From the NCBI GenBank assembly GCA_002720865.1, contig PBIO01000024.1:1-47286 (forward strand): a stretch of DNA of 47,286 bases, in the 5' to 3' direction. The stretch's first letter is position 1; each line of letters starts with the position of its first letter. Shown here piece by piece: positions 1-47,286 of this stretch. Source of the DNA: Halobacteriovorax sp. Its GTDB lineage: Bacteria > Bdellovibrionota > Bacteriovoracia > Bacteriovoracales > Bacteriovoracaceae. The notes under the pieces are model-generated. The model was not told the DNA's origin and did not search any database. It saw only the letters and a list, made by a program, of their open reading frames with translations. Position numbers and translations under genes: made by a program.

Positions 1-2421
1 CTGGTAGAGACGGGTCAGTTCCTCGTTGACGATATAGAGTCCACCGGTTCCTACCTAGAAGGCGAGAGAATTAAGCTCGACGCAAGGCTAGTGGAGACGG
101 GTCAGTTCCTCGTTGACGATATAGAAGAGACTGGCTTGCTTTTAAGCTCTCTTTTGGCGAGTGTAAGCGATGATGTATCCAGCCTCTCTGGTCAGGCGGT
201 TCTTGTAACTGGAGACCAAACGATATTCGGTTCGAAGGACTTTAAGGATCGTCCGACGACTTATGTTGGAGGAGTCCAAAGCTCTCTCGCTACCGTTGAT
301 GAAGTGATTGCGGCGGGAGGTGGAGGAGTTACGTCTCTTAATGGTCAAGGCGGGATAGTAAATATACAAGGAGAAAATGGAACAGACGTAAGAGTTGAGA
401 CAGTTGCAGGGATGCCTTCTACAATCTGGATAAGTGGAGGCGGAGGCGGAGGCAGCAGCACAGTAATAAACCAATCTGTCCATCTATTTTCTGGCTCAGG
501 GTTTTGGTCTGCAACTGGAGACGCTAACGATATTTTTAGAGAGCATGGAAATGTTGGACTTGGCACTGATTCTCCCATAGAAAAGTTCCACATAAAAACC
601 GGAAACCTGTTAATAGAAAGGGGTGACTTAATTCTAGACACTCAACCATTCATAGACCAGAGAATGGACAATTTAGGGTTCGGCAATTACCACTCCTTAA
701 TACCCGGCGGAGTTGGGGTCGCGCAGTCTTTTGTACCTTCAGAGGATTCAGATCTAGATAAGATAGAGGTCTACAAATACGCTCCTTCCACCGACGCAGA
801 TATAGATGTTAGATATCGCCTTTATGAGAATAAAAATACCTCTACCAACTTAGGGAAAACCACCTTTCATAATGGACATATTTACGAAGGCAACGCCACC
901 CTGTCAATAGGAGAGGGATATAGAGAGATTACGTTTTACCAAAACCCTATATCACTCAGAGCTGGTAACGAGTATCTTTTTGCAATTGAAAATACCTCAA
1001 TTATTCCAGCTCAAGAACTGAGGCTTGGTCAGAATGGAGATACATATAAACCCGGCCAAGGGTTTAACAAGTGGAATAATTTTTCTCTTTCGGCCGACGA
1101 GGGTTATGAAGCGAGCACAGACTTAACATTTAGAGTTCATGGCGGATCCCCATCCTCTAGTGCAATATACTTCAACGACTATCGCATGGATTCCTATGTG
1201 GGGTCAGGGATCCATGTCCACTCAGATTTTACAGTAAAGGGTGTAGGCCGCTTCGGGACAGGAAATCAAGCATTTCCCCAGAACTCGCTTTATGTAAATG
1301 GCAGTCCAGTTGCAACGGTAGACTTAATACAAGCTTCAAGCGCTGGAATTTCTTCAATAAACGGCTTAAGCGGCATCATACAAGCCGTACCCCAAGGGGG
1401 TTTATCGATTTCAACCGGGATGCACTTGGGATATAGATCGCTATTTATAAGCGGCGGCAACTCGATAAATACTGGCAACTTCGTCAGCAAATGGGAGACA
1501 GGGCACCTTGGCTCAGCAATAGATACTGGTAATTTTGTCAGCGACTGGGAGACTGGCAACTTCGTCAGCAAATGGGAGACAGGGCACCTTGGCTCAGCAA
1601 TAGATACTGGTAATTTTGTCAGCAAATGGGAGACTGGGAACTTCTTATCTAGAAGCGAGACTGGAGACGCCTCAATTTCTCTTATTGCCCTTCAGCCGGG
1701 TAAGAGCATTCACGAAATTAAGTTCCCCAATGCTTTCGCCGGCACGCCTTCAGTCACGACAGATCTCTATGTTGATAATGCAGAGCACATTATTCCGTAT
1801 GCCTTGTCGGGAGTTTCAAATACTGGCTGCTTTGCGGTTTTCTCAAATAACATCCCTGCGGGGTATACCTTATCAACCTTCGCCTCAAACAACTTAGGCT
1901 CGGTATTGGCCCTTTCCGCACAGTACACATCTACTCAGATATCTCCTTCTTCCTCCGACTTCTCATCTCCAATAGTTTCAGCCAGTATACTAAACTCTTC
2001 GGGTGATCCAGTCATTCCTCACTCTGTTTCTGGGGTATCCCAAAATTCGTATGAGATCATTTTTTCAGACGACATTCCAACAAGCAATTATAGCGTTTTA
2101 ACTTATGCTAAAACTTCTTCCGCAGAGTACAACTTCACATCGCCTCTTCCCGCTGGGTCAAGTGCTTATAATATACCCTTAAGCAATCCATCTAAACAAT
2201 GGTTCTCGACAGCGCTAGTCAAAGATTCTCTTGATGCTATAATCTCCTATCCAGAACAATTTCAATCTACCCCCACTGTCCTGCCTTGCGTGCAGATTAG
2301 TGGGGAAAACGTCTATATACCTTATAGTGTGTCTGGCATAAGCGCCACCGACTACTCTCTTATATTTTCCGCTGCGATACCCTCAGACGGTTGGTCTGTT
2401 CACACGATAGCCCATTCATAA
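1..2421 (+). CDS. Phage tail-fibre-like structural protein, 5' end outside the window
   Basis: The frame is open from base 1, so the GTG at 91 is probably internal and the gene begins upstream. About 806 residues are visible. The first 45 residues hold a 29-residue repeat with TGQFLVDDIE. Near residue 180 is the fibre-type motif VGLGTDSPIEKFHI. Around residues 490-545 lie repeats of TGNFVSKWETG, and the C-terminal 250 residues form three similar beta-rich modules containing IPYxxSGVS. These are low-complexity trimeric-fibre features; I infer an adhesin or fibre subunit. Its stop overlaps the next start (TAATG), indicating coupled translation. It shares the TGNFVS repeats with the gene at 10044. 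The exact receptor or position in the virion cannot be deduced. Confidence 0.75.
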   Translation: MVETGQFLVDDIESTGSYLEGERIKLDARLVETGQFLVDDIEETGLLLSSLLASVSDDVSSLSGQAVLVTGDQTIFGSKDFKDRPTTYVGGVQSSLATVDEVIAAGGGGVTSLNGQGGIVNIQGENGTDVRVETVAGMPSTIWISGGGGGGSSTVINQSVHLFSGSGFWSATGDANDIFREHGNVGLGTDSPIEKFHIKTGNLLIERGDLILDTQPFIDQRMDNLGFGNYHSLIPGGVGVAQSFVPSEDSDLDKIEVYKYAPSTDADIDVRYRLYENKNTSTNLGKTTFHNGHIYEGNATLSIGEGYREITFYQNPISLRAGNEYLFAIENTSIIPAQELRLGQNGDTYKPGQGFNKWNNFSLSADEGYEASTDLTFRVHGGSPSSSAIYFNDYRMDSYVGSGIHVHSDFTVKGVGRFGTGNQAFPQNSLYVNGSPVATVDLIQASSAGISSINGLSGIIQAVPQGGLSISTGMHLGYRSLFISGGNSINTGNFVSKWETGHLGSAIDTGNFVSDWETGNFVSKWETGHLGSAIDTGNFVSKWETGNFLSRSETGDASISLIALQPGKSIHEIKFPNAFAGTPSVTTDLYVDNAEHIIPYALSGVSNTGCFAVFSNNIPAGYTLSTFASNNLGSVLALSAQYTSTQISPSSSDFSSPIVSASILNSSGDPVIPHSVSGVSQNSYEIIFSDDIPTSNYSVLTYAKTSSAEYNFTSPLPAGSSAYNIPLSNPSKQWFSTALVKDSLDAIISYPEQFQSTPTVLPCVQISGENVYIPYSVSGISATDYSLIFSAAIPSDGWSVHTIAHS
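7..125 (+). repeat. Direct repeat pair, 87-bp period, in fibre gene
   Basis: Bases 7-38 recur exactly at 94-125 (32 identical bases). The 87-bp offset equals 29 codons, so the reading frame is kept and the protein repeats TGQFLVDDIE. More copies may exist upstream of the window. Confidence 0.85.
1471..1623 (+). repeat. In-frame tandem repeat, 81-bp period, in fibre gene
   Basis: Bases 1471-1542 recur at 1552-1623 with no visible difference, an offset of 81 bp (27 codons). The unit encodes TGNFVSKWETGHLGSAID. The near-zero divergence suggests a recent duplication or ongoing homogenisation. Confidence 0.85.
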
Positions 2422-4406
2422 TGAAGCCTTTCTCTATATCAAATTTAGTGGCGGATAGGATAGATGCCGAGGAGCTTTACATTTCAGGAAGGCAGATTTC
2501 TTACGAGCTTACCTATCCAGTTGTAACTGGCGCGTTTTTAGATGCGTCTACATCGACGCTTCATTTACTAAGGACGTCAGAAGCTCCCTCAATTGAAATA
2601 GACTTAAGCAATTTTGGGGGAACTCCCCCCGCTTCAGCGGTCTCAATACAGTGGTTTGAAGACGACTCAGGAGACTTAATGGTCAGAGATGCGTCATTTG
2701 ACTCCTCTGGACCTGCATTGCTACTTTGGGAAGATGATGGCACAGACTCCTACATGCCCCTGAACTCCCCCCTTTCTTCGACAACTAGCTCTTATCAGTT
2801 TTTTACAGAAGACCCGTCTGGAGATTTAATGCCTACGGAAGAATCGGCTACGGCATTGTCTGCAGGGCAAAGCTCATCATCCTCTACACCCACATCTACG
2901 CCGACACCTCTGTCAGTGTACAGCACCGTGGTACCGCTCTGGCATGTTGACGCGAATCAAATACAAGGAGTATCTAGTGGTCAGGGCATATCTACATGGA
3001 ATGATGTTTCGAGCAACAACAATCACTTAGATTATGTTGTCGAGCCTGTTAATCCGCCGATATTTATTAAACCGGGCACCACCGAAATAAATAACCGCCC
3101 GTATGTTGACTTCACTAACGATTCTTCCGTACAACACTCATCTGCTATATCTCATGGATCAGAATTCACATTCATATGGGTAGTGAAATACAATGAGCAA
3201 GCATCTCGTCGCGCTTTCGGCGCTTGGGATTATCTAGCCAGTAATAGATACGTTCAAGTACGCTGTGGAGACAACGGAACTCCATTGAAAAATATAGCGT
3301 TCATCGGCGGTGATGGGACCAGACATGATAATTGGGAGGGGCCTCAGTATATTAAAGATGAGTTTGTAATAGAGGTATGGAAATTCGCAAGTCAGACATT
3401 AACAAAACAACTACACACAAAAGGCGCCCCGGTTGTTGTTGAGAGTCACTCATATGGGTATGATTTGCATAATAACCCAATTAAGATGGCATTAGCAGAC
3501 GCCCAAGGAGGGGATGGAAGCCCCGCTCACATGTCAGTAGCAGAGTCTATATGGTATGATCATGATCTATCAGACGTTGAGATACACAACACGCTACAAT
3601 ATCTTAACGACAAATATGATGTTGTATTTCCGCCAACAGCCCCGACACCAACCCCGACACCAACCCCAACACCCACACCCACACAAGTCACCCGAGAAGA
3701 TGATTTAACTGCTTGGTGGAAGATGAATGAAACTTCCGGAGGAACGGTAGCGGACTCTATTTCTTCTTTTGATGGTACCGCTCACGGAATAACGGATTCT
3801 AATTGGGTCTCAGGGAAAGAAGCCGCTTTTGAAAACGCCCTTGATCTCTCGGGCAATGAATATGTTGAGATAGATAATTCTGGGGGCCTCGATATTACTG
3901 ATAATTTTAGTATCAGTTATTGGATTAGAGTTAATGATACAGAGAATGGCGGCAGCGTAATGATTAAAGGTCAAAACTGTTGTTGGTTTACCGCTGTTGC
4001 TCGTCCGGGAGATGAGATGATAATATACCAATATATTAAACCTACTGATTCAAGCTGGCAACAAGCGAACATTACGATTCCGGGACCGAATGTCTGGCAT
4101 CACTGCGTGCTTACTATTGATCGCTCTGCAGCAGGTGGCTCGACAAAAGTCTTGAAGGCATATCTTGACGGCGTACATCAAGATCAATCCAATGGCTCTT
4201 GGGCTAACGCCAATGGCACCGTTACATATGGCCCGATAAATACAAATACCGGGAATTGGGTGTTCGGGTCTGGAAGCGGAAATACCGCAACATCACACCC
4301 CTTCAATACGCCAAATGTGACTTTAGACGATGTCCGTTTCTACGGTGCCACCTTGACGGATTCTGACGTTGCTTCAATATATGGGAATGGCAATGGGGAC
4401 TTTTAG
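2421..4406 (+). CDS. Two-domain LamG-like phage adhesin with Thr-Pro linkers
   Basis: I chose the ATG at 2421, which overlaps the previous stop (TAATG); the frame is open further upstream but that part lies inside the preceding gene. The 661 residues begin with a fibre-type N-terminus (SNLVADRIDAEELYISGRQ). Then come a first jelly-roll-like domain (VVPLWHVDANQ, about residues 170-400), a (TP)n linker near 405-420, and a second LamG/concanavalin-type domain opening with LTAWWKMNETSGGTVADS and containing ISYWIRVND. Such domains typically bind carbohydrate, and the Thr-Pro linkers should act as stiff spacers. I infer a surface-exposed fibre or receptor-binding component. Confidence 0.7.
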   Translation: MKPFSISNLVADRIDAEELYISGRQISYELTYPVVTGAFLDASTSTLHLLRTSEAPSIEIDLSNFGGTPPASAVSIQWFEDDSGDLMVRDASFDSSGPALLLWEDDGTDSYMPLNSPLSSTTSSYQFFTEDPSGDLMPTEESATALSAGQSSSSSTPTSTPTPLSVYSTVVPLWHVDANQIQGVSSGQGISTWNDVSSNNNHLDYVVEPVNPPIFIKPGTTEINNRPYVDFTNDSSVQHSSAISHGSEFTFIWVVKYNEQASRRAFGAWDYLASNRYVQVRCGDNGTPLKNIAFIGGDGTRHDNWEGPQYIKDEFVIEVWKFASQTLTKQLHTKGAPVVVESHSYGYDLHNNPIKMALADAQGGDGSPAHMSVAESIWYDHDLSDVEIHNTLQYLNDKYDVVFPPTAPTPTPTPTPTPTPTQVTREDDLTAWWKMNETSGGTVADSISSFDGTAHGITDSNWVSGKEAAFENALDLSGNEYVEIDNSGGLDITDNFSISYWIRVNDTENGGSVMIKGQNCCWFTAVARPGDEMIIYQYIKPTDSSWQQANITIPGPNVWHHCVLTIDRSAAGGSTKVLKAYLDGVHQDQSNGSWANANGTVTYGPINTNTGNWVFGSGSGNTATSHPFNTPNVTLDDVRFYGATLTDSDVASIYGNGNGDF

Positions 4407-4408
4407 AC

Positions 4409-4437
4409 GTGACATGAGTACATTAAAAAAATAATAT
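4409..4437 (+). promoter_or_regulatory. Sigma70-type promoter before the 4470 gene
   Basis: GTGACA (4409-4414) and TAATAT (4432-4437) are separated by exactly 17 nt. Transcription would start near 4444, giving a leader of about 26 nt that contains the strong ribosome-binding site AAGGAG (4457-4462), 7 nt before ATG 4470. Confidence 0.55.
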
Positions 4438-4469
4438 AAATCTTTTTAACCTGTGTAAGGAGTAATACA

Positions 4470-5474
4470 ATGCCTACAAAAAATATAGTACCGCGAGCAA
4501 GCGGCGAAGGAGGAATAGGAGTCGCATCCAAACCTTGGGGTGAAGGCCACTTTGATGGGATCACTGCGTACGGAGAATCAACCTTAAGCGGAGACGCCAA
4601 CATAGGAGGTGGGGTCAACTTCGGTGGCCATATTTTACCATCTGAGCATGAGCAATTCGATATAGGAAGTGCAGATAGAAAAGTTCGGCATTTATTTCTA
4701 TCAGACAATTCGCTTTACATAGGGGGTATTAAACTTTCTGCGGACGGGGATGGGGCAATAAACTTTCCTTCCGGGTTGAACGTTGGAGATGTTTCCGTTG
4801 GCGCAGACGATCACGGAAGAATCCTTTTTGGGCCTTCTGGCATTTTAGTGGGGGGAGCCTCGGTTATGCCCGACCCAACAGACCCCGAAGTTCTCTATTT
4901 TGAAAAAGCCCCACAAGTTATGGACGCAGAAGGGAAGCCGACAACAATTCTCACCGCAGATAAGCTCGGGCTTGGAAGTGAAGCTGTTCTTGACGATATT
5001 AAAGACGACCTAAAGTTTAAACTACTAACCGATCAGGAGCGTTTTGTCGTAGGGACTACTGGAGACGGGAATCTAGCTTCTGGCTGGTATCGATTTAATG
5101 ACTTTAAAGTGAAAGGAGCCACGGACATTGGCGCTCATCCAATTAACCCAATTGACACTCGAATTTATTCTGACGAAAGTTCTTTTATTTTATTTAAAAC
5201 TGATGACTTCGGCAATAGAGTTGCCCATTTAGTTGGAGGAGACGAGGCTGTCACTCCAAACAATGCTATTGCGCTTGGCATTGCAGTTAAGGTTGACTCT
5301 TCTGAGTCCCCTCAAGATATAGAGTTTGCCCATACCGACGGAGAGACCTATTCCGTGATCAACGGGAATAGCGACTCATTGGGATCTAATGGAGTACCCG
5401 TCAGACAGGGGTTCCAAAGTCCCTCTATAGGCTCAAACCCCGCTCATTTGCTTATTGACGGAGGCTCTTTCTAA
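4470..5474 (+). CDS. Phage structural (fibre or hinge-type) protein
   Basis: The 334-residue protein has a clear Shine-Dalgarno AAGGAG at 4457-4462. The N-terminal 110 residues carry ASKPWGEGHFDGI, then FDIGSADRKVRHLFLSDNSLYIG, a pattern I associate with marine T4-like phage structural proteins, followed by Gly-rich beta-strand sequence. The C-terminal half (DTRIYSDESSFILFKTDDFGN) looks like a compact beta domain. It is cotranscribed with, and translationally coupled to, the next gene through a TAATG overlap. I infer a fibre-network subunit; the precise position is unknown. Confidence 0.65.
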   Translation: MPTKNIVPRASGEGGIGVASKPWGEGHFDGITAYGESTLSGDANIGGGVNFGGHILPSEHEQFDIGSADRKVRHLFLSDNSLYIGGIKLSADGDGAINFPSGLNVGDVSVGADDHGRILFGPSGILVGGASVMPDPTDPEVLYFEKAPQVMDAEGKPTTILTADKLGLGSEAVLDDIKDDLKFKLLTDQERFVVGTTGDGNLASGWYRFNDFKVKGATDIGAHPINPIDTRIYSDESSFILFKTDDFGNRVAHLVGGDEAVTPNNAIALGIAVKVDSSESPQDIEFAHTDGETYSVINGNSDSLGSNGVPVRQGFQSPSIGSNPAHLLIDGGSF

Positions 5475-8236
5475 TGTCCATTCCAGTATATGTTAAACCT
5501 GTAGCTGTTTACCCTCATCGTACAGTTTGGGCCGGCGGAACCTATTATGTAATTGACGATAGAGTGGAGTATGACGATGGCGCCTTACACCGGGTGTATG
5601 TATGCATAACCGACAACAATTCTACAACTACCCCTGACAACGACCCCTCTAACTGGGCGCCTGCGGGGACAAAGGAGCACCCCTTTATGTCTGGCGACGA
5701 TGGGGAGCTAGCCAAGGCAGATTATTCTGAATCAGAGCTTTGCTTAAGGGGCGCCAATGGCTTCACTCAATGGGACCCAGCCCGAAGTCTTTCAGTCTCA
5801 GATGGCTCAACTAGGGCGCACGTCATTTTAATGGATGGCCGTTTCCACCTCCACAGTAATGAAGGATACGGTTTTTGGGATACTGATTTTTATGCCGAAA
5901 ATCACCAAAACACTTGGATTATCCAACGAAACTACGACCATTCATCGTTTACTGACGCTGACAATTGCCCCACTTTTAACAACCTCAAGATTGCTTATTT
6001 AAACGGCTTTTGCTGTGCCAATCGTCCTGTAATATATAAAAGCTGCTACATCACAGATGACAGCCCGTGGGGATATGCATCAAATAATAACTTGAGGATG
6101 AATGATGCTCAATTTACACAGGCCTTTGATACCACATTCGTATACCTGCATTCCTCAATTAATTTAATCATGTATAACATGGGCGAAAGCGCAACCCATG
6201 GGTATCCAACACTTTCCGGATGTACTTGGTATATGGCTGAGACGCATGGGCAGTTTAGCTCTTTTTTCTACGGAGGGCCTACTGATATCAATATTTCAAA
6301 TTGCATTTTTTACGTAGATACTCTAAACAGCGCGACACAGGAGTATGAATTTTTCAAGACAGCCGCCCACAAGGCAAAGAACAATAGTCTTTATTTTAAA
6401 AACGTCGGAGACCAAGCAGGTGTATACCTAGCTCTCGGAAACCCTACTGACCTCGGGGGGAATGAATTAAATTCTAATCCCTTATTTATTGATTCAGATA
6501 GCGCTGATGCTAAAGACTTTCGCCTTCGTCCTGCCTCTCCTCTTATTGGCGGGGAAAAATCCTCTAAATTTCCATCTGATGCAGTTTGGATGCAAGCAGG
6601 CTCGGGTACTGGTACTGGTACAGAATCTGATCCTTATTATTTTTCTGAGTTTACTGATGTATTGATTGCTGCAGTTTCGACAAACTCAAAAGAGGTTGTA
6701 TGCAAGGACGGTGACTATCGCTTTACTATGTCAGATGCGCAGTTTGCAGATGAAAATCTAGGGTTGGTTACATTTATTGCAGAAAATCGCCACAAAGCAG
6801 TTCTTAGCGGAGATAGAGGGATTAATGAAGGCTCCAAGTCTAGCGTAACCCTTAAGCTTAAAGATTTTAAATTGACAATAGGTGCCATTGAACATTTTAT
6901 TCATACACAATTCGTAACTGTTCCATCTCATTTTACTTTTGATAATTGTTATATTAATTTCGAAACCTTTATGGCTGCTCAGCCGGGGAGCAGTTTAATT
7001 GCTAAATCCTGTATTATAGAAAAAGGCATTGGTATAAGCGCTGGCACCTACTTCTACTCGGGTGCAAGTGCATCAGGTCTATATACCAATTGCACATTTG
7101 TAGATAGAAACTCTTACACCACAGCGGGATGGAACCATGGCGTAACTGGCGGCATGCAAACTTTTAAAAATTGTATTTTCAGGACCGAGAATACATCAAA
7201 TGCTACCCCAGCCACTGGAACGTTTACTCAATGCATTGCTTATAATTATAATACTAGCGCTTACGGCGACACAGAAGTTCTTAATGCAGATCCATTAATG
7301 GTAAATTTTGATATTTCGTCTCACGAAGATAGCGATTATCGACTAAGACCTTCTTCTCCAGCTATAGGTGGGCTATCAGCCTCCCCATTCCCCAATGGTT
7401 CTATTTGGGTTGCAAATACCGCAGGTACTGGAGGTACGGGCACCGAAGAGGACCCCTATTATTTTGGCAATCTAGATCAAGCCCATACTGATGCAGGTTC
7501 TTATGGTTCTATCGTTTTCAAGAATGGAGCCTATGATACTGGCGCAGGAATGCACATATTTAATCCCGTGTCTATGAATAATAGTGTAAATTATTATGCG
7601 GAAACAATTGGTGGCGTCGAATTCATTTCGGAGAGTTTCGGTTTTGGTCATAGTGGTCTAAACGTTACCCAATCCCTAAACTATGCCGGGCTTAAGTTTA
7701 CTAGTACAAAAACAAATTATGATGGAGTCATCTTTAACCAATCCACTAATAACTCAATAGCGGCGCATGTTTTTTCTTCTTGTCGGTTTCAGACTAATCA
7801 CTCATTTTTTGAGGGGAACGGGACGAGCACAGATCCGGGAAAAATTATTTTCAAAAGCACTCACTTTAGCAAACTGTCAGCAACTGCCTCTCCCTATTTG
7901 TTCGAACAAAGAAACGGCAACAGTGGGAATTCTGAGCTTTTGTTTGAAAATTGTATTGTAGAAAATTTCTTAAGTACCTCAAGCGGTCCCACACAGATAT
8001 TCAGGAGAATGAGCCCAACTTTAAGGAATACTATTATTCTTGATTATTCTAATGACTCAACAGATTTAGTGATTGAGGGCACCTCTAACCTTGAAGGCTT
8101 AAATTCCATTCTCCACGAGAACGGCACGGATTTTTATCCAGACGAATCGAATCTCGCAGTTGACCCACTTTTTGTTTCTCCAGTTGATGACAACTGGAGC
8201 CTCAGACCAAATTCACCACTTGTAGGAAGAGGATAA
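5474..8236 (+). CDS. Beta-helix fibre protein with N-terminal CBM5/12-like domain
   Basis: The 920-residue protein starts at the ATG overlapping the previous stop, with GGAGG at 5460-5464. Residues about 12-60 (VWAGGTYYVIDDRVEYDD...YVCITDN...PDNDPSNW) match the pattern of CBM5/12-type carbohydrate-binding modules. The rest consists of three homologous beta-helix modules of about 280 residues, each ending in a DYRLRPSSPAIGG-like block; the second and third open with TGTGTE(S/E)DPYYF. Their regular NCxF/FKNCIF strands resemble pectate-lyase-type right-handed helices. I see no clear catalytic motif, so a binding or structural role is more likely than lysis, though depolymerase activity is possible. 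Confidence 0.7.
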   Translation: MSIPVYVKPVAVYPHRTVWAGGTYYVIDDRVEYDDGALHRVYVCITDNNSTTTPDNDPSNWAPAGTKEHPFMSGDDGELAKADYSESELCLRGANGFTQWDPARSLSVSDGSTRAHVILMDGRFHLHSNEGYGFWDTDFYAENHQNTWIIQRNYDHSSFTDADNCPTFNNLKIAYLNGFCCANRPVIYKSCYITDDSPWGYASNNNLRMNDAQFTQAFDTTFVYLHSSINLIMYNMGESATHGYPTLSGCTWYMAETHGQFSSFFYGGPTDINISNCIFYVDTLNSATQEYEFFKTAAHKAKNNSLYFKNVGDQAGVYLALGNPTDLGGNELNSNPLFIDSDSADAKDFRLRPASPLIGGEKSSKFPSDAVWMQAGSGTGTGTESDPYYFSEFTDVLIAAVSTNSKEVVCKDGDYRFTMSDAQFADENLGLVTFIAENRHKAVLSGDRGINEGSKSSVTLKLKDFKLTIGAIEHFIHTQFVTVPSHFTFDNCYINFETFMAAQPGSSLIAKSCIIEKGIGISAGTYFYSGASASGLYTNCTFVDRNSYTTAGWNHGVTGGMQTFKNCIFRTENTSNATPATGTFTQCIAYNYNTSAYGDTEVLNADPLMVNFDISSHEDSDYRLRPSSPAIGGLSASPFPNGSIWVANTAGTGGTGTEEDPYYFGNLDQAHTDAGSYGSIVFKNGAYDTGAGMHIFNPVSMNNSVNYYAETIGGVEFISESFGFGHSGLNVTQSLNYAGLKFTSTKTNYDGVIFNQSTNNSIAAHVFSSCRFQTNHSFFEGNGTSTDPGKIIFKSTHFSKLSATASPYLFEQRNGNSGNSELLFENCIVENFLSTSSGPTQIFRRMSPTLRNTIILDYSNDSTDLVIEGTSNLEGLNSILHENGTDFYPDESNLAVDPLFVSPVDDNWSLRPNSPLVGRG

Positions 8237-8239
8237 TAT

Positions 8240-8473
8240 ATGAACCCAGAAGAAATAGGTTATAGCGGACAGTATTTAAACAATACTCAATACAGAATCA
8301 AGGTCAGGACAGGTCCTTTAGAAAATCTTTACACGAAGGCGCCGAAAGATGCAGTTCTTGGAGAGTTGTTCTTGGGCGTCTCTGGAGTTAATGGCGCCGA
8401 TTCTGAACTTCATATTTGCGTAAATGGAACTTCCGATTCCGACGCGACATTTAAAAAGATTAAATTTGAGTAG
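8240..8473 (+). CDS. Small structural-region protein
   Basis: A 77-residue protein starting 3 nt after the preceding gene, with purine-rich GGAAGAGGA just upstream. It has no TM segment and no cysteine cluster beyond one Cys. The middle (GELFLGVSGVNGADSELHICVNG) is a beta-rich pattern also seen at the ends of phage fibre proteins, where a short 'G-E-L-F/W-x-G' strand precedes a capping motif. Its place inside the fibre operon suggests an accessory fibre or neck protein. Function is not recognised. Confidence 0.6.
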   Translation: MNPEEIGYSGQYLNNTQYRIKVRTGPLENLYTKAPKDAVLGELFLGVSGVNGADSELHICVNGTSDSDATFKKIKFE

Positions 8474-8494
8474 GGGTCTCTCCAATGACGTCTC

Positions 8495-9988
8495 ATGAGC
8501 AAGACCTCAGTAAGAATATCATTCAAGAATCATAATATCGGCGGCAACTCCGCCGATGGATTTCGCGTATACAGAAAAGAGGGTTCGGACCCATGTCCCG
8601 ATCTTGACCCGGAAGGCCTGCCCTTGCCAGACCTATCCAACTTAATACATGAGAGCATGCATGTATTGTCAGGGGAGAACTTGTGGGTGGATAGCTCAAT
8701 ACCCTCTGCTTCATCAGTAGGATACTATTATAGAATATCTTTTTTTAGAAACAACGGAATTAATCCGGGCTATGGATCGGTGTCTCACGAGCGTGTAGAT
8801 TCAATGCTTTTAGGCCCTTTTTCCGCTGCCTCTGGAGATGCCCTTGGTTATCCCAATAACTTTCCGAGCAACCTCTCGGGGGTTGCTTATGCGCTGGACG
8901 TTCAGCCAGTACTACATTTAGATCCGAGCAGAACGGTCAGAGAGAATACAATTAATCATGAAGAGGCATTAACGACTGGCACCACGATTGATTACTCGGG
9001 GAGAGGGTGGGTTAATATGCTCCCTGCCGGAGGTGCGGATTCGGTTTTTGATCTAGAGAATATTCTAGACGCCAATGGAAGTCCAGTCCCATGCTATAGA
9101 TTCGACAATCCCTCCAGCGGTGCGTTCCACAACATATACGGTGGCATTGGAGCGGAGTCTGCAGGCACTGCGCCTTGGCATGGCTCATTCGGCACGTCTG
9201 AGTACACATTTTGCGATGAGGGGTATACCGTATTTGTCTTACTTTCTCCAGTCCCCAAGGGATTGGGGGGCTTCATAACCTCAGACGTAAGTACAAACAT
9301 GACTTGGATCCCTTACCATGGCGCGAATGGAGCGGCTTTTGCCGGTGAAGCAGCCGAGGTATTTGAATGGTCGAGTCAAGAAGTGATCTCTGGAGGTGGA
9401 GTGGGTAGCGGTATTCAACCAAATTTTGCTTCCGTGCCTGCGGGTTCCATCACCCAATTTTACCAGTGGGGGAATTCATTCTCTCCAGCGTACGCCTCGA
9501 TGAGAAACACTAATGCCACTTCGCTCAGCACATGGAGGTCGGCAACCAGAGCCTTGTTGGGGACGTCGATCATGGGAACACCTCCATCTTTCCCAGAGGA
9601 TCCCACAAACCCGCAGCATTGGCTATCTCACTTACACCTGACCACCCTTAGAGTAAGTCCCATAATTACTGAAACTCCTAAGTATCAGGGCTGGATAAAT
9701 GGGGGTGCTGTAAACGGATCTTCATTGGTACACCCCCACGAAACAGCTCCTAGCGATTTTGCACCTCTTGCGCCCGGACTCGCGCAAGCCACCCCAAAGG
9801 CTTATTTTTTAGACATGACTCCGCCAGCCGGAAACCACACTAAGCTTTTTGGGGCTGGAGCTTATGTAGAATATCTGTTATTCCCCAAGGCTTTAAGCAA
9901 CGCACAAATGACTACCGTTGGCGCTTATCTAAATAATAAATACGCGCTACCATCTCCAATAGAGCCCTTTACGGGGGCGCACGGATAG
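8495..9988 (+). CDS. Fibre-operon protein with fibronectin-III-like N-terminus
   Basis: The 497-residue protein begins with a segment like a fibronectin type III strand pattern (VRISFKNHN...GFRVYRKEG...YYYRISFFRNNGI, residues 5-90). The remaining 400 residues resemble a jelly-roll lectin: LDVQPVLHLDPSRTV, FTGAHG at the end, and YVEYLLFPKALSNAQMTTVGAYLNNKY, a signature similar to the end of the first lectin domain in the 2421 gene (IWYDHDLSDVEIHNTLQYLNDKY). Another ATG at 8484 is in a different frame. I infer a carbohydrate-binding fibre component. Confidence 0.6.
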   Translation: MSKTSVRISFKNHNIGGNSADGFRVYRKEGSDPCPDLDPEGLPLPDLSNLIHESMHVLSGENLWVDSSIPSASSVGYYYRISFFRNNGINPGYGSVSHERVDSMLLGPFSAASGDALGYPNNFPSNLSGVAYALDVQPVLHLDPSRTVRENTINHEEALTTGTTIDYSGRGWVNMLPAGGADSVFDLENILDANGSPVPCYRFDNPSSGAFHNIYGGIGAESAGTAPWHGSFGTSEYTFCDEGYTVFVLLSPVPKGLGGFITSDVSTNMTWIPYHGANGAAFAGEAAEVFEWSSQEVISGGGVGSGIQPNFASVPAGSITQFYQWGNSFSPAYASMRNTNATSLSTWRSATRALLGTSIMGTPPSFPEDPTNPQHWLSHLHLTTLRVSPIITETPKYQGWINGGAVNGSSLVHPHETAPSDFAPLAPGLAQATPKAYFLDMTPPAGNHTKLFGAGAYVEYLLFPKALSNAQMTTVGAYLNNKYALPSPIEPFTGAHG

Positions 9989-10043
9989 ATATAAAAGTTA
10001 ATGATCTATATCTCAAATATATCGTGTAACCTCTCTCAAGGGT

Positions 10044-10496
10044 ATGTCTTTAGAATTAAGAGCAGATAGGATTAGCGGAGGTGAAGGGCATTTTCACGAA
10101 ATTTTCGTGGACGGCTCTCCTTTTGCTGGTGCGTCGGCAGTGGATACTTCAAATTTCGTAACTACTGGGCATACTGGTGACTTCGTAAGTAGCTGGGAGA
10201 CAGGCAACTTCGTAAGCAAGTGGGAGACTGGAGACCACGGTGGAATTACAGACACCTCCAGCTTTGTTAATGTCAGTGATACCGGCAACTTCGTAAGTAG
10301 CTGGGAGACGGGTAACTTCGTAAGCAATTGGGAGACTGGAGACCACGGCGGAATTGCAGGAGGCATTTCTTGGTCGGTTACCCCCGCTTCTACAGGATCT
10401 TTAGGTGTAGAAGGTAATATAGCTTTCGATTCAGAGTATATGTATGTATGCATAGAAGACAACAAATGGAGGAGATCGCCTTTATCGGCGTGGTAA
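10044..10496 (+). CDS. Short fibre protein with TGNFVS repeats and fibre-type C-terminus
   Basis: A 150-residue protein. The N-terminus (LELRADRISGGEGHFHEIFVDG) resembles that of the 2421 and 4470 products. Residues 35-105 are repeats of TGNFVSSWETG / TGDHGGI, closely matching the gene at the window start. The last 40 residues (STGSLGVEGNIAFDSEYMYVCIEDNKWRRSPLSAW) match the common phage-fibre capping pattern in which a Tyr-x-Cys strand is followed by a Trp-Arg motif. The next gene starts 6 nt downstream. I infer a fibre tip or adaptor protein. Confidence 0.7.
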   Translation: MSLELRADRISGGEGHFHEIFVDGSPFAGASAVDTSNFVTTGHTGDFVSSWETGNFVSKWETGDHGGITDTSSFVNVSDTGNFVSSWETGNFVSNWETGDHGGIAGGISWSVTPASTGSLGVEGNIAFDSEYMYVCIEDNKWRRSPLSAW

Positions 10497-10502
10497 TTAG
10501 TT

Positions 10503-13500
10503 ATGTCTAACTGTGCAATGGATAATGTTTTCTCGGTATCTAATGTAGACGAGATCTTTGACAGCTGGGGCTTGGCCACGCCCTTCCCTACGTCCAGCCA
10601 AACGACTGGGGGATCAACTGCAGACGACGGCACCTATGCCAGTAACGTCAATTATATGACGTGGTATGATTCAAACTCGGGTTATACAGCTCCAATTTTT
10701 GTAAATCAGTATGGTTTCTTCTTAACTATTTATAGCGGCAGTTGGGTTATAGGTTATGATTCTAATGGAGATGGCAGCGGCGTTTACGAGAACAGCCCGG
10801 TATTTAGCTCGATTTTTTATGAAGATGGCGCAAACCCCGACTCATGTCCGCACGAGGTGTTATGGACAGGCTTATCGGGAACTCCCGATAGTCTCGTTAG
10901 CTTAGTTTCTGGATCAGGATCAGCTCCAGCTCCAACGGCAACCCCAACGGCAACCCCAACCCCATCTGCAACTCCAACGCCAACTCCAACGCCGTCAGGT
11001 GGAGGTGGCGCTGCCGCCGCGAAGTCTGTTTTTGTCTCCGGTTTTGTAGCTGATTGGAATCAACCTGTCTGGTATGAGGTTGGAGCGACTTCTGGTGGAG
11101 GGTTAATCAATAACCCCAACGCCTTTTTGCCTGCTGGCACGATTACAAATCCTACTGGCTTTTCGAATAAGTGGTCGGGCATGACAGCTAGCAGCTTCAA
11201 GGCTTGGTGTGCGCCTACGTCAGCTTCGATTCAGCTCGAACACCTTGTTCATTATGGCGGGTGGGGCGGACCCTCAACCCAGTTTAGCGACGGGGTTGGC
11301 GCGGGCAATCCGTACACATCCTCTATTGATGCAGGAAGCACGATACCTTGGGATTCAGCCAATGGTTGGGCTAACTACATGCTGGACGGAGATTCCCATA
11401 GGGGCAAAGTAGGAAGTATTAATTCTGTTGATAGCCATGACGCCAACCTCCCATCCCTAACAGATTTCGGTTGGTACATGAATACCAATGGAGTCGGCAT
11501 GGAAGGTGGCAGCTCTCATGTAGGAACTAAAGTAGGAGATTTAGCCCGAGGCTTGCTTGCATTTTATACTCATGGTGGCTTTCAGTCAATCCACAAGAAT
11601 GTGGTTGATGGTTATGATAGCTCTCGAATAGATGGTCATGTGTACCATAAAAATGGGGGAGAAAGATCTGGCTCGGCAGCGGAAGGTTTAACGGCGACGT
11701 ATACAAATTGGCACCATACAGAGGGCGGCTCTCTGCAAAACATTAAGCACGAAATAGATAATAATCGAACAGTTCTTGCTTGTTTTTCCGACTGGAATAT
11801 ATTAAATGCTGTTTCAGGCTCGCTTACCCACAATCAAGAAGAGCACACAAGTGTCGAATACTATGAATTCGGAACGAATATTTCACAGCCCGCCCAACAA
11901 CAATTATGGGAAGAGCAATACAATGAGCAGTTTGATGATACGGCACTTGGTCACACCGTTGTCATTGTCGGTTATATCCCCGCTGGAGGAGCGGATGACA
12001 TAAATAAATCAATAGCGCCTACAAATTGGCTAATAGTAAGGGACAACAGTGAGTATAGCGCGAGAAATGTAGCTATACCATACGATCAGATCTTCAATGG
12101 TAGCTCGATGACGGGGTGGCAGAAACTTATTTCCACCCACTATGTCAATCCATCGCTAGGGACATATGCAGATCCCACTGCAACACCGCAGAGCTTTCTC
12201 CTGAGAGTGGATCCCGACTTATGGGGCTCTCGCTTGGCTTTGACAGCAGGCTCGAATACAGGCTCCGACGTGAGCGACATACCGAATGGTATATACACGT
12301 GGGATTCTTCAAACAATTGGTATGTCAATAGCTATGAACCCAGCAGCAAGCGGATACAAAAAATAGGCACCGACTGGGAGTTTGTAGCAAATAACACAGG
12401 GACCTCTTATGTAGGTATAGATGATAGCGCAGGGAACAATGCAGACCCATGGAGCACCTTTGTGGACTGGGGAGACAATCCTTCAGACGTCAATTATCCA
12501 AGCTATTCTGCAAACACGGTAATAAACAAACTTCAATCTTGGCAAACGCTTTGGGATTACCCCGAGCAGGAAATTATAGTTTCGGGTTCGACCCCAATTG
12601 GCGGGAAAACGTACGATGGAGTATACAGACAGGCGGGAAGAGGTAGCGCCTACGAAGATTATGGGACATTCAATGCCGGCTCTTCCCAGCCAACTTCGAG
12701 ATACGAGCAGGTCTCAGGACCAAATACTATTGGTGGAATAATTTTTGGCCAAGGCCAAAGTGTCGGCTGGGTATTAACAAGAACATTCACCAATGACGGG
12801 GGAGCCTCAGCAGACTACTTTGGAACCTATTCATCTAATACCTTGGGAGAACATCTCCCTTGGAATGCGTCGTGGACGGGAGTTACTGTTGCCAAGGCAA
12901 ATCCGTTTCTAGGATTTACGTCTCCGACGTCAACTCCGACGCCAACTCCGACACCAACTCCAACACCGACGCCAACACCGACGCCAACACCGACGCCAAC
13001 GCCTACTCCTACGCCGACCCCAACTCCGACCCCAACTCCAACTCCGACGCCGACACCAACTCCTACGCCAACCCCAACTCCTACGCCAACTTCAGCGGTA
13101 ACTACATGCTCTGTACTTTTAAGTCAGTCCACTTCCAACACTCAGCGCCTAGAGCTACACCCCCCCGGCGGATCATACCCTCTAAAGGAAATTGCATTTA
13201 CCGGAGCGTATTCCATATCAATCTGGGTTCGCCCTGATCGTTTAAACGATTGGCAGTATTTGTTTGCAGGGAACTATGGAGAGCGTCTTCAAATAAATGG
13301 GTCGGGAAAGCTTACGCTAGATGGTAATTTTGTAGCTGATAACACTTCGCCGAGTAGTGCAGACGGAATTCTTTCTGTAGGAGAAATATATCATATTGTC
13401 TTAACTAGAAATTCCTCCGACGATGTCACCCTATATGTCAATGGCGCCGTTGCTATAAATGCAGGAACCCACAATGGCAGTGACCCGAATCTTCATGGCT

Positions 13501-16500
13501 TTGGGGCATCCTTTTCAAGCGGTAATTCAGCAGGGTTCAAAGGAGCTTTTTACGAGGCGTCTGTCTGGGACTCCTCCGCACTTACGGCGGCTCAAGTGTC
13601 CGCGATATACGACTTAAGTGTGAACGGAGATATATCGTCCTACTCTCCTACTTCTTGGTGGAGGATGGGAGATACTTTGGGTGATAGCGATACTCAAATA
13701 TTAGACGCAGTAGGGCCCAACCATCTTTATGTCAATCGCCATAATCCGGCAGGTTCCGGACTGAAACAAATAGCTAATGATATCACTCCATTAATTGTTT
13801 GTCCAATTGGGGCGACTCCCACCCCCACGCCAACTCCTACCCCCACACCGACTCCGCCGCCAGTTATAGTTGTAAACCCAACCTCTTTTGCTTCAGCGAG
13901 TGGGGAGACGGTAGACTTAGGGAAATATTTCGATACAAACAGAACCATCAAGGCTTTCACGGGGGATACTGGAGATTCTTTAGTCGTCCCAGCAGGCTTT
14001 AACTTTGCTACTTTTATACCTGATACGGGTTCAATAAGGTCTGAGTACGTAAGAGAGGGGCAAACACTTACGTATGCCAGTGAAATTATTCTTGGAACAG
14101 CGGAAGAACTAAAGGGACTTCCGGTGTTTGCATATTACGACGATAATGGGCAAGACCTCAAATTTGCAAAGTGGAATCTCTCCACAAAGTCTTTCGATAC
14201 AGAAGTGCTAGATAGTGATGGGGACGATGTTGGGTATGGCCAGATTAGCTTAGCCCTTCATCCAAACAATCTCAATGGATCACTTGACTCTCCAGCGGAC
14301 GTCTTTTCAATTTCATCGTACAATTATACTCAAAAAGACTTAAACTGGCATTCGCTTTCCGAAGACTTTCGATTGGAAACAAACACTTGGGATGAATATT
14401 CCAAAGTAAGTTCGGGAGAAGTTGGCGACCATAGTGCCATATTGCCATACGACAATGGCTCAATCACCCTTTTCTACAATGACGATTCCGATCAGATTGA
14501 AGCTTATCACCACCATGGGCTAGGCGGGGATCACTTTTCAACCCATACAACTCAAATCGTCGCTGCGGGGATCGGCGCGTCAGGCTTTGATTCTGCTGGT
14601 AGACTTGGTTTTGGCGCGGCGGTAATAGGGGGAATTCCTGCAGTTGCATTCGGCAGGAGAGTAGCAGGGACATCAAGAGAAGAACTTTGGTATACTATTT
14701 TTGACTCAAACACTAATCTATGGAAAGACCCGATTCAGCTTGACGACAACCAAGGCTCAAACGGATTTGCTTATATTTCTCTTATTGATCTAGGCGGGAA
14801 GCCTGCGATGGCCTATCACGACTGGGACAATACCAGTTTGGAGTATATAGAGTATACTGGTTTAGAGCAAGCTGGTTATGATTCCTCCGACTGGACTCAA
14901 GAGAGAATTGACTATGGAGAGCCTACAAACTATGGCGACTGGAAGTGGGTTGGACCTTCTTGTTCTTTGGTGAACTTGAATGGGATGCCTGCGGTCGCGT
15001 ATTCTAATTTTACTGACGGAGTCGTACTCTATCAAGAAAAGACCGCCGCAGGTTGGCCGGGCTATGGAGAAGAGGTTGCGACCAGCAATATGAAGTGGCG
15101 ATATACTGGCTACAGAAATATATGCTTAAGGATTATTGACAATTGCCCATCCATTGGGTTTGGCGCCTGTGATTCGCCAGACTCCACTGGGACAGCGTCA
15201 AGCACTTTGAGATATGCATTTAAGTCGGCCGGGGAATGGACTATTGTTGATGTAGACTCTTCTAATTCTGGAAAAAACATTACGCTTTTTGATTTCCCAA
15301 CCGCATTAAGCCAGAAAGATCTTTACTCTTGGTGGAGATTTAATGAAGCAGATGGGGCTACTGTAGCCCTAGACTCTTCCGGTAATGGCAACAATCTGGC
15401 AGTAGAGAGTTCTGCTAGTCGAGAATCAGGTCGATCCGGCAATTCCTTAGCGGTTGGTGGTGAGTCGGATCAATCCATAGCGAGATCAACATTTGACTTA
15501 TTCCCACTAGATGAAGGTAATCCTGCTCCAGATTTCTCTTTGTTAATTCGGTTTAAATTTAATCCTTCTGCAGTTAATGCAGTAGAGCAGTTATTTGACA
15601 ATGGGATTTTCAATATTAGATTATCTTACGGCTGGTCCAATCCTCAACTTAACTATATTAGCTTTAGGCTTGTTGAGTCTGGGAACGGCTTGAGCCTTAC
15701 GGACACGAGAGTCTCCTTATTTACAGCTGGAACGCCTCCTTATGACCACATCCCGCATAGTTTGAGTTCTGGTGCTTGGAGGCAATTTGTCATCACGGGT
15801 AAAGCGCATGGCTCCGGTGCGCTATACAATAGTTATCTTGATGGGCACGATACTGGCGGCGGCTATCTTCCGAACTGGGCTACGAGCAATTCTCTTGGGG
15901 ATAAGAAGTGGTCTTTCGGGGAGAAGCCAAACCCTCCTCGTCAAATCAAAACTTTTTCTGGTGAAATAGATGACGTTCGCCTATACAATAGGGCGCTCTT
16001 CCCCAGTGAGATTAATGCTATCTTTGACGGCGACACAGACGCATCCCCTGCCCCTGCGGAAATTCCTTTTTCTCCAATTCCAACCCCGACACCAACCCCT
16101 ACCCCGGGATCTACTCCGACCCCAACCCCAACTCCAACACCAACACCGACTCCTACCCCAACACCTCCTCCCGTAAGCTTTGGCGCAGATCTTTTGTCTT
16201 ATCTCAAGTTTGAAGATGCTTCAAACATAGGGCAAGACTCTAGCTTATTATCTACAAACAATCTAGACGTATCTAACGCTTCTTCTGGTGTTGGAGTCTT
16301 TGGCAAATCGATTAAATTCAACGGAATAAATACAGTCGCGGAAGCAGACTGGGACCTCTTCAACACCTTGCCCACGGCCTATTCTTATTGCTTCTGGATT
16401 AAGAGTGGCGCCATCCCTTCTGGAGGGCGCAAGGCAGACACAGATTTATTTAACTGGAATGGAATTAAATTGCACTCTAATAGTGGAGGCACGCTTACCG

Positions 16501-19500
16501 CCACTCATCCTGCCGAAGATTTTATTCCCTCAGGAGGTTGGATAAACTTGTCTGGCTATACCGGTACGTCGTCCTTACTTCATAAAGCGATGGGAAATTG
16601 GGAGCGAACAGGGTCCCAAATAAATGGAAAAAATACTTATTATAGACCAAGTTCGACTCACGCCGACTACTATGAGCTTATGTTTTACCATTCAGGGACT
16701 GCACGATGGACGGTAATACTTTATGAAAGAGATTATCTAAGAACGAGCATGCCGCCCGGGTCAAATTACTCCTTCGGTCCCGGCGCGACTGCCACCCACG
16801 CATTTCCTTATACTAATTATGGAGGCCAGACAATGACGTGGTTTGGCGGAATAACGGTTGTGCCAAATTACGTCCCTAGTGCAGGAGCGACAAGCGTTAC
16901 AGTCACAGGCAACCATCTACAATCGGATGGGGGAAGCTACAACCTCAGCGGTTTATGGGCGCATGTTGCAGTAGTATGGGACGGGTCTAAATTAAATCTT
17001 TACAAAGACGGGCGCATTAAAGGTTTTGCAGACGCTCCAAACATCAATGCGAGCATTCTTAATAGCGCTAGAGCCTACCTTGGAGGAGCCCCCAATTCAG
17101 GCACTGAGCCATGCATTAATGGTGCTATTTCTGACTTTAGATTCTACAATAAAGCACTATCCAGCTCAGAGCTTATTAATATAGTAGAGGGTGATCGGGA
17201 TGAGCCTGTCGTTAGCACTGCAGTTCCTCATAATAAAGCCGTAGTAGATACAATTAACATAGACTTTGATAATGTAGACCAGCCTACCCTTTCCAATATG
17301 GATGGGGTATGGTACGATGCCGGAGAGTTCAACGGAAGGCCCTATTACAAAAGGCTTGACGTGCAGGGCCCCCAATACACGGATAAAGAATTCTTAAGTT
17401 ATTACAAGGGCAAATGGGGATTCAGGACATCTTTAGATGAAGAGGTGCAGGGCGTATTTAGAGAGCCGGGTAATAGTCGCACAGAAGTAGGCAGAGGAGA
17501 CCTAACCCCACTTCAATTAGAGTGGGAGGGTCAGAGCGATCCAGTAATAACCTTAGGAGGCTCAGCGCCTCACCCCTCAGGAGCTAATAACCTTGTAAAT
17601 CAAAATGTAACAGGTTCAGCTTCAGTTGGTCGTCCGGTATTTGACGAGTCGGGTAATTCGTATTTTGTCGACGGCGATGGAAAGGTCCAAAAGATTGACT
17701 CAACCGGGGCGACAACAACACTAGCCACTCTTTCTGGATCATTTGGCTCTACAGCTACTGCGTTCACTCCTTTGTTAGTAGGGGGGAATTTATATATTCC
17801 AGTCAACGATGAGAGTGGAACTCCGAATTCAGTAACCTTATCTAAAATAAATAACTCTACTGCTAATCAAGTATTGTCAGTGTTAGACCTGACAAAATCT
17901 GGAGTTGACTCTGAGTTTGGAGGAATGACACTTAATTCGTCAAAAAGCTCAGTTCTTGTATCGGTACCCAATGCGGATGGGGATATAGAAATAAAGTCTG
18001 TAAACTTAAATTCTTTTCAGTTGGATAGCAATTTCGGAACGGCTGGGGTATCCACCTTATCAAGTGTTGATCTAGGTCTTGGCTCTGGGACTGGAATCGG
18101 CCCTATTATAGATCCATCAGGCAATACTTGGATGGTTGCTAGGAACGCGGGAGGAGATTATGAGGTTGTAACTCTAGACCCCTTGGGGAACGTCATCTCT
18201 CCCAACATTACCATCGATTCATCCTCGACATTTGGCAATTCCCCTACAGACCCAAGGCTTACTATCGACCCAGCCTTAGAAACACTTTATTTAGTAACCC
18301 GAGATGGCGATCCAAAGGACACCCTCAGCGCTTACGATATAAACACAAAGACCTTAAATTGGAAACGAGATTTCGGCGTCGGAGAGCAGGTTATAGGCTC
18401 TCCCGCAGTATCCACTTCCGGCCCCGACGCAGGGACAGTGTATATCGCGCTAGATACTGGGGAGCTTATAGGTATTAACCAAAATACTGGACTTAATAAA
18501 TTTGGCCCCGCAGATCTTGGTAGTGCCGCCAGCACATCCCCAACGGTTGACTCTTCAGGGGCTGTATATGTCAGCAATTCTTCAGGGCAATTAAGCAAGT
18601 TCCCATCAGATCTTTCAACTGACACTTGGGCGGATAAAGGGCATTCATTCCCGTCGGGAGTTACAGGTCTTGCAGTTATAGGGTCGAAAATAGGATTTGG
18701 ATCTGGCAATAATTTTGTATCAATCGGATCTAATGATCCCACCATCAATACCAGCTTCCCCAGTATAGCTAATCGAACAGATTTATCTGGAACAACGTTT
18801 GGAGGGGTGGTATTTAGCTCTATTCCGCCTGCGGGCAAAGGGTTTAAATATACTGCTACGATAGCAGGAGTGACCTATAATGTCAAAGAGCTCGCGGACG
18901 GCAGGTTAGAATTTTTCAATGATTCTGGAGAGAAAATCTATACGGGATCCTACAATTCCTTAACTGGCAAGTTAGATCTTTCGCCTACTCCTGTTGGCTC
19001 AGGACTCGGTCTCACCCCAATTCAAGAATCTAGAACAGCGGGCAAAATAAGAAAATTTAAAAAAACTTATACAAATTTATTAAAAAACGGAAAGTTCTCT
19101 ACTTTTAGAACGCATAGAGGAGTTCGTTCGCTCTTGGATGTTGGGGATGAAGCTACTTTGGAGCTAGGGGATGGCCCCAGCAAAATCTCCATAGGTATCC
19201 TGCAGTTGCCTACGGAGTTACAATTGGACTCGCTAGGGGCAGTGGGAGGCCCATATTCACTGGAGTCCATAGGAGACAAGGCATCCTTCAATTATAAAGA
19301 CTACAAATACGAGTTGGAATACGTTGAAGAAGGGTCTGTGGTTATTGATGTTTCAGTATTCCTGTCTGAGCTGCCCCCGGTATACCTTACTACAAAAAAT
19401 GAGGGTGGAGACTATTGGGAAGAAAGTATTTCTGACACGCTTTCCGCGAAGAGAGATGGTGCGCTTTTCGTTCATAATGGCTTGTTTGTTACAGGGGAAG

Positions 19501-19742
19501 CCGAAGAGCTATACAATCTTTCTGAGTTTGTTACTGGCGCCACTAAAACGCTGGAAGATCATACTTCTGAACTATCTACGATTGCAACTTCTCCCGCCCT
19601 AATCCCTCCTACCATGAATACTGCAGAAATGCATAACATAAGCCCAGCGCAAGATGGGATGTTGATTTTCAATACGGAGTCAGGGAAGTTTGCTGGATAT
19701 TCAAGCTCAGACGGCGGCTGGAATACGTTTGACTGGAAATAA
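10503..19742 (+). CDS. Giant multidomain adhesin with C39-like peptidase, LamG and propeller domains
   Basis: At 3079 residues this is the largest gene. Residues about 215-560 look like a papain-fold C39-like peptidase: Cys236 in WCAPTSAS, His484 in GHTVVIVGY and Asp514-Asn515 in VRDNSEY. (TP)n linkers lie near 140-165, 808-863, 1105-1120 and 1858-1890. LamG-like domains sit near 870-1070, 1605-1850 and 1893-2235, and a propeller-like region near 1150-1600 repeats [25 protein letters not shown]-like beta-propeller ([25 protein letters not shown]) spans about 2370-2780. The C-terminus ([25 protein letters not shown]) is a fibre-type cap. I infer a long host-binding fibre with a peptidase domain; substrate unknown. 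No signal peptide is seen. Confidence 0.75.
12927..13092 (+). repeat. (Thr-Pro)n-coding hexanucleotide tandem repeat
   Basis: About 165 bp of degenerate ACN-CCN hexamers encode one long Thr-Pro run in the giant adhesin. Shorter runs lie near 3640-3686, 10926-10998, 13815-13858 and 16078-16172. Synonymous third bases vary, so the peptide is conserved more tightly than the DNA. The 6-bp unit allows in-frame length change without gene loss. Confidence 0.85.
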
Positions 19743-19748
19743 AAACTC

Positions 19749-19777
19749 TTGACATTTTAGTCTAAATGCTATATAAT
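19749..19777 (+). promoter_or_regulatory. Near-consensus sigma70 promoter
   Basis: TTGACA (19749-19754) and TATAAT (19772-19777) are spaced by 17 nt, a perfect match to the consensus. It lies in the 60-nt gap after the giant fibre gene. The start point should be near 19784, about 19 nt before ATG 19803; I see no Shine-Dalgarno in that leader. Confidence 0.85.
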
Positions 19778-19802
19778 TGGGGGCTAAACCTAATTATAAG
19801 CT

Positions 19803-20360
19803 ATGCTATCTATATACAAACCAAACAAAAACAATACTGGCTGTGCGTTCCAGTTCCAGATAGGTCGAGACAAGAAGTCCGAGGAGCACATTTTATTTAT
19901 CAGTGCCATTTTGCAATCCGGGTGGGATGATAAAGCCCGAGTCGGCTCATTCAAAGGGAATGCGGGTGACCCAGAAAAATCAATAAATGTAAAACTGGGA
20001 GAGTTTGAGCTTGGGGCAATTAAAAGCTCTATCAAAAATAGACAGCCCTACTCCACATTCCACCAGCACGAGTCAAATCAAACGACAATTCGCTTCACCC
20101 CTTGGGATAAGCCATCAAAGACTTCTATCTTAAATCCTAAGACCAAAAAATTAGAAGAGCAGAGTCTAATACTACCTGCTTTCGGCCTCACCATTACAAG
20201 GCACGGGAACAACACCTTCAGGATTGGTCTTGAGCCGGGTGAAGTAGAGTCTATAAATGCGCTTATAGACTTTTATTTCCACAAACTTTACGATCAAAGA
20301 CTTCGCAAGCAAATCATAGAGCTCAAGAAGAGGAAGGAAGAGAGAGAAAAAGAAGAATAA
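19803..20360 (+). CDS. Predicted nucleic-acid-binding protein (PC4/Whirly-like, tentative)
   Basis: 185 residues. The opening MLSIYKPNKNNTGCAFQFQIG, followed by SGWDDKARVGSFKGN, VKLGEFELGAIKSSIKNR and STFHQHESNQTTIRF, resembles a family of phage and bacterial proteins with a beta-sheet plus helix arrangement that I associate with single-strand binding. The closing 30 residues are strongly charged (KKRKEEREKEE). It is driven by the near-perfect promoter at 19749, first in a unit with the glycosyltransferases, 5 nt before the next ORF. The assignment is from recalled similarity and is tentative. Confidence 0.55.
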   Translation: MLSIYKPNKNNTGCAFQFQIGRDKKSEEHILFISAILQSGWDDKARVGSFKGNAGDPEKSINVKLGEFELGAIKSSIKNRQPYSTFHQHESNQTTIRFTPWDKPSKTSILNPKTKKLEEQSLILPAFGLTITRHGNNTFRIGLEPGEVESINALIDFYFHKLYDQRLRKQIIELKKRKEEREKEE

Positions 20361-20365
20361 TTTCA

Positions 20366-22282
20366 ATGCGAAAAAAAAGACTTCTTTTTCACTCCAACCA
20401 CAGTAAGGTTTTTACTGGGTTCGGGAAGAATGCCAGAAATATTCTAAGGCATTTATTTAAGACCGGAAAGTATGAGATCATCGAAGCTGGCAATGGCTTT
20501 GCTTACGGAGATCAAGGCTTGGAAGATATGCCATGGGAGACTATTGGAACGCTTCCAAGTAACCCTGCGAAGGTCGCGCAAATAAACAAAGACCCCGGAC
20601 TCGCGAAGAGGGCGGCGTATGGAGGGGAAATGATTGATCAGATCGTAAAAGAGGTAAAACCTGACATTTATCTTGGGGCGGAAGATATCTGGGCCTTTGA
20701 TGGGTATTGGGAGAGGAAGTGGTGGAACAAGCTTAGCTGTATAGTCTGGACAACGCTGGACAGCTTACCTATTCTACCAATGGCGGTCAATTCTGCGCCA
20801 AAGATTAAACATTTCTATACGTGGGCCTCGTTTGCGTCTGACGAGCTCAATAAATTAGGGCATAGTCATGTAGATACTTTACATGGGTGCATAGAAACAT
20901 CTTATTTTTCGAAACTGAAAAAAAATGAGAGGTTAGAACTTCGAAATAAATTTAAATTATCAGAAAATAAATTTATTATTGGATTTGTATTCAGGAATCA
21001 ACTAAGAAAAAGCGTACCTAATTTACTGGAAGGCTTTAGTAGTTTCATCAAACTTGAGCCCGACTCTGAAGCAGCGCTTCTCCTACACACCCATTGGGCA
21101 GAGGGGTGGGATATAGCAAGACTCTTAAAGGACTACAATATACCGAACGAGAGAGTTTTGACAACCTATTTCTGCTCTAAGTGCAGACAATATGAAGTCA
21201 AACCCTTTGAAGGTCAGGAAAAGGACTGCCCTTACTGTAATACAAAAAAAAGCCAACAGACTACAAATGTAAAGGGTGGCGTCTCCGAGTCTCAGCTCAA
21301 TGAGATTTACAATCTAATGGACGTCTATTGCCACCCATTTACCTCTGGCGGCCAAGAGATACCAATTCAAGAAGCTAAGCTCTGTGAGTTAATTACTCTT
21401 GTCACAGATTATAGCTGTGGGACTGATTGCACTGGACCGGATTCAGGGGGTTTCGCCTTGGACTGGAGCCCCTATAGAGAGCCGGGCACTCAATTCGTCA
21501 AAGCGACAACGAATGCAGAGAGCATTTGCGACAATTTATCAAGGGTTTACAACATGCCCCCTAATGAGAGGGAGGCCTTAGGAGTTCAGGCTCGGAATTT
21601 TGTTTTAGAAAATTACGATGTGGGGGTAATAGGGAAAAAGTTAGAGGACATTTTAGACAAGCTCCCTTTTTGCGATTGGGATTTTAACTTCACAGAAAAA
21701 AAGAGAAACCCCGAATATGTTCCTCCGGACACCAAGGACGATTCGGAATGGATCTGCGACTTATATAAGAACATATTAAATGCAGATGTTGATCAAAGCG
21801 ACGATGGGTACAAGTACTGGATGTCCCAGATTAAAGCAGGGAAAACGCGAGATAGCATCTTGGGGTATTTTAGACAGGTCGCGCTAAAAGAGAACCAAGA
21901 GAGCTTTGACAAAAAGGAGCTAAAGGATTTTCTAGATGAGGACGATGAAGGGAAAAGGATTGCATTTATTCTGCCGGAGAGCGCGGGAGACGTTTTTATG
22001 TCTACAGCCTTACTTGGGAGGATTAAAAAACTTTATCCAGAGTATAATATTTATTTTTTTACCAAGCCTGCCTTCCGAGGACTACTTGATGGCAATCCCC
22101 ACATACATAAAGTGATTCCCTATTTTGAGGCGTGCGAGCAACTTTTGTTTCTTGAGGGAGCGGGCGACCATAAAGGTTTTTTTGAGGTGGCGTACCTACC
22201 TCACATAGGAACGCAGAGGCAGTTAAACTACCTGCATAATGCTAAAGACAAAATAGAGCTAGACTTAGAATGCACATCATAG
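20366..22282 (+). CDS. GT4-like glycosyltransferase fused to the N-terminal half of a GT9-like enzyme
   Basis: 638 residues. Residues 1-440 have a GT-B glycosyltransferase layout: FHSNHSKVFTGFGKNARNIL at the N-terminus, and in the C-lobe a group-1-type block VYCHPFTSGGQEIPIQEAKLC. A CxxC...CxxC pair (CSKC, CPYC near residues 271-292) suggests an inserted zinc ribbon. After a linker, residues about 530-638 (IAFILPESAGDVFMSTALLGRIKKLYP...NPHIHKVIPY) match the first Rossmann half of ADP-heptose:LPS heptosyltransferases (GT9). The protein ends there, and the matching second half is encoded by the next ORF, overlapping by 13 nt in the -1 frame. Likely acts on a surface glycan in the cytosol. Confidence 0.7.
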   Translation: MRKKRLLFHSNHSKVFTGFGKNARNILRHLFKTGKYEIIEAGNGFAYGDQGLEDMPWETIGTLPSNPAKVAQINKDPGLAKRAAYGGEMIDQIVKEVKPDIYLGAEDIWAFDGYWERKWWNKLSCIVWTTLDSLPILPMAVNSAPKIKHFYTWASFASDELNKLGHSHVDTLHGCIETSYFSKLKKNERLELRNKFKLSENKFIIGFVFRNQLRKSVPNLLEGFSSFIKLEPDSEAALLLHTHWAEGWDIARLLKDYNIPNERVLTTYFCSKCRQYEVKPFEGQEKDCPYCNTKKSQQTTNVKGGVSESQLNEIYNLMDVYCHPFTSGGQEIPIQEAKLCELITLVTDYSCGTDCTGPDSGGFALDWSPYREPGTQFVKATTNAESICDNLSRVYNMPPNEREALGVQARNFVLENYDVGVIGKKLEDILDKLPFCDWDFNFTEKKRNPEYVPPDTKDDSEWICDLYKNILNADVDQSDDGYKYWMSQIKAGKTRDSILGYFRQVALKENQESFDKKELKDFLDEDDEGKRIAFILPESAGDVFMSTALLGRIKKLYPEYNIYFFTKPAFRGLLDGNPHIHKVIPYFEACEQLLFLEGAGDHKGFFEVAYLPHIGTQRQLNYLHNAKDKIELDLECTS

Positions 22283-23433
22283 AACAGTACGCACTAAGCT
22301 GTGGGCTGAAAATTGGCGAACCCCACATTGAACCTCTATTTTTCCCCCTTCCTATGGAGAAGTTTATAACAATTCATAATGGTTCTAAATTCGATTCAAG
22401 AAATTATGACTACTTCAACGAGGTTGCTTCCATAATTAGTCCATTTCTCAAGTCGGCAGGCATCTCAATTGTGCAAGTTGGAGTGGCCGAAGACCCACTA
22501 ATCCCTCTCGCTTATGACGTCAGGGGCAAGACAAGCCTCAAGCAGCTTGCGTACTTGATCTCCAAGAGTGTTTTGCTTTTAGGGATAGATAGCTTCCCGC
22601 TACATTTGGCTGGGTTTTTCAAGATCCCCTTTGTTGGGTTATATTCAAACATGTACAAAGAGCACTCAGTCCCCTATTGGAGAGATGAATCCAATAGCGT
22701 TTTACTAGAGAGTCATCGAAATGGGCTCAAGCCGAGCTACTCTTCCAAAGAAGATCCCAAGACTATTAACATGATAAATCCAGACACGATTTCTTGTAGG
22801 GCTCTAGATTTATTAGGTATTAATCACAATTTGGATTCAGTAGACAGCTTTCATTTTGGTGATAAATTCCATACCACAGAGATAGAGGTAATCCCAAACT
22901 TCCCCCCAAACGTGCACTTCTTGCACTCCAACGTCACACTCCGAATGGACTTAGGAGGTGGCGTGGAGAATCTTTTACGGTGGGCGTCGGCATGCGAGTT
23001 GAATATTGTGACAGACAAGGCTTTGGATATTAATTGCGTTCGGCAGATCCTGCCAAAGCTCAGGCGCGTGACGATCCTTCTGGGGGATAGCTCTATAGAC
23101 TTAGATTACATTAAAAGCTTAGAGATGTTGGGGGTAGATTTTCTACTGCAAACTACAGATGAAGAGATGTTATCCGCCTATCGAGTGGAGTTTTTCGACT
23201 GGAGGGTATCCCTTATTAATGATTTTTCAAAGAATTGTATTGACAATGCGGCAAAAATATGCGAAGATACTTTTTTCAAAACTTCAAAAGTAATTTTTTC
23301 CAATGGAGACAAGTACGCAAGTGAGTATCATGAAAAAGAAAACATACCTATCTCTCCAGATAATATGCGCATCGTCGAAGATGACTTGTTCTGGAAGTGG
23401 GCTAATTACTATAAACTCTACAACGTAGCATAA
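22270..23433 (+). CDS. C-terminal half of GT9-like heptosyltransferase plus unknown domain
   Basis: 387 residues. Residues 30-190 contain ITIHNGSKFDSRNYDYF, VQVGVAEDP, LKQLAYLISKSVLLLGIDSFPLHLAGFFKIPFVGLY, the nucleotide-sugar-binding half of GT9 enzymes (normally preceded by an acceptor lobe in the same chain, here encoded by the upstream ORF). Residues 200-387 form an unrecognised domain with repeated beta-alpha pattern. The frame is closed by a stop at 22243-22245 just upstream, so reinitiation at ATG 22270 or a -1 shift within 22246-22282 are the only ways to make it; I see no classic slippery heptamer. Confidence 0.65.
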   Translation: MHIIEQYALSCGLKIGEPHIEPLFFPLPMEKFITIHNGSKFDSRNYDYFNEVASIISPFLKSAGISIVQVGVAEDPLIPLAYDVRGKTSLKQLAYLISKSVLLLGIDSFPLHLAGFFKIPFVGLYSNMYKEHSVPYWRDESNSVLLESHRNGLKPSYSSKEDPKTINMINPDTISCRALDLLGINHNLDSVDSFHFGDKFHTTEIEVIPNFPPNVHFLHSNVTLRMDLGGGVENLLRWASACELNIVTDKALDINCVRQILPKLRRVTILLGDSSIDLDYIKSLEMLGVDFLLQTTDEEMLSAYRVEFFDWRVSLINDFSKNCIDNAAKICEDTFFKTSKVIFSNGDKYASEYHEKENIPISPDNMRIVEDDLFWKWANYYKLYNVA

Positions 23434-23434
23434 T

Positions 23435-24217
23435 ATGAGCACCACCACTAAGAAACGAGGAAGACCTTCATCCAAATCTACTGCACCTCAGTGCGGGAGA
23501 GGAGAGGACGGTTTATTAAAGGGAATCGAACATAAATTCCAAGAGGATGGATTTATAGACTGGAGAGCGATGATCAAGCCAGAACATTTATTTCCAAACA
23601 AGAGTTATTTCGAGATGTACGACAAGCCCGTGCCTCAAAGTATTGAAGGGCTAAGCGACAATAAGCTTTTAATTAAGTTGGGCGGGATTAAAGAGCTTGC
23701 TCGACTAAGGGGCTTTAATGCGGTAGAGTATCAATTTGTAAAATGTGAGCTAGACCATGTGGCAGCGTCCTGTAGGATTAATTTTATCGGCAATTACGAA
23801 ACGGGAGGCGAAGAGGTGGTCTTTGAGGATGCAGCTAATGCTACTTTAAATAATACAAGCAGCTTCGCTACTAAATTCCTTGAGACTATTGCATGCAATA
23901 GGGCTTTTGTTCGTTGTGTCAGGAATTTTTTAAATATTCATATTGTTGGTAGTGACGAGATAGACTCCTCTTCCCCCAAGTCCGAGGGGGTATCGCTCGC
24001 CAATCCCGCCAAGGTCAATGACATCTCTCCTGCTTCTATTCTAGAGGCGCAGGCAAAAGAAAAGCTAGGATGCAACAACTTCAATGACTTCAAAGATATA
24101 CTAAGAGAGCTTTGGAAATCTGAACGTTACAAGAACGATGGGGTTCAAAACTGGGGTTCATTTAACGACATCCCAGCTAAAGAAGCGAGGATCCTACTCG
24201 CTCATATTAATGCTTAA
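23435..24217 (+). CDS. AT-hook protein, Rad52-like annealing protein candidate
   Basis: 260 residues, starting 1 nt after the previous stop. The N-terminus has an AT-hook core (KKRGRPSSK, residues 6-14), expected to contact the minor groove of AT-rich DNA. The middle (LIKLGGIKELARLRGFNAVEYQFVKCELDHVAASCRINFIGNYETGGEEVVFEDAANATLNNTS...FLETIACNRAFVRCVRNFLNI) resembles a conserved protein of marine T4-like phages whose fold pattern recalls Rad52/Sak single-strand annealing proteins. The tail after residue 200 is helical. A recombination or repair role is an inference. Confidence 0.55.
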   Translation: MSTTTKKRGRPSSKSTAPQCGRGEDGLLKGIEHKFQEDGFIDWRAMIKPEHLFPNKSYFEMYDKPVPQSIEGLSDNKLLIKLGGIKELARLRGFNAVEYQFVKCELDHVAASCRINFIGNYETGGEEVVFEDAANATLNNTSSFATKFLETIACNRAFVRCVRNFLNIHIVGSDEIDSSSPKSEGVSLANPAKVNDISPASILEAQAKEKLGCNNFNDFKDILRELWKSERYKNDGVQNWGSFNDIPAKEARILLAHINA

Positions 24218-24557
24218 ACCACGCTAGCATTTTCACTGACATGCTTGGCCAAGATAGCGAAGAGAATACTATATAGTATATCGGAAGGTCAAAAGATTGG
24301 TGCATAGCTCCTGAGACTATCAAACTAGTCCAAAACCCAAAGCATAGTGGACAAGTAAGCATTTCTCCAAACGCCCCACACTTCTCAAACATATAGTCGT
24401 CAAAATCTTGGAGGGTTATTACGCTGTTGGGCTTTCTTAGTAATGCGAATACCCACTCCAAGACTTTAATCTTGATTGTGCTTGAGTAAAAGGTAATAAT
24501 TAGATTTGTGGTAATAATTAGCCCCCAAAAATATAAACCCAAGAATTCAAGAGTCAT
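24207..24557 (-). CDS. DUF1360-like small membrane protein
   Basis: 116 residues from ATG at 24557, which overlaps the stop of the upstream minus-strand gene as ATGA. The frame is open further upstream but the overlap decides the start. It has a TM segment near residues 8-24 and a second near 72-85, and the motif TCPLCFGFWTSLIV typical of DUF1360 proteins, where a CxxC precedes a membrane helix. Its 3' end overlaps the 3' end of the plus-strand 23435 gene by 11 nt. Function of the family is unknown; a bacterial and phage inner-membrane location is likely. Confidence 0.65.
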   Translation of the reverse strand: MTLEFLGLYFWGLIITTNLIITFYSSTIKIKVLEWVFALLRKPNSVITLQDFDDYMFEKCGAFGEMLTCPLCFGFWTSLIVSGAMHQSFDLPIYYIVFSSLSWPSMSVKMLAWFKH

Positions 24558-24739
24558 GTTTGGTTTGATCTTTGTATGATAAGTGCTTCGTACTTGGCCC
24601 TGACTCGCCTTGCTTGGCACCCAGAGCACCCTCCGCCTTGAATTTCCCTTAAGTATTCTTTTTTCAATTGTCTTAAATTTGGAGGCAGGTCTTCCTCGCT
24701 CCCAGTAAAAAACATTATTATGAGATCTCTTATTTCCAT
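24554..24739 (-). CDS. Small CxxC protein upstream of DUF1360 gene
   Basis: 61 residues, ending in the start of the DUF1360 gene (ATGA). The C-terminal half has GGGCSGCQARRVRAKYEAL, a CxxC followed by basic residues, similar to short phage proteins that accompany DUF1360-like genes. The upstream region shows a TATACA-like -10 a few bases before the ATG but no clear -35. It is divergent from the 24799 gene. Function unknown; metal or redox binding by CxxC is conjecture. Confidence 0.6.
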   Translation of the reverse strand: MEIRDLIIMFFTGSEEDLPPNLRQLKKEYLREIQGGGCSGCQARRVRAKYEALIIQRSNQT

Positions 24740-24760
24740 AGCTATGTATACACTTTTTTC

Positions 24761-24789
24761 TTGACTTGTTTTTAAATCTGTTGTATATT
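24761..24789 (+). promoter_or_regulatory. Sigma70-type promoter giving a near-leaderless mRNA
   Basis: TTGACT (24761-24766) and TATATT (24784-24789) with a 17-nt spacer. The expected start near 24796 leaves at most a few bases before ATG 24799, so the mRNA should have essentially no leader and no Shine-Dalgarno. Confidence 0.7.
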
Positions 24790-24798
24790 ATACGGACA

Positions 24799-25362
24799 AT
24801 GACGAATATTATCAAGAAAGAGCATCCAGAGCTCCTCAAAAAAACAAGAACTTACCTTGTCGGCCATATGCAGTATGTGAGTGGCCGTGACTGGAGAGAC
24901 TATGTAACAGAGAGATTCAACAAGATAGGCATCACCGTCTTTAATCCGTATGAAAAACCTTTTGTCAAAGATGTGGAAGAAGGGCAGGCGATAAGAAAAG
25001 AGCTTCTAGATATGATGGAAAAAGGCTACTATGGAGAGGTGGTAAAGCGCATGAAGACAGTTCGTGCGTATGACTTAAACCTTGTCGATAGGTCTGATTT
25101 CATTGTCGCCCATCTTGTCCCAGAGGTTGCAAGCTGGGGAAGTGCAGAAGAAATTGTAACTGCAGTGAGGATGAAGAAACCTATTTTCGTTTCAATGGAG
25201 GGCGGAAAGGCTAAGACTCCGCTTTGGATGATGGCCATGTTCCCCCATAAATACATTTACGATTCAGTCGAGGAGATTGTAGACATGATCGAAGCGATTG
25301 ACTCGGGAGACAAAGAAATCGACAGTGATCGCTGGCGACTTTTAAAACCAGAATACAGATAA
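24799..25362 (+). CDS. Nucleoside 2-deoxyribosyltransferase-like protein
   Basis: 187 residues from ATG 24799. An in-frame TTG at 24766 lies inside the promoter, so the ATG is preferred. The pattern TYLVGHMQYV...GITVFNPYEKPF...VRAYDLNLVDRSDFIVAHLVPEVASWGSAEEIVTAV matches the nucleoside 2-deoxyribosyltransferase-like fold: an N-terminal Tyr/Gly loop, an Asp near the nucleoside pocket and a Gly-Ser-x-x-Glu motif that would supply the catalytic Glu. Such enzymes move or hydrolyse deoxyribose on nucleosides or nucleotides, so a role in nucleotide salvage during infection is plausible. Substrate is unknown. Confidence 0.65.
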   Translation: MTNIIKKEHPELLKKTRTYLVGHMQYVSGRDWRDYVTERFNKIGITVFNPYEKPFVKDVEEGQAIRKELLDMMEKGYYGEVVKRMKTVRAYDLNLVDRSDFIVAHLVPEVASWGSAEEIVTAVRMKKPIFVSMEGGKAKTPLWMMAMFPHKYIYDSVEEIVDMIEAIDSGDKEIDSDRWRLLKPEYR

Positions 25363-25371
25363 GGAATAGTT

Positions 25372-25446
25372 ATGGAAATTATGTGGGTATTTTTTTCTTT
25401 CGCAATAGGCATTTACTGGCTCTGCACGCATACGTTTGAATGGTAA
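25372..25446 (+). CDS. 24-residue single-TM peptide
   Basis: ATG 25372 is preceded by AAGGAA (25361-25366) at 5 nt. The peptide is almost entirely a membrane helix (MWVFFSFAIGIYWLC). Its stop region overlaps the start of the next gene (ATGGTAA), a coupling typical of this genome. Too short for homology; accepted because of the ribosome-binding site and the overlap. Confidence 0.5.
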   Translation: MEIMWVFFSFAIGIYWLCTHTFEW

Positions 25447-25682
25447 TCGTTAGCAGTTTAGATGAACTCGGGTACGTCAGTTCTTTAGACGAGAGATCCA
25501 GTGAACTTTTATCAAATCTAAGAGATGATTTTATTTCTCAGTTTGGAGTGGACTTTTTTTCTTCTGCGAGTACTATAATAGTATTAGCTCAAGAAGATTT
25601 TTTCCATGTCATAAAATCCCCATCAAAACAACAGTTACCATACGAACCCATTCAACATCTTCCTGATTTTATTTCTACATGA
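25440..25682 (+). CDS. Small hypothetical protein
   Basis: 80 residues, translationally coupled upstream (overlap of 7 nt) and downstream (ATGA overlap). It contains a short internal duplication, SSLDELGYVSSLDERSSEL, then FISQFGVDFFSSASTIIVLAQEDFFHVI. No TM helix or known motif. Unknown function; likely one of a set of four coupled small genes at 25372-26120. Confidence 0.5.
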   Translation: MVIVSSLDELGYVSSLDERSSELLSNLRDDFISQFGVDFFSSASTIIVLAQEDFFHVIKSPSKQQLPYEPIQHLPDFIST

Positions 25683-25861
25683 CTCCCCCGAAAACTAAAG
25701 ACGAACCCATAAAACGCGAAGACATCGAGGTCATAGAAGAGGAAGAGTCCCCTTGGGGAGTGAACTATGTATTAGTCAAGATTCAAGGCAAGGAAAAGAT
25801 TTTATCCAGAAAAATTTACGATGATATCATTAATCAACTAGATAGTAACAACAATGAGTGA
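25679..25861 (+). CDS. Small acidic hypothetical protein
   Basis: 60 residues, starting in an ATGA overlap with the preceding gene. The N-terminal half is acidic (REDIEVIEEEESPWG), followed by a beta-like strand VNYVLVKIQGKEKILSRKIYDDIINQLD. No cysteines and no TM. Its stop overlaps the next start by 8 nt. Function not recognised. Confidence 0.55.
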   Translation: MTPPKTKDEPIKREDIEVIEEEESPWGVNYVLVKIQGKEKILSRKIYDDIINQLDSNNNE

Positions 25862-26120
25862 ATCAACCACATCAGAAAATCAAGAGCAGGAAACGTTGAG
25901 CGGAGATCGCGAGCGTTTAATAATTCCCATCGCAAATAATATTTTGAATAATGTTACGCTTGGTGCGGCATTTCAATTACTCAGAGACCAATCTGTATTT
26001 GCAGCGAGAGAGAAACTCACGGAGTCTACAGACGAAGAGGTTCAAGAGCTAATATCGCAATATTTTGAGCAAGGCGAAGAGGAGCAGGAGCAAGAACCTG
26101 AGCCTGCTGGAGCTGAGTGA
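25854..26120 (+). CDS. Small acidic hypothetical protein
   Basis: 88 residues with an amphipathic middle (IIPIANNILNNVTLGAAFQLLRDQ) and a Glu/Gln-rich tail (EQGEEEQEQEPEPAGAE). Its last codons overlap the GTG start of the next gene (GTGA). Resembles small phage proteins of unknown role; no enzymatic motif is visible. Confidence 0.55.
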   Translation: MSESTTSENQEQETLSGDRERLIIPIANNILNNVTLGAAFQLLRDQSVFAAREKLTESTDEEVQELISQYFEQGEEEQEQEPEPAGAE

Positions 26121-26818
26121 GGGGAAATGCTTTAGATTTCTTTGACGAAATTTATTGCATTATTCTAAATCCAGATAATAAGGTCGCAGCCTCCCTTCAA
26201 GCGGATAAGGCTGGAGTCCTAGATAGGGTTTCGTTCTATACTCCTCCTGATTTTTTAAGCTATGGTCTTCCTGAGGAGGTCAGGCAGGAGGCTCGCGTAT
26301 TCTACTCTTATAGAAATATCTTTCAGCGAGCGTTTGACAATGGAAGCGCTAATGTATTGGTGTTTCTTGACAGTGCGGTTTTTATTGACTTGAGTTCGTT
26401 AAGAGAGGGGCTGATGGAGCTTTCAAAGGCGTTCCGACTGTCCAGAGGGATGCACTGGGAGGTTGTCCTTTTAGGTACAGACCCTTTAGACAATCTTGTT
26501 TCGATTACAAGTCATTTATTCCATGTCATTCGTGGGTGTTCGCTTTATTGCGCTGGCTTCAACCATACTTTTATACACCCTTTCCTTGAGTTTCTTGGCC
26601 CGACAGAAGAGGATGTTATAAATGCCATGAAGGAGACTGGGGTTCGCTACAACAGCTTTGAGGACTGGATCCAAAGGTATAAACCCGGATTGAATCTTTT
26701 GTGCATTGGGCCGCCAGCAGCATGCGTCGATCCAAGCTTACATCATAAAATTAAAATATCTATTCCAGAGCAAAAGGATAAATTTAACTTCTTCACTCGA
26801 AAGAGTTTAGATTTTTAA
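26117..26818 (+). CDS. GT25-like glycosyltransferase (tentative)
   Basis: 233 residues with a GTG start that overlaps the previous stop (GTGA); the nearby ATG at 26127 is out of frame. The opening FFDEIYCIILNPDN plus ARVFYSYRNIFQRAFDNGSANVLVFLDSAVF and WEVVLLGTDP resembles the LPS GT25 family, where the first strand is DxIYxINLxxR and the conserved acidic cluster sits after an 'LVLEDD'-type strand. Here that strand reads VLVFLDSAVF, so only one of the usual acidic residues is left. A degenerate or diverged enzyme is possible. Confidence 0.5.
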   Translation: MRGNALDFFDEIYCIILNPDNKVAASLQADKAGVLDRVSFYTPPDFLSYGLPEEVRQEARVFYSYRNIFQRAFDNGSANVLVFLDSAVFIDLSSLREGLMELSKAFRLSRGMHWEVVLLGTDPLDNLVSITSHLFHVIRGCSLYCAGFNHTFIHPFLEFLGPTEEDVINAMKETGVRYNSFEDWIQRYKPGLNLLCIGPPAACVDPSLHHKIKISIPEQKDKFNFFTRKSLDF

Positions 26819-27124
26819 ATCTTTAAGTCTGGATAGTATATAATTTAAGGAATGCTCGTCTATTCTCTCTGTAATAATGTTTCCTCTACCTATTCTACTG
26901 CTCCTAATTTTGATGCCGCCTTGCTCTCCGTACCTTAGAATATCTTTCACAAAATCCATTGCACATCTTTTTTTTAGCCATCTCCAATACAGATCTTTGT
27001 TCTGCTGCCTGCACTCCACCAAAACATCTGCGTTAAGAAATATCGAGGCGTAGAGAGTGAGGTCCCTAAAGCAGCTGACTGAACTAGGGGGCTCGCTTAG
27101 GGCCGCTTCTATTAGGACGATCAT
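26807..27124 (-). CDS. Minus-strand hypothetical protein
   Basis: I prefer the ATG at 27124 (MIVLIEAALSEPP...), giving 105 residues and avoiding overlap with the 27148 gene; an upstream ATG at 27160 exists. It is Arg/Lys-rich at the C-terminus (GIKIRSSRIGRGNIITERIDEHSLNYIL) and contains a DLYWRWLKKRCAMDFVKDIL helix. Its 3' end overlaps the 26117 gene by 12 nt in convergent orientation, so the two messages are partly complementary. Function unknown. Confidence 0.5.
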   Translation of the reverse strand: MIVLIEAALSEPPSSVSCFRDLTLYASIFLNADVLVECRQQNKDLYWRWLKKRCAMDFVKDILRYGEQGGIKIRSSRIGRGNIITERIDEHSLNYILSRLKDLKI

Positions 27125-27147
27125 TTCACTCTTATCTATACACCTAA

Positions 27148-27780
27148 ATGTGGAACTCAATAAATATTATAGATCAATTTGCTGAGGATTCTTCTGATCT
27201 TTCGAGTGTTCATGACCTAGCTCTTAGCTATGCACTTGATCGCAATTTATCTTCTGGCAGTTGCGCTCATAGAGTTAAATCTATTACATCTTTATGCGAT
27301 GATTGCGCTATAGATAGGTCCGTCCTGCATCTTATTCAGTTTAGAAGCGAAGCCTTCTTTAATTACATAAAAGATCGCATAAAATGCGTGGAGACTTGGG
27401 TAAACTTTAGCGACCGCGCTGGCAAGCCTCTTGGACTTCACCTAGACATGGATGAATCGAGATTCTATTGGGATCGGAAGAAATTTTCCAATATCTTAGA
27501 CTATCTACCAATATGGAGTTGTAGTATTTTTGTGTCTCCAGATGAAATCTCTGGAGGGGGCGTTACAATTTCAACAGCCCTTTATAATGATCACGATAGC
27601 TTATCCCAGATCTCCCCCTCGAATCTTGATGAGTCCCATTGGGTGAAAGTTCCATATAAGTTTAATAGAGCTGTGATTTTTGACGCTTCCTATCCTTATC
27701 TAACAAATCCCCACAGAAGCGAAGGGTATGCATCTGTTCTTCATTTAAATTTTTGGGACAAAGAATTGACTAAATTCTAA
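27148..27780 (+). CDS. 2-oxoglutarate/Fe(II) oxygenase-like protein
   Basis: 210 residues. A possible iron-binding triad is visible: HxD in PLGLHLDMDES (residues about 96-98) and a late His in YLTNPHRSEGYASVLHLNFW near residue 191, followed by Arg for 2-oxoglutarate. The intervening strands (GGGVTIST, NRAVIFDASYP) fit a double-stranded beta-helix. Family relatives hydroxylate proteins, sugars or lipids; substrate here is unknown. It lies divergently from the 27124 gene, with overlapping promoter space, and its 3' end contains the promoter for the next gene. Confidence 0.5.
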   Translation: MWNSINIIDQFAEDSSDLSSVHDLALSYALDRNLSSGSCAHRVKSITSLCDDCAIDRSVLHLIQFRSEAFFNYIKDRIKCVETWVNFSDRAGKPLGLHLDMDESRFYWDRKKFSNILDYLPIWSCSIFVSPDEISGGGVTISTALYNDHDSLSQISPSNLDESHWVKVPYKFNRAVIFDASYPYLTNPHRSEGYASVLHLNFWDKELTKF

Positions 27781-27794
27781 AATCAGTGTAATAT
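27766..27794 (+). promoter_or_regulatory. Sigma70-type promoter giving a leaderless uvsE mRNA
   Basis: TTGACT (27766-27771) and TAATAT (27789-27794), 17-nt spacer. The expected start, about 7 nt downstream, falls on ATG 27802. The -35 lies inside the coding end of the preceding gene. Confidence 0.7.
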
Positions 27795-27801
27795 AAATAT
27801 T

Positions 27802-28845
27802 ATGTATGGATTAATAGGTGTTAGTGAGATACTGTTGGAGCAAGATGCTTCCAATGTTTTTGAAGGTTTAACGCGAAGGGCTTTTGACGAGTTGAGCAGC
27901 GAGGGGGGCGAAGCCGAGGCTCTCGCTAAGCTTGAGGAGGTAATTAATCACAATCTAGATTTAACTCAAAAGACCATTTCTCATTGCGCTGAGATGGGGA
28001 TTGTGAATTATCGTTTAAGCAACTCGATCTTTTCTTTAGCTTCTGACCCTAGTGTCAATGTTTCCTTCTCGGACTTGCCGGGGCACGGATCAATCACAGA
28101 CAAAATAAAGGAGATAGGAAGGGGCGCGAAGTCTGCGGGGATTTCTCTATCGATTCATCCAGATGGCTTCAATTCCCTAGGTTCAGAGGCGGACGAGATA
28201 GCTGAAAAGACGATTAAAGAGTTAAATTTTCACGCATGGTTCCTAGACTCCTTAGGGGCGCAGCAAAACCTTTCCTCCCCCATATGTATAGAAGTAGGCG
28301 AGCAGATTGCGGGGCACGATGAGGGGGAATATTATCATGATGAGTTTGTGGAGTTCGTAGATAGGTTTGTATCTCGCTTTAAAAGCTTAGATAAGGGTGC
28401 ACAGAGAAGGTTGGCGCTGGATTGCGACGATCAGGGTACTTGGAATTGCTATCGTTTGTTTAAATATTTTCATGTATATTGCCTTGAAGAGCACAACCAT
28501 GGCTTTGCCCTAGTTTATGATAACCTGCATGACAAACTAAACCCTTCAGAGCTCGTCGATAAAAAGCTAGAACAACATATTAACATTGGAGCTTTCCACG
28601 AGACTTGGGGAGGGGTTATACCTTTATTTCGGTGGAGTGAGGGGATTGCGGGGAGCGCAAAGCATGCAGATTACCTTTCTGGCCCGATCCCTGTCTTTGA
28701 TTACCAAATCAAATGGGAATGCGATGTAAGGAAGGGCGACCTAGCCATTGCTCGCCTGATGGAACCAGAGGCAGAGGATAAGCTTACTGAAGAAGAGCTT
28801 CGCAAACTCACCAGAGAGCGTTATAACGCAATATATGACGTGTAA
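27802..28845 (+). CDS. uvsE: UV damage endonuclease (UvsE/UVDE family)
   Basis: 347 residues, in the normal size range. The TIM-barrel pattern is clear: NYRLSNSIFSLAS near residue 70, ISLSIHPDGFNSL near 114, FHAWFLDSLG near 148, SPICIEVGEQIAG, LALDCDDQGTWNCYRLFKYF and GFALVYDNLHDKLNP, matching the metal-binding strands of UVDE. The family nicks DNA 5' of cyclobutane dimers and 6-4 products without a glycosylase step, starting excision repair; for a sunlit-water phage this would protect its genome. Its own promoter lies at 27766. The 3' end overlaps the next gene by 11 nt. Confidence 0.75.
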   Translation: MYGLIGVSEILLEQDASNVFEGLTRRAFDELSSEGGEAEALAKLEEVINHNLDLTQKTISHCAEMGIVNYRLSNSIFSLASDPSVNVSFSDLPGHGSITDKIKEIGRGAKSAGISLSIHPDGFNSLGSEADEIAEKTIKELNFHAWFLDSLGAQQNLSSPICIEVGEQIAGHDEGEYYHDEFVEFVDRFVSRFKSLDKGAQRRLALDCDDQGTWNCYRLFKYFHVYCLEEHNHGFALVYDNLHDKLNPSELVDKKLEQHINIGAFHETWGGVIPLFRWSEGIAGSAKHADYLSGPIPVFDYQIKWECDVRKGDLAIARLMEPEAEDKLTEEELRKLTRERYNAIYDV

Positions 28846-29503
28846 GAACGGTGTTTCGGATGTTTTATCCATTGATATTGACTACTGCCAGAGCGAACAA
28901 GATCTTCGGGCGGTAGTAGATCTATTTACGAAAACGCTGCTTTACTTCCGCGACCTCCAAAGAGACGGTCGAGATATAATAAATTTTTCGTTTTCTCAGA
29001 CTCATGCAGATATTGTTTCCGTACTAAAAGGCTATTCAAAGCTAAATGTCTACAACATAGATCATCATCATGACGTCTACTATGACCCCGTCAATCTACT
29101 GGAAATTGAAGATGGCATTGTCGAGGAAAACAATTGGGTCGGGTGGCTTTTTCGTAGTCAATTAATTGAAAGATATCATTGGATTAAAAACGCAGGCTCG
29201 GAACTGCTTTCTAAGGAAGATATGATCGCCCTCCAATCTAGATTCGGAGTATCTTTTACAGACGGATCCAATTATTCGGGCAAGCGGAATGCAAATTACT
29301 CCAAAGAAGGTTTATACGAGCCTTTTAGCGCAATTTCTTACTACAATTCCATAGGCGATGTAGAGATAAAGCCCTCCCGATTAGAGGAGGTATTTGTTTG
29401 TATGTCTCCAGAGTATCTCAAAAAAGAATTTCATTATTTATACTTTCTATTGATTGATCTGGCGTCAAATATTTTAGGGCGGGAGGCCATTCGTATTTTT
29501 TAA
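28835..29503 (+). CDS. DHHHD-motif protein, arginase-fold-like (tentative)
   Basis: 222 residues. It opens with VLSIDIDYCQSEQDLRAVVDLF, then INFSFSQTHADIVSVL and LNVYNIDHHHDVYYDP. Aspartate/histidine clusters on strand ends, particularly DHHHD, resemble the metal site of arginase/deacetylase-fold and UPF0489-type proteins. The canonical later Asp-x-Asp motif of arginases is not evident. It overlaps uvsE by 11 nt, so it is likely cotranscribed from the leaderless promoter. Whether it is a hydrolase on arginine-type substrates cannot be told. Confidence 0.45.
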   Translation: MTCKNGVSDVLSIDIDYCQSEQDLRAVVDLFTKTLLYFRDLQRDGRDIINFSFSQTHADIVSVLKGYSKLNVYNIDHHHDVYYDPVNLLEIEDGIVEENNWVGWLFRSQLIERYHWIKNAGSELLSKEDMIALQSRFGVSFTDGSNYSGKRNANYSKEGLYEPFSAISYYNSIGDVEIKPSRLEEVFVCMSPEYLKKEFHYLYFLLIDLASNILGREAIRIF

Positions 29504-29505
29504 CC

Positions 29506-29534
29506 TTGACTTTTTGTCTTGCTTCATGTAATAT
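29506..29534 (+). promoter_or_regulatory. Sigma70-type promoter with very short leader
   Basis: TTGACT (29506-29511) and TAATAT (29529-29534), 17-nt spacer. A start near 29541 leaves about 8 nt before ATG 29549. An alternative -10, TATACT at 29532-29537, overlaps. Confidence 0.65.
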
Positions 29535-29548
29535 ACTGTATATTCAGC

Positions 29549-29827
29549 ATGATGGAAAAGATGGAATTTGGAAATGGTTTAGAGGGGCCAGTTCTCCATG
29601 GCATTTATTTTAGTAAAGAAGAAATTTCTGTGCTTAGAGACTCTTTAGAGAGTTACGACAAGTCTCTTTGCAGGACGATAGATCGCTGGTCAAATCCTGT
29701 ATTCAATATGGGCGAGGGCTTAATCAACAAGAAGGACTTAAATGCCTATAAGGAGAGGTCCCTCAAGGCTCTGCATCCAGAGGTAGAGAAGCGCGAGATC
29801 ATAAAAAAGTTGCTCGCCAAAGTTTAA
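29549..29827 (+). CDS. Small hypothetical protein
   Basis: 92 residues from ATG 29549; the in-frame TTG at 29519 lies within the promoter spacer and is not used in this reading. Helical, charged sequence (FSKEEISVLRDSLESYDKSLCRTIDRWSNPVF) with no TM segment. It is followed by a 55-nt AT-rich gap. No recognised family. Confidence 0.5.
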   Translation: MMEKMEFGNGLEGPVLHGIYFSKEEISVLRDSLESYDKSLCRTIDRWSNPVFNMGEGLINKKDLNAYKERSLKALHPEVEKREIIKKLLAKV

Positions 29828-29882
29828 TTAAATTTTAAAAAAAATATTACGAATTAAATTAATTTCTAGTGGACGATATACT

Positions 29883-30047
29883 ATGGCGGAGGTTTTAGAG
29901 TTTGTGTTTAGTAGTTTTTGGGTTTGGTCGGGGACTTGCTTCCTTATAATGAGTGTCGGCTGGTCAATGGCAGTCCCTTTCCGCGCGCTATATTTACTAA
30001 AGAAGCTCAAGAAGACTCGTGGGGTCTTAGACAGATATTACAACTAA
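29883..30047 (+). CDS. Small membrane protein (54 residues)
   Basis: A TM segment covers residues 8-30 (VFSSFWVWSGTCFLIMSVGW) followed by PFRALYLLKKLKKTR, a basic cytosolic tail. The 'WxxGW-x(4)-PFR' layout recurs in T4-like marine phage small membrane proteins as I remember them. Its stop overlaps the next ATG (TAATG). A TATACT box directly abuts the ATG, too close to serve as its -10. Function unknown. Confidence 0.6.
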   Translation: MAEVLEFVFSSFWVWSGTCFLIMSVGWSMAVPFRALYLLKKLKKTRGVLDRYYN

Positions 30048-30298
30048 TGAATGCAACAGTTGAAGTTTTAGATTGTGGTTTCGAGGAGCTCGCTGGAAAC
30101 ATTTATAATGACGCGAGCTTACTTAGCTTGGAGGCCGACCTTTCGGAGCTTAAGGACTCCGAAGATAATACAGTGGGAATGATAGCAAAATCTCATACAC
30201 TCTTCGGTCCAGACTGTCTTTTTGTGAATGGTACTATTATTAGAGAAGGGAATTTAGATCAAGTTAGGTTTAAAGTTTCTGATTTTAGTGTACTATAG
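30047..30298 (+). CDS. Small hypothetical protein
   Basis: 83 residues starting at the ATG overlapping the previous stop. A longer reading from 29918 would pass through the previous gene in another frame and is not preferred. Sequence is beta-rich and acidic (DCGFEELAGNIYNDASLLSLEADLSELKDSEDNTVGMIAKSH). It ends 22 nt before the tmRNA. Function unknown. Confidence 0.5.
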   Translation: MNATVEVLDCGFEELAGNIYNDASLLSLEADLSELKDSEDNTVGMIAKSHTLFGPDCLFVNGTIIREGNLDQVRFKVSDFSVL

Positions 30299-30320
30299 CA
30301 TAGTTCTTTGAAAAATTTAC

Positions 30321-30739
30321 GGGGGTGTTCTGGATTCGACTGATGTTGGATTCTTGCACTGCAAGTCGGAGATGCACTTGGCTTCGTTACAAATGTGCAA
30401 AGCTTTACATGGCGCTAAAAACCGTGTTAGAGCTCTCGGTTTCAAGAACCGTCTCGCTGCAAAGCGTTTCGGCTTCAAGAGCCGTAAGCTCGCCTTGGCA
30501 GCTTAACCTGTCAACCTCTTACCCTTTGACGCAGATAAGGGGGATAAGGGGTCATCTATCTGCAAAAACAGAAAAGGTTTACCTGTTAATAAACTGTAGT
30601 CCTCTGCGTAGCGGGGGCAAATAATTGAAACGGGAAGTTGGATGTTAATGTCATAACTATAAAAAAAATTAACTAAACTTGTAGGCGTGCTTGCTTGAAG
30701 GCACTCAGGACGCGGGTTCAACTCCCGCCACCTCCACCA
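30321..30739 (+). ncRNA. ssrA: tmRNA (SsrA) with expanded basic peptide tag
   Basis: The 5' end GGGGGTG and 3' end CACCTCC-ACCA pair as a 7-bp acceptor stem with a G3-U70 pair, the alanine identity signal. The T arm reads GCGGGTTCAACTCCCGC, CCA is encoded, and the 5' part has TCTGGATTCGAC. A short pseudoknot (TGCAC/GTGCA with GCTT/AAGC) precedes the tag frame 30411-30506, which ends LALAA-stop. TA at -5/-4 favours resumption at GGC 30411, giving a 31-residue tag with 5 Lys, 5 Arg and no acidic residue. The reading region holds two tandem hairpins with identical TCAAG loops (CGGTT/AACCG; CGGCT/AGCCG). Length 419 nt. It sits between two small genes on the same strand. Confidence 0.92.
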
Positions 30740-30748
30740 ATTTTTCTC

Positions 30749-30777
30749 TTGACAATTTTCAATTAGCGTGCTAGGCT
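30749..30777 (+). promoter_or_regulatory. Probable promoter downstream of tmRNA
   Basis: TTGACA (30749-30754) is a perfect -35. The 17-nt-spaced hexamer is TAGGCT (30772-30777), a weak -10; TATAGT at 30777-30782 fits better but with a 22-nt spacer. It would serve the membrane-protein gene at 30801. Confidence 0.4.
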
Positions 30778-30800
30778 ATAGTCATAATCAAAATTAAATT

Positions 30801-31022
30801 ATGGAATCTGAAAAATCTAACTTCCAAGCAGTCTTTGACTACTGTCTTTGCAAATTCTGCCCACTCTTAATCATTGGCTTCTTGCTATGCACTTCGCTCT
30901 CCTTTGAGGATTGGCGTCTATATGCTATCGGAGGTCTCATTATCTATCTGCAACACTTTAATTTTAAGGTTGGATATAGCGTGGGCTTTTGCGAGAAGCA
31001 TGGATTAGCCCCCAAGGACTAA
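30801..31022 (+). CDS. Small membrane protein
   Basis: 73 residues with two hydrophobic stretches (CPLLIIGFLLCTSL, residues 19-32; LYAIGGLIIYLQHF, residues 39-52) separated by FEDW, and a C-terminal FCEKHGLAPKD. Four Cys residues. No recognised family; topology suggests an inner-membrane hairpin. Lies between tmRNA and the promoter at 31031. Confidence 0.55.
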   Translation: MESEKSNFQAVFDYCLCKFCPLLIIGFLLCTSLSFEDWRLYAIGGLIIYLQHFNFKVGYSVGFCEKHGLAPKD

Positions 31023-31030
31023 CTATAGGC

Positions 31031-31059
31031 TTGACATATTCATTTAGTTGTGATACAAT
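31031..31059 (+). promoter_or_regulatory. Strong sigma70 promoter giving a near-leaderless mRNA
   Basis: TTGACA (31031-31036) and TACAAT (31054-31059), 17-nt spacer. The start near 31066 leaves about 3 nt before ATG 31069. It would drive the 31069 gene and, by tight packing, the polyamine genes behind it. Confidence 0.75.
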
Positions 31060-31068
31060 AGCTCGAAT

Positions 31069-31404
31069 ATGAAAGAAGTACTAGAAGCAATGAGTCGCAC
31101 AGCGACAATTAGCGCTCCATCACGAGTCTCAAAGGAGCAGGTCGTTGACTGGCTCAGCGATCAGACTGCGAACGATGTTGCAGAGATAATCAAGGGGCTT
31201 GAACTAGAGCCCAGATATTATGTCGTCTATAAAAATAGCGATGGCAAGATAAAAACCTATCAGATAGGAAAGATTGACCTCTTCAGTTCTTTTGGGAACA
31301 AAGAGGACGATAGAAGCAATGTAGGCTTCAAGGCGTATTGCTACGGGCGCAAGGAAGTTCGATCCTTTAGGCACGATAGAATTATTTCCCTAACAAAAAA
31401 GTGA
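31069..31404 (+). CDS. WYL-like domain protein (tentative)
   Basis: 111 residues. Residues 1-48 are helical (SKEQVVDWLSDQTANDVAEIIKGL). Residues 50-111 (YYVVYKNSDGKIKTYQIGKIDLFSS...GFKAYCYGRKEVRSFRHDRIISL) fit the WYL-domain pattern in which a beta-strand pair ends in 'aYC-x(2)-R-x(2)-RxF-x(2)-DRI'. WYL domains sense nucleic acid or small ligands, often in regulators of defence systems. Here no HTH is attached. First gene of a unit with speD, so a regulatory role is conceivable. Confidence 0.45.
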   Translation: MKEVLEAMSRTATISAPSRVSKEQVVDWLSDQTANDVAEIIKGLELEPRYYVVYKNSDGKIKTYQIGKIDLFSSFGNKEDDRSNVGFKAYCYGRKEVRSFRHDRIISLTKK

Positions 31405-31407
31405 GCC

Positions 31408-31806
31408 TTGAGCGATGGCCCAGAGCTAACCCATGTTTTTGGGAGTGTTTCTAATTTAGACGAAACGGCTTTCGATCAGGATTTGTTTTACAACAATCTG
31501 TGTCGCGATTTATGCGATGCGCTGAGTCTCAATATCCTAGAAATTAAAAAACATTCGTTCGAGCCTTGTGGATTTACACTTTTAGCCTTACTAGAGGAGT
31601 CTCACATGAGTTTTCACACTTGGCCGGAGCACAAGTGCGTGTTTTTTGATTTATTTACTTGCTCTCGCTTAAATATAGGAGTACTGTCGACTCTTATTCG
31701 CAGTAGGTATCACGAGGTTTATCCAGACGCGGTAGTTAAACTTCAAGGTTTTGATAGATCTTTTAATGGGCTAAGTGGAGAAAAATTTAGATCCAGTGAG
31801 TATTGA
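31408..31806 (+). CDS. speD: S-adenosylmethionine decarboxylase proenzyme-like (SpeD)
   Basis: 132 residues from TTG 31408, 3 nt after the previous gene; no ATG is available before the conserved core. The core LLEESHMSFHTWPEHKCVFFDLFTCS matches class 1B SpeD. Autocleavage should occur between Glu64 and Ser65, Ser65 becoming the pyruvoyl group; His70 and Cys85 stand at the expected +5 and +20 spacing from the serine. It makes the aminopropyl donor for spermidine synthesis. Relatives of SpeD are known that decarboxylate ornithine or arginine instead, so substrate is not certain. It overlaps the SpeE-like gene downstream. Confidence 0.8.
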   Translation: MSDGPELTHVFGSVSNLDETAFDQDLFYNNLCRDLCDALSLNILEIKKHSFEPCGFTLLALLEESHMSFHTWPEHKCVFFDLFTCSRLNIGVLSTLIRSRYHEVYPDAVVKLQGFDRSFNGLSGEKFRSSEY

Positions 31807-32614
31807 TAGACCTACATCATTCTATTCGTCTTGGTGCGGAGATTCCTCAAGTGGGCGGGGCAGCCAAGCGATTATACCCCTAGACTGGAATATCGAGGCT
31901 AGAGAGCAAATTGTTTTTGAGGCCAAAACCAAGCTTGGCCAGACGGTTCAAGTGATAGAAGATATCCTAGGCGATAGAACTCTACATCTCAACGGAGATG
32001 ATTTTCAAATTTGCATGCATTCCGATGGGAGTGAGTACTACTATGGAGATGATTCAAACTATGACTATATTAAGATCCTAAACTTTCTTAAGCTTCGCGA
32101 GGATGGTTTTAGTCGCTTGCGTATTTTAATCATTGGGGGCGGGGACTTAGGTTTATGTCAACTCTTAATGGATCATGGAGTCAGGCAGATAACTATTTTT
32201 GAATTAGATAGAGAGCTCCATGAGATTTTCATCAAATGGTTTCCGAGATTCAAAAAGTCCCCCCTTGAGTCGGATGGTGTTCGAATTGAATTTGGAGATG
32301 GCTTCGAAAGGCTAGCTCTTTGCGAAGATGATTCATTTGACGTCATCATAGGGGACTTGCCTGACTATGGAGCTTCTCAATTTAGCGATACCAGTGTTTC
32401 TGAAGACTTAATAAGAGTCTGTCGCTCGGATGGGGCTGTGCTTACGCATTGGGCTAATGGAGATTTTGATTTCAACTCTGCGTATGCAAGTTTTCACGCT
32501 AAAAGCGCTCCCTTGCTTGTGGTAATGCAGGGAGAGTCGGAAGGTGTTGGTGCTTTTGTCTGGTCTCCCAAGCCTCTAGGCGGTATAAATTATGCGCCAG
32601 CAAAAAAAATATGA
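31775..32614 (+). CDS. speE: Spermidine synthase-like aminopropyltransferase
   Basis: 279 residues from GTG 31775 (32-nt overlap with speD) or 272 from GTG 31796 (11-nt overlap); the second is more compact. SpeE signatures: LIIGGGDLGLCQLL (glycine-rich SAM-type loop), IFELDRELHEI with the ribose-binding acidic residue, FGDGFERL, and IIGDLPDYG, where the Asp pair corresponds to the catalytic D-x-x-D of aminopropyltransferases. The N-terminal 40 residues differ from typical enzymes. Coupled to speD, so together they could convert putrescine to spermidine or a related polyamine. Acceptor is inferred. Confidence 0.65.
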   Translation: MEKNLDPVSIDRPTSFYSSWCGDSSSGRGSQAIIPLDWNIEAREQIVFEAKTKLGQTVQVIEDILGDRTLHLNGDDFQICMHSDGSEYYYGDDSNYDYIKILNFLKLREDGFSRLRILIIGGGDLGLCQLLMDHGVRQITIFELDRELHEIFIKWFPRFKKSPLESDGVRIEFGDGFERLALCEDDSFDVIIGDLPDYGASQFSDTSVSEDLIRVCRSDGAVLTHWANGDFDFNSAYASFHAKSAPLLVVMQGESEGVGAFVWSPKPLGGINYAPAKKI

Positions 32615-33222
32615 ATTTTATGCTTGAATTATTTTTGGGATGTGCTATTATAGTGATAGTATTTTTATTATTTCGCCTCAAAGATTTAAAATTTAACGCA
32701 GATTCTCTAGAGGAATCTAATACCAGCCTCGAACGGCAGCTTAAACAAAATAAGACTACCCACGATCTACTAGAATCTAAACTCCATCGCAATATCCTAG
32801 GGATTCAAGAGGTTCTTTCGCAAGAACAGCAATCCATTAAGGCTAAAGAGCAGGAGTTAAAAGAGAAAGAGGCTAATCTATTAGAGAGGGTTAAAGAAGC
32901 AGAGAAGAGTATAACAAAAGCAGAAAAAGATTTAGAAGAAGAGACCGAGAATCGCAAGAGGATAGTATCACAAAAGAAAAGCAGTGAAGTAAGATTAGGA
33001 AATATCGCAGAAACCCTCGCCCCATTCCTTGATCAATTTGATTTTAATCCAGAAGAGTGCAACTTTCTCGGCAAGCCCATTGACTATATCTCATTTGGGG
33101 AGGAAGAGATAACCTTCATCGAGGTAAAAAGTGGCAAGTCCCAGCTTAATTCAAAACAAAGACATATTAGAGATTTAATCAAAAGCAAGCAGGTAGCTTG
33201 GAAAGAAGTAAGAATAAAATAA
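32611..33222 (+). CDS. Membrane-anchored Holliday-junction-resolvase-like nuclease
   Basis: 203 residues, starting in an ATGA overlap with the previous gene. A TM helix (residues 4-22) is followed by a charged coiled coil (about 30-120) and a C-terminal nuclease-like domain: Glu126 in SSEVRLGNIAE, Asp158 in GKPIDYI, and Glu171-x-Lys173 in FIEVKSGKS, the PD-(D/E)XK arrangement of archaeal Holliday-junction-resolvase relatives (COG4741-like). The anchored layout suggests it works at the membrane, perhaps in DNA entry, exclusion or nuclease defence. Confidence 0.7.
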   Translation: MNFMLELFLGCAIIVIVFLLFRLKDLKFNADSLEESNTSLERQLKQNKTTHDLLESKLHRNILGIQEVLSQEQQSIKAKEQELKEKEANLLERVKEAEKSITKAEKDLEEETENRKRIVSQKKSSEVRLGNIAETLAPFLDQFDFNPEECNFLGKPIDYISFGEEEITFIEVKSGKSQLNSKQRHIRDLIKSKQVAWKEVRIK

Positions 33223-33248
33223 TCTTTCATAAACATCATAATATATAT

Positions 33249-33917
33249 ATGAAAACTACAACTACAATACTATCAGTCCTTCTGGGGCTGTTTATTAACG
33301 CCGCTTCTGCCGAAGAAGCTAACCTTCATGGTGATGTGGGAGTGAGTTACCTCTCTCATAATTACTTTCGGGGGCAAAGTGTTTCGGAAGAGGCTTTACA
33401 GGCTTCAATTGGAGCTGACTTCGATATCGCAGGACTCGGGGCTTTTGTTGATTTCTCAACAAGCCAAAGTCTTGAAGCTGGAGATGATAGGCATGACACC
33501 GCTTTTGGTGTGCAGAGCTCCTTTCTAGACGATTCGTTGTCTCTTTCGGTTGGCTTGCTTCATTACGAATATACAGCCGGAGAATCGGAGCTTGAAGGCT
33601 TTGTTGGAGCTACTTACAATACTATCTTGTCTCCAACCATGCGCTTCTACAGGAATACAGAAGAAAGTCTGTTGACCTATGAAGCTTCGGTTAGCCATGG
33701 GTTTGACTTAGGCCTCGCAGACCTTTCTCTTGGGGCGGGAATTGGCCTGACTGATCTCAGTTCGTCCGCCGACTCTGACTACTATGAGTTGTCGGCGGTT
33801 GCTTCTCGCTCTATTACAGACAGCGTAGAAGCATTTGCTAGCCTAGCCTATAATGACGCAGATAATAGGGATGACTCAGATACTTTTGGCGGTATCGGCT
33901 TTCTCGTAAAGTTCTAA
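33249..33917 (+). CDS. Outer-membrane beta-barrel protein with signal peptide
   Basis: 222 residues from ATG 33249; the in-frame GTG/ATG upstream at 33198 lies in the previous gene. A signal peptide (MKTTTTILSVLLGLFINAASA, residues 1-21 with AxA cleavage) precedes alternating strands such as GVSYLSHNYFRGQSV and LSLGAGIGLTDLSS. It ends in GFLVKF, the terminal Phe that outer-membrane insertion machinery recognises. The FRG motif resembles the small TIGR02001-like OMP family. I infer a phage-made barrel put in the host outer membrane, possibly blocking superinfection. Confidence 0.7.
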   Translation: MKTTTTILSVLLGLFINAASAEEANLHGDVGVSYLSHNYFRGQSVSEEALQASIGADFDIAGLGAFVDFSTSQSLEAGDDRHDTAFGVQSSFLDDSLSLSVGLLHYEYTAGESELEGFVGATYNTILSPTMRFYRNTEESLLTYEASVSHGFDLGLADLSLGAGIGLTDLSSSADSDYYELSAVASRSITDSVEAFASLAYNDADNRDDSDTFGGIGFLVKF

Positions 33918-33932
33918 TCAAAATATATTACT

Positions 33933-34172
33933 ATGGATAAAGTAACTACCACAGTTAAGTCCGCTATCAGCGGGCTATTCGCAGTGTTAACGTCAATCAT
34001 CGGGCTCCTTGTGCTATCACAGGTAGTCTTCGGTGAGGAAGCCGGTATGAATGTTATCGGCAACATACAGGCCATCGTGAATGGGTTTGTGGGGCCAACA
34101 GCTAGCCTCGCAGGGCTTATTACGCTCCTACTCGTCGTGGGCCTTCTGCAACAGCAGAACACAGATAAATAG
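33933..34172 (+). CDS. Two-TM membrane protein, holin-like layout
   Basis: 79 residues. Two hydrophobic helices (about 14-33, SGLFAVLTSIIGLLVLSQVV; and 53-72, PTASLAGLITLLLVVGLL) around a short loop EEAGMNVIGN, with a charged start and a QQQ tail. Such layout fits class II holins but no lysin gene is nearby, so it is only a layout match. Followed directly by the strong terminator at 34202. Confidence 0.5.
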   Translation: MDKVTTTVKSAISGLFAVLTSIIGLLVLSQVVFGEEAGMNVIGNIQAIVNGFVGPTASLAGLITLLLVVGLLQQQNTDK

Positions 34173-34201
34173 CCTCTTGCTAGGTTAATTATTCGAAAGA
34201 A

Positions 34202-34238
34202 GGGGGAGTCGCCTAGTGCGACCCCCCTTTTTATTTTT
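34202..34238 (+). terminator. Rho-independent terminator
   Basis: GGGGG-A-GTCGC (34202-34212) pairs with GCGAC-CCCCC (34218-34227) around loop CTAGT, leaving one bulged A, and is followed by TTTTTATTTTTA. It should end the transcript of the polyamine/membrane unit. Confidence 0.9.
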
Positions 34239-34245
34239 ATGTGTA

Positions 34246-34251
34246 TATAAT
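34246..34251 (+). promoter_or_regulatory. -10 box (TATAAT) without clear -35, leaderless start
   Basis: A perfect TATAAT lies 5 nt before ATG 34257. The expected start is at or just after the first base of the ATG. The -35 region is C-rich terminator sequence with no TTGACA-like hexamer, so the promoter may need an activator or may be weak. Confidence 0.45.
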
Positions 34252-34256
34252 AACAT

Positions 34257-34493
34257 ATGGATTATGACTCGCAGACAGACGCCTTTCGCTTTGAACTAGA
34301 CTCTATGGTGGAGAGGTATTTTAAAGAATTTGACATAAATATTATAACCGTCATTGGAGCTCTCCAAGAAAAGGTCTATGAACTATCAGGTAGGGGGAAT
34401 ATTACATTTGAAATGGACTCGGAGACTTGGGAGCATCACTTCGGTGACCTTGAAGATGAAGGATTCGAAGAGGATGATTTCGCAGATTGGTAA
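34257..34493 (+). CDS. Small acidic hypothetical protein
   Basis: 78 residues, with a hydrophobic middle (DINIITVIGALQEKVYEL) and a very acidic end (GDLEDEGFEEDDFADW). Acidic surface and small size are typical of phage proteins that mimic nucleic acid or inhibit host enzymes, but nothing here proves that. It stands alone between a terminator and the next promoter. Confidence 0.55.
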   Translation: MDYDSQTDAFRFELDSMVERYFKEFDINIITVIGALQEKVYELSGRGNITFEMDSETWEHHFGDLEDEGFEEDDFADW

Positions 34494-34502
34494 TAAATAT
34501 TC

Positions 34503-34531
34503 TTGACATATGCCTTGTTTTTTGCTATACT
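34503..34531 (+). promoter_or_regulatory. Strong sigma70 promoter giving a leaderless mRNA
   Basis: TTGACA (34503-34508), 17-nt spacer, TATACT (34526-34531). The expected start about 7 nt on is 34538-34539, the first base of the ATG of the Fis-HTH gene. Confidence 0.8.
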
Positions 34532-34538
34532 GCTTGGC

Positions 34539-35591
34539 ATGCCTAAGAAAACTATAAACCAAAAGAGGTTCAGAAAAGAGAGGTTTACTTTCGCTCAGTA
34601 TTGGAATCTTAACTATACTGAAAAATACAGAGATGGCTCTGAGGCAGACTTCAAAGTCTTCATAAGGGCGAAATCTTATATTCTTGCGAAAGAAATCCTC
34701 AGGATCAAACTAAAAGAAGATGATCCTACGATTAAGATAAAGTCAGTCCAAGGCTTTATGTTTCACAAAGACTATACAACAGGCCCGCAAAGAAAAAGAA
34801 TTGGGATTAAAGAGTGGGGACAAATTCGCTCAGCCTCTTTCCCCAATGAAAACAATGTCCTTTTCAAGCTTGAAGTGCCAAGAAAAGATGGGTACACAAA
34901 TAGGTTTAATCAGTCCGGAAAGGATAATCTGGAGCACATAAGAAGCATTGGGTTTAAAAAAGGCGAAAACAACTGGTCGAGGCTCCATAGGAAAGGGGTA
35001 GTCCTACCAGAAGCAGATAGATCTAAGAAAATATATAGGGGCAAGTGGATTGACTGGGATCCAGATCTAAGGAAGACTGAAAAAGACAGGGTAATAAATG
35101 CTCTCACTAAAGCCGGAAACAATCGAAGTAAAGCGGCGGAGCTCCTAAATATAGGAAGGAATACTCTGTATAAACTATTCAAAAAGTTCCCCGAAATTGA
35201 TTTTAATAAAGAATATCCCGCCCCAAAGCCGGTGGCGCCCACGAATAGCCATGAGCAGGCTGTGGCAAACGGGAAAAAAGCTTGGGATACTGTTCTGTCT
35301 AGTGGTAAAAAGCCTTTTGGGGGCAAGTCATTTCTGCCAGAGGTAAATATTAAAAGGGCAGAGGCAGTCAAGAATTTTTATGAAAACAAGAGGGCAAAGA
35401 GGGATGAAATAATGGAGCCCTTACTAAGGAAAGCTCTGTCAATGAGCCCCGGCCATAGCAGGGTGGAGGCAGCGAAGAGCTTAGAAATGCCAGTAAGCAC
35501 ATTCAGAAAGCAGATGCATTATTTGAGAGAGAAGGTTGACTGGGCAAAAGAATATCCAACCAAATATTACAATGAGAAGCGCCGCAGCTGA
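34539..35591 (+). CDS. Fis-type helix-turn-helix DNA-binding protein
   Basis: 350 residues from ATG 34539; the reading upstream to TTG 34503 runs through the promoter. Residues about 182-215 (VINALTKAGNNRSKAAELLNIGRNTLYKLFKKF) match the Fis-type HTH found at the end of NtrC-like activators (A-x-x-GN-x-SKAAELL-x-I-x-R-x-TLY). A second HTH-like segment near 305-330 (RVEAAKSLEMPVSTFRKQMHYL) ends the protein. The N-terminal 180 residues are basic and unassigned. No AAA+ domain. It overlaps the sigma-like gene by 20 nt, suggesting paired transcription control. Confidence 0.6.
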   Translation: MPKKTINQKRFRKERFTFAQYWNLNYTEKYRDGSEADFKVFIRAKSYILAKEILRIKLKEDDPTIKIKSVQGFMFHKDYTTGPQRKRIGIKEWGQIRSASFPNENNVLFKLEVPRKDGYTNRFNQSGKDNLEHIRSIGFKKGENNWSRLHRKGVVLPEADRSKKIYRGKWIDWDPDLRKTEKDRVINALTKAGNNRSKAAELLNIGRNTLYKLFKKFPEIDFNKEYPAPKPVAPTNSHEQAVANGKKAWDTVLSSGKKPFGGKSFLPEVNIKRAEAVKNFYENKRAKRDEIMEPLLRKALSMSPGHSRVEAAKSLEMPVSTFRKQMHYLREKVDWAKEYPTKYYNEKRRS

Positions 35592-36642
35592 AGCACCTGT
35601 TTTGTCAAAGTTCGACGAGTACTTGGTTGATTTTCAGGTCGACCTGAAAAAGATTATAGGCAAACATCGTCACCCCAATCATTTCTTGAGCGCGGATGAG
35701 CTCTTAAGCGAGGTCAATCTTAGTCTTTTCAATAAAAAAGAAGATATAATAAATTGCGATGGCCAAGCCTTTAATCGGGTCAATTTTGGGAAGGTGGCGT
35801 ACGCTTATGCTAGAAACCTTATCGTATGGACGCACTGCCGAGACAAAGCTAGCGCATATCGTCGCAAGATGGTGGACGGCGTACACCAGACGGAAGACGG
35901 AGAAAAAACTGTCTTTGAACTAGCCTGCGAACTTGAGGGGGAAGAAGATGAAAGGTTTGAGTCTTTTGACGCGGGATCTAAGTCCGAGTATGTAATAAAA
36001 CTTCTTAGAGAGTATGCTCACATACTAACTGAGCGAGAGCTGGAAATTTTAAGATTGATGACCAAAGACATGAATCAAGAAGCAATAGGTGAGGAGCTAG
36101 GAATTACACACCAAGCGGTTTCTGCGGCTTTTATTAATATTTCATCAAAGATTAAAAACTATCTAAACTTTGACTACAAGACAGATAGTTCCGCAGCTAA
36201 GGTGACTGAAGGATTTAAATCAATCAAGGAATTCTTTGAAATGGGCCAAGAGCCTGTCATGTCCAAAAAGGACAGGTATTCACTAGTAGCTTTCTTGATT
36301 GACAATTCCGGTCGGTATAGCATAGCGGAGGTGGCGAGGAAGTTCGAAGGTGGGAAGTTTTTTGAGATTACAGTTCGTGCGTTCATTAATTTTAATGGGC
36401 TCACCCAGCATGTAGTGGTTAAAAATCCTTCATCGCATGTTTATTCTGGGGATGAAGTGGAGTTGTTATTAAATCTTGCGGAAGGCGGTCGGAGTATAGA
36501 TGAAATTAGCGATCAGCTTGGGAGGTCAGTTAGAAGCGTTTCCTCAAAATGCTCTCATCTTTTAAGGACTGGAGAGCTATCGAAGCGCCCGCATAGACTC
36601 GGGGAAGAGCAAAGTGATACAGAAATGGGTAGAGTTAAATAA
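35572..36642 (+). CDS. Sigma-factor-like protein with two HTH segments
   Basis: 356 residues from ATG 35572, which overlaps the end of the Fis-HTH gene. Residues about 38-103 (FLSADELLSEVNLSLF...VAYAYARNLIVWTHCRDKASAYRRK) look like sigma region 2. Residues 150-197 (ILTERELEILRLMTKDMNQEAIGEELGITHQAVSAAFINISSKIKNYL) match a sigma region 4 or LuxR-type HTH. Residues about 290-345 carry a further HTH-like segment (RSIDEISDQLGRSVRSVSSKCSHLL). Longer than common ECF sigma factors. It could direct late phage transcription, as T4 gp55 does, though no such promoters were identified. Confidence 0.55.
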   Translation: MRSAAAEAPVLSKFDEYLVDFQVDLKKIIGKHRHPNHFLSADELLSEVNLSLFNKKEDIINCDGQAFNRVNFGKVAYAYARNLIVWTHCRDKASAYRRKMVDGVHQTEDGEKTVFELACELEGEEDERFESFDAGSKSEYVIKLLREYAHILTERELEILRLMTKDMNQEAIGEELGITHQAVSAAFINISSKIKNYLNFDYKTDSSAAKVTEGFKSIKEFFEMGQEPVMSKKDRYSLVAFLIDNSGRYSIAEVARKFEGGKFFEITVRAFINFNGLTQHVVVKNPSSHVYSGDEVELLLNLAEGGRSIDEISDQLGRSVRSVSSKCSHLLRTGELSKRPHRLGEEQSDTEMGRVK

Positions 36643-36793
36643 AAAGGGTAGACTATTATTTACTCTTTGCATAATTAATCTACTAGTATCGCTGATTTTA
36701 GTTTTAAGCGGTAGCCTCATGGGGCTTTTTAGCGGTTTTATGGCTGCTTTTTGTGGTTTATCAACCTATCTTCCCGCACACCAGAAAAAATAG
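36614..36793 (+). CDS. Small membrane protein (59 residues)
   Basis: GTG 36614 lies inside the 3' end of the sigma-like gene and the frame stays open to TAG 36791-36793. Two adjacent hydrophobic runs (LFTLCIINLLVSLILVLSG and LMGLFSGFMAAFCGL) follow a basic start (WVELNKKGR). Absent such an ORF the region 36643-36806 would be a 160-nt gap in otherwise packed DNA. Function unknown. Confidence 0.45.
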   Translation: MIQKWVELNKKGRLLFTLCIINLLVSLILVLSGSLMGLFSGFMAAFCGLSTYLPAHQKK

Positions 36794-36806
36794 TGTAAGC
36801 ATTACT

Positions 36807-37031
36807 GTGAGTAACAGTAGCTTAATTCATTTCTTATTTTTTTTATGTTTGGTAATGATTTATTATATGTATCAGCAATCAGAGGAGCTGAAAAGCATGG
36901 ACGCTTTAATCCTAAAGCAGCAAGAGGCAATAGAGTCTCAATCGCTTTACATTAAACTCCTAGAGATGCGATCTACGCAGGGATATCTACCTAGCCCCAA
37001 AGACAGCCCCATACATCTAGGACCTCTTTAA
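36807..37031 (+). CDS. Single-TM protein with coiled tail
   Basis: I prefer the GTG at 36807 (74 residues), since the GTG at 36753 would overlap the previous gene by 41 nt. A TM helix (LIHFLFFLCLVMIYYMY, residues 6-22) precedes a coil (SEELKSMDALILKQQEAIESQSLYIKLLEM) and a Pro-rich end. The layout of N-terminal signal-anchor plus periplasmic coil is shared by inner-membrane spanins, but no partner is close, so this remains a guess. It ends 1 nt before the next gene. Confidence 0.5.
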   Translation: MSNSSLIHFLFFLCLVMIYYMYQQSEELKSMDALILKQQEAIESQSLYIKLLEMRSTQGYLPSPKDSPIHLGPL

Positions 37032-37032
37032 A

Positions 37033-37515
37033 ATGACGCTTAGAGAGTTAATAAACAAAAGCTCTTATAAATCTGTATTCAATATTCTGTATAGAGATTA
37101 CTATAAAAATAGAGACGACGAAGAGGTTTCGTATATTGACCTAGCATATTTGCGCGCTTGGAATGAATTAATTAAAAAAGATTTAAATTTAAATAAAGAT
37201 TTTAAAATCTATATAACGAAAGTAGAGAATGAAGGGGATCAGTACATAGACGTTAACTTATACAGCGTTAAAGAAGATCAAATATATGCTATGGACCTAA
37301 CTCTCTGGAGTGAGCTGATAGACATGGAAGTGTATAAGGGATTTGAAATAGATAATACGGAGGCTCTTGCTCATATTCTTTGGGAGGTCACCTTTCATGG
37401 GTTTAGCGAAAAAGAAGTTTCGCGCAAAATAGATGAACTCAAAGAGTTGGCGAGGAGAATTGACAGTGGAGAAGAAGAATTAATTCCATTTGATATAAAA
37501 GATCTTAAAGATTAA
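37033..37515 (+). CDS. DUF6557-like protein
   Basis: 160 residues. The start MTLRELINKSSYKSVFNILYRDYY and end TEALAHILWEVTFHGFSEKEVSRKIDELKELARRIDSGEEELIPFD correspond to the pattern I recall for DUF6557 proteins, found in phages and Bacteroidetes-type bacteria. Strongly acidic. Function of the family is unknown. It begins 1 nt after the preceding gene and ends 1 nt before the sulfotransferase, so it may be cotranscribed with both. Confidence 0.5.
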   Translation: MTLRELINKSSYKSVFNILYRDYYKNRDDEEVSYIDLAYLRAWNELIKKDLNLNKDFKIYITKVENEGDQYIDVNLYSVKEDQIYAMDLTLWSELIDMEVYKGFEIDNTEALAHILWEVTFHGFSEKEVSRKIDELKELARRIDSGEEELIPFDIKDLKD

Positions 37516-37516
37516 T

Positions 37517-38167
37517 ATGCCCATATTCCATGATACTAAATCTATATTCGTCCACATTACCAAATGCGGAGGGACCAGCGTAGAAGAAGTTCTCTTTCCT
37601 GAATCGAAAAGGACTGAAGAAAACTTATGGATGGGCATTTGCAATACCCCCGGTGACCCCCTTTTTTTTAGAAATAAATACGGAGAGACCGGGGGCCTAC
37701 AACATCTTTCGGCGAAATCTATTAGGCGAGCCGTCGGGGAAGAGGTTTTCAACAATTATTTTAAATTTACATTTGTAAGGAACCCCTACGACAGGGCGGT
37801 TTCCCAGTTTTTTTACACAAAAAAAAGAGGAGATCTAGCGGATTGGCTGGGTCTTTCGGGAGATTTTTCTTTCTTGGAATACTTAAACTCTTTGCTCAAT
37901 TCGCCAATGCATGTCCAATTCCAACCTCAATGTGATTTTCTTTTTGAGGGGCCCAATCTTTTGGTTGATTTTGTCGGTAAGCTAGAAAGCTTTCAGGAAG
38001 ACTTTGATTTTGTTTGCACAATGATTGGCAATTCGAACGAGAGACTTCCTCATGTCAATAGATCGCGGAGATCTCATTATAGAGACTTATATTCCTGCCT
38101 AGATGAGAAACAAATAGTAGATAAACTATATAAAGTGGACTTAGAATTTTTTAAATACAGGTTTTAG
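37517..38167 (+). CDS. Sulfotransferase family protein (1)
   Basis: 216 residues. The PAPS-binding 5'-phosphosulfate loop reads ITKCGGTS (residues 14-21), where typical family-2 enzymes have (I/V)PKxGGTS; the 3'-phosphate motif is FVRNPYDRAVSQFF (86-99), the canonical R-x(7)-S. Relatives transfer sulfate from PAPS to carbohydrates. No PAPS-making gene is visible in the window, so the donor would come from the host. It lies 1-2 nt from flanking genes, directly before the GT92/GT34-like fusion, suggesting the two modify the same glycan. Confidence 0.75.
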   Translation: MPIFHDTKSIFVHITKCGGTSVEEVLFPESKRTEENLWMGICNTPGDPLFFRNKYGETGGLQHLSAKSIRRAVGEEVFNNYFKFTFVRNPYDRAVSQFFYTKKRGDLADWLGLSGDFSFLEYLNSLLNSPMHVQFQPQCDFLFEGPNLLVDFVGKLESFQEDFDFVCTMIGNSNERLPHVNRSRRSHYRDLYSCLDEKQIVDKLYKVDLEFFKYRF

Positions 38168-38169
38168 CA

Positions 38170-39840
38170 ATGATATTATCTTTGTACTCCCAAATACTTC
38201 CTAGGCTGGAGGTTTTCTTTTTGGAGGAGTGGGTGCAGCATCACCTAGATATGGGGGTGGACAGGATTTACCTGTATAATAACGGGCTTAAAACCGCGCC
38301 AACTCACCCGGCGAGGAAGGCTTCGGAGGGCAGCTGGCAACCCAAGGGTGAGATTGATGACAAAAGAATGTGGGACAAGAAGCCTGATTCGGATTATTTC
38401 CTAGACCATTCTGACGAGGAGATAATGAATAAACTATTCGCCATCCTCCAAAAATTTGAGGGCAAGATCTTCCTTCGGTCTTGGGAGTGGGGCAAGGACC
38501 ATGAGTTTTCTCACCCAACGGGCCAAATCGAGGGGTATAAGCATTGCATAGAGAATAATGCGTCAGATTGGTGGGTTCATATCGATCCTGACGAGTATTT
38601 CTTTTCGCAAAAGTATGACAGCCTCAAGGAATACCTTTTGATGTGCGAGGAGGTTGGGATAAATACATTGCATTTTTATCAAAGAGTGTTCGAGTCCCGC
38701 ACGAGAGGGCAACCAGTTAGGGAGATATTCAATTGGGGGTACCAAGGAGGTCCAACAAAATCCGCATTTAAACCTCCCTGCATTTTGGGTGACACAGATG
38801 ACACTAGATACTGGATACATGAAGTGCATTCTAAACTTCCACAAGGAAGGAGGGTCCCTCTAAGTGATTTTAGATTCAATCATTACAGAGGCGACCCCAG
38901 AAATTATGGAGGGCGTGGCCCCATTCAAAGGTTTGAAATGTCTATTTACGATGACTTCGACAAAGTAGATTCTAGCATGGAGAAGTTCATTCGACGGGGA
39001 GCCTACCCTGATTTTTTATGGAGTGGCGACGACTTGAGGGATGTCAATCTCACCGAATCTCCTAATGGCATACCTGTGGATAGTGCCGCCCACTCTTGGA
39101 GTTTGCATCAGGTAGAATGGGTTCAGACTGCGGTGATAACCCCTATTTTGGGGAGTTCTTACAAGAATCAGGTGAGGCTGGGGACTATATCGAAAAAACT
39201 TTACAGCAAGAGGAATCATTACGATTTAATTATCCCCAGCCAGAGGGAGTACGACAAAATTAAAGATTTAAAGAAGAAGCCCGGCTGGCTAAAAGTAGAT
39301 ACGCTTATTGAGAACTACTACAAGTACAATCTTTTATTCTTGAGTGATTCAGATGTTTGCATCATGAACTTTGATTGTAAGCTTGAGCAGATAGCTAGTG
39401 ATCATTTTTCCGAGAACATATTTATGTTAATCACTGAAGACCATAATGGACTCAATAGCGGCAACGTTTTAGTAAGAGGCGGCGCAGGTCTCATGTATTC
39501 CTATCTCAAGCAATGGAGATCCTTGCTTGGTAATAACTATAAGTATGTGGGTCACCAAGATCAACCCTCCTTGTCGTACATGATTAATGAGACTGATTTC
39601 GGGAAACATGTAAAGATTATCGATCAATCAATTATGAATAGCTATTCTTCTAGGATCGGCGGGCCATCTAGTTATAAGGAGGGTGATTTCTTAACACATT
39701 ATGCTGGCTACAACACTAGTCCTGACTGCCAAAACTTATCACTTGCAGAGGCAATGGAAGAGGATTTTTACAAGTCGATGAATTTGAATGATGTCAGCGC
39801 TAAGGAAATTTCAGAAGTCGTGCTTGACTTGGAGGGTTAA
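38170..39840 (+). CDS. Fusion of GT92-like and GT34 (GMA12/MNN10)-like glycosyltransferases
   Basis: 556 residues. Residues 1-300 fit the GT92/DUF23 pattern: LEEWVQHHLDMGVDRIYLYNNG, then WWVHIDPDEYFF as the metal-binding DxD, and FNHYRGDPRN. Residues about 310-556 fit GT34: NHYDLIIPSQREYDK, WLKVDTLIENYYKYNLLFLSDSDVCIMN (second DxD), EDHNGLNSGNVLVRGG, YVGHQDQPSLSYM and GDFLTHYAG. Both are GT-A enzymes, so this single chain should carry two sites, probably adding successive sugars. GT34 members are best known from fungi and plants (galactosyl/xylosyltransferases). Likely cytosolic. Confidence 0.75.
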   Translation: MILSLYSQILPRLEVFFLEEWVQHHLDMGVDRIYLYNNGLKTAPTHPARKASEGSWQPKGEIDDKRMWDKKPDSDYFLDHSDEEIMNKLFAILQKFEGKIFLRSWEWGKDHEFSHPTGQIEGYKHCIENNASDWWVHIDPDEYFFSQKYDSLKEYLLMCEEVGINTLHFYQRVFESRTRGQPVREIFNWGYQGGPTKSAFKPPCILGDTDDTRYWIHEVHSKLPQGRRVPLSDFRFNHYRGDPRNYGGRGPIQRFEMSIYDDFDKVDSSMEKFIRRGAYPDFLWSGDDLRDVNLTESPNGIPVDSAAHSWSLHQVEWVQTAVITPILGSSYKNQVRLGTISKKLYSKRNHYDLIIPSQREYDKIKDLKKKPGWLKVDTLIENYYKYNLLFLSDSDVCIMNFDCKLEQIASDHFSENIFMLITEDHNGLNSGNVLVRGGAGLMYSYLKQWRSLLGNNYKYVGHQDQPSLSYMINETDFGKHVKIIDQSIMNSYSSRIGGPSSYKEGDFLTHYAGYNTSPDCQNLSLAEAMEEDFYKSMNLNDVSAKEISEVVLDLEG

Positions 39841-39852
39841 ATTTGTTATAAT
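39824..39852 (+). promoter_or_regulatory. Strong sigma70 promoter
   Basis: TTGACT (39824-39829) inside the end of the fusion gene, 17-nt spacer, perfect TATAAT (39847-39852). The start near 39859 gives a leader of about 33 nt with a hairpin GTGCTT/AAGCAC (39869-39887) shortly before the first start codon. Confidence 0.75.
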
Positions 39853-39891
39853 ATATAGTTCGCAAGAAGTGCTTTTCGTGTAAGCACATGA

Positions 39892-40035
39892 GTGAAGAAT
39901 CATGATTACAGGAAGAGAGTCGAGCTAGAAGATCGTATTCGATTTTTGCTCACTGAAAACAAGAAACTCAAAAAAAAAGTTGAGGAACTTAACGCAAAAC
40001 AGAAATCTAAGAACAAATCAACCAAAGAATCATAA
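39892..40035 (+). CDS. Small coiled-coil protein (47 residues)
   Basis: GTG 39892. Almost the whole chain is a charged heptad-like helix (LEDRIRFLLTENKKLKKKVEEL), ending in KNKSTKES. It is the first open frame behind the promoter at 39824 and is followed after 6 nt by the lipoprotein gene. Two short ATG-led frames in the same leader stop at once. Function unknown; may be an accessory or scaffolding peptide. Confidence 0.45.
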   Translation: MKNHDYRKRVELEDRIRFLLTENKKLKKKVEELNAKQKSKNKSTKES

Positions 40036-40041
40036 TAAATT

Positions 40042-40197
40042 ATGAAGAATTATATCATACTGTTAACGCTACTATTTGCTGGATGCTCTCACGTGGCTCC
40101 CGTTCATAAATGTAATGGCGACAAAATTTGTCGTTGCGATGGATGCAAATCCACGGATTGCTCCCTTTCTGGCGACTGCAAATGCAGAGAGGACTAA
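40042..40197 (+). CDS. Cys-rich small lipoprotein
   Basis: 51 residues. A lipoprotein signal with lipobox LFAGC (Cys15) is followed by a mature part with eight more Cys in 27 residues (pattern C-x(5)-C-x-C-x(2)-C-x(4)-C-x(5)-C-x-C). The spacing suggests disulfides or metal binding on the periplasmic or outer-membrane surface. The ORF is shorter than usual length cut-offs. It overlaps the next gene by 16 nt. Could be an outer-membrane lipoprotein such as an o-spanin, but the Cys cluster is unlike typical spanins. Confidence 0.55.
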   Translation: MKNYIILLTLLFAGCSHVAPVHKCNGDKICRCDGCKSTDCSLSGDCKCRED

Positions 40198-40331
40198 AAA
40201 GCCCTCATCGCTGGCGCTTCGATTGGTTAGTTACGATCATTATATACATGGCGCTCCCGATTACGTACCCTTTAGCACTATGGAAATGGCGGAAATTGAA
40301 GAAAAAAAATAAAGATGAGAGGAAAATATAA
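40182..40331 (+). CDS. Small single-TM basic protein
   Basis: 49 residues from ATG 40182 inside the end of the lipoprotein gene. A basic N-terminus (RGLKSPHRWRFDW) precedes a TM helix (LVTIIIYMALPITYPLALW) and a Lys/Arg-rich tail (KWRKLKKKNKDERKI). Positive-inside rule would hold both ends near the membrane on the cytosolic face. No gap before the next gene (ATG follows the stop directly). Confidence 0.5.
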   Translation: MQRGLKSPHRWRFDWLVTIIIYMALPITYPLALWKWRKLKKKNKDERKI

Positions 40332-40538
40332 ATGAAATATAAAATTGAGTACGAGGACTCAGAACGAAACAAGAGATCAAGATACTATAACGCCAAAGAT
40401 CCAATGACTGCGGAGGAAATGTTCAAAGCTACCGTAGATCATTCGTTTGGAGATAAAGATGTCACAATTTTGGGCTTGTACGAGTTATCCAAAAGATGGG
40501 CGAAGAAATCAATGGGAGCGACACATGAAAAAGAATAA
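40332..40538 (+). CDS. Small hypothetical protein
   Basis: 68 residues starting immediately after the previous stop. Beta-rich start (YKIEYEDSERNKRSRYYNAKDPMTAEEMFKATVDHSFGDKDVTILGLYEL) with no TM. Its end overlaps the start of the VWA gene by 14 nt. The pattern of a strand-turn-strand plus helix is common to small phage proteins; no family is recognised. Confidence 0.55.
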   Translation: MKYKIEYEDSERNKRSRYYNAKDPMTAEEMFKATVDHSFGDKDVTILGLYELSKRWAKKSMGATHEKE

Positions 40539-42321
40539 AAAATTAAAAAGATTATCGCTGGCAAATTTAATTGCCGGCTATATTATGTTATGTTCATTTA
40601 TTTTATTAGTATTGGCAAACAGGGCTGACAGCGAACGTCTTACAGAAACTAATCAGATCGCTGAAGAGGGATTGTCCGATAATGATTTATTTAATGGTGT
40701 ACATTCCCTAAGGAAAGAAGATAAGGCTGACCGAAATAAGGATGTTTTGTATGTAAATAGCCATCCCGTCGAAGTATATTCAGACCAGACTGTATACAGA
40801 GACAGGAGCCATGGAGTCATTCTAAACTCGGGGCGTGATGATATTGCTGTAGTCAGGGGAGATGTCGACAGAGCAGTACTTATTGACGGGCGAGATAGCT
40901 TTGATAGAGAAATTTATAATGAAGAAATACGTATTGCGGGACGCGATTTGGATATTGTGGAGACTGATCTTGATGTTGGCAATATACGTCGCGGGCACTT
41001 TGGCGATGATATTATTACTAAAAGAGATCTCAGAGATGGGGCTCCTAAAGGTGTTGACGCTGGACTTCTAGATAGAAGGCTTGCAGAGCAAGATAGCGTG
41101 GGGGTTGTTGACGTGGATGCGCTAGACCTCGCCATAAAAGAGAGTGATGAAGATAAGTTTGGCATTGATGGAGAAGAGCTGGCGGGATTAACGCTTGCCA
41201 GAGACGACGAGAATGCAGATTTTGAATTAGATGTTGATAGTCTTAAAGCAGAAGGGTTAGGCTCAAAAGGATACGGCCTCGACAAAGGTGATCTCTATGC
41301 CTACAACTTCCCCAGCCAAGGTGTTGGGGCTGGCATTGGATCTGGTGCTGTAGGCGCTGGAGCAGGTGGGGGAGCAGGGATAGGTGCCGGCATAGGCGAA
41401 GCGGTACTTCAAGGTCAGTCAGTACCTACCCTAGGTGGGGTTGGGACGTCCGGACCTCCACCCATGGAGGGTCAGCCTGCCGACGGCCCTCCTAGTGATG
41501 GCGTTGGGGGCTTGGTTAGCGGGGCTGGGACTGGCGGCGCCGCAGGCTTGGTAACCGGAACGGTTTCCGAGAAATTGGGGTTAGGAGTTTCTGTTGGAGA
41601 AGGCGGCGGTGGAGCAGGCGCAGGCTATGGCGGAGGTTATAACTATGATCATTTACCAAGAGACGGTGCGTTACATATCATGATTCATGTAGATGGGAGT
41701 GGCAGTATATTATCTACAAGAAAACAGCTAGACATCATGAAGGATACTCTCTTAAAGCAAGCGCTTCTGCCTTACTATAATAACGATGAAGATCTATACA
41801 ATAGAAGAGTGACTATACTAGATGATTCAGGAGAAAGAACCTTGCAGTTTTTCACGGAAGCTGCAGAGGAAGGCAATGTTTTAGCGGTTGCGTTTCAGGA
41901 TGAGGCTGCGCCAGACTACCATCTACCCAACTTCAACAGGCATCCTCAAGATGCGTATAGCTCTGACTTGGGCAAACTAAAATCTAGACTTAATGGCTAT
42001 GGAGGTTTGTACAGAGGTATAATGTTTCAAGTGGACAGGGGCAATACCTTTGCGAAGTCTTTTAAAGAATTAGTCGAGTGTGCATGGAGGGGAGAAGGAT
42101 ACTTAAAGGGATCAAGTCTCAAGAAATACCACAGAGACAATAATCTCCACCATATTAAAAACAAAGATGGCATTGTATTTAGCGACGAATATCACGCAAA
42201 ATCCGAGGGGGATCCTCAGTATTATCTAGATTTATTATTTAATGCGTCTAAGAGAGTAGGTCTTGATTTAAATATTTATGGCGCTGGACTTACAGATGGA
42301 GAAAGCGTCGAAGGAGAGTAA
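40525..42321 (+). CDS. Membrane-anchored von Willebrand factor A-like protein
   Basis: 598 residues from ATG 40525; the earlier ATG at 40447 is within the preceding gene. A basic start and TM helix (about 10-31) are followed by an Asp-rich beta-repeat region (residues 60-260: DIAVVRGDVDRAV, DLDIVETDLDVGN), a Gly-rich segment (about 267-372, e.g. GAGAGGGAGIGAGIG) and a VWA-like domain from about 384. Its MIDAS motif is D390-G-S-G-S in MIHVDGSGS. VWA domains bind a divalent metal and a protein ligand. The arrangement suggests an inner-membrane protein with a large exported ligand-binding part. Function in the phage unknown. Confidence 0.65.
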   Translation: MKKNKKLKRLSLANLIAGYIMLCSFILLVLANRADSERLTETNQIAEEGLSDNDLFNGVHSLRKEDKADRNKDVLYVNSHPVEVYSDQTVYRDRSHGVILNSGRDDIAVVRGDVDRAVLIDGRDSFDREIYNEEIRIAGRDLDIVETDLDVGNIRRGHFGDDIITKRDLRDGAPKGVDAGLLDRRLAEQDSVGVVDVDALDLAIKESDEDKFGIDGEELAGLTLARDDENADFELDVDSLKAEGLGSKGYGLDKGDLYAYNFPSQGVGAGIGSGAVGAGAGGGAGIGAGIGEAVLQGQSVPTLGGVGTSGPPPMEGQPADGPPSDGVGGLVSGAGTGGAAGLVTGTVSEKLGLGVSVGEGGGGAGAGYGGGYNYDHLPRDGALHIMIHVDGSGSILSTRKQLDIMKDTLLKQALLPYYNNDEDLYNRRVTILDDSGERTLQFFTEAAEEGNVLAVAFQDEAAPDYHLPNFNRHPQDAYSSDLGKLKSRLNGYGGLYRGIMFQVDRGNTFAKSFKELVECAWRGEGYLKGSSLKKYHRDNNLHHIKNKDGIVFSDEYHAKSEGDPQYYLDLLFNASKRVGLDLNIYGAGLTDGESVEGE

Positions 42322-42351
42322 TCTTTTAGTGTAAAAAGAGTTTGATAAAAT

Positions 42352-42357
42352 TATAAT
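42352..42357 (+). promoter_or_regulatory. -10 box (TATAAT), near-leaderless start
   Basis: TATAAT 42352-42357 lies 9 nt before ATG 42367; no good -35 at 17 nt. The mRNA would begin about 3 nt before the ATG. Confidence 0.4.
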
Positions 42358-42366
42358 AAAATTATC

Positions 42367-42480
42367 ATGACAGACAAAAGCAACAAAGAAAAATCAGCGG
42401 CAGACAACGCTCCAAAAGCGGAAGCTCCAAAAGCGGAAGCTTCTTGGAAGAAGGTCAAAAGTCGCTGGGTTAAAGCCTAA
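42367..42480 (+). CDS. 37-residue Lys/Ala-rich peptide
   Basis: ATG 42367 to TAA 42478-42480. Contains a short tandem repeat (APKAE twice) and a basic aromatic end (SWKKVKSRWVKA). Composition resembles small nucleic-acid-binding peptides. It has its own TATAAT at 42352 and a hairpin right after the stop, which support a real small gene. Confidence 0.45.
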   Translation: MTDKSNKEKSAADNAPKAEAPKAEASWKKVKSRWVKA

Positions 42481-42481
42481 G

Positions 42482-42499
42482 AAAGTCTACATAGACTTT
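42482..42499 (+). terminator. Small inverted repeat after the 37-residue gene
   Basis: AAAGTCT-ACAT-AGACTTT forms a perfect 7-bp stem with a 4-nt loop 1 nt after the stop codon, followed by only a short T run (TGATT). It may be a weak terminator or mRNA 3' end. Confidence 0.45.
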
Positions 42500-42572
42500 T
42501 GATTCTGGCTGGGGATTGCAGGTTTATTGCGTCTCCAGCTTTGTTGTGTCCAAATAGAAATCCCAATCCATC

Positions 42573-42626
42573 ATGAGCAAGAAGAGCCCGCCAAAGAGAA
42601 AGTTCCCTAAAAAAAGGAAATGCTAA
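42573..42626 (+). CDS. Possible 17-residue basic peptide
   Basis: ATG 42573 to TAA 42624-42626 encodes a peptide in which 9 of 17 residues are Lys or Arg, with SPPKRKFPKKRKC. No ribosome-binding site or promoter is seen, so this may be chance. The rest of 42500-42630 shows no other convincing gene and leads into the promoter at 42631. Confidence 0.2.
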   Translation: MSKKSPPKRKFPKKRKC

Positions 42627-42630
42627 AAAC

Positions 42631-42659
42631 TTGACACGGTGTCTTTTTTTTGGTATTAT
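42631..42659 (+). promoter_or_regulatory. Strong sigma70 promoter giving a leaderless mRNA
   Basis: TTGACA (42631-42636), 17-nt spacer, TATTAT (42654-42659). The expected start coincides with ATG 42666. Confidence 0.75.
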
Positions 42660-42665
42660 TGAAAA

Positions 42666-43178
42666 ATGCCAGTTAAAGTAGGCGATATTTGCAACGAGGT
42701 AGTCGTGGATATTTTGAGTAATTTCCTAATTGAAGAGGGGGAGGTAGAAGCGTTCCCTATTAGGGATTTGCCTGCGGATTTAGGATGGACACTCCCCTAC
42801 AATCCCTGCCTGTCTTATTGCTATTGTGCCTTACCTCATGAGGATAGTCACTTAATGCCTACTAAAGATCATAGGCAGGTTTGCTTGGTGCTAAAAGGAA
42901 GCCATGCTTTAGGCTTGGAGGGGGCGCCTGACACAATTAAACTTGGAAGAGGTGACCTGTTTTCATTCAATCCCCATGTAAGGCATTGGCTTTATCCGCC
43001 TACCCCAACGCCCGACAATCTTTATTATACAAACAGAAGCTCGGAGGATGTATACATTCAACTAGATTGGATTATTCCACGCGGAACAGTTAGCCACTTT
43101 ATGAATAAATTAAAAAAAATTATTTCAGATTTAAAAGGCTTCATTAAATTTTCACCAAAGGAGGAGGATAATGACTAG
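42666..43178 (+). CDS. Cupin-like protein
   Basis: 170 residues. The central part (PTKDHRQVCLVLKGSHALGLEGAPDTIKLGRGDLFSFNPHVRHWLYPP) follows the cupin two-motif pattern: a strand with His, then G-D-L-x-x-F-x-P-x-x-x-H. Only one or two of the usual metal ligands are obvious. The last 30 residues are basic and helical. Sits at the head of a unit with the methyltransferase and the sulfotransferases; role could be sugar modification or sensing. Function not certain. Confidence 0.5.
   Translation: MPVKVGDICNEVVVDILSNFLIEEGEVEAFPIRDLPADLGWTLPYNPCLSYCYCALPHEDSHLMPTKDHRQVCLVLKGSHALGLEGAPDTIKLGRGDLFSFNPHVRHWLYPPTPTPDNLYYTNRSSEDVYIQLDWIIPRGTVSHFMNKLKKIISDLKGFIKFSPKEEDND
43157..43164 (+). promoter_or_regulatory. 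Strong Shine-Dalgarno (AAAGGAGG)
   Basis: A near-full anti-SD match 6 nt before ATG 43171, inside the end of the cupin gene. It contrasts with the many leaderless starts in the window and fixes the start of the 43171 gene. Confidence 0.8.
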
Positions 43179-43410
43179 CGGAGAGGCGGTATGCCAAGAG
43201 TTTTCCAACGAAGTGTCTACTTCTAGTAGGATATTTGAAGAGGATGACTATACCCTTATTGAATTGGAAGAGATTAAATGTAGGGTAGAGATTGATTATT
43301 TTACGCCTCTCGTGGAGCGCATGGTGCAAGCTGGCTATTGCTGCACTCAAGTCCAAAAAGATTTGCGCTCGGACAGTTGCACAGCGTGGTTTGAGCCGAT
43401 GAGCCCATGA
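43171..43410 (+). CDS. Small hypothetical protein
   Basis: 79 residues from ATG 43171, with a strong ribosome-binding site and an 8-nt overlap with the cupin gene. Acidic N-terminus (FEEDDYTLIELEEIKCRVEID), then a Cys-containing helix (MVQAGYCCTQVQKDLRSDSC). Ends with a 4-nt ATGA overlap onto the methyltransferase gene. No family recognised. Confidence 0.6.
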   Translation: MTSGEAVCQEFSNEVSTSSRIFEEDDYTLIELEEIKCRVEIDYFTPLVERMVQAGYCCTQVQKDLRSDSCTAWFEPMSP

Positions 43411-44012
43411 GAACCTTTAGTACATATAAAGACAGGCTGGAATTATTAGATATAATTTCAAAAGAAAAACCAAAGATAACTTGTGAGGTTGGAGTTGCAA
43501 GAGGCGAGTTTTCATTCGAGATACTTTCAAGGATGCCAAGTATTGAAAAGCATTATCTAGTTGATTTGTATGCGCATCAAGAAAACTATAAAGATGGTCA
43601 CAATTTCCCTGATGAATTTCAAATGCAACAGCTTAGTTTCTGCAAGGCTAAGCTTGAAAAGTTTAGTCGCAAAACAGACTTCCAAATTGGGCGCTCTACA
43701 GAAATGAGCAGGAATATTCAAGACCAAGAGCTCGATTTTGTTTATATTGACGCACGGCATGATTACTGGGGCTGCATGCAAGATTTGATTTGCTATTGGC
43801 CAAAGGTTAAGGACGGAGGCATAATGAGTGGGCACGACTATCACACAGCAGAAGATATACCGCATGAAAGTGACTGGTCTTTATGCGCTGATGGCACAGT
43901 TCACAAAGGCGCCGTAAAAGAATGCGTAAACGATTTTGCTAAGCTATTAGGCAAACAAGTACTAGTTTCGTATAAGGAGAAAGCTTTTCACTCTTGGACA
44001 ATTCTAAAATGA
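43407..44012 (+). CDS. SAM-dependent methyltransferase (class I)
   Basis: 201 residues, starting in an ATGA overlap. Motif I is CEVGVARGEFSFEIL (residues 25-39), motif II YLVDLYAHQ, and motif IV ELDFVYIDARHDYWGCMQDLICYWPKVKDGGIMSGHDY, typical of Methyltransf_24 / FkbM-related enzymes acting on sugars or small molecules. The YIDARHDY and GHDY segments often mark glycan-modifying members. Context with sulfotransferases and GTs supports glycan O-methylation. Substrate is inferred only. Confidence 0.7.
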   Translation: MRTFSTYKDRLELLDIISKEKPKITCEVGVARGEFSFEILSRMPSIEKHYLVDLYAHQENYKDGHNFPDEFQMQQLSFCKAKLEKFSRKTDFQIGRSTEMSRNIQDQELDFVYIDARHDYWGCMQDLICYWPKVKDGGIMSGHDYHTAEDIPHESDWSLCADGTVHKGAVKECVNDFAKLLGKQVLVSYKEKAFHSWTILK

Positions 44013-44209
44013 AATCAAAACCTAAACAAAAAAAATCAGAGAAGCAAACGATCTCTGAGTTTAACAAAAAATTCAACGGAGAAGTGGGCTCCGGCAAAGG
44101 AGACGGCCCACGAAATATTTTCTCAGAAGAATACAGGGAAAATTATGACAACATTTTCCGCAAGAACTCGAACGACAAAAAAATTATTCGACGAAAGGAG
44201 AAATCATAG
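44009..44209 (+). CDS. Small basic protein, intact version of the 47159 peptide
   Basis: 66 residues from ATG 44009 (ATGA overlap with the methyltransferase); an upstream ATG at 43994 lies within that gene. Lys-rich start (KSKPKQKKSEKQTISEF), then GEVGSGKGDGPRNIFSEEYRENYDNIFRKNS, ending DKKIIRRKEKS. The last 11 residues recur exactly in the small ORF at 47159, within the long DNA repeat. Function unknown; basic composition suggests nucleic-acid contact. Confidence 0.55.
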   Translation: MKSKPKQKKSEKQTISEFNKKFNGEVGSGKGDGPRNIFSEEYRENYDNIFRKNSNDKKIIRRKEKS

Positions 44210-44262
44210 TGGACGATAGACAGAGGAAGTATGCCGAGACTGAGAAAGGTAAGGCTGCGCGC
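44168..44262 (+). repeat. Cassette-flanking direct repeat, copy 1
   Basis: 95 bp matching 47189-47283 with a single difference (A at 44175, G at 47196); 44176-44262 is identical over 87 bp. It carries the end of one small gene, the AAAGGAG ribosome-binding site and the start of the next. The two copies are 3021 bp apart and bracket three complete enzyme genes and the GT-A gene. Confidence 0.9.
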
Positions 44263-44283
44263 CAGTATGAATTTGGAGAATGA
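44209..44283 (+). CDS. 24-residue peptide in the repeated segment
   Basis: GTG 44209 overlaps the previous stop; AAAGGAG (44194-44200) lies 8 nt upstream. The peptide contains RQRKYAETEKGKAARQYEFGE, a pattern resembling the short 'Y-x-x-(T/S)-E-K-G-K-x-A-R' motif repeated in some phage and bacterial proteins. It starts again in the second repeat copy at 47230. Function unknown. Confidence 0.45.
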   Translation: MDDRQRKYAETEKGKAARQYEFGE

Positions 44284-44288
44284 ATTAA

Positions 44289-44870
44289 ATGATAAGCCAT
44301 AAACATAAATGTATATTTATTCACATTCCTAAAACTGCAGGAACCAGTTTTTCAGAATCCCTTGATCTAAAAAAAATAAATCGCTATACACATAACTCTT
44401 TTGACACTATTAGGAATTTTCTTTTTGACAACGGGTTTAATACTGATGATTATTTTTCTTTTGCTTTAGTGCGTAATCCTTGGGATAAAATAGTGTCCGA
44501 ATATTTTTGGTTTACTAACGCTTCTCATCCTTACCCCCATCAGTCTGTAAAAGATTTTTATGCAGGCACGTCCTTTAAATCTTTTGTTTTAAAGTTTTTT
44601 TCTTGCAATGTGGGAGATCCATATCATAAGCTTTCTTATTTAGATATTTTAAATCCAATTTCTAAAGTAGATTTTATTGGCAAGTTTGAGAACGTAGAAA
44701 AAGATTTCAACTTCATTTGTAAAAAATTAGGCGTAAGCACCCCTCTCGCACATGAATACAAAACAAAACATAAACACTACACCGAATACTACGATGATGA
44801 AGCCCGTGAAATAGTTGCGGAAAAATACGCAAAAGACATTGAGTATTTCGGTTATGAATTTGGAGGGTAA
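44289..44870 (+). CDS. Sulfotransferase family protein (2)
   Basis: 193 residues. 5'-PSB loop IPKTAGTS (13-20) and 3'-PB motif VRNPWDKIVSEYF (61-73) are canonical. The final 33 residues (HKHYTEYYDDEAREIVAEKY...) are shared nearly identically with sulfotransferase (3) at both protein and DNA level. The gene is much more AT-rich than the fibre genes. Likely sulfates a carbohydrate with host PAPS. It lies 5 nt after the small-peptide gene and 2 nt before the next. Confidence 0.75.
   Translation: MISHKHKCIFIHIPKTAGTSFSESLDLKKINRYTHNSFDTIRNFLFDNGFNTDDYFSFALVRNPWDKIVSEYFWFTNASHPYPHQSVKDFYAGTSFKSFVLKFFSCNVGDPYHKLSYLDILNPISKVDFIGKFENVEKDFNFICKKLGVSTPLAHEYKTKHKHYTEYYDDEAREIVAEKYAKDIEYFGYEFGG
44766..44848 (+). 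repeat. Shared 83-bp C-terminal segment, copy 1
   Basis: 44766-44848 matches 45335-45417 with one visible difference (C versus T at 44778/45347) over 83 bp, while the rest of the two sulfotransferase genes has diverged strongly. It encodes HKHYTEYYDDEAREIVAEKY and the following residues. Confidence 0.85.
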
Positions 44871-44872
44871 AA

Positions 44873-45439
44873 ATGATAGTCTCACACAAACATAAATTTA
44901 TATATCTTGCGACTAGTAAAACTGGTACAACGAGTTTTCAAAAGAAATTCGGTAAGTATAATGAATGCAAACTTAAAAAACATAGTACCCTTAGTATGTT
45001 AAACTTTGATTATTGTGATTATTTTATTTTTTGTTTTGTAAGAAATCCGTGGGACAGACTTGTATCAGGTTACATGCAGTGCCAAAAGCCACTAAACTTA
45101 AAAGATTCTTATAGAAAGTATATTTATAAACTCTCAAATAGTCATCCGTTTAGTGACTTTCTCAAGATTGCAGACGATAACTTCTGGGAAGATTTCGATC
45201 AGAGTCGGTTTTATTTAAATAAAGGTAAGTTAATTGACTTTGTGGGTAGGTTTGAAAACTTATCCTCTGAAGTAAAGATAGTTTGCAATAAACTAAATAT
45301 TGAATACGTGAATTTACCTCATAAAAACAAAAGCAAACATAAACACTATACCGAATACTACGATGATGAAGCCCGTGAAATAGTTGCGGAAAAATACGCA
45401 AAAGACATTGAGTATTTTGGATATAAATTTGGTGAGTAA
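44873..45439 (+). CDS. Sulfotransferase family protein (3)
   Basis: 188 residues. The phosphosulfate loop is ATSKTGTTSF (13-22), with Lys and the TGTTS core but Ser replacing the usual Pro; the 3'-PB motif is FVRNPWDRLVSGYM (55-68). It shares its C-terminal segment with the preceding paralogue. A tandem pair plus the 37517 enzyme gives three sulfotransferases in 8 kb. Its end is 13 nt before the GT92 gene start. Substrate unknown. Confidence 0.7.
   Translation: MIVSHKHKFIYLATSKTGTTSFQKKFGKYNECKLKKHSTLSMLNFDYCDYFIFCFVRNPWDRLVSGYMQCQKPLNLKDSYRKYIYKLSNSHPFSDFLKIADDNFWEDFDQSRFYLNKGKLIDFVGRFENLSSEVKIVCNKLNIEYVNLPHKNKSKHKHYTEYYDDEAREIVAEKYAKDIEYFGYKFGE
45335..45417 (+). repeat. Shared 83-bp C-terminal segment, copy 2
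   Basis: See copy 1 at 44766. The 569-bp offset equals one gene length, as expected for tandem paralogues with a homogenised 3' end. Confidence 0.85.
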
Positions 45440-45452
45440 ATTACAAGATGAT

Positions 45453-46310
45453 ATGATAGTTTCAATTTATACGCTTCTAATCCCAAGAATGGAGCTCCCA
45501 TTTATTAAAGAATGGATCGATCACCACCTGAGCCTAGGAGTGGATAAAATATATATCTATAATAATGGGCGCGTTCCCTCTGATAACGATCAATATTTGC
45601 AGGCCGGCGCTAGGGAATTGTTAGAGGGAGAAAAAACTATTAAGTGGGCAAAGAAACCAGATGCGGATTATTCTTTAGAACTTAGCGACGAAGATGTATC
45701 AAAACAATTCAATGAAATCATCAATAGATATAAAGGAAAAGTTTTTTTAAAGTCTTGGGCGCCCGGCAAAGACCATTCTACCCCATATCCAAAATCTCAA
45801 ATTACTGGCTATAAAGATTGCGCTCGAAATAACAGCTCGGATTGGTGGTTCTGTATAGATGTAGATGAATTTTTATATTTAGAGAAACACTTAAATATTA
45901 AAGACTTCTTGGCGTGTTGGGAGGTTCCTTTTGATAGTATAAGGCTTGAGCTTAGCCAGAGAGTTTTTGGCAGTAGAGTCAAAGGTGAATCAGTTAGAGG
46001 GGTGTTTGACTGGGGTTATGACCACCCCGACCAAGTTAAATCTATCGTCAAGGGAATTAAATTCAGAAGTGGCAACTGCGATGTGGATGTCCATACTATC
46101 GGCGGCGAACAAATAAGGTCTGTCTCTGTCCCCTTTGCCGTTGCAAGGTATCATCACTACCGAGGAGACCCAAGCCTTATGGGTGGTCCATCCCACAGAA
46201 GAATACGGTGCGTGAAAGGGGTATTTATTCAAGTGAACGAGGGCGACCCAGACGCCAGCCCCGTTGACTTTAACAAGAGCGATACTTCAATGCGCAAATA
46301 TTTAATATAA
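45453..46310 (+). CDS. GT92-like glycosyltransferase
   Basis: 285 residues from ATG 45453; the frame is open back to 45384 but that part lies in the sulfotransferase gene. It parallels the N-terminal half of the 38170 fusion: MELPFIKEWIDHHLSLGVDKIYIYNNG, KPDADYSLELSDEDVSKQF, KSWAPGKDH, WWFCIDVDEFLYLEK (DxD) and RYHHYRGDPSLMGG. The GT34-like half is missing, so this is a stand-alone paralogue. It ends 6 nt before the GT-A gene. Confidence 0.75.
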   Translation: MIVSIYTLLIPRMELPFIKEWIDHHLSLGVDKIYIYNNGRVPSDNDQYLQAGARELLEGEKTIKWAKKPDADYSLELSDEDVSKQFNEIINRYKGKVFLKSWAPGKDHSTPYPKSQITGYKDCARNNSSDWWFCIDVDEFLYLEKHLNIKDFLACWEVPFDSIRLELSQRVFGSRVKGESVRGVFDWGYDHPDQVKSIVKGIKFRSGNCDVDVHTIGGEQIRSVSVPFAVARYHHYRGDPSLMGGPSHRRIRCVKGVFIQVNEGDPDASPVDFNKSDTSMRKYLI

Positions 46311-46316
46311 TAAATT

Positions 46317-47150
46317 ATGGATATGAAACGCCGACAGACTGAAGTTCCTATATACATTTCCTTAACTAGCATCTTCAAAAATCAAGATGCATTACTGCTT
46401 TCATTGCAATCAATATTAGAGCAAACAAGAAAGCCAGATAAGATATTTTTATATTTATCAGAAGAGCCATATATGCTTGATGATGGGTTTAAAGATAAAA
46501 AAATTACAAACTCAAATTTGTTAAAATTTTTAAGCGACAATTCAATTATTGATATAAATTGGGTTAAAAACACAGGCCCATATCGCAAACTATTGCCGCT
46601 ATTAAAAGAGAAATGGGAGGAAGACTGCATAATTATAACAATTGATGACGATACAGTTTGTGATAAAAATTTAATAAAAAACTTAGTAGGCGATTACCAT
46701 AAATATAAGTGCGTTATTGGATATAGAGGATTCACGCCGCGCTTGAATAAGTTTGAAAATTTCAATTATCAAAAAAGAAAGCTAGATACTACTACCAAAA
46801 GAAAAGAGGAAGGCACTAGAGGTATGCCTCAGAAGCTATCATTATACAACTTCCTTACAGGCAAGGGCGGTGTTGTATATAAACCAGATTTTTTTCATGA
46901 AACTAAAAATTTGATATTCAACGAAGAGATATATTCAGATACTTGTCGCACAAACGATGACATTTGGTTTTATATAGTAAGAATATTAAATAATGTGGAA
47001 TGCTATTTAGATAATAAAAAATGGCTTGAAAAAGATATCAATACCGAAGGTTTATATGATAATTTTAATAATCGCGACAATAACAACACAGTCCTTTTTG
47101 TAAAAACGCTTGCAAAATTAAAAACTCTTGGTTATAATTTTGGAGAATAA
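46317..47150 (+). CDS. GT-A-fold glycosyltransferase
   Basis: 277 residues. IYISLTSIFKNQDALLLSLQSILEQTRKPDKIFLYLSEEP is a GT2-like first strand and helix; TIDDDTVCDKNL is the metal-binding acidic motif; FLTGKGGVVYKPDFF and RTNDDIWFYIVRI follow in the acceptor lobe. Relatives include enzymes of bacterial capsule and LPS synthesis. The gene is strongly AT-rich and ends just before the second repeat copy. Confidence 0.65.
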   Translation: MDMKRRQTEVPIYISLTSIFKNQDALLLSLQSILEQTRKPDKIFLYLSEEPYMLDDGFKDKKITNSNLLKFLSDNSIIDINWVKNTGPYRKLLPLLKEKWEEDCIIITIDDDTVCDKNLIKNLVGDYHKYKCVIGYRGFTPRLNKFENFNYQKRKLDTTTKRKEEGTRGMPQKLSLYNFLTGKGGVVYKPDFFHETKNLIFNEEIYSDTCRTNDDIWFYIVRILNNVECYLDNKKWLEKDINTEGLYDNFNNRDNNNTVLFVKTLAKLKTLGYNFGE

Positions 47151-47158
47151 AAATTGGG

Positions 47159-47230
47159 ATGATTAAAAAAGCAGATAAGCGCAATAGCTCGAACGGCAAA
47201 AAAATTATTCGACGAAAGGAGAAATCATAG
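47159..47230 (+). CDS. 23-residue truncated paralogue of the 44009 protein
   Basis: ATG 47159 to TAG 47228-47230. The last 11 residues KKIIRRKEKS (preceded by NSSNG) equal those of the 44009 product, and the DNA is the cassette repeat. The N-terminal two thirds of the longer protein is missing, so this looks like a decayed or partial copy. Could still be expressed as a small basic peptide. Confidence 0.4.
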   Translation: MIKKADKRNSSNGKKIIRRKEKS

Positions 47231-47283
47231 TGGACGATAGACAGAGGAAGTATGCCGAGACTGAGAAAGGTAAGGCTGCGCGC
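47189..47283 (+). repeat. Cassette-flanking direct repeat, copy 2
   Basis: See copy 1 at 44168. The match runs to within three bases of the window end; after it copy 2 reads GCA where copy 1 has CAG. Confidence 0.85.
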
Positions 47284-47286
47284 GCA
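47230..47286 (+). CDS. Second copy of the 24-residue peptide, cut by window end
   Basis: GTG 47230, with the same ribosome-binding site (AAAGGAG 47215-47221), encodes the same first 18 residues as 44209 (RQRKYAETEKGKAAR included). It diverges at the last visible codon and runs off the window, so the 3' end is unknown. Confidence 0.45.
   Translation, partial: MDDRQRKYAETEKGKAARA

What the first reader, a model, noticed from the sequence alone, without database searches (positions are those of the whole stretch)
30321..30739. Phage-context tmRNA with a long, strongly basic tag built by duplication
The gene has a complete tRNA-like domain (G3-U70, encoded CCA, T arm) but the tag frame 30411-30506 encodes about 31 residues instead of the usual 8-15 or so. 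It has ten Lys/Arg and no acidic residue, and two related blocks, GFKNRLAA then GFKSRKLALAA, each ending in an LAA-type degron. At RNA level these blocks form tandem hairpins with identical TCAAG loops. An internal duplication appears to have doubled the mRNA-like segment while keeping the degron. A basic tag could change where rescued proteins go or target them to RNA/DNA.
Basis: partly seen in the sequence, partly recalled or inferred. Interest (0 to 1): 0.85.

Follow-up and report, generated by a model that had tools for sequence, protein, structure and literature searches.

The report
Phage ribosome-rescue RNA with swappable tags
A group of marine phages carries its own ribosome-rescue RNA (tmRNA) whose tag is a long, strongly charged peptide preserved by evolution along its whole length and exchangeable between close relatives (basic in one, acidic in another), which suggests that the tag does more than carry the usual short degradation signal.

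Summary
Window 30321-30739 is a complete phage tmRNA (RF00023, 127.8 bits). Its tag frame, 30411-30506, encodes GAKNRVRALGFKNRLAAKRFGFKSRKLALAA: 31 residues, net +10. The host ssrA tag is ANNDFAPAMAA, and the window tag occurs in no other of 369 same-phylum genomes. Marine virus contigs show it is no accident. Ten distinct 31-residue relatives keep the tag frame with pN/pS 0.23, against more than 1.2 in the other two frames. Relatives with 20-residue tags lack exactly the 11 inserted codons, so the duplication idea holds. However, sister phages carry a different, equally conserved, strongly ACIDIC tag of 34-41 residues (net -9 to -11). Phages L059 and L060 are largely collinear, about 88% identical over 100 kb and 86% beside the gene, yet differ by a precise exchange inside the tmRNA, roughly pseudoknot 1 to pseudoknot 2. 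Fifty tags from this search span net -11 to +11; nearly all keep an LAA, MAA or VA end. No SmpB was found in 16 phage records. This is therefore a normal trans-translation RNA with an exchangeable, probably helical tag body. I favour altered handling by host proteolysis, which is inferred. New variant of a known kind.

The parts
30321..30739 (+). phage-encoded tmRNA (ssrA) gene
   Evidence: Rfam RF00023, 127.8 bits, E 9e-50, model 1-374; about 90-94% identical tmRNAs in virus contigs L059, L063 and L070
30321..30327 (+). tRNA-like domain, 5' acceptor strand GGGGGUG (G3 at 30323)
   Evidence: sequence; CM alignment; invariant in 15 relatives
30411..30503 (+). tag reading frame, 31 codons, resume codon GGC after UACAU: GAKNRVRALGFKNRLAAKRFGFKSRKLALAA
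   Evidence: translation; pN/pS 0.21-0.23 in this frame, >1.2 in the other two
30438..30470 (+). 33-nt (11-codon) inserted, duplicated block GFKNRLAAKRF, absent from the 20-residue tags of relatives
   Evidence: alignment A3; self-alignment against codon shuffles
30471..30503 (+). second block GFKSRKLALAA with the C-terminal degron-like end
   Evidence: alignment A3
30504..30506 (+). tag stop codon TAA (TAA or TAG in basic-tag relatives, TGA also in acidic ones)
30369..30560 (+). approximate segment exchanged as a unit (PK1, tag, PK2) between otherwise 86-88% identical sister phages L059 (basic) and L060 (acidic)
   Evidence: windowed identity and genome alignment; mapped onto the window through alignment A1
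30713..30739 (+). T arm, 3' acceptor strand CACCUCC (U70 at 30733), discriminator A, encoded CCA
24766..25362 (+). nucleoside 2-deoxyribosyltransferase-like gene used as the marker of the phage group
   Evidence: PF15891 E 3e-6, below the curated cut-off; found in virus contigs with 66-73% identity

Best explanation
This is a working phage tmRNA that uses the infected cell's SmpB, ribosomes and proteases. It rescues ribosomes stalled during infection and adds a two-part tag: a nearly constant hydrophobic end (LAA, MAA or VA) that the host protease, most likely ClpXP, can read, and a long helical body selected as a peptide. The body began as a tag of about 20 residues and grew by duplication or replacement into alternative classes (basic 31, acidic 34-41, and others) that phages swap by recombination inside the gene. 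The most likely role of the body is to change how the host proteolytic system handles tagged proteins: losing contact with a host adaptor that reads the host's short tag, or giving ClpX or another protease a better initiation segment. Shown by sequence: the gene, the tag frame, selection on the peptide, the duplication, the swap, the host having its own tmRNA and SmpB. Inferred: expression, charging, use of host SmpB, degradation by ClpXP, the role of the body.
For: Full tmRNA match. Host chromosomal ssrA with tag ANNDFAPAMAA and one host SmpB. No SmpB in 16 phage records, no ClpP in 16 of 18. Purifying selection over the whole tag frame: pN/pS 0.23 (10 basic sequences) and 0.22 (6 acidic) against >1.2 in the other frames; third positions vary most, 21 against 9 and 7 of 31, p=4e-4 for the basic class. 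Insertions and deletions in the tag keep the frame. Precise swap in L059/L060, whose genomes are collinear at about 88%, and whose marker proteins are sisters at 100/99 support. 43 of 50 distinct tags end in LAA, MAA or VAA and 6 more in VA. Window tmRNA 93-94% identical to L070/L063, while the marker gene matches at only 73-75% of nucleotides over about 200 bases, so the gene itself moves between phages. AlphaFold2 gives one helix for both tags, residues 3-30 at pLDDT 78 and 7-33 at pLDDT 88.
Against: No direct evidence of transcription, charging or tagging. The adaptor-escape or initiation role rests on analogy only; no adaptor was looked for in the host. The codon-position test is not significant alone for the acidic class (p=0.14, 6 sequences). 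Selection is weaker in the short classes (pN/pS 0.34 and 0.53). A long Lys/Arg-rich tag should be translated slowly, an odd choice for a rescue tag. Helix predictions of 31-34 residue peptides carry little weight.
Confidence: 0.5

Rival explanations
1. The tag body is a functional peptide in its own right (helical interaction or targeting module) that sends rescued proteins to a partner, as the first reader suggested for nucleic acids, rather than tuning degradation.
For: Whole-length amino-acid conservation inside each class; strongly helical, strongly charged sequences.
Against: Basic and acidic bodies occupy the same slot in sister phages, so no single partner or nucleic-acid target can be common to the group; no similarity to Pfam families or solved structures beyond generic helices; no phage gene tracks the tag class across eight genomes; the degron end is kept.
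Confidence: 0.2
2. The selected unit is the RNA: the PK1-tag-PK2 segment is swapped to escape a host factor or nuclease that recognises the tmRNA, and the tag differences come along with it.
For: The exchange includes PK1 and PK2, not only the tag; the duplicated hairpins are mostly kept, with a few two-sided changes in hairpin 2.
Against: Within each class it is the amino-acid frame that is kept, with free third positions, and hairpin 1 is broken in several relatives.
Confidence: 0.15
3. The phage tmRNA works only by supplying rescue capacity, and long tags are tolerated drift or duplication with no role beyond the C-terminal residues.
For: The degron end is the most constant part; phage tmRNAs with ordinary tags exist (e.g. 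Streptomyces phages; PMC9004378).
Against: pN/pS about 0.2 along the whole tag in both long classes; the same long tag is found in phages from many independent metagenomes.
Confidence: 0.12

Closest known systems
Standard one-piece tmRNA (Rfam RF00023) and bacterial ssrA
   Same: tRNA-like domain with G3-U70 and CCA, U-A upstream of the resume codon, pseudoknotted body, hydrophobic -AA end
   Different: tag of 31 residues, net +10, against 8-16 residues, net -2 to 0, in 27 tmRNA tags from the host and its relatives; commonest tag length in 97,179 curated tmRNAs is 10 residues (PMC11915505)
Known phage ssrA genes (mycobacteriophages Bxz1 etc., Bacillus phage G, Streptomyces phages, marine phage Melnitz)
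   Same: ssrA carried by phages (PMC4131195); 402 of 18,146 phage genomes had one (PMC9004378)
   Different: Streptomyces phage tags listed are short; Melnitz has a two-piece tmRNA; I found no report of alternative charged tag classes or of tag exchange, in a search limited to open-access papers
Mesoplasma florum ssrA tag read by its own Lon protease
   Same: a tag whose sequence decides which protease reads it (PMC9097571)
   Different: that tag belongs to a bacterium; the phage tags keep LAA/MAA/VA ends; only 2 of 18 phage records here encode a ClpP-like protein

Membership tests
tmRNA (RF00023, standard one-piece form) | covariance-model match above the gathering score over the whole model | tested here: met
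   127.8 bits against 47, model 1-374
tmRNA (RF00023, standard one-piece form) | alanine tRNA-like domain: 7-bp acceptor stem with G3-U70, T arm, CCA end | tested here: met
   read from the sequence and the CM alignment; invariant in relatives
tmRNA (RF00023, standard one-piece form) | open tag frame with UA at -5/-4 of the resume codon, stop codon, hydrophobic C-terminal end | tested here: met
   UACAU|GGC..., 31 codons, TAA, ends LALAA; frame under purifying selection
tmRNA (RF00023, standard one-piece form) | four pseudoknots | tested here: inconclusive
   PK1 and PK2 align in the CM; the PK3-PK4 region aligns poorly with many unpaired positions
tmRNA (RF00023, standard one-piece form) | aminoacylation, SmpB binding, tagging in cells | not testable with these tools
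   host SmpB present, none found in phage records
ClpXP-directed ssrA degron | C-terminal LAA-type end | tested here: met
   LALAA in all 31-32 residue basic tags; MVA or MAA in the acidic ones
ClpXP-directed ssrA degron | adaptor-binding stretch like that of the host tag | tested here: inconclusive
   no visible resemblance of the body to host ANNDFAPAMAA; whether the host has an adaptor was not searched

The most novel reading that the evidence does not exclude
Phages evolve tmRNA tags as interchangeable protein modules: a constant degron plus a body selected for its own sequence, with charge-opposite alleles traded by recombination, so that trans-translation during infection is rerouted (different protease or adaptor, or a different fate of tagged proteins) in a phage-specific way.
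Probability: 0.45. Interest if true: 0.85.

Novelty: new variant of a known kind. Interest (0 to 1): 0.68.

Why it matters
tmRNA tags are usually treated as short degrons that matter mainly at their C-terminal end. Here is a natural set of about 50 phage tags, 14 to 41 residues long and net charge -11 to +11, in which the body is kept by selection and whole tags are swapped between close relatives. That makes it possible to test what phages gain from their own trans-translation, and what the part of the tag upstream of LAA does. It also offers ready-made tags that may be orthogonal to host adaptors.

Tried and rejected
ARAGORN does not report the gene. Nucleic-acid targeting by charge was rejected as a general function because of the acidic alleles. 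A cognate adaptor swapped together with the tag: gene content of four basic-tag and four acidic-tag phage genomes (some partial) gave no gene that clearly tracks the tag class; one 60-residue protein (G059 about 28.1 kb) is in three basic and no acidic genomes but also missing in the fourth basic one. Phage SmpB: none in 16 records. Phage ClpP: 2 of 18 records. Homology of the tags: no Pfam match for the basic tag or the 34-residue acidic tag, no PDB match for the basic tag; the acidic one matches mainly designed helical repeats, as a generic helix. Tag sequences elsewhere in the same genomes: only the tmRNA itself. RNA hairpins as the main constraint: rejected in favour of coding.

Full report
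WHAT IS THERE. The window is a complete 47,286-bp contig (C24) of a 4.9-Mb bacterial assembly. Its proteins are phage-like or unknown. Rfam RF00023 places a full-length tmRNA at 30321-30739(+), 127.8 bits, E 9e-50; ARAGORN misses it. The acceptor stem carries G3-U70, the T arm and CCA are present, and UACAU stands before GGC at 30411, fitting the U-5/A-4 rule for the resume codon (sequence). The tag is GAKNRVRALGFKNRLAAKRFGFKSRKLALAA, 31 residues, net +10.

HOST COMPARISON. The same assembly has a chromosomal ssrA (C14) with tag ANNDFAPAMAA and a third tmRNA on contig C25 with ANNNDNFEYALAA. Twenty-seven tags from the host and relatives are 8-16 residues long with net charge -2 to 0. The window tag occurs in 1 of 369 genomes of the phylum, the window's own, and full-length similarity to the window tmRNA was found only in the window itself among 291 genomes.

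RELATIVES AND SELECTION. Virus contigs, several from marine metagenomes, carry the same gene. Ten distinct 31-residue basic tag sequences and one of 32 residues were found. In the tag frame pN/pS is 0.23, against 1.27 and 1.54 in the other frames; variable columns by codon position are 9/7/21 of 31, p=4e-4 (first count). Stop codons vary between TAA and TAG at the same place. So the whole peptide is selected, and the long frame is really used.

DUPLICATION. Tags of 20 residues in relatives (GNKNRVKAFGLKAKKLALAA, GNKSRVKAFAFKKRELALAA) align to the window tag with one gap of exactly 11 codons, residues 10-20, nt 30438-30470. The tag aligns to itself better than 997 of 1000 codon shuffles. The TCAAG hairpins are mostly but not strictly kept.

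THE UNEXPECTED PART. Other phages of the group carry an unrelated acidic tag in the same slot: GEGYDSIEELLEAAREEYDNLVQFEQAEELEMVA and variants up to 41 residues, net -9 to -11, with pN/pS 0.22 (the codon-position test alone gives p=0.14). L059 (basic) and L060 (acidic) are sisters in the marker-protein tree (100/99), collinear at about 88% identity over 100 kb and 86% on both sides of the tmRNA. Identity inside the gene collapses only from about nt 50-75 to nt 260, that is PK1-tag-PK2. The two come from different metagenomes, and each tag class recurs in several, so a chimeric assembly is unlikely. The window's tmRNA is 93-94% identical to those of L070/L063, whose marker gene is only 73-75% identical over about 200 bases: the tmRNA gene itself travels between phages. 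In all, 50 distinct tags from this search span 14-41 residues and net -11 to +11, with LAA, MAA, VAA or VA ends in nearly all. This count includes one tag (GFIGSAKTQPAIAA, L067/L069) from a different tmRNA lineage. The marker tree needs 12 changes of tag class where 2 is the minimum, but it is weakly resolved.

HOW IT MOST LIKELY WORKS. No SmpB was found in 16 phage records and ClpP in only 2 of 18, while the host has SmpB; many records are fragments, so absence is not proof. The phage RNA presumably uses host SmpB and proteases. The conserved end should engage ClpX (established for ssrA tags). The body is predicted helical in both classes (short peptides, low weight). Because opposite charges serve in the same slot, a common nucleic-acid target is excluded as a group-wide function. 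What the bodies share is length, helix and divergence from the host tag, which fits altered recognition or initiation at the host protease, or loss of a host adaptor site. This last step is inference. The M. florum tag, read by its own Lon (PMC9097571), shows that tag sequence can set protease choice.

KNOWN AND NEW. Phage ssrA genes are known (PMC4131195; PMC9004378: 402 of 18,146 phage genomes). Tag length peaks at 10 residues in 97,179 tmRNAs (PMC11915505).

LIMITS. All evidence is comparative sequence.

Noticed in passing
window 31408-32614: Adjacent S-adenosylmethionine decarboxylase and spermidine/spermine synthase-like genes just downstream of the tmRNA: a possible phage polyamine pathway.
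   Followed up: no
window 37517-38167, 44289-44870, 44873-45439: Three genes matching the same sulfotransferase-type phage family (phrog_3347), plus two glycosyltransferases at 20366-23433.
   Followed up: no
window 27802-28845: UV-endonuclease UvdE-like gene, 82% identical in the marine phages L059 and L060.
   Followed up: partly
window 10503-19742: One 3,079-residue open reading frame with only two weak unknown-function phage matches.
   Followed up: no
L195 (contig C25 of the same assembly) 2933-4521: A third tmRNA (tag ANNNDNFEYALAA) lies 15 nt upstream of a tubulin/FtsZ-like gene, with PhoH-PIN and PrkA genes nearby: possibly another large phage or element.
   Followed up: partly
G000:C14:1065259-1065313: A tmRNA 3'-end fragment away from the chromosomal ssrA, the usual trace of an element integrated at ssrA.
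   Followed up: no
L059 12918-16225: DUF1549/DUF1553 and DUF1501 genes, typical of planctomycete-type bacteria, directly downstream of the phage tmRNA.
   Followed up: partly
L069 10411-10987 and L067: A different virus tmRNA (tag GFIGSAKTQPAIAA) apparently interrupted near its 3' end by a group I intron.
   Followed up: no
L104, L165; L133: Further unusual tags: ANSDIDMEFAPSLAEADEILAKFGYVEEEELQLAA and AKDAVDMAPSVAEADAILAQFGYQEAAMAA look related to each other (a third long class); L133 has a 38-residue basic tag of its own.
   Followed up: partly
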